A DNA stretch of 25,113 nucleotides from a bacterium (GTDB lineage: Bacteria > B130-G9). Within the stretch, counting starts at the first letter, position 1. Each line of letters starts with the position of its first letter. The notes beneath the pieces are model-generated. The model was given only the letters and a program-made list of their open reading frames with translations, was not told where the DNA came from and did not search any database. Of the stretch, positions 1 through 25,113 are shown piece after piece. The position numbers were made by a program, and so were the translations under genes. The stretch is from assembly GCA_021160245.1 (NCBI GenBank), contig JAGHCW010000172.1, positions 1 through 25,113 of the forward strand, in the 5' to 3' direction.

Positions 1-68
1 GGCCTTATTAGACAGCCTCTACAACGTGGTGATTCAGAGAAATATACACCGAGAAAGCGACGAGGCAA

Positions 69-434
69 ATGACGGATAATTTCCGCCCCCACTTCAAGCT
101 CTGGCTCTCGACGGACGATTCGGAGGGCGTTTTCGGCGACGGCAAATGGCGCCTCCTTGAAGCAATCGGGCGCAGCGGTTCTCTAAGTTCCGCCGCAACG
201 GCGCTCGGGATTAGCTATCGCAAGGCGTGGGGCGATCTCAAGAAGGCGGAACGCTGCCTCGGCATGAAACTGATCGAGAAGCACAGAGGCGGAAGCGGAG
301 GTGGAGAGACGACGCTCACTGATGCTGGCAAGGCTTGGTTACGGGGATATTCTGATTTTCGGGCGGATGTGCAGAAAGTTGTGGCAAGCGCGTTCGAGCG
401 GCACATTGTCAATCTAGAAAGGAAGGAGGCTTGA
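69..434 (+). CDS. ModE-type winged-helix regulator, HTH only
   Basis: This 121-aa protein matches the N-terminal DNA-binding half of ModE (LysR-type winged HTH). Residues about 25-85 contain the typical run GDGKWRLLEAIGRSGSLSSA, then ISYRKAWGDLKKAE, then a wing and TLTDAGKAWL. Full ModE proteins continue into two TOBE/Di-MoP molybdate-binding domains. Here the protein stops at about 120 residues, so it probably cannot bind the oxyanion itself. The ATG has a GAGG just upstream (63-69 region). The stop overlaps the TTG start of wtpA, so the two are probably translationally coupled. It likely controls this uptake and cofactor operon; that role is inferred from position and family. The family call is confident and the regulatory target is not. 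Confidence 0.85.
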   Translation: MTDNFRPHFKLWLSTDDSEGVFGDGKWRLLEAIGRSGSLSSAATALGISYRKAWGDLKKAERCLGMKLIEKHRGGSGGGETTLTDAGKAWLRGYSDFRADVQKVVASAFERHIVNLERKEA

Positions 435-1393
435 AGAGAATCCAACTGACGTTACTCGCTATTATTCTCATTTTGTCATTCACAGCTACCGGACAGGCAG
501 GGCCCAGGCTCTCGGGCGACATCGTTATCTTTCATGCCGGCAGCCTCGCCGTTCCGTTCATGGAGATAGCCGGTGAGTTTATGAGAAAGCATCCGGGAGT
601 TCACGTCATTCGTGAGGCGGCCGGAAGCAGGAGTTGCGCGCGGAAGATATCGGACTTGAACAGGCCATGCGACGTGATGGCTTCTGCTGATTATACAGTT
701 ATCGACTCTCTCTTGATTCCCGACCACGCGAGCTGGAATATCAAATTCGCCGCGAATGAGATGGCGATTGTCTATCACAAGGGCTCTCGAGGGGCCAAGA
801 GGATCAATCAGAGCAACTGGCACGAGATACTATGCGAGAAGAAAGTCAGATTCGGGCGCTCCGATCCCAATGCCGACCCATGTGGCTACCGCGCGGTGTT
901 GACAATGAAGCTCGCCGAGAAACATCTTAAGCAACCTGGTCTAGCTGCCAAATTGCTCAAGAAGGACACAAGATATATTCGCCCAAAGGAGACCGATCTT
1001 CTCGCACTCCTTGAATCGAATACGATTGATTACATATTCCTCTATCGCTCCGTTGCGGAGCAGCACGGCTTGCAGTTTCTGCTTCTGCCGGATGAGGTGA
1101 ATCTCAAGCGCGTGAGCCTCACTGATCTATACAAAACCGTTTCGGTAGAAATCTCGGGGAAGAAGCCAGGGACGAAGATCACTAAGAAGGGCGCGCCGAT
1201 GGTATATGGTGTTACGATTCCCAAGAACTCTCGGAATCCCAAAGCCGCTCTTGAGTTCGTTAAATTCCTGCTGGACGAGAACAGGGGCATGGCGATCATG
1301 AGGAGGAATGGTCAGCCGAGCATTGTGCCGTCGGGAACCAAGACGTACGAAGAGCTCCCGCGAGTATTGAGAAAATATGCCAAGCGGGGCTAG
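431..1393 (+). CDS. wtpA: Tungstate/molybdate ABC transporter substrate-binding protein
   Basis: This 320-aa protein is a periplasmic or lipid-side binding protein of the WtpA type. It has a signal peptide (K2-R3, hydrophobic 6-17, probable cleavage near A19-G24). It then has the family's HAGSL at 35-39, GRSDPNADPCGYR at 142-154, and PKETDLLALL from 185, which form the oxyanion pocket in this family. The TTG at 431 is the only start that keeps the positively charged n-region, because an in-frame TAG lies at 416-418. GGAAGGAGG ends one base before it, so the spacing is unusually short and coupling with the upstream gene may help. It delivers tungstate or molybdate to WtpBC. WtpA versus ModA is judged from these motifs. 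Substrate preference cannot be read from sequence. Confidence 0.9.
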   Translation: MKRIQLTLLAIILILSFTATGQAGPRLSGDIVIFHAGSLAVPFMEIAGEFMRKHPGVHVIREAAGSRSCARKISDLNRPCDVMASADYTVIDSLLIPDHASWNIKFAANEMAIVYHKGSRGAKRINQSNWHEILCEKKVRFGRSDPNADPCGYRAVLTMKLAEKHLKQPGLAAKLLKKDTRYIRPKETDLLALLESNTIDYIFLYRSVAEQHGLQFLLLPDEVNLKRVSLTDLYKTVSVEISGKKPGTKITKKGAPMVYGVTIPKNSRNPKAALEFVKFLLDENRGMAIMRRNGQPSIVPSGTKTYEELPRVLRKYAKRG

Positions 1394-1491
1394 CGACACA
1401 TTCACAGGATGCGATGCCCGGGGCCCTATGTGCCCATTAGGGTGTGACCTTAGACTTTGGGTAGAGTTCTTGGGCATCTATATCGCCACCT

Positions 1492-1518
1492 CATCGCCCG
1501 GCGCAAGCGCTGGCGATG
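1492..1518 (+). other. Hairpin in the wtpA-wtpB gap
   Basis: CATCGCC (1492-1498) pairs with GGCGATG (1512-1518), with an inner GCGC/GCGC stem and an AA loop. No T-run follows, so it is not a canonical terminator. It could stabilise or attenuate the wtpA transcript ahead of wtpBC. That role is inference only. Confidence 0.4.
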
Positions 1519-1537
1519 CAATCTGCTCATATTGTCA

Positions 1538-1666
1538 TAACCCCCGAATTCATTCGGGGGATGTGCGGTGTCCAATATCTCCCCTATATGCCCTTCAGAT
1601 GACGATGCCGGTGAGGGGCGAGGCGCGCCTCGCATCCTCAGGTCACCCGAATGAATTCGGGTGTTA
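1538..1666. repeat. Inverted pair of palindromic repeats (REP/BIME- or MITE-like)
   Basis: Two 24-base units at 1538-1561 and 1643-1666 are reverse complements of each other at 22 of 24 positions. Each unit is itself a palindrome with a 9-bp stem and 2-nt loop, sharing the core CCCGAATTCATTCGGG or its reverse complement. The two differences between units lie opposite each other in the stem (C:G in one, A:T in the other), so they are compensatory and keep the hairpin. Between them lie about 80 bases including another GC palindrome (1618-1633). This resembles a BIME made of two inverted REPs, or a very small MITE. No transposase is present. Whether other copies exist in the genome cannot be seen here. 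Confidence 0.7.
1612..1640. other. GC-rich palindrome/hairpin inside the repeat pair
   Basis: GCGAGGCGCGCCTCGC at 1618-1633 is a perfect 16-bp palindrome. TGAGG (1612-1616) and CCTCA (1636-1640) extend it as an outer stem with a small internal bulge. No T-tract follows. It sits just upstream of the wtpB start and could act as an mRNA hairpin or as the centre of the repeat element. Confidence 0.5.
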
Positions 1667-1668
1667 AT

Positions 1669-2493
1669 ATGATGAGAGCCATCCATATCACCACCGCTCG
1701 CGCCGGGCCGGCGTTCAGCTGGCTGCACCTTGCGTTCACGGCGCTCGGAGGCCTGGTCCTTCTCTTCATTGTTGCTCCCCTGCTTGGGATATATCTCAAC
1801 TCGGCGCCTGCTGACGTCTTGAGTGCGGCCAAAGAGTCTGAGGTCCAGCAGAGTATATGGCTGACGCTCTGGGTCTCGATGGCCGCAACGCTGGCCTTCG
1901 CAATTGCCTGCATACCCTTCGCCTACATTCTGGCCCGCAAGGATTTTCCGCTAAAAGGGCTCGTATCCGGCATCATCGACCTACCCGTCATCGTCCCTCA
2001 TTCTGTTGCGGGCATAGCGATCCTCAGCATTTTTGCCCGAGACACCCTGCTCGGCGATGCGGCAGAATGGGCTGGATTTGAAATAGTAGGCACGCCGGTC
2101 GGGATCGCGGCCGCAATGGCGTTCGTAAGCGTCCCATTTCTAATCAACGCGGCGCGCGATGGATTCTCCGCGGTCCCGATCAGGCTAGAAAAGGTGGCGG
2201 CAAGCCTTGGCGCCTCACCCTTGCGAGTTTTTCTCACCATCTCTTTGCCACTTGCATGGAAATCGGTTCTCTCTGGCCTAATCCTGATGTGGGGACGGGG
2301 GATGAGCGAGTTTGGCGCCGTTATCATCGTCGCCTATCATCCGATGATAACGCCGATACTCATTTACGAGCGTTTTGGCGCGTATGGGTTGAAATACTCT
2401 CGCCCTGTCGCGGCGCTTTTTATGGCGGTCTGCCTCGTCATCTTCATTCTCTTACGATTACTTGCGAGAGGGAGGAAGAATGCTGAGGATTGA
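1669..2493 (+). CDS. wtpB: Tungstate/molybdate ABC transporter permease
   Basis: This inner-membrane permease of the binding-protein-dependent family (BPD_transp_1) has about six hydrophobic segments. Its cytoplasmic EAA loop reads roughly EKVAASLGASPLRVFLTISL and is followed by the conserved GRGMSEFGAV stretch seen in ModB/WtpB proteins. It forms the channel that WtpC drives. An in-frame ATG at 1651 would add six residues but lies inside the right-hand palindromic repeat. I therefore prefer the ATG at 1669 (or 1672), although neither has a strong ribosome site. It overlaps wtpC by 14 bases. The 275-bp gap after wtpA is unusual for this operon and holds the repeat element. Confidence 0.88.
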   Translation: MMRAIHITTARAGPAFSWLHLAFTALGGLVLLFIVAPLLGIYLNSAPADVLSAAKESEVQQSIWLTLWVSMAATLAFAIACIPFAYILARKDFPLKGLVSGIIDLPVIVPHSVAGIAILSIFARDTLLGDAAEWAGFEIVGTPVGIAAAMAFVSVPFLINAARDGFSAVPIRLEKVAASLGASPLRVFLTISLPLAWKSVLSGLILMWGRGMSEFGAVIIVAYHPMITPILIYERFGAYGLKYSRPVAALFMAVCLVIFILLRLLARGRKNAED

Positions 2494-3541
2494 GCGTCTC
2501 TCAAAACGCCTTGGCTCATTCTCAATGCAGGACGTCTCGTTTGAGATTGAAAGGGGCGAGTACTTCGTGCTTTTGGGCGCATCTGGCGTCGGCAAGACCG
2601 TCCTCTTGGAGGTGATTGCTGGGATAATGATGCCAGATGCAGGGTGGATGTTCTTGGATGATCGGGATATCACGTCCGAGAGACCGCAGACCAGGGGAAT
2701 CGGGATTGTGTATCAGGATCAAGCTCTGTTTCCACATCTGTCGGTCTATCAGAACATTGCTTATGGTCTGCACTGCTTGCGACTGAAGCGATCACACGTC
2801 CGTGAACGAACGAGGGCGATGGCTGAGCGAGTGGGCGCTCAAGAACTTCTCAATAGGCGCCCAGCCACGCTCTCCGGTGGCGAGGCGCAGCGTGTGGCTT
2901 TGGCCAGGACGCTCGCTACAGGACCCAAATGCCTGCTGCTAGATGAGCCGATCTCTGCGCTCGACATTCAGTCAAAGGAGTCGCTTCGATCACTCTTGCG
3001 AGAGATAAACCGCCAGGGCCAGACGATACTTCATGTTACACACGATTATGAGGAGGCGCTTTCCCTGGCCTCGCGTATAGCGATCATGGAGGACGGCAGA
3101 ATAGCCCAAGTCGGAACGCCTGAGCAGATCTTCCACGCCCCAAAGTCGCAGTTCGTTGCGAGGTTTGTTGGGATCAAGAACTTTTTTGCAGGAACGCTTG
3201 AGAAGTCGGATGAGAATGGTCAACTCTGCGTCTTTGCAGCGGAGCGCGGGATGAGATTCCACGTGCTGACTGACGCCAAACCGGGCCCCGGGTTCCTCGT
3301 CTTTGGCAGCGAAGATGTGGCAATTGGAAACTCTCGGCCTGAGACGAGCGCGAAGAATGTCTTCCCCGGGACTGTCCTCGACATCGCTCCGGCGAAACTC
3401 GGAGTGGAGGTGTCTTTTGACATAGGTGTAAGGGTCTCCGCGCTCTTGACGCAGAGCTCCGTGAGCTCGCTGGAACTCACGATCGGCAAGTCGGTCTTCG
3501 CGCAGTTCAAGGCGAGCGCTGCGAGGTTTTTCCCGGAATGA
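2480..3541 (+). CDS. wtpC: Tungstate/molybdate ABC transporter ATPase
   Basis: This 353-aa ABC ATPase energises WtpB. It has Walker A GASGVGKT at 33-40, Q-loop Q79, signature LSGGEAQ at 131-137, Walker B CLLLDE at 151-156, and switch H188 in HVTHD. After about residue 230 there is a C-terminal TOBE-like region, as in ModC/WtpC. The ATG at 2480 is chosen because GGAGG lies four bases upstream. A TTG at 2462 in the same frame would add six residues that encode the Shine-Dalgarno itself. It overlaps the end of wtpB, so the pair is translationally coupled. All nucleotide-binding residues are present, and the protein should be active. Confidence 0.9.
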   Translation: MLRIERLSKRLGSFSMQDVSFEIERGEYFVLLGASGVGKTVLLEVIAGIMMPDAGWMFLDDRDITSERPQTRGIGIVYQDQALFPHLSVYQNIAYGLHCLRLKRSHVRERTRAMAERVGAQELLNRRPATLSGGEAQRVALARTLATGPKCLLLDEPISALDIQSKESLRSLLREINRQGQTILHVTHDYEEALSLASRIAIMEDGRIAQVGTPEQIFHAPKSQFVARFVGIKNFFAGTLEKSDENGQLCVFAAERGMRFHVLTDAKPGPGFLVFGSEDVAIGNSRPETSAKNVFPGTVLDIAPAKLGVEVSFDIGVRVSALLTQSSVSSLELTIGKSVFAQFKASAARFFPE

Positions 3542-3574
3542 CGACAGCGATACGGAGGCGATGCATGTCTGGGG

Positions 3575-4723
3575 GTGAGGATCTCTAAAGTGCTCAGAGT
3601 GCCCCGTATGTTGATGATAGGCTCGGCAGGCAGGAATGTCGGCAAGACGGAGCTCGCGTGTGCCATAATTCGCAGCTTCAGCCGGGACCATGAGGTCATC
3701 GGCATAAAGGCCACGACGATAGAAGAGCTGAATGGCGAGTGTCCCAGAGGCGGCAAGGGCTGCGGCGTCTGTTCCTCGTTAAGCGAGGATTTCTGCATAA
3801 CCGAGGAGACGGATGGTCCCGCCGGGAAGGACACGTCGAGGATGCTCGAGGCCGGCGCCTCGTCCGTTCTCTGGTTGCGATGCCTCAAGTCACATCTTGC
3901 GGAGGGAGCGGCCGCGCTCCTTAAAAGAATCGGTCCCGATGCCTTATGCGTTTGTGAGTCCAACAGCTTGCGGCGCGTGATTGAGCCCGGTATCTTCGTC
4001 ATTGTGAAGGGAAGTGGCTCGGATAAGTTCAAGGCCTCCGCAGAAGCAGTGAGAGGGCTCGCGGGCCGGATAGTCGAATCTGACGGCAAGAGCTACGATC
4101 TGGACATTGATCGATTTGAGCTCGTCAATAACGCCTGGACAATTGTAGAAAAGGCCACTGCAATCGTTATGGCCGGAGGCGCGAGCAGCAGGATGGGCGT
4201 CGATAAAAGCATGCTCGATGTCGATGGAAGACCATTGGTCCAGCACGTCTTTAACCAGCTGGCGCCTCACTTCGACGAGGTGATAATCAGCGCAAACGAG
4301 CCCTCGCAGTTTGAGTTCTTAGAGGTGCCAATCGTGCCGGACATCCAACCGGGACAAGGGCCGTTGATGGGCATATTCTCCGCCCTTCTCGCCTCGTCCA
4401 ACGACATCAATGTGGTGGTTGCCTGCGACATTCCGAGGATAAGCGTCAGTTTGATTCGACGGATGATTGGGAAGTCGAATGGATATGACGCGGTGATTCC
4501 CGTAAGCGGCAAAGGCAAGTTCGAGCCGCTGTTCGCCGTCTATAACAAGAGCATCCTTCGGGCCATGCGAGATGTTTTGAGGCGAGGCGCCAGGAAGATA
4601 TCAGATGTGTTCAATGTAGCTAAGGTCAAGTATCTTGATATAGAAGATACCACCTGTTTTGAGAACCTAAATACACTTGATGACTATGAGGATTTCATTG
4701 AACGAGAGAATGATAAGCCGTAA
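3575..4723 (+). CDS. mobA: Fusion: Cys-rich MobB-like P-loop domain + MobA guanylyltransferase
   Basis: This 382-aa protein has two parts. Residues 1-185 form a P-loop NTPase-like domain with GSAGRNVGKT (16-25), a cysteine cluster (C56, C63, C66, C74, including GKGCGVC), and a CESNS stretch at 127-131. It resembles MobB-type partners but is not a standard MobB. Residues about 194-380 are a MobA/MocA-type nucleotidyltransferase with AGGASSRMGVDK (200-211), GQGPLMGI, and a metal-binding ACDIP. MobA attaches GMP to molybdopterin to make the guanine dinucleotide cofactor; CMP (MocA) cannot be excluded. The GTG at 3575 gives the longest form; GTG 3590, with GAGG upstream, is a good alternative. 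It overlaps moeA by 14 bases. Confidence 0.85.
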   Translation: MRISKVLRVPRMLMIGSAGRNVGKTELACAIIRSFSRDHEVIGIKATTIEELNGECPRGGKGCGVCSSLSEDFCITEETDGPAGKDTSRMLEAGASSVLWLRCLKSHLAEGAAALLKRIGPDALCVCESNSLRRVIEPGIFVIVKGSGSDKFKASAEAVRGLAGRIVESDGKSYDLDIDRFELVNNAWTIVEKATAIVMAGGASSRMGVDKSMLDVDGRPLVQHVFNQLAPHFDEVIISANEPSQFEFLEVPIVPDIQPGQGPLMGIFSALLASSNDINVVVACDIPRISVSLIRRMIGKSNGYDAVIPVSGKGKFEPLFAVYNKSILRAMRDVLRRGARKISDVFNVAKVKYLDIEDTTCFENLNTLDDYEDFIERENDKP

Positions 4724-5885
4724 GCAGGCCGAGAGAATAGTGCTCGATTCGGCCAGGCAGATTGATGTCGAGCGAGCCGGGATAGACGAGGCGCTCGGAA
4801 GGGCGCTGGCGCAGGACGTTGCGTCAGACATTGATATGCCGCCGTTTGACAAGTCGGCAATGGACGGATATGCGTGTCGGCGTGCCGATCTAAAGGCCCA
4901 GCTCGATGTCATCGAGACTATCCCAGCGGGCAAAGAGCCCACAAGCGCCATCGGCCCCGGCAAGTGCGCAAAAATCATGACCGGCGCGATGGTCCCCGAG
5001 GGCGCAGACTGCGTGATAATGAAGGAATACGTTGAGGTCATAGATGAGCGAACTGTCCGCTTCGTGGGCAAGGACACGGCGACGAACATCTGCTTTCTGG
5101 CAGAGGACACCAGCGTCGGCGATGTTGTTCTGCGAAAGGGTGAGTTGATTAAACCGCAGCACATCGCGATTCTCGCGTCGCTCGGCTGCACATCGCCGCT
5201 TGTTTACAGAAGACCCAACGTGGGTATCGTCGCCACCGGGGACGAGCTGGTTGAGCCTACCGAGAAGCCCGGCGCCTCGCAGATACGAAACAGCAACAGC
5301 TATCAGCTCGTGGCGCAGGTTCGGGCCGCCGGTGCAATCCCTCATTACTATGGGATAGCCGGGGATAATGAGGAGGCGATCGATTCGCTATTTAAGGCCG
5401 CGCTTGCAGTGAACGACGTAGTGCTCATCTCCGGCGGCGTGTCGGTCGGCGACTACGACTTGGTTCCAGGCGTCATGCGTCGCAATGGCGTCGAGCTCCT
5501 TTTTGAGAGCATCGCTATGAAGCCGGGCAAACCGACTCACTTTGGCGCCTCAGCTAGCACGTTCTGCTTTGGTTTGCCAGGCAATCCCGTCTCGACATTC
5601 GTGGTCTTCGAGCTTCTGGTCAGGCCTTTCCTGCTCAAGATGATGGGCCACGAGTTCATTGCCCCGAACGTGCTAATGCCGCTCAATGAGGCCATAGAGA
5701 AGCGGCGCACGAAGAGGGAGGCTTGGTTCCCAGTTCTTTTAACAAGCGAGGGGACGGTTAAGCCGGTCGAGTATCACGGCTCCGCTCACGCGAGGGCGCT
5801 CCCTCAAGCGGATGGTTTAATCTGCTTGCCAGCCGGCGTCAATAGGTTCGAAGCGGGGACAATAGTCCATGTTCGACAGATTTGA
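4710..5885 (+). CDS. moeA: Molybdopterin molybdenumtransferase MoeA
   Basis: MoeA inserts molybdate (or tungstate) into adenylylated molybdopterin. The 391-aa form matches family length. Motifs in order are PPFDKSAMDGYA in domain II, PAGKEP, TGAMVPEGAD, VATGDELVEP, SGGVSVGDYDLV in the MoCF fold, then KPGKPT and GLPGNPVS, and a C-terminal beta domain. The ATG at 4710 gives the usual MoeA start (MISRKQAERIVL) with GAGAGA upstream. Upstream in-frame starts exist from 4677 but add residues not expected in the family. It overlaps mobA upstream and moaA downstream (17 bases), supporting a single operon. Confidence 0.93.
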   Translation: MISRKQAERIVLDSARQIDVERAGIDEALGRALAQDVASDIDMPPFDKSAMDGYACRRADLKAQLDVIETIPAGKEPTSAIGPGKCAKIMTGAMVPEGADCVIMKEYVEVIDERTVRFVGKDTATNICFLAEDTSVGDVVLRKGELIKPQHIAILASLGCTSPLVYRRPNVGIVATGDELVEPTEKPGASQIRNSNSYQLVAQVRAAGAIPHYYGIAGDNEEAIDSLFKAALAVNDVVLISGGVSVGDYDLVPGVMRRNGVELLFESIAMKPGKPTHFGASASTFCFGLPGNPVSTFVVFELLVRPFLLKMMGHEFIAPNVLMPLNEAIEKRRTKREAWFPVLLTSEGTVKPVEYHGSAHARALPQADGLICLPAGVNRFEAGTIVHVRQI

Positions 5886-6669
5886 CCGCCGCATAAATTA
5901 CCTCCGCATCTCAGTTACGGACCGGTGCAACCTGCGCTGCGTCTATTGCATGCCCCCGGAGGGCGTGCCGCTTTGGGGTCATGATGACATTCTCTCATTC
6001 GAGGAGATGCTCAAAGTCACCAAGACCGCGGTTGACATGGGCATCGACAAGGTCCGCGTGACGGGTGGTGAGCCGCTTGTTCGACGCGGCATAGTCCAAT
6101 TCGTAAATATGCTATCGAATATCGATGGTATAAGAGACTTAGCGATGACAACAAATGGCACATTGCTCGCCCCACTTGCGAGGCAGCTTCATGAGGCGGG
6201 GCTTCATCGCCTGAACATCAGCCTCGACACGCTTGATCCCGAGAAGTATCGGGAGATAACCCGCGTGGGTGACATCAACCAAGTGCTAGACGGCATTGAG
6301 GCGGCACAGGAGGCTGGATTCGCGGGCACAAAACTCAATTGTGTGGTTCATAAGACATCTTTAGAACCCGATGCGATGGCAGTTCGGCAGTTTGCCATAG
6401 AACGCGACCTTGAGGCGCGTTTTATTCGGCAGATGGACATTCAGCGAGGTGAATTTTGGGTCGTAGATGGCGGCACTGGTGGCGATTGCGCTATGTGTAA
6501 TCGGCTTAGGCTGACCAGCTGTGGCATGGTTAAGCCTTGTCTTTTTTCCGACATCTCATTTTCGGTTCGAGAGCTCGGCGCGAAAGAGGCCTTGACGCAA
6601 GCGGTTCATGCTAAGCCTGCGTCGGGCCACAGTAGCCTTCAAAACAAGTTCTACGCGATAGGAGGGTGA
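5869..6669 (+). CDS. moaA: GTP 3',8-cyclase MoaA, compact form
   Basis: This radical SAM enzyme performs the first step of molybdopterin synthesis, converting GTP to 3',8-cyclo-GTP. The N-terminal cluster is C20-x3-C24-x2-C27, followed by TGGEPLVRRG (65-74). The C-terminal cluster is C207-x2-C210-x13-C224 with the GTP-binding arginines in CNRLRL, and the protein ends in the conserved GG needed for activity. At 266 aa it is about 60 residues shorter than typical MoaA. The loss lies between FIRQMD (about 182-187) and GGDCAMC, where normal proteins carry a longer linker. All catalytic elements remain, so this looks like a compact natural variant and not a broken gene. The start overlaps moeA and the stop is 3 bases before moaC. 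Confidence 0.92.
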   Translation: MFDRFDRRINYLRISVTDRCNLRCVYCMPPEGVPLWGHDDILSFEEMLKVTKTAVDMGIDKVRVTGGEPLVRRGIVQFVNMLSNIDGIRDLAMTTNGTLLAPLARQLHEAGLHRLNISLDTLDPEKYREITRVGDINQVLDGIEAAQEAGFAGTKLNCVVHKTSLEPDAMAVRQFAIERDLEARFIRQMDIQRGEFWVVDGGTGGDCAMCNRLRLTSCGMVKPCLFSDISFSVRELGAKEALTQAVHAKPASGHSSLQNKFYAIGG

Positions 6670-6672
6670 TTT

Positions 6673-7128
6673 ATGGACAAACTCTCGCACGTTGATGATT
6701 CGGGACGCGCCAAAATGGTTGACGTCTCGCTCAAGAAACCCGTGTATCGCATGGCGCGGGCGGCAGGGCGAATATCGCTAAGTGAATCCACGGTCAAGCT
6801 GATCGAGGAGAATAGTATTAAGAAGGGGGACGTGCTGACGGTCTCGGAAATCGCCGGTATCCAGGCTGCAAAGCGGACATTCGACCTCATCCCTCTTTGT
6901 CATCCGCTGCCGATAAGCAACGTGTCGGTGAAGGCTATTCTGGAGCGGGATGGCGTCTCGGTCGAAAGCGAGGTCTCCTGCGTCGCAAGGACTGGCATTG
7001 AGATGGAGGCTCTGACGGCGGTGGCGGTCGCGCTTCTGACGGTTTACGATATGTGCAAGGCCGTTGACAAGATGATGAAGATCGGTGAGATAGTGCTAAT
7101 AGAGAAGATAAAAGGGCGCCCGGAATAG
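6673..7128 (+). CDS. moaC: Cyclic pyranopterin monophosphate synthase MoaC
   Basis: This 151-aa protein converts 3',8-cyclo-GTP to cyclic pyranopterin monophosphate, acting directly after MoaA. It shows LSHVDDSGRAKMVDVS at the N-terminus, AAKRTFDLIPLCHPLP in the middle, and ARTGIEMEALTAV with YDMCKAVDK at the C-terminus, which carry the family's active-site His, Asp and Lys residues. GGAGGG at 6661-6666 is a strong ribosome site. The start lies three bases after the moaA stop. Confidence 0.95.
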   Translation: MDKLSHVDDSGRAKMVDVSLKKPVYRMARAAGRISLSESTVKLIEENSIKKGDVLTVSEIAGIQAAKRTFDLIPLCHPLPISNVSVKAILERDGVSVESEVSCVARTGIEMEALTAVAVALLTVYDMCKAVDKMMKIGEIVLIEKIKGRPE

Positions 7129-7187
7129 AGTATTTGGTCCTGTAATCCCCCAGCCACGCGATTTTATAGGGAGAGGAACAGAAGATT

Positions 7188-8192
7188 ATGGCGATAAAGA
7201 GCGATTCTGCGGATGTAGAGGCAGGTCTTGTGTCCGCCCAATATCCTGGGAAGAAGATGAGCGTCGTCTCCGTCAACATCTCCACGGACAAGGGAACGAC
7301 CAAGAGGCCCCTCCCCGAAGTGCATATTGACGAGAAGGGGATAAAAGAAGACGCCCACGCTGGCGTCTGGCACAGGCAATTGAGTTTGCTGAGCATGGAG
7401 AGCGTAGAGCGCTTCTCTGCTCAAGTGAGTCACGAGTTCCTGCCCGGGGATTTTGCGGAAAACATAACGACTCGAGGCATAGACCTCTCTTCTGTCGCTA
7501 TACTTGACAGAATCGCTGTCGGCGAGGCGGAACTGGAGGTGACCCAGATAGGAAAAGCCTGCCATCCTGATGGTTGCGGCGTCTTCAAACAGGTCGGCAA
7601 ATGCGTCATGCCAAAGGAGGGCATATTCTGTCGGGTCCTCTCGGGCGGCAGGATTGCTCCGGGCGATGAGATTATCTTATCGCCTCGTCCGCTTCTGTTC
7701 TCGGTGATCACACTGAGTGATAGGGCTAGCCGGGGGGAATACAAGGATCGAAGTGGTCCCCGAATAAGAGCCATGCTCGAGGAGTTTTTCGTCTCAACTC
7801 GCTGGCGCCTGGAGATAAGGAGCGTCGTAATCGCCGATGAACCTGTAAGGCTGAGACAGGAGGTGGAATCCGCGGTACAGGGCGGAGCGTCGGTTATCAT
7901 AACGACGGGCGGAACGGGTGTTGGGAGCCGAGACATCACGCCGGATGTCATAGCCGGACTCTGCGACAAGACCATCCCCGGCATAATGGAGTTCATCCGG
8001 GTCAAATGCGGCGAGACCAAACCGAATGCTCTACTCAGCCGTTCAGTGGCAGGCACTATAGGGAAAAGCCAGATATACGCCTTGCCGGGTAGCGTCCGTG
8101 CCGTCGAGGAGTATATGAGTGAGATACTCAAGACGATGGAGCACCTCATTCTGACGCTGCACGACATCGATCCCCATCAGGAGCAGCCGTAG
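7188..8192 (+). CDS. MOSC domain - MogA/MoaB molybdopterin adenylyltransferase fusion
   Basis: This 334-aa protein joins two domains. Residues about 22-165 are a MOSC domain, which binds or transfers sulfur or cofactor in Moco sulfurases and YiiM-like proteins. It has DAHAGVWHRQLSLLS, the family's GDFAENITT, and a cysteine in GKACHPDGCGVF. Residues about 168-325 are a MogA/MoaB (MoCF_biosynth) domain with TLSDRASRGEYKDRSGP, TTGGTGVGSRDITPD and ALPGSVRAVEEY, which adenylylates molybdopterin before MoeA acts. MOSC-MogA fusions occur in other anaerobes. The ATG at 7188 has a purine-rich GGGAGAGGAACAG upstream. It is the last gene of the cofactor block, followed by a convergent - strand unit. Confidence 0.9.
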   Translation: MAIKSDSADVEAGLVSAQYPGKKMSVVSVNISTDKGTTKRPLPEVHIDEKGIKEDAHAGVWHRQLSLLSMESVERFSAQVSHEFLPGDFAENITTRGIDLSSVAILDRIAVGEAELEVTQIGKACHPDGCGVFKQVGKCVMPKEGIFCRVLSGGRIAPGDEIILSPRPLLFSVITLSDRASRGEYKDRSGPRIRAMLEEFFVSTRWRLEIRSVVIADEPVRLRQEVESAVQGGASVIITTGGTGVGSRDITPDVIAGLCDKTIPGIMEFIRVKCGETKPNALLSRSVAGTIGKSQIYALPGSVRAVEEYMSEILKTMEHLILTLHDIDPHQEQP

Positions 8193-8344
8193 GCGCAATG
8201 GAGCTTGATTAACGGCTTGCGGCGGGGCATGCGCGGTGAAAAGCGCCACAGATCGCCCCCATCCGCGACGGAGTATCCCCCGCCTCGCCTACGTATGCAA
8301 TTTGTGAGCAGTTGAGACCGAGGATGCCTTCGGAGACGATAATA

Positions 8345-9118
8345 CTAAATCAAAAACAGCGCAAACACGAGAATGAGAAACAAAGTAACGCCTGTATTCC
8401 ACATCGAGTGCATCAGAATGCACCATCGCAGGCGGCGGGTATAAAGCAGCACGGTGCATAGCGCAAGGCCGCTGATTGTGTGAGTCGAGACCATAAACCA
8501 GTTGATCCCATCCATGCCAATCTGATGCAAGGCGGCGAAAATGAGGCTCGTGAGGATGACAGCTGGCCATTTCCCAGCCAGTCTCAAGAATAAGATAAAG
8601 AGAACGCCCCGACAGAGCAGTTCTTCCAAAACGGGGCCTGTTATGCACAGGTATGATGCCGCCAGGACAGTTGTGATGTTAATCTCGCCCACGATGATGG
8701 GTTGCACGATGTTCTTCATGATGAACTCCCCGGTCTCCGGAGTTGGCGCGCTCAGCCCCCGAGGCACGAGAAAATAGAATGCTATGGCAACGTTGATCAG
8801 CAAAGCGATCTCGATGACGAAGACGACGATGATTGTCAGAACCGATGCCGCCGGCTTTTTGGCTGTCCCCAAATATCGCGCGAGTAGGCGCACGTCTCGC
8901 CTGAATAAGATAAAGAGCAAAGGGAAGAGAACGCCCAATGACGCAGCTGCTCTGAACGAGGGCGGTGCCCCCGCATCCCCCCAGCCAACAGCGGCCCATA
9001 TCGCCCTCAATGCGATGACCACTGCAATAAATGCGGTCAGCTTGGCGATCAACCATAGAACGCGGCGTGCCTTCGGGCCTATCCGCTCCATTGCAGGATT
9101 GTGGGTCGATTTCATCAT
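8345..9118 (-). CDS. CPBP family intramembrane protease
   Basis: This integral membrane protein of about 257 aa has the CPBP (CAAX/Abi, Rce1-like) motifs: GPVLEELLCRG (the EExxxR active-site motif), FAALHQIG with the second histidine, and HSMWN near the C-terminus. About eight hydrophobic segments are visible. Members cleave prenylated or other membrane proteins or act in bacteriocin immunity; the substrate here is unknown. The open frame runs to 9286, but its N-terminal extension overlaps the better-supported gene at 9129-9437. I therefore take the start at 9118 (tandem ATG codons), ten bases after that gene's stop. No good Shine-Dalgarno is seen, which suggests coupling. Confidence 0.8.
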   Translation of the reverse strand: MMKSTHNPAMERIGPKARRVLWLIAKLTAFIAVVIALRAIWAAVGWGDAGAPPSFRAAASLGVLFPLLFILFRRDVRLLARYLGTAKKPAASVLTIIVVFVIEIALLINVAIAFYFLVPRGLSAPTPETGEFIMKNIVQPIIVGEINITTVLAASYLCITGPVLEELLCRGVLFILFLRLAGKWPAVILTSLIFAALHQIGMDGINWFMVSTHTISGLALCTVLLYTRRLRWCILMHSMWNTGVTLFLILVFALFLI

Positions 9119-9128
9119 GCGCAACGGG

Positions 9129-9437
9129 TCAAGACGAGCAGGCCCCCTGGTCATCCCGCAGCGACTCAAGAATTCGCACGAGCGCATCGCCCGCCTCAGC
9201 ACTCCCGAGGCCATGTTCCCCAAGCGCAGCATGGGCGTCGTTCGGGTACCGGGTCCCGGCTGGGGAGAGCCCCTCGACCGTTTCAACGAGGTCCGTTATG
9301 AGCTCGATTCGTAGCGACATGAACGGGTCGGCGCCGAGCGCCTGAAGTGTGCGATATTGCCAGTGCGACCTCAATCTCTGCCAGCGCTTTATTGCAGCGT
9401 CGATTTGCTCAACCGGGTCTTGTGCGCGAGTAGTCAT
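9129..9437 (-). CDS. Hypothetical 102-aa protein upstream of CPBP protease
   Basis: This small soluble, largely helical protein has no family I can recognise. It begins MTTRAQDPVEQIDAAIKRWQ and contains many charged and Ala/Leu residues, consistent with a real helical coding frame. The ATG at 9437 has GAGGAG nine bases upstream. Its stop lies just before the CPBP protease start, so the two are probably co-expressed and could be functional partners. It has no signal peptide or membrane segment and no cysteine-rich motif. Confidence 0.6.
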   Translation of the reverse strand: MTTRAQDPVEQIDAAIKRWQRLRSHWQYRTLQALGADPFMSLRIELITDLVETVEGLSPAGTRYPNDAHAALGEHGLGSAEAGDALVRILESLRDDQGACSS

Positions 9438-9517
9438 TGACCAGTCTCCTCTATCGTTAAAGAACGCGAGGTGAACGACATCGTTAAAACCCTCACCAAC
9501 CGACTCATTGGACTGCT

Positions 9518-12007
9518 TTATGGCATCTGGATGTCAACAGCCCCGTGCCCCATGCCTTTGGGGTCCAGAGCAAATCGGAAAAAGTGCGGAACTGTCTCGC
9601 CGTCTCTCCTTATCTTCAGCGTCAGATATGGAGCGGCCTCGCTATCAAAGACGACGTACCCCCTGGTCTCCCCAACACAGACCACCTGTAAATAGTTGAG
9701 GCCCAAAATACCAAGAGATACTATGCGACCTTTTCTAGCTGTGAACTGCGCCTCGAACTTTGTCTTCTCGCTTCCGTCCGGACTCATCCTGAAATCGATG
9801 GGTAACTTGACCGTCTCGTACCACAATTCAACGCTACTCAGATCGGAGAGCGCAACTCTCGTCGAGCCTTCAAGTTTAAGAGAATACTGAGACCTAGCAG
9901 CCTCAAAGTCGTATCGATACGAAAGTGACGTCAGGAGGTTCCTGTGGTCTGCTAGCAATTCGTCGGGACCTATTGCCTCCAATTCGTCATCCGGAAGGTA
10001 ATAGATGTCCAACTCGTCCGATGAGTAGATTTTGGAGCCCTGAAAGACCAGGGCGAGATATTCCCGTGTCCTGTCCAAACTCTCGCGTGCTAGACCGTCT
10101 TTGTGGACTATTACCATCCGCACATTGTATTTCCGGATGAATTGAGGCGCCCAGAGAATGTCCATAAGGAGTCGGTCTTGAGAGATTTCAGCCCCCACGG
10201 ATTGCCTGAGAAAGGTCCCATTGATGGGTTCTGTCCATCGCCGTATCAAGATCGATCTCGGAATCTTGCCCATAGAGTGTCCTATGAGGCGCTTCTTATG
10301 GACCGATTGGTTAAGCATGATGTCGAAGCCGGCCCTCCCCACATAACCGGCCCCCGTTGAGAATCCAAGAGGCAGTTCGAGTATCGTGAAATCCTCCTTT
10401 ATCTCACCGATCACCTTGTATATCTCGGGAATCTCGCACTTCTCTGTCGTCATATTGGCCGGCAGAAGGTCAACGAATGCAAGCGCGCAGAGAGCGGCTC
10501 CGAGAGCAAATCTCAACCGGCGATTGCGGAGCTTGAGTAGAAGATGCTCTGCCGTGAACGCCGCGGCGACTGCCCCACACATAATGACCATCACTACGAA
10601 TCTTGGGCAGACCCGTACCGTATTTATAAGAGGTATTCGCCTGAATAGCGCCCACAATGGCAATCTGAAGTAGTTCTCGTTGGGAATCAGTGAGGCGTCA
10701 CCTGATGGCCCGAACGTGATGACATCTCCGAGCATTAAGATGAAGAAGACCGCGCAACAAATGAGCCACGGTGTTATGCCGTCGCATTTTTTGATCAAAA
10801 AGATCGAACAGACGATAAGAGCCATCAGGACTATGCCGAGGTAGTTTAGGATCTCAATGTTCTTGCCCATTGTCTCAGGGAAGAATCTCCTGACCATGCC
10901 GTCGGTAAGAAGGAGATTATCTGGGGGAACGACGACGTGCATAAGGCTCAAAGACATATAGTAATCCGTCGAGAGTCGGGCGGAGAAGTCCCCCTCAAAT
11001 GACCCTAAAAGAATGGAGACAAGGCAGGGGGAGAATCCTACGGCGACGACGATAATGGCGATGAGAATCGGCTTTATCAATCGCAATGAAAGAGCTTTCC
11101 ATGCTGCCGGTCGCCAAAATATCAAGAACCAGACGATAGCGAGAATCCATCCGGCGATTGATAGGCGTCTGGGAGAGAATGCTCTGCTCTGAATCATGGG
11201 CAGTAAGCTCATGGCTAGAGCGCAGACAAGGAGTGAGACCGATAGCGCTCCCACTCGCCGCGAGAGATAAGCGGAACGCGCAAAGACGCGCCTCTCCCAT
11301 CTTACATTGACAAGAAGGATGACAACAGTGAATAGCATCAGGAACACGGAGTAGTAGTATGATGTGTAAGCCTGAGCCAGGAAGGCTAGCCCAAGCACAA
11401 TTCCTCGGCGCACGGACGGCTTTTTCAGAAGCATCATAAGACAGAGCGCGTAGAGCGGTACCCACTCAGTCGCAATGAGATTGATCTGCCCATAAAGGAC
11501 CCGGCTGAGCCTATACGCCGAGAATGCATAGATAACTCCCGCAAGAAAGGCAACAAGATGCCCCCTCTTCATATAGCGAACAAGAAGATACATAAAGATG
11601 CCACTTGCCGCATACGACCACAGCGCAAGAAGTGTGAAGCACTGGAGAAGTGTGAAACCAAGCAGCTGAAAGGGAGTGGAGAATAGTCCGTATAGCGCGT
11701 GAAATGGAGACAGAGCTGTAATTACTCCGTCTGGATAGAAGGCTATATCGCAAAGAAAAGGATTCGAGTTCCGGTCAACGAGCGAGTACTTGAAATACCA
11801 GAGATTCCAAAGGAATTGGCCCACTTCGCCTGCACCAGGGAGAAGAACAGCCTCATTCGGGCTGAACAAGACCGCCGGATAGGTATAGACAACCGATAGG
11901 GTGATATATAGGGCGACAACAAGCAAGAAGCCCGCCACATTGGTTCTTACGATTGATTTAGAATCGAGCATGAGCGCATTCTTAGCAAACAACGCGCGCA
12001 GGTTCAA
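9518..12007 (-). CDS. Large multi-pass membrane protein, GT-C/DUF6311-like
   Basis: This 829-aa protein has about 12 transmembrane segments in residues 25-560, then a soluble domain of about 250 residues. The N-terminal half has features of GT-C-like or DUF6311-type membrane proteins: FLWNLWYFKYSL, FYPDG, and GQINLIATEWVPLYAL. These often transfer sugars from polyprenyl-phosphate donors outside the membrane, but no catalytic residue can be assigned confidently, so the activity is inference. The TTG at 12007 has GGAG nine bases upstream; ATG 11971 is an alternative. It diverges from the glycan operon at 12344, so a role in the same surface polymer is plausible. Confidence 0.75.
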   Translation of the reverse strand: MNLRALFAKNALMLDSKSIVRTNVAGFLLVVALYITLSVVYTYPAVLFSPNEAVLLPGAGEVGQFLWNLWYFKYSLVDRNSNPFLCDIAFYPDGVITALSPFHALYGLFSTPFQLLGFTLLQCFTLLALWSYAASGIFMYLLVRYMKRGHLVAFLAGVIYAFSAYRLSRVLYGQINLIATEWVPLYALCLMMLLKKPSVRRGIVLGLAFLAQAYTSYYYSVFLMLFTVVILLVNVRWERRVFARSAYLSRRVGALSVSLLVCALAMSLLPMIQSRAFSPRRLSIAGWILAIVWFLIFWRPAAWKALSLRLIKPILIAIIVVAVGFSPCLVSILLGSFEGDFSARLSTDYYMSLSLMHVVVPPDNLLLTDGMVRRFFPETMGKNIEILNYLGIVLMALIVCSIFLIKKCDGITPWLICCAVFFILMLGDVITFGPSGDASLIPNENYFRLPLWALFRRIPLINTVRVCPRFVVMVIMCGAVAAAFTAEHLLLKLRNRRLRFALGAALCALAFVDLLPANMTTEKCEIPEIYKVIGEIKEDFTILELPLGFSTGAGYVGRAGFDIMLNQSVHKKRLIGHSMGKIPRSILIRRWTEPINGTFLRQSVGAEISQDRLLMDILWAPQFIRKYNVRMVIVHKDGLARESLDRTREYLALVFQGSKIYSSDELDIYYLPDDELEAIGPDELLADHRNLLTSLSYRYDFEAARSQYSLKLEGSTRVALSDLSSVELWYETVKLPIDFRMSPDGSEKTKFEAQFTARKGRIVSLGILGLNYLQVVCVGETRGYVVFDSEAAPYLTLKIRRDGETVPHFFRFALDPKGMGHGAVDIQMP

Positions 12008-12343
12008 GCTGGACGCTCCACTCAGAGACCACCAAGCAGCGCATCGAGAATTGGCAAAAGCGCATCCCTCGCCTTAAACACTAGCGAGAAAAGCCCATCC
12101 CAATAGATCATTATAGGAGACCCGGGGAAGTGAAGATCAATCAGGTTACTTGGTCGCGCGATGAAAATCATATAGCTCCTCCCCAGTATCGCCCCTTACT
12201 TGGGCAAACTCCGTGAACAAAGGGCTCGGGGGATGATTCTTGACTGAATGAAGCCGATTTGAGACACTTCCTACGGAGGTATCTTGAGCACGCAGGGAAT
12301 GCCAAGTCGGAGGGTCTTGCATTTTGAATAGTGAGGTGACGAT
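12008..12343. other. Divergent intergenic region, no gene seen
   Basis: This 336-bp gap separates the - strand membrane protein from the + strand glycan operon, so it should hold promoters for both. A TTGACT at 12240-12245 is a possible -35 toward the operon, but no good -10 follows at the right distance. AGGTGA shortly before 12344 is the ribosome site of the first operon gene. No RNA gene or repeat is visible. Confidence 0.5.
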
Positions 12344-13366
12344 ATGAGTGTATTGGGGAAACTGAAGTCAGTCCTGAAACGGGCCTTGTCCGGCGAAGCG
12401 CCCAAGCCAGCGCCAAAGGGTGGCCTCGATGACCTTCAGGGCAATGGCGGTCCTGTGCGACTAAGGAATGACGGCCGGCCAATCATAATAAACGACCTGA
12501 TCAGATCGCACGGATACAAGAGCTACCTCGAGATCGGGATACGCGACGCCAGGACGATCAAGGTTGTTGATTGCCCCGTGAGGCACGGTGTTGATCCGGC
12601 TCATCCGTGTAGTCACCAGATGACCTCTGACAAGTTCTTCGCCGAATTGCCAGATGATTTTAAGTACGACCTTATCTTCATCGACGGCCTGCACCTCGAG
12701 GCGCAGGTGGACAAAGACATTGTGAACTCACTCAAACACCTTTCTGAGGGCGGCGCCATCGTCTTGCACGATTGTAGTCCCGAGAACGAGGATAGGCAGC
12801 GGCATTATGATGATCTCTCAAAGATCAAGGGCGTCTGGAACGGAACGGTCTGGCGGTCTTATGCGAAGCTGCGGATGGAGCGGAAAGACCTGAGTATGTT
12901 CGTGATTGACATGGACCACGGGATTGGCGTCATAAGGCCCGGCCAGCAAAGTCTTTTCAAGATGCCGAAAGGCCGGAAGCTCGATTACAGCCTCCTGAGT
13001 GATTTCAGGCGCGAGCTTCTCAACGCCTTCAAACCCGTCTGGGTGTGCAATGTGGACGAGGCGCTTAGGATCGTTGAGGCAGAGGAGAAATTCTTCCTAT
13101 CGGATTGCCAGTGTCAGCACGGCATCGGCGGCGACGCTCGTGTATTTGAGTATCCCTGCATCACGTTCAAGCAGGGCTCACCATCCGCCGGCGATAACGA
13201 GCGCGAGGTGGACAAGTCCGAGGTCAAAAGGATGCTTGGCGAGGCGGCGAAGAAGGGCCTCGTGCCGATTGCTTTCAGAGACGACAGAGAGCTGGCGATG
13301 CCAGGGGGCTTGTGTCTCTGTTCGGATGAGCTTCGTAAATGTCTTCTCGGATCGAGCCCAGTCTAG
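12344..13366 (+). CDS. SAM-dependent methyltransferase fused to Cys-rich (Fe-S-like) C-terminal domain
   Basis: This 340-aa protein has residues 45-170 resembling a class I Methyltransf_24 domain: YLEIGIRDA (61-69) for SAM binding, DLIFIDGLH (109-117), and GGAIVLHDC (136-144). Residues about 235-338 look like a different module. It begins VDEALRIVEAEEKFFLSDCQC, continues to PCITF, then a KSEVKRMLGEAAKKGLV helix, and ends GGLCLCSDELRKC. Its cysteines (255, 257, 272, 324, 326, 333) follow the layout of a Cys-rich domain seen in some iron-sulfur proteins (CxCR...PxxxC...CxC). Metal binding is inferred. It heads a glycan operon, so it may methylate a sugar or glycan end. AGGTGA precedes the ATG. 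Confidence 0.75.
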   Translation: MSVLGKLKSVLKRALSGEAPKPAPKGGLDDLQGNGGPVRLRNDGRPIIINDLIRSHGYKSYLEIGIRDARTIKVVDCPVRHGVDPAHPCSHQMTSDKFFAELPDDFKYDLIFIDGLHLEAQVDKDIVNSLKHLSEGGAIVLHDCSPENEDRQRHYDDLSKIKGVWNGTVWRSYAKLRMERKDLSMFVIDMDHGIGVIRPGQQSLFKMPKGRKLDYSLLSDFRRELLNAFKPVWVCNVDEALRIVEAEEKFFLSDCQCQHGIGGDARVFEYPCITFKQGSPSAGDNEREVDKSEVKRMLGEAAKKGLVPIAFRDDRELAMPGGLCLCSDELRKCLLGSSPV

Positions 13367-13387
13367 GCAAAAGGGAGCTCGCAAGTC

Positions 13388-14650
13388 TTGAAATCCGGAG
13401 GACGCGCAAAGAGCGCTGCGGTAAATTGTATTCTGCTATTGGTCTCGCTCGGAATTGCGCTCTTAGTAGCTGAGCTTGGACTGCGAAGCCTTGAGCATCG
13501 GAAGACGATAAAGAGCCCGAAGCTGTTGTGCCAGTACGACCCCTACCTCGGCTGGGCTAAGATTCCCAATGCAGAGGGCTGGTTCGAGATGCCGGAGTAT
13601 AAGATTTACGAGAAGATCAATTCCAAGGGGCTTCGTGGCCCAGGATGCCCTTACGAGAAGCCTCCGGGAGAATACAGAATTCTCTTCTTGGGCGATTCGT
13701 TCTGCGAGGGCTATTCGGTAGCTCTTGACCAACTCTTCACTCAACGACTGCAAGTAATGCTGAACGAGAGAACAGATGGCCCGGAGTACCGCACGATAAA
13801 TGGTGGGACGGGTGGTTACAGCACGGATCAGGAACTGCTGTTCTTCCGCTCCGAGGGGATCAAATACAAGCCGGACCTCGTAGTCCTCATGTTCTATGAA
13901 AACGACATCTGGTTCAACAACCAGAGGAGATATTGGCGGGGTTACAAGCCGCTTTTCAAGCTTGAAGGACAAGAGCTTGTCCTGACAAATGTGCCGGTTC
14001 CTGCGCCGGCCGCATCGACTAAGAGCTCAGATAATGAAAGACAGCTGACGCTGAAGCAGTGGTTGAACAAGAACTCGCGGGTCTATTCTTTTATCAGGAA
14101 GAACCTGAAGAGGCTAGTCTGGCTTAACGATGCGTTCTATCGGCTGGGGCTTGCGCAGAAGCCTGCTGAGATAGAGCCGCAGAAGGGGACCAGGCTTCCT
14201 CCGCAGTTCAAGGTGTGGCATAGGCGCCCCCCTCCTGAGATCGTGGGCGCGTGGCGGATTACTGAGGCGCTGATCGCGCAGCTTAAGCTGGAAGTCGAGG
14301 CGGCTGGGGGCCAGCTTGTTCTGTTCTATATCCCAAACAAAGGCAACATTTACGGCGATGCCCGTGCAGACACAATGGAGAAGTATGCCCTGTCAGAGGT
14401 AGATTATGATCTGCAGCAACCGGCAAAGGACCTCCAGAAAGTGTGTGAGAGGCAGTCCATCCCATTCATAGATCCGACCGAGCGCTTTCGCGAGGAGGCC
14501 GGGCGGCTCGACAAGGTCGGCGAGCGTCTTTATTTCAAGATAGATAGCCATTGGACAGCGGAAGGCCACGACCTGGCCGCCGAGATTCTTCTCTCACACA
14601 TCATGGCGATTTCCAAGCCCGAAACTCATGCCACGAGAGACAATGACTAA
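13388..14650 (+). CDS. SGNH/GDSL hydrolase-like protein (possible O-acyltransferase)
   Basis: This 420-aa protein has one N-terminal membrane anchor (residues 12-32) and an SGNH-type domain outside the membrane. The block I motif is LFLGDSFCEGY, with the nucleophile at S104. Block II glycine is in GGTGGYSTDQE, block III asparagine in FYENDIW, and the D386-x-H388 pair in DSHWTAEGH. The DSHW form resembles AlgJ/AlgX-type acetyltransferases, so glycan O-acetylation or deacetylation is likely. The start is TTG at 13388 with AGGGAG upstream, 21 bases after the methyltransferase, and it overlaps the next glycosyltransferase. Confidence 0.8.
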   Translation: MKSGGRAKSAAVNCILLLVSLGIALLVAELGLRSLEHRKTIKSPKLLCQYDPYLGWAKIPNAEGWFEMPEYKIYEKINSKGLRGPGCPYEKPPGEYRILFLGDSFCEGYSVALDQLFTQRLQVMLNERTDGPEYRTINGGTGGYSTDQELLFFRSEGIKYKPDLVVLMFYENDIWFNNQRRYWRGYKPLFKLEGQELVLTNVPVPAPAASTKSSDNERQLTLKQWLNKNSRVYSFIRKNLKRLVWLNDAFYRLGLAQKPAEIEPQKGTRLPPQFKVWHRRPPPEIVGAWRITEALIAQLKLEVEAAGGQLVLFYIPNKGNIYGDARADTMEKYALSEVDYDLQQPAKDLQKVCERQSIPFIDPTERFREEAGRLDKVGERLYFKIDSHWTAEGHDLAAEILLSHIMAISKPETHATRDND

Positions 14651-15905
14651 CGCGATAGTGGCCAGCATTATCATTCCCGTCTATAACGACGAGAAGTTCA
14701 TCGCGAAGGCGATAGACGGCGCGCTTGCGCAGACCCATCCGGGCGTTGAGGTGATAGTCGTGGATGACGGCTCAACCGACGGCACGCTCGACATTATAGA
14801 GGGATACAAGGACCGTATCGTCTATGTCCGGCAGAGGAACCACGGCGTCGTTGCCAGGGCCAGAAATATCGGCGCCTCAATAAGCCGGGGCCGTTATATT
14901 TGCTTTCTGGACTCCGATGACACGGTCATGCCGGACAAGATCAGGCTTCAGGCCGACTTCATGGACGCGCACCCGGACATTGCGGTCTGCTATATCGGGT
15001 GGCTGGATATTGACGTGCGCGATGGGAGTGTCATCTCCGACTTCTCCGTTCCGCCGCCTGAGGGCAATCAGCAAAGAGACGAGTTTCCGGCGCATTTTCC
15101 GGTTTTTGCGGGACTGATAAGGAAAGAGATATTCGAGCAAGTCGGCAGACTGGATGAGTCTCTTAAATGCGTCGAGGATTCCGAGTTTTACTGGCGGCTC
15201 TGGGCGGACGGGCACAAGTTCAAGCGCATTGTGAATGGCGCCATGGCCTGCCGAGGCGTTCGGTCTGGGAGCAAGTCCAAAAACGTGCCGAGGCACTCAA
15301 AGTATGCGATCATGGCCTTTAAGAAGCACTTTGCGAGGATGGGGCGTCGGGTCAGCCGCGAGCTGCGAATACTGAAGCTGGGTGGGGTCTGGATGAAACA
15401 GGCTGGCTATTACATCAGCATCGAGGAGACCGACAAGGCGATTGATGCGGTCCAAAACGCGCTCAGATACAATCGGCATCTTCTGCGGGAGCCGACCAGC
15501 TGGCTGTTGCTCATACGACAGCTGGATACAAGATTTCCCCCGGGCAGCAAGAAGGCTCGGAGTATGAGCAATTTTCAAAAGGCGTGGCCCGAGATGGTCT
15601 CTGTGGCCCGCGAGGCTATGTCGCGCCGGTTGGGGCGGAACGTTGACGAGAGGCAGATACGCCTCGAGAAGTCGGCGCTTGCCTATGCCATATCACGGGA
15701 GGCGTCGTCGAAGGGGAGATTCCTTGAGACCGCCTCCTGGTTCATCCGCGCCTTTGTGATTGGGCGGGGTCGTCTCCCCAGGAGCATCAGTTGGAGGCTC
15801 GTGCTGCACGGCCTCGGCACAGTCTTGTGCAGAGTATCGAGTCTGCTATCCCGCAAGGTGCGCCGGGTAATGCGCAGGCGAAAAGGGCCGGGTCAGGTCG
15901 CATGA
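14643..15905 (+). CDS. Family 2 glycosyltransferase with C-terminal extension (copy 1)
   Basis: This is a GT2 (GT-A fold) enzyme of about 420 aa. Its motifs are SIIIPVYND at the N-terminus, VVDDGSTDGT for nucleotide-sugar binding, LDSDD as the DxD-type metal site, and a CVEDSEFYWRLW acceptor/base motif. Residues after about 250 form a helical extension shared with the next two genes (GVWMKQAGYYI, then ALRYNRHLL, then ALAYAISR). The ATG at 14643 is favoured over 14628 because it has GAGAGA upstream and begins close to the GT-A fold. It overlaps the upstream gene by eight bases and the downstream one by an ATGA junction. Confidence 0.87.
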   Translation: MTNAIVASIIIPVYNDEKFIAKAIDGALAQTHPGVEVIVVDDGSTDGTLDIIEGYKDRIVYVRQRNHGVVARARNIGASISRGRYICFLDSDDTVMPDKIRLQADFMDAHPDIAVCYIGWLDIDVRDGSVISDFSVPPPEGNQQRDEFPAHFPVFAGLIRKEIFEQVGRLDESLKCVEDSEFYWRLWADGHKFKRIVNGAMACRGVRSGSKSKNVPRHSKYAIMAFKKHFARMGRRVSRELRILKLGGVWMKQAGYYISIEETDKAIDAVQNALRYNRHLLREPTSWLLLIRQLDTRFPPGSKKARSMSNFQKAWPEMVSVAREAMSRRLGRNVDERQIRLEKSALAYAISREASSKGRFLETASWFIRAFVIGRGRLPRSISWRLVLHGLGTVLCRVSSLLSRKVRRVMRRRKGPGQVA

Positions 15906-17185
15906 CGACTGCTCGTGGACCCAACCAAACGGGGCAACCAGCGCCCAAGGTCAGCGTGATAATCCCTGTCTATAACGATGAGGCGTGCATCTCTCGGGCA
16001 GTCGATAGCGCCCTGGCTCAAACGCTCGCCTCGGTTGAGGTGGTGGTTGTGGATGACGGCTCAACAGATGGGACGCCTGAGATTCTAACTCGCTATGGCG
16101 ACCGGATTGTCCGGGTCAGGCAGAGAAATCACGGCATCGTGGCCAAAGCGCGAAACGTCGGTGTTGCGGCCAGCCGGGGTCAGTACCTTTGCCTTCTCGA
16201 TTCGGATGACACCATCATGCCGAAGAAGGCCGAGCTGCAATCCGCATTTCTAGATGAACATACCGACGTCGGCCTTTGCTACAGTGGGTGGTTGGACATC
16301 GACCTAAATGACGGAAGCGTCATCAGCGACTTCTCTCACGCCAGGCCTGAGAGCGACCCCGCGAAAGAGGTCTTTCCGCCTCACTTCCCAGTCTTCGCGG
16401 CGCTTGTGCGGCGAGATTGGTTTGATCTAGTTGGAGGCCTAAACGAGCGATTCAAGTGCGTGGAAGATTCCGATCTGTGGCGGCGTCTTTGGGTCTCCGG
16501 CTGCAAATTCGCTCGCGTTAAGGGCGCCATGGCCTGCCGTGGAGTTCGCCCGGATAGCAAATCAAAGAATGTCCCCAGGCACTCGAAATATGCCATTGCG
16601 GCCTTCCGATTGCATTTTGCGAGAGTCGGAGCTCGGGCGAGTAGGGCACTCCGGGTGCGGAAACTGGCCGGGGTATGGATGAAGCAGGCCGGCCACTACA
16701 TCAATGCGGGCGATACCGAGCTCGCGAAGAAAGCGATTCGTGAGGCGCTAAGATACGACCGGCGACTCTTGATTCAACCCGTCAACTGGGCGCAGCTGCT
16801 CCGTCAGATGGACCGCCGGTTTACCCCCGGAGAGGGGCCCGGCTTATGCGATTACGAGGCGACCCGGCGGCAAATTGTGCCGATCATCCGTGAGGCAATG
16901 GACGTTGAGGCGCATCCCAATAGAGAGCCGTTGCTTAGGGAGGCGAGCGCCGGCCTTTCGTATGCGCTCTCGCAGCACGCTCTTTTTTCGGGTAATATCT
17001 TGCAATCGGTGAAGTGGGCTTGGCGCGCACTAGTAGCGGGACGTGGCCGGCCGCCCAGTGGCATCGACTGGCCGCTCTTGAGGCGCGCCTTGGGCAGAGC
17101 CATCTTGAAGATAGCGTCTCGCGCCTCAAGAATGCTCCGGAGAAGTCCTCACTCAACTGGCAAATCAGAAGCCGCAAGACGATGA
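15902..17185 (+). CDS. Family 2 glycosyltransferase with C-terminal extension (copy 2)
   Basis: This 427-aa paralog of the preceding gene is alike over its full length, with long identical blocks such as RHSKYAI, GAMACRGVR and GVWMKQAG. It has SVIIPVYND, VVDDGSTDGT, LDSDD and CVEDSDLWRRLW, so the catalytic core is intact. The ATG at 15902 overlaps the previous stop (ATGA), with AGG just upstream. The open frame reaches back to 15791, but that part lies inside copy 1 and is not expected to be translated. It probably adds a similar but distinct sugar to the same polymer. Confidence 0.88.
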   Translation: MTTARGPNQTGQPAPKVSVIIPVYNDEACISRAVDSALAQTLASVEVVVVDDGSTDGTPEILTRYGDRIVRVRQRNHGIVAKARNVGVAASRGQYLCLLDSDDTIMPKKAELQSAFLDEHTDVGLCYSGWLDIDLNDGSVISDFSHARPESDPAKEVFPPHFPVFAALVRRDWFDLVGGLNERFKCVEDSDLWRRLWVSGCKFARVKGAMACRGVRPDSKSKNVPRHSKYAIAAFRLHFARVGARASRALRVRKLAGVWMKQAGHYINAGDTELAKKAIREALRYDRRLLIQPVNWAQLLRQMDRRFTPGEGPGLCDYEATRRQIVPIIREAMDVEAHPNREPLLREASAGLSYALSQHALFSGNILQSVKWAWRALVAGRGRPPSGIDWPLLRRALGRAILKIASRASRMLRRSPHSTGKSEAARR

Positions 17186-17751
17186 GTAAGAACGAACAGC
17201 GCGAGAAGGAAGGGATGAACTGGCTTAGGATTGGCTGTGGGAGCCATATAATGGGAAATAGTGTTGAGGCGGCGACTGCGTTTGGGAAGGCTATTGAGCA
17301 AGACGCCGCAATCTTCACAAGACACTCAACATGGACACAAATTCTGATCTATTCCGACCCCTCATTTCCTCAGATAAGCGAGCGATGGTTCCCCGATTTC
17401 TGCCAAATCTGGGATAGCGTAGCCGATCTCGCACGTGGCGATTCGCAGAGACCGAGCCGGAAGCACAACATTTCCGGCCTTCGAGCGGAACGAGCGGCTC
17501 TTTCGTTTGCGCTTCACCGTCTAGCGCTTCGGCGAAGGAGGCGCTGCCTCGCCGCATTTTGGCTTTTGAGGACCTTACTTTCATCTCCCTTGCGATATGC
17601 CCGCCGATTCGGACTACGCGACATAATCAGGACCTACCGGGGTCTTCATCCACCATTCAATCTGGTCCGCTTCGTCAAGACGGCGCTTGGACCAACATTG
17701 ACGAGGCTTATCGTCACCATTGTGAGAAAGGTCCGGCCGAAGAGAAGATGA
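17182..17751 (+). CDS. Stand-alone homolog of the GT2 C-terminal helical domain
   Basis: This 189-aa protein has no GT-A fold. It aligns by eye with the last ~170 residues of the two preceding glycosyltransferases. Shared features are an opening W-x-R/K-x-(G/A) helix, EAATAFGKAIEQD against ELAKKAIREALRYD, a W-x-x-(I/L)L step, a paired AALSFALHRLA helix, and a basic Arg-rich tail. The ATG at 17182 overlaps copy 2's stop (ATGA), so expression is coupled. It could be a partner or regulator of the GT2 enzymes or a remnant of a third copy. The longer open frame from 17014 lies inside copy 2 and is rejected. Confidence 0.65.
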   Translation: MSKNEQREKEGMNWLRIGCGSHIMGNSVEAATAFGKAIEQDAAIFTRHSTWTQILIYSDPSFPQISERWFPDFCQIWDSVADLARGDSQRPSRKHNISGLRAERAALSFALHRLALRRRRRCLAAFWLLRTLLSSPLRYARRFGLRDIIRTYRGLHPPFNLVRFVKTALGPTLTRLIVTIVRKVRPKRR

Positions 17752-17806
17752 CCCGAGATAGCTTTGAGCCGATCAAACAGCACGATTCAGAACGTCCGGG
17801 GATGAC

Positions 17807-20056
17807 ATGAAAGTCCTAGTGGCAAGTTCGTTACATCCCACGGATGACCCCCGCGTCTTTCACAAGATCGCCGCCTCGCTCGCAAAGAGGCATGATGTCC
17901 ACCTGATAGCCGTCGGAGATGATGCGGAAGATAGAAACGGCGTGAGTATTCATCCATTCAAGAAAAGAGGCGGCAAGCTGCTTGGCACTCTCTGCGCGTG
18001 GTCTGCGATTATGAGTCAGTTTCGCGCCGTGAGGCCTGATGTATTTCACTTCCACGACCCGGATCTCGTGCCCTTAGGCTTGCTTTTGAGCCTCTTCGGC
18101 AAGGTCAAAGTAGTCTATGACATTCACGAGGATGTATCCAAAACGCTTTTGAAGAAAAAGTGGTTGCCGAGCGCATTGAAGCGGCCCCTAGCTCGTCTAT
18201 TCGACGCATTCGAGAAGGCGGCAGCCACCCGTTTTGACGCGCTCTGCATCGCTGAGCCTTACGTCAAGAAGAGGTTCCCATCAAGCAAGGCGATTCTTGT
18301 CAGGAACTTCCCGCAGCTAGTTCACGACAGACCCAGAGAGCCATTTTCGCCCGACCGTCCACTGCGACTCATCTATGCCGGCAGTCTGACGAGGATAAGA
18401 GGGATACAGACGATCATCGATGCGCTTGAGTTCATCAAGACGCCGGTGGAGCTTGAGATTCTCGGAAGGTTTCACAGCAAGCAGTTTGAGGAGGAGACAT
18501 TGCAGCGGATGCAGGGAAAAAACGCGAGCTATCTCGGCTGCGTGCCGCCCGATAATGTTTTTGACTACCTCTGCGACGCGGATATTGGGCTCTGTTGCTT
18601 GCATCCGGCGCCAAGCCATACCGAGAGTTTTGCGACGAAGCTCTTTGAGTATATGTCTGCCAGGCTTCCCATCATAGCCTCCGATTTCCCGCTCTGGCGA
18701 CAATTGGTTCAGGACAGCGGCTGCGGTGTCTGTGTGGACCCGGAGAATCCCGAGGCCATCGCCCGGGCGGTTGATGAATTGGCCGGGAATCCGGCGCAGA
18801 TGAAGACTATGGCCAATACCGGCCGGGCGTTATTTGAGAGCGAATTCAACTGGACAAGGGAAGAGGAGTCGCTGCTTAATATGTATGATCGGCTGCAGGA
18901 AGGCTTAGAAGAGCAGCAACCGAGCGCGGATAGGACTATTCCTGATCCATCTGCCGAGGAACACAACGTACCGTACGAACCCGATGCCTATCTCAATGAA
19001 GACGAAAGGCCACTTTTTTCGATTGTGATCCCCATGTTTAACGAGGCGCGCAGCATTGAGACGTGCCTGCGGGCGCTCGATGCGAACGATTTCCTGAAGG
19101 AGCAGTTTGAGATAATTGTCGTTGACGGAATGAGTAATGATGCCTCGCGAGAGATTGCAGAGAGCATATTGGAGGAGATGGGCAACGGTCAGGTTGTGTC
19201 GAACCCAAAACGGATTACCCCAAGCGCGCTTAACATCGGAGCCCGGGCAGCAAGGGGCGATAACATCATCATTCTGGGGGCGCACAGCGCCGTCGCGCCC
19301 GACTTTTTGAGCGAGAATCTGGAGGCGCTTAAGCGGAATCATGACGCCGATTGCGTTGGTGGGATGCTGATTCCTGAGCGGTCAGAGTCCCTGTTTGTGA
19401 ACGTGATAAACGTCGCCCACAACTGCCCGTTCGGCTCCGGCGGCGCGGGCTTTCGATATAGCAGTGAGCCGGGCTTTCGCAACACCGTCCCATTCGGGGC
19501 GTACAGACGAGATGTATTTGAGAAGATCGGCTACTTCGATGAGCATCTATACAAGGGACAAGACGCGGAATTCAACTTCAGGATGATCGATTATGGCCTC
19601 AAGATATTCTACTCGCCCGAGATCAAATCGCAGTACTTCGCCCGATCATCATTCCGCCGGCTCTTTCGGCAGTTCCTAGATATGGGCTGGTCGAAGGTAT
19701 TTATTTTCCACAAACATCCGCTCCTTCTGAAGAGCTATTATTTCGCGCCGCTTGCATTCGCTCTTGTGACGATGGGAATAGCGTTACGACTCCCCTGGGC
19801 GTCGGGATATGAATTACTCTCTCTTCTTGTCGTCGCGGCCTGCTATATCCTCCTATCTATCTACTTTGGGCTCTCATTTGCAGCTCGAAAGGGCATGATT
19901 CTGAAGAGCAAAATAGCTGCGGCTCTCATCTTCCCGGTCGCCTTCTTCCTGATGCACTTCTCCTATGGTCTGGGCACGCTGAAAGGCCTGCTCGAGCTCG
20001 CATTCTCATCTCTGCGGACGAGGCGCAAAAAAGTCGAATATAGAAGGATGTTATGA
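17807..20056 (+). CDS. Bifunctional GT4-GT2 glycosyltransferase with C-terminal membrane segments
   Basis: This 749-aa protein joins two glycosyltransferases. Residues 1-370 form a GT-B, GT4-type domain, opening with VLVASSLHPTDDPRVFHKI and carrying DVFHFHDPDL, RLIYAGSL, and a sugar-nucleotide site of the type TKLFEYMSARLPII. After an acidic linker of about 30 residues, residues ~402-660 form a GT2 domain (FSIVIPMFNE, IIVVDGMSND, GQDAEFNFR) like ExoA. Hydrophobic segments near 640-720 place the C-terminus at the membrane. It probably adds two successive sugars to a lipid-linked glycan. The ATG at 17807 has GGGGATGAC upstream. Confidence 0.88.
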   Translation: MKVLVASSLHPTDDPRVFHKIAASLAKRHDVHLIAVGDDAEDRNGVSIHPFKKRGGKLLGTLCAWSAIMSQFRAVRPDVFHFHDPDLVPLGLLLSLFGKVKVVYDIHEDVSKTLLKKKWLPSALKRPLARLFDAFEKAAATRFDALCIAEPYVKKRFPSSKAILVRNFPQLVHDRPREPFSPDRPLRLIYAGSLTRIRGIQTIIDALEFIKTPVELEILGRFHSKQFEEETLQRMQGKNASYLGCVPPDNVFDYLCDADIGLCCLHPAPSHTESFATKLFEYMSARLPIIASDFPLWRQLVQDSGCGVCVDPENPEAIARAVDELAGNPAQMKTMANTGRALFESEFNWTREEESLLNMYDRLQEGLEEQQPSADRTIPDPSAEEHNVPYEPDAYLNEDERPLFSIVIPMFNEARSIETCLRALDANDFLKEQFEIIVVDGMSNDASREIAESILEEMGNGQVVSNPKRITPSALNIGARAARGDNIIILGAHSAVAPDFLSENLEALKRNHDADCVGGMLIPERSESLFVNVINVAHNCPFGSGGAGFRYSSEPGFRNTVPFGAYRRDVFEKIGYFDEHLYKGQDAEFNFRMIDYGLKIFYSPEIKSQYFARSSFRRLFRQFLDMGWSKVFIFHKHPLLLKSYYFAPLAFALVTMGIALRLPWASGYELLSLLVVAACYILLSIYFGLSFAARKGMILKSKIAAALIFPVAFFLMHFSYGLGTLKGLLELAFSSLRTRRKKVEYRRML

Positions 20057-20201
20057 TAGATTTCAATGCAGCATACGACATGCGGTGGCAGGCCTCGTGT
20101 CTGCCCGAATATATAGATGGCCGGAGACAAGCCCCGCCCCTGCGCGACCCCAGATTCGACTTACTAGACTGCCTCAGAAAGGCCGTCCTTCACCATTTAG
20201 C
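20053..20201 (+). other. Possible short remnant or small ORF after the glycan operon
   Basis: An ATG at 20053 overlaps the stop of the GT4-GT2 gene (ATGA) and opens a 75-codon frame (MIDFNAAYDMRWQASC...) that runs to 20280. Its last third is antisense to the nitroreductase gene and looks like a shadow. The first ~50 codons could be a truncated operon gene, but no family is recognised. Low confidence. Confidence 0.2.
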
Positions 20202-20717
20202 TTACAGGGACCATTCCTCAAAGCAGACGGTTTCATCCAGCGAGAGCCTAGACTTTGGTTTGGGCGAATCGGCAGGATAGCCAATCGTTAAGAGCTCAAC
20301 GACGCGAATTGCCTCAGGGATGTTCAGTATCTCCCTCGCTTTGTCCTCGAAGAACGAGCCTATCCAGCACGTACCGAGCCCCTCCGCAACCGCGGCCAGC
20401 GTGATGTGATCAATCGCTATCGCAACGTCAATTGGGTAGCATTGCTGCCCACAAGCCATAAGATGTTCGTCAGTCTTGGCACAGCAAGCGATGACGGCTG
20501 CGGCCTGCCCAACGAATTTCTGACCGCGTGCCGCCTCCTGGAGCCTCAGCTTCTTCTCGGCATCCGTCACGATGACGAATCGCCACTCCTGAAGGTTTTT
20601 CGCGGAAGGCGCAAGCCTCGCCGCGTCCATTATCCTAAGGAGAACGGCTCTATCGATCTCATCCGGCCCATACGCCCGAACGCTCCGCCTCGTCTCGATC
20701 GCCTCATAAACGTCCAT
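20202..20717 (-). CDS. Nitroreductase family FMN-dependent oxidoreductase
   Basis: This 171-aa protein has the short nitroreductase fold. It begins MDVYEAIETRRSVRAYGPDEI, the FMN phosphate-binding RRSVR region, continues with ARLAPSAKNLQEWRFVIV, and has AEGLGTCWIGSF near the C-terminus. It reduces nitro, quinone or flavin substrates with NAD(P)H; the substrate is unknown. The ATG at 20717 fits the family N-terminus and has GGGAG upstream. The frame continues to 20858 but that extension has no family match. It is convergent with the glycan operon and divergent from the TRL lipoprotein. Confidence 0.88.
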   Translation of the reverse strand: MDVYEAIETRRSVRAYGPDEIDRAVLLRIMDAARLAPSAKNLQEWRFVIVTDAEKKLRLQEAARGQKFVGQAAAVIACCAKTDEHLMACGQQCYPIDVAIAIDHITLAAVAEGLGTCWIGSFFEDKAREILNIPEAIRVVELLTIGYPADSPKPKSRLSLDETVCFEEWSL

Positions 20718-20957
20718 TCTGGTCTCCCTGTATTTCAGTTCGCGTCGGTAAAGCAGCTGCTCGCTAACAGGCGCGCAGAACAAGTTGAAGCTATAGCAGC
20801 GCCCATTGAAGATCAAGCGTGTCGCAGAGGACATGGCAATGTGCATAAGGCGGCACACAGCTCTTTCAGCTGAGTGTCCGGACTCGGGCGAGCAAATGGG
20901 AACTTGCGGATTCGGAAATCATTGATTCGATTAGGGAAATTATTGCGGTGGAAACCA

Positions 20958-20985
20958 TTGACAATCATCTGACAATCAGTATGAT
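20958..20985 (+). promoter_or_regulatory. Sigma70-type promoter for the TRL lipoprotein gene
   Basis: TTGACA at 20958-20963, a 16-bp spacer, and TATGAT at 20980-20985 match the -35 and -10 consensus closely. The start would fall near 20992, giving a leader of about 84 bases before the ATG at 21076. This is the best promoter visible in the window. The rest of the 20718-21075 gap holds no gene. Confidence 0.75.
20959..20978 (+). repeat. Direct repeat over the promoter spacer
   Basis: TGACAATCA occurs at 20959-20967 and again at 20970-20978, an 11-bp period, about one helical turn. The first copy covers the -35 box and the second fills the spacer. It could be a tandem operator for a regulator; no such regulator can be named from this window. 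Confidence 0.5.
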
Positions 20986-21075
20986 AGTTTTGTTTAGAAT
21001 GTACACAATCGCTGTCAATAGGTGGGATAACGCACCGAGCACTTGTGACCAGTTAAATCCTAATGGAGGAAATGG

Positions 21076-21396
21076 ATGGTGAAGAAGGCATTTATTTTGA
21101 CGGCAGTTTTAACAATAGCCGCGATGCTTTGCGGCTGCGCGGCTACAATCACCCCTGCAGTAGGCGGTTTGTGGACGGATGTGAAGGGTCCCTTCGCTGT
21201 GACAGGCGAGACGGGCTATTCTAAGGTTGGAATGTCAACCTGCAATTCAATTCTTGGCTGGGTGGCGATGGGCGACGCAAGCATAAAGGCAGCAATGGAG
21301 AATGGCGGAATCACTAAAATCCACCACGTGGATTATCACGCCACGAACATGCTGGGCGTTTATGCTACGTTGACTGTGATAGTTTACGGCGAGTAA
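21076..21396 (+). CDS. TRL-like family lipoprotein
   Basis: This 106-aa secreted lipoprotein matches the TRL-like family: KVGMSTCNSILGWVAMGDAS, then AAMENGGITKIHHVDYHATN, then LGVYATLTVIVYGE. The signal peptide (KK, then a hydrophobic stretch) ends in LCGC, a lipobox placing the lipid on C21. Function of the family is unknown; members are small outer-membrane-type lipoproteins. GGAGGA at 21065-21070 is a strong ribosome site. It has its own promoter and terminator, so it is a single-gene unit. Confidence 0.88.
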   Translation: MVKKAFILTAVLTIAAMLCGCAATITPAVGGLWTDVKGPFAVTGETGYSKVGMSTCNSILGWVAMGDASIKAAMENGGITKIHHVDYHATNMLGVYATLTVIVYGE

Positions 21397-21458
21397 TAAA
21401 CTACGATCAGGTTGCAGGTGCTATCACTTTTCTTGGTGATGTTCTGAGATTTCTAAGG

Positions 21459-21511
21459 GCCCCTGGTGCTGTCGCGAGCAAAAGCGATGAGCGTCAGGGG
21501 CTTTGTCTTTT
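21459..21511 (+). terminator. Intrinsic terminator after the TRL gene
   Basis: GCCCCTG (21459-21465) pairs with CAGGGGC (21495-21501). The loop contains further GCT/AGC and TCGC/GCGA pairs, and TTTGTCTTTT follows directly. This fits a rho-independent terminator for the lipoprotein gene about 60 bases upstream. Confidence 0.75.
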
Positions 21512-21628
21512 GTTGGGCCGGGCTTCGGTGACATGCAGCTCCGGTCAATTGCCCTAAATCCCATCGGCATAACAGGCGAAGGCAGATTGCAACCGCGAAG
21601 TTCCCAACGCAGATTCCGTTCAGACTTT

Positions 21629-22438
21629 TCAGGGCCGTAGCGTAGTCGAAAGCGACCAGTTTTCAATTCTAGCGCCATTCGGCGGTAGTGTCTGGCGGTC
21701 ATATCCGTACGCATAGACCGAGGCGTGGTCCTGATAAACATGAAGATTGACATAAAGGCCATTCCCGTTGGCCGGGCCCTCATGCCAGGTGATCTCGCCA
21801 TAGCCATCATCGTCCAACTCCCGGTGTTCCTGTCGAACAAAGTACTTGATATCTGAACCTGACGACGACTCACCGTTGATGTAGGTGGACCAAGTGTGGT
21901 TGATCTCGAGGTTGACCTTTATCAAATACCAGCGATGGTCGATGTACTCGAACGTCGCATAATTGGGACCATTGTCCCTCCAAGTTCGAAGCCGCACGCG
22001 CGTTATTCGAAGCTCGGCAAACGCCGGCTCGCAAGCCAAATCCAGATAGCCGCGGCGGGTCAGCGCCAACACCATCCAATACGTTCCTGGAACCGATGAA
22101 AAGGCCAGCATCTCGCCGCAGAATCTTGCCAGAAAATAGTCGTCAATGGCGTAACCTTGCGGCAGGAATAACTGGCCCCTAAATGGAGTCGCTCGCGTCT
22201 GAGGCGCCGGACAGCCGGGATAGAAGAACCTGATAGTGCCTGTATCGTCCAATACGGCCAGATAGACATCGGTCAAGAGATCAGATTGGTCCCATTCGAC
22301 CGAGCCGAAGACCTGAACCTCATCAAACAGGGAGATCTCATCGGAGCTGAGTGTGACGCTCAACTGCGACTCAGCCGTGGCGGTTCCAATAGACATGCTC
22401 AAGAGAAAAATGCTCATCGCGGAGAAGATTTGCCTCAC
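21629..22438 (-). CDS. Secreted protein of unknown family (paralog B)
   Basis: This 269-aa protein has a signal peptide ending near ATAES. The N-terminal ~145 residues closely match the neighbouring gene at 22549-23400, for example FGSVEW, DLLTDVYLA, GCPAPQ, QLFLPQG, EMLAFSSVPG and RGYLDLACEP. The C-terminal half differs. The layout suggests an all-beta extracellular domain, but I recognise no family. The GTG at 22438 has a GGGGG just upstream. With its paralog it forms a tandem pair on the - strand. Confidence 0.75.
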   Translation of the reverse strand: MRQIFSAMSIFLLSMSIGTATAESQLSVTLSSDEISLFDEVQVFGSVEWDQSDLLTDVYLAVLDDTGTIRFFYPGCPAPQTRATPFRGQLFLPQGYAIDDYFLARFCGEMLAFSSVPGTYWMVLALTRRGYLDLACEPAFAELRITRVRLRTWRDNGPNYATFEYIDHRWYLIKVNLEINHTWSTYINGESSSGSDIKYFVRQEHRELDDDGYGEITWHEGPANGNGLYVNLHVYQDHASVYAYGYDRQTLPPNGARIENWSLSTTLRP

Positions 22439-22548
22439 AGCGCGCCCCCAATCCTATTGACGATCTTCTGACACTCCCAGAATATCACAAAAGAAGACAT
22501 CTTGTAGAAGCCGTTGATGTAATATGCCTCGAACCAACCCGCAATCTC

Positions 22549-23400
22549 TTAGGGAGTGAGTTCGGTTTCTAGCGTCCCATGTGCACTGAAACGATAGTAG
22601 CTCCCGTGTTTCTTGTATTGATCCCAGTAGCCTGTTACAACTGCGGATGCGGGGGTGATGTCAATTGTTACATCCCTGGTCCAGTACTCATAGCTACCAT
22701 GCCAAGAACCGCCGCCATCATCCCAGCTCCATGCATCGGGCCACTCATGACTGCCGAAGCCATTTTCATCCAAAGTTACCCGGTCCTCATAGGTGAGTCG
22801 CAGTACTCCAGGCCCAGAGGAAGACCATCCCTGCGAGTTGTACTCTGTCCGCCAGTATAAGATCTCAACGTACAACTTGACGAGGTGCCATCGCCTATTC
22901 TTGTAATTGAATATCGCCAAGTTGCCCGCAGCATCACTAAATGTGCAGGGAGGTTCGGGCTCGTGAATCTCGAATGGCGCAAACACCGGCTCGCAAGCCA
23001 AATCCAGATAGCCGCGGTGGGTTAGCGCCAGCATAATCCAATAGGAGCCTGGAACCGATGAAAAGGCCAGCATCTCGCCACCGAATTCTGCAAGCAGGTA
23101 GCTGTCAATGCTGTGTCCCTGCGGGAGAAATAACTGGCTCCTGAAAGGAATCGCCCGTGGTTGAGGCGCCGGGCAACCTTCATAAAAAAACCTGATAGCG
23201 CCCGTATCGTCCATTGCGGCCAGATAGACATCGGTCAAGAGGTCCGGCTCGTTCCATTCAACAGAACCGAAAATCTGGAGATCATCGACCGTGGAAATAT
23301 CATCCCAGTTGAGCGAAACACTCAATTGCGGATCGGCCATGGCCAAGCCTGCAAACATGCTCAAGAGAAGAATACCCATGGCACAGAAGCTCTGTTTCAT
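22549..23400 (-). CDS. Secreted protein of unknown family (paralog A)
   Basis: This 283-aa protein has a signal peptide (MKQ, then a hydrophobic run, cut near AMADP). Its N-terminal ~145 residues are nearly the same as paralog B at protein and DNA level. The C-terminal half is rich in Trp, Tyr, Gly and Ser (WPDAWSWDDGGGSWHGSYEY), consistent with an extracellular beta domain or binding surface. The ATG at 23400 has GGAGGG seven bases upstream, a good ribosome site. A matching ACAAAAG block lies at similar distance upstream of both genes. No family is recognised. Confidence 0.78.
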   Translation of the reverse strand: MKQSFCAMGILLLSMFAGLAMADPQLSVSLNWDDISTVDDLQIFGSVEWNEPDLLTDVYLAAMDDTGAIRFFYEGCPAPQPRAIPFRSQLFLPQGHSIDSYLLAEFGGEMLAFSSVPGSYWIMLALTHRGYLDLACEPVFAPFEIHEPEPPCTFSDAAGNLAIFNYKNRRWHLVKLYVEILYWRTEYNSQGWSSSGPGVLRLTYEDRVTLDENGFGSHEWPDAWSWDDGGGSWHGSYEYWTRDVTIDITPASAVVTGYWDQYKKHGSYYRFSAHGTLETELTP

Positions 23401-23677
23401 AGCTAACCCTCCAATTTACCTCCCATTTCTTTGACGTCTCCAACACTACCACAAAAGCACCCGTCTTGGGAAGCGCATTTCGACCGCGCCTCTTCGGCTA
23501 TTGCCTTATCGGAAACAGGGCCCCAAGACCCTTACGTCAACCTCGAATTCCCGATGTGCTCCGATGTCCTCTTCGGACCGAAATGAGGTGGCGGATGATA
23601 TGCAGCAGAAGGTAGAAGAAAGCGATATGCGGCGCGAATCCAGCCATCCAGCTGACCATCGCTCCCCATATAATCTT

Positions 23678-24229
23678 TCACCTCGTCTCCCAACTTATAG
23701 CTAGGGATGGCAGGGCGATATAGTGAAAAAATGCGGAACGGAACTTCCCAGATGCCCGCTTCATTTTAGCGAGCTGGAAGCCCCGCTGGAAGGCCTGGCA
23801 ATCCATGCAGTAGCCACATCCCCCTCCAGGTCTCGCCGACTCAATCAGTCGCAGCGCCTCGTCCATGTTTCCGCGCTTTCGGTACGCCTCTCCGATCTTC
23901 ATTCTCGTCCTGAAGCCGAATTCACCGAGGCTCCACATGCCGTCGAATTCAGGCTCCCATTTGATTACCGTTGCCTCTGCTGCCGCCAGATCGCCACCCA
24001 TAAGCAATCGATCCACATCTTCAAGGGCTTTGAAATATGCTTTCCGCTGCCTCTTCTCCTGCACGGCATACGTATTCTCCACGGGCGCCTGATGCTGCGG
24101 CAACTTGCCGCCTGTGGCCTTGTCAGTATCGGATCCAGCCGCAAAGGTCGTGAGCAAAGTGATAAAAACGGCAAACGTCGATCTCGTCAGCGCAAGCACT
24201 GCCACGATTCCTCTTCTCCAGCTGGCCAT
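23678..24229 (-). CDS. Secreted TPR-like protein with CxxCxxC motif
   Basis: This 183-aa protein has an N-terminal signal segment (MASWRRGIVAVLAL, then a hydrophobic run to about residue 31). After a linker it has helical repeats resembling TPRs (KALEDVDRLLMGGDLAAAEATV and GEAYRKRGNMDEALRLIESA). A GCGYCMDC motif (CxxCxxC) sits between helices and may bind metal or form a disulfide. ATG 24229 gives a normal signal peptide but has a weak ribosome site; GTG eight codons in, preceded by AGAGGA, is the alternative. No specific family is recognised. Confidence 0.65.
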   Translation of the reverse strand: MASWRRGIVAVLALTRSTFAVFITLLTTFAAGSDTDKATGGKLPQHQAPVENTYAVQEKRQRKAYFKALEDVDRLLMGGDLAAAEATVIKWEPEFDGMWSLGEFGFRTRMKIGEAYRKRGNMDEALRLIESARPGGGCGYCMDCQAFQRGFQLAKMKRASGKFRSAFFHYIALPSLAISWETR

Positions 24230-24608
24230 GAAAAGACGCTGGCTTAATAACCAGTCCAGTCTTGCTCATTGCGCATCGATTCGTGGAGCGTGCCGATAGG
24301 ACTTCTCTTGCTCCATTAGCTATCCCTATCTCTCAACCCACTGCTGAATATAGAGGTTAAGCAGCCTTTCTGCAAGCCTACCATTCATGCTGGCGATTTG
24401 AGGTCAAAGAAGATAGGAGACAAATCTTACTCCCGCCTCGCCAAAGAGGAGACAGTGATGGGCGGGTCGCCTCCGCTGGATTCCGCACGATAACCGTGAC
24501 GTGGATCATTCCCATTCACAATCCTCCATTTGAGGAGACAACCGTACGAGGGCTATTGCAGGAATAGTGATCTTGGATCGCAGACGAATTGGGCTGGAAT
24601 AGGCCGGG
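24230..24608. other. Region downstream of the rRNA operon, no gene seen
   Basis: This stretch of about 380 bases lies between the secreted protein gene and the 5S rRNA. I see no convincing coding frame or tRNA. Small inverted repeats occur, such as TCCTC...GAGGA near 24522-24537, but none is followed by a clear T-run. Confidence 0.5.
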
Positions 24609-24621
24609 TAAAAATAAAAAT
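24609..24621 (-). terminator. T-rich tail after 5S rRNA
   Basis: On the - strand the 3' arm of the 5S terminal stem is followed by ATTTTTATTTTT, so the closing helix of 5S plus this tract could end rRNA transcription. Confidence 0.5.
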
Positions 24622-24736
24622 CTCGGCGGTGACCTACTCTCCCACCCCTAAAGAGGGCAGTACCATCGGCGCAGAAGGACTTTGCTTCCGTGTTCGGAAT
24701 GGGAACGGGCGTACCCCCTTCGCTATAACCGCCGAG
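24622..24736 (-). rRNA. rrf: 5S ribosomal RNA
   Basis: On the - strand the sequence opens with CTCGGCGG and ends with CCGCCGAG, the closing helix of 5S, over about 115 bases. The conserved inner parts CCCATTCCGAACACGGAAG and GGGTGGGAGAGTAGGTC are intact. It lies about 74 bases after the 23S 3' end with no tRNA between. Confidence 0.93.
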
Positions 24737-24810
24737 AAACTTTTTGTCGAAAATTGCTTCTCGGAGAGGGTTTACAGGCATATTAGCAGGTCATTAATAA
24801 ATGCGCGTCG

Positions 24811-25113
<303 letters not shown>

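Follow-up and report, generated by a model that had tools for sequence, protein, structure and literature searches.

The 23S rRNA methyltransferase RumA/RlmD holds an Fe–S cluster through four cysteines, and this cluster has been proposed to be structural (PMC5614603). RlmCD is active although it has no such cluster (PMC5614603), so the cluster is not catalytic in the RumA family. The methyltransferase-fold protein METTL17 is reported to need a [4Fe–4S] cluster for stability (PMC11046306). METTL17 is a mitoribosome assembly factor, not a glycan-acting enzyme, and is compared here by that description only.

The window (the whole 25,113-nucleotide stretch of DNA analysed) encodes a protein that appears to have arisen by fusion of a Methyltransf_24-type methyltransferase with the N-terminal Cys-rich domain of a small 4Fe–4S protein (Table 1). 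Like RumA/RlmD, it is a class I SAM methyltransferase with a Cys-rich part, which binds the cluster in RumA and forms a candidate site here. In RumA/RlmD, however, the four cysteines come from a loop and from a central domain that precedes the catalytic one, and the substrate is RNA; RumA does not act on glycans, unlike the role proposed below for the fusion protein. No homology was seen between RumA/RlmD and the tail of the window protein. Two assignments were considered and rejected. The protein is not a RumA/TrmA-type Fe–S methyltransferase, since its tail cysteines come after the catalytic domain and PF13578 is the sole Pfam domain found in its 340 residues. It is not a radical SAM methyltransferase, since the translation contains no CxxxCxxC motif and has no match to PF04055.

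Table 1 Features of the fusion gene and its surroundings in the window, with relatives of the Cys-rich domain given by locus label
Feature	Coordinates	Strand	Basis or remark
Fusion gene, 340 aa	12344..13366	+	ATG start, TAG stop, single ORF
Class I SAM methyltransferase domain, residues ~46–231	12479..13036	+	PF13578 and alignment to relatives
Motif I region EIGIRDA, residues 65–71	12536..12556	+	Alignment with seven relatives
PF13578 (Methyltransf_24) match, residues 91–144	12614–12775	+	39.4 bits vs Pfam gathering cut-off of 26.3
Fused C-terminal Cys-rich domain, residues 232–340	13037..13363	+	Homolog of domain preceding 2[4Fe–4S] ferredoxin modules
C255-x-C257, invariant CxC pair	13106..13114	+	Family form CxCR; CQCQ here
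C272, family-invariant, fourth Cys	13157..13159	+	Family alignments
C324-x-C326, invariant CxC pair	13313..13321	+	Family alignments
C333	13340..13342	+	Two residues past Arg331; no homologous family cysteine in alignments
GDSL/AlgX-like (SGNH) protein gene	13388..14650	+	21 bp after fusion-gene stop
GT2, GT2, small ORF, GT4–GT2 fusion	14628..20056	+	Glycan operon context
Stand-alone relatives of the tail	L014/L018 6639–7181; L015/L019 2135–2692		
Cys-rich domain loci	L007 910–2196; L008 931–2208; L018 6639–7181; L019 2135–2692; L020–L049; L056–L075		

The nearest relative of the methyltransferase half among the 84,980 genomes searched comes from an Acidobacteria MAG (L002; 39–43% identity). 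L002 is collinear with residues 1–231 of the fusion protein and stops there, which identifies the tail as an added module. More remote relatives, on plasmids and among 396 genomes of the L002 phylum, align with the methyltransferase half alone and have no tail. The preliminary description had called this a methyltransferase with an atypical tail, and the end of L002 at residue 231 agrees with it: the tail is foreign to Methyltransf_24 enzymes.

With L002 the fusion protein shares the methyltransferase core and the VDPA, FIDGLHLEAQVDKDI, HDC.P and WNGTVW motifs (the corresponding motifs retained in the fusion protein being VDPA, FIDGLH, HDC and W.G.V). L002-type enzymes lack the C-terminal Cys-rich domain and, unlike the fusion protein, have the second glycine of motif I. 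This residue is glycine in all seven aligned relatives and is replaced by Ala69 in the fusion protein. Such a substitution need not abolish SAM binding; with Ala69 in this place, the methyltransferase activity is putative. Judged by its surroundings, the methyltransferase half probably methylates a product of its operon, either a glycan or a lipid-linked sugar.

A GAGGTGA sequence resembling a ribosome-binding site lies just 5' of the fusion-gene ATG, and the fusion gene and the GDSL/AlgX-like gene form one transcription unit judged by their spacing. The placement in a glycan operon made in the preliminary description holds, with the GDSL/AlgX-like gene, two GT2 genes and a GT4–GT2 fusion following on the same strand. 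The two GT2 genes are a tandem pair of paralogs whose proteins share 54% identity; with the ORF that follows, they occupy 14628–17751. This ORF, at 17014–17751, weakly matches the C-terminal part of these two proteins only (E = 8e-5) and, from this match, may be a GT-less remnant. On the 5' side the fusion gene is flanked by a divergent membrane-protein gene, beyond which lies an unrelated molybdenum-cofactor cluster.

The origin of the tail is visible in its database relatives. Among the 396 genomes of the L002 phylum, two proteins (L014 and L015) match residues 231–330 of the fusion protein only, with E-values of 3e-12 and 9e-11. Both stand alone, at 180 and 185 residues, and their N termini line up with the beginning of the tail; a BLASTP comparison of the tail with the stand-alone relatives gives 33% identity over 97 residues. 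The junction at about residue 231 is therefore sharp, and a whole domain has been attached at the end of the methyltransferase. The same domain runs from start to end in the stand-alone 4Fe–4S proteins of this phylum (~30–33% identity), which share with the tail the order CxC ... C ... CxC. They differ from it in having all the cysteines (CxC, C, C, CxCCxxCC) and two Fer4 motifs, and no methyltransferase.

To score this relationship we used a profile of the two closest stand-alone relatives, from which the window protein was left out. The tail scores 57.7 bits against this profile, and 31.0 bits when every cysteine is masked, whereas the best of 1000 shuffled tails with the cysteines kept in place reaches 11.6 bits. 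The homology is thus not an artefact of matched cysteines. A consensus bait used in the searches was written after the tail had been seen and supports none of the conclusions; all later tests are based on database sequences. These comparisons indicate true homology between the tail and a Cys-rich, Fe–S-associated domain, and they establish the Fe–S ancestry of the tail at the level of sequence. The idea of an Fe–S-like module, put forward from the sequence alone, is therefore right as to ancestry, the relatives continuing into two Fer4 motifs. In a profile search of the tail alone, which had been proposed as a check, the tail matches the Fe–S-associated domain through the profile of its relatives and matches no Pfam or NCBIfam model. 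Pfam-A and NCBIfam in fact hold no model for the domain, whether the whole protein, the tail or ten family members are scanned alone.

The domain itself is common. It occurs in about a fifth (82 of 396) of the sampled genomes of the Acidobacteria phylum, as counted with a search profile of five rows of which the window tail is one. Proteins of about 430 residues annotated as '4Fe–4S binding protein', for example from Cetobacterium (L007, WP_240221497.1) and Acetoanaerobium (L008), carry it after ~165 N-terminal residues and before a dicluster ferredoxin. Their Cys-rich domain is the same as that of the tail; the ~430-residue proteins differ from the fusion in the ~165 residues ahead of the domain, in the second motif, CNCCGCCC, and in the dicluster ferredoxin behind it. 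The domain is thus a widespread unit of ~110 residues of the form CxCR...C...C...CxCCxCCC preceding dicluster ferredoxins, for which no solved relative was found.

We found no ortholog of the fusion, which is known from one genome, in a bacterial phylum of which few genomes have been sampled. Neither the source genome nor three other genomes of its phylum contain a second copy of the tail domain, no tail relatives were found in viral contigs, and a Priestia plasmid gave a weak match (E = 0.4). The fusion gene was found in no other genome of the source phylum, and the draft assembly is fragmented into 244 contigs, of which the window is one, complete at 25 kb, as would be expected if the fusion were an assembly or binning chimera absent from the living genome. 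We regard this as highly improbable: the junction lies mid-contig and in one frame, GC and codon usage are uniform across it, the next gene follows 21 bp downstream, and the genome has no intact separate copy of either half elsewhere. The tail matches the neighbouring genes in GC, GC3 and in-frame codon score, and its codon log-likelihood is −1.05 in frame versus −1.37 or lower out of frame. As judged from sequence comparison, the fusion is real and unusual, and built of known parts.

The stand-alone relatives run on into two Fer4 motifs (PF00037 twice), whereas the fusion gene stops, its TAG lying seven residues beyond C333 and shortly before the next gene. No Fer4 motif follows the tail in any frame before the next gene, nor in the 21-bp gap. 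The fusion protein has no match to Fer4 (PF00037 and its clan) at E-values up to 10, and no CxxCxxCxxxC motif. A hidden frameshift into a ferredoxin is ruled out, as the other frames contain no Cys-rich reading.

Cysteines occur in the 340-residue translation at positions 77, 89, 144, 235, 255, 257, 272, 324, 326 and 333. The six listed in the preliminary description (255, 257, 272, 324, 326 and 333) are exactly placed, and Cys235 is a further one in the tail. At the neighbour-gene cysteine frequency of 1.6%, the chance of at least six in 104 residues is ~0.006, which is modest evidence alone; it is the profile homology test that places the observation far beyond chance.

We compared these positions with the family in two alignments, one of 33 family domains and a second of 27 more divergent members together with the window tail. 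Seven cysteines are invariant (CxC ... C ... C ... CxC ... C), and three further second-motif cysteines are present in 81–97% of members. All 27 other members of the second alignment have the complete invariant set, against five of the seven in the window tail. A divergent member on the Subdoligranulum variabile plasmid OY725877.1 (L009) has the second motif CNCNVNIC; it keeps the seven invariant cysteines and lacks the extra second-motif ones. In the window tail the arginine that follows the first CxC is replaced by glutamine, and the third invariant cysteine, ~8 residues before C272, is lost (GDARVF, with Ala or Phe at this position). After C324-x-C326 the next cysteine and the CC/CCC behind it are lost: Ser327, Glu329 and Leu330 stand in place of the near-invariant cysteines, and the last invariant cysteine is Arg331. 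Conservation in homologs, a test the six cysteines had been set, is thus found for C255, C257, C272, C324 and C326, which are all invariant, and not for C333, which has no counterpart.

The ferredoxin is gone and the ligand set is broken, and so the tail is probably not an electron-transfer module. We favour, with slightly better than even confidence, a fused former Fe–S module that is past electron transfer, now has a structural or partner-binding role and may retain one simplified metal site. After fusion the fold, both CxC pairs and C272 would have been kept and the full ligand set lost. As an appendage of the methyltransferase, the tail would then be structural or bind a partner, with at most one simplified metal site drawn from C255, C257, C272, C324 and C326. 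Five of the seven invariant cysteines are kept at ~30% identity, which argues for some ligand role, and 'appendage only' may therefore be too weak a description.

The loss of four normally conserved cysteines and of the ferredoxin could also mean that the tail is a dead remnant, the roleless and decaying product of a recent fusion or read-through; occurrence in a single genome and the motif I Gly-to-Ala change in the enzyme part point the same way. This reading is quite unlikely, because the tail has 109 codons without a stop and native codon usage throughout, and its homology remains clear with the cysteines masked, indicating that the fold is being kept.

The tail could instead hold a functional metal or Fe–S site with a reduced ligand set, the state of which switches the methyltransferase on or off. 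Three cysteines plus a non-Cys ligand (for example His259 or Asp264) might form such a site, or the two CxC pairs might surround one zinc. In its favour are the five family-invariant cysteines kept, as two CxC pairs and one more, the smaller C-terminal cysteine set that Subdoligranulum L009 also has, and the existence of Fe–S-holding class I methyltransferase folds, namely RumA (PMC5614603) and METTL17 (PMC11046306). It has to contend with the two missing invariant cysteines and the missing arginine after the first CxC, with the missing ferredoxin for electron exchange, and with RlmCD, which methylates without the RumA cluster (PMC5614603). We consider it possible, at well below even confidence. 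A more specific proposal is unlikely: the tail of a glycan-operon methyltransferase would have been re-tuned to C255, C257, C272, C324 and C326, with C333 or a non-Cys ligand as a possible addition, and the enzyme would couple surface-glycan methylation to metal or oxygen status. A redox or metal switch had been suggested from the sequence at the outset; the lack of two of the seven invariant cysteines, of the near-invariant cysteines and of the 2[4Fe–4S] ferredoxin speaks against it.

Structure prediction gave a compact model of the tail. AlphaFold run on the tail alone as a single sequence returned a mean pLDDT of 76 and a pTM of 0.72, with the predicted order beta-alpha-beta-beta / beta-alpha-beta-beta-alpha. 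In this model the two strands of a predicted hairpin carry C255 and C257 (first strand) and C272 (second strand); C324 and C326 fall on a strand further on, in the second half of the tail, and C333 in the last helix. From the register of the hairpin, C255, C257 and C272 would be expected to share one face. The predicted placing of these three N-side cysteines on one hairpin, with the other CxC on a further strand, would suit a reduced site that acts as a switch. For the full protein with one relative the mean pLDDT was 43, and the methyltransferase was too poor to use.

When PDB sequences were searched with the tail, with a consensus and with the family profile, the matches were at chance level only; one of these, 9QKX (E = 0.03), has its sole citation in a paper on designed TIM barrels. 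Foldseek with the tail model returned nothing below an E-value of 0.17. VIA-align matches to CheC (Z 5.6, rmsd 3.8 over 103 residues) and MraZ (Z 4–4.5) were set aside because they fall within the range that the tool calls common.

The fusion shows that a widespread unmodelled Cys-rich domain can quit its ferredoxin, join an unrelated enzyme and shed part of its ligands. The domain is common and has no solved structure, and the fusion, a mutant supplied by nature, can therefore be used to ask which cysteines of the domain are required for holding a cluster. A limited literature search found no published fusion of this kind, which is weak evidence. If the reduced site still binds metal, this glycan methyltransferase would be, to our knowledge and within that non-exhaustive search, the first to carry a module of this type.

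Elsewhere in the window, a compact cluster at 69–8192 encodes an HTH regulator, an SBP/permease/ATPase transporter with a TOBE domain, a MobA-domain protein with an extra N-terminal region, MoeA, MoaA, MoaC and a MOSC–MogA-type fusion. This is a cluster for molybdate/tungstate uptake and cofactor synthesis. Its MoaA (5869–6669) is short, at 266 residues; the Mob_synth_C match covers profile positions 59–106 only and scores 33.2 bits, below the Pfam cut-off of 37.4. At the other end of the window, two adjacent genes on the minus strand (21629–22438 and 22549–23400) encode proteins that are 57% identical and have signal-peptide-like starts.
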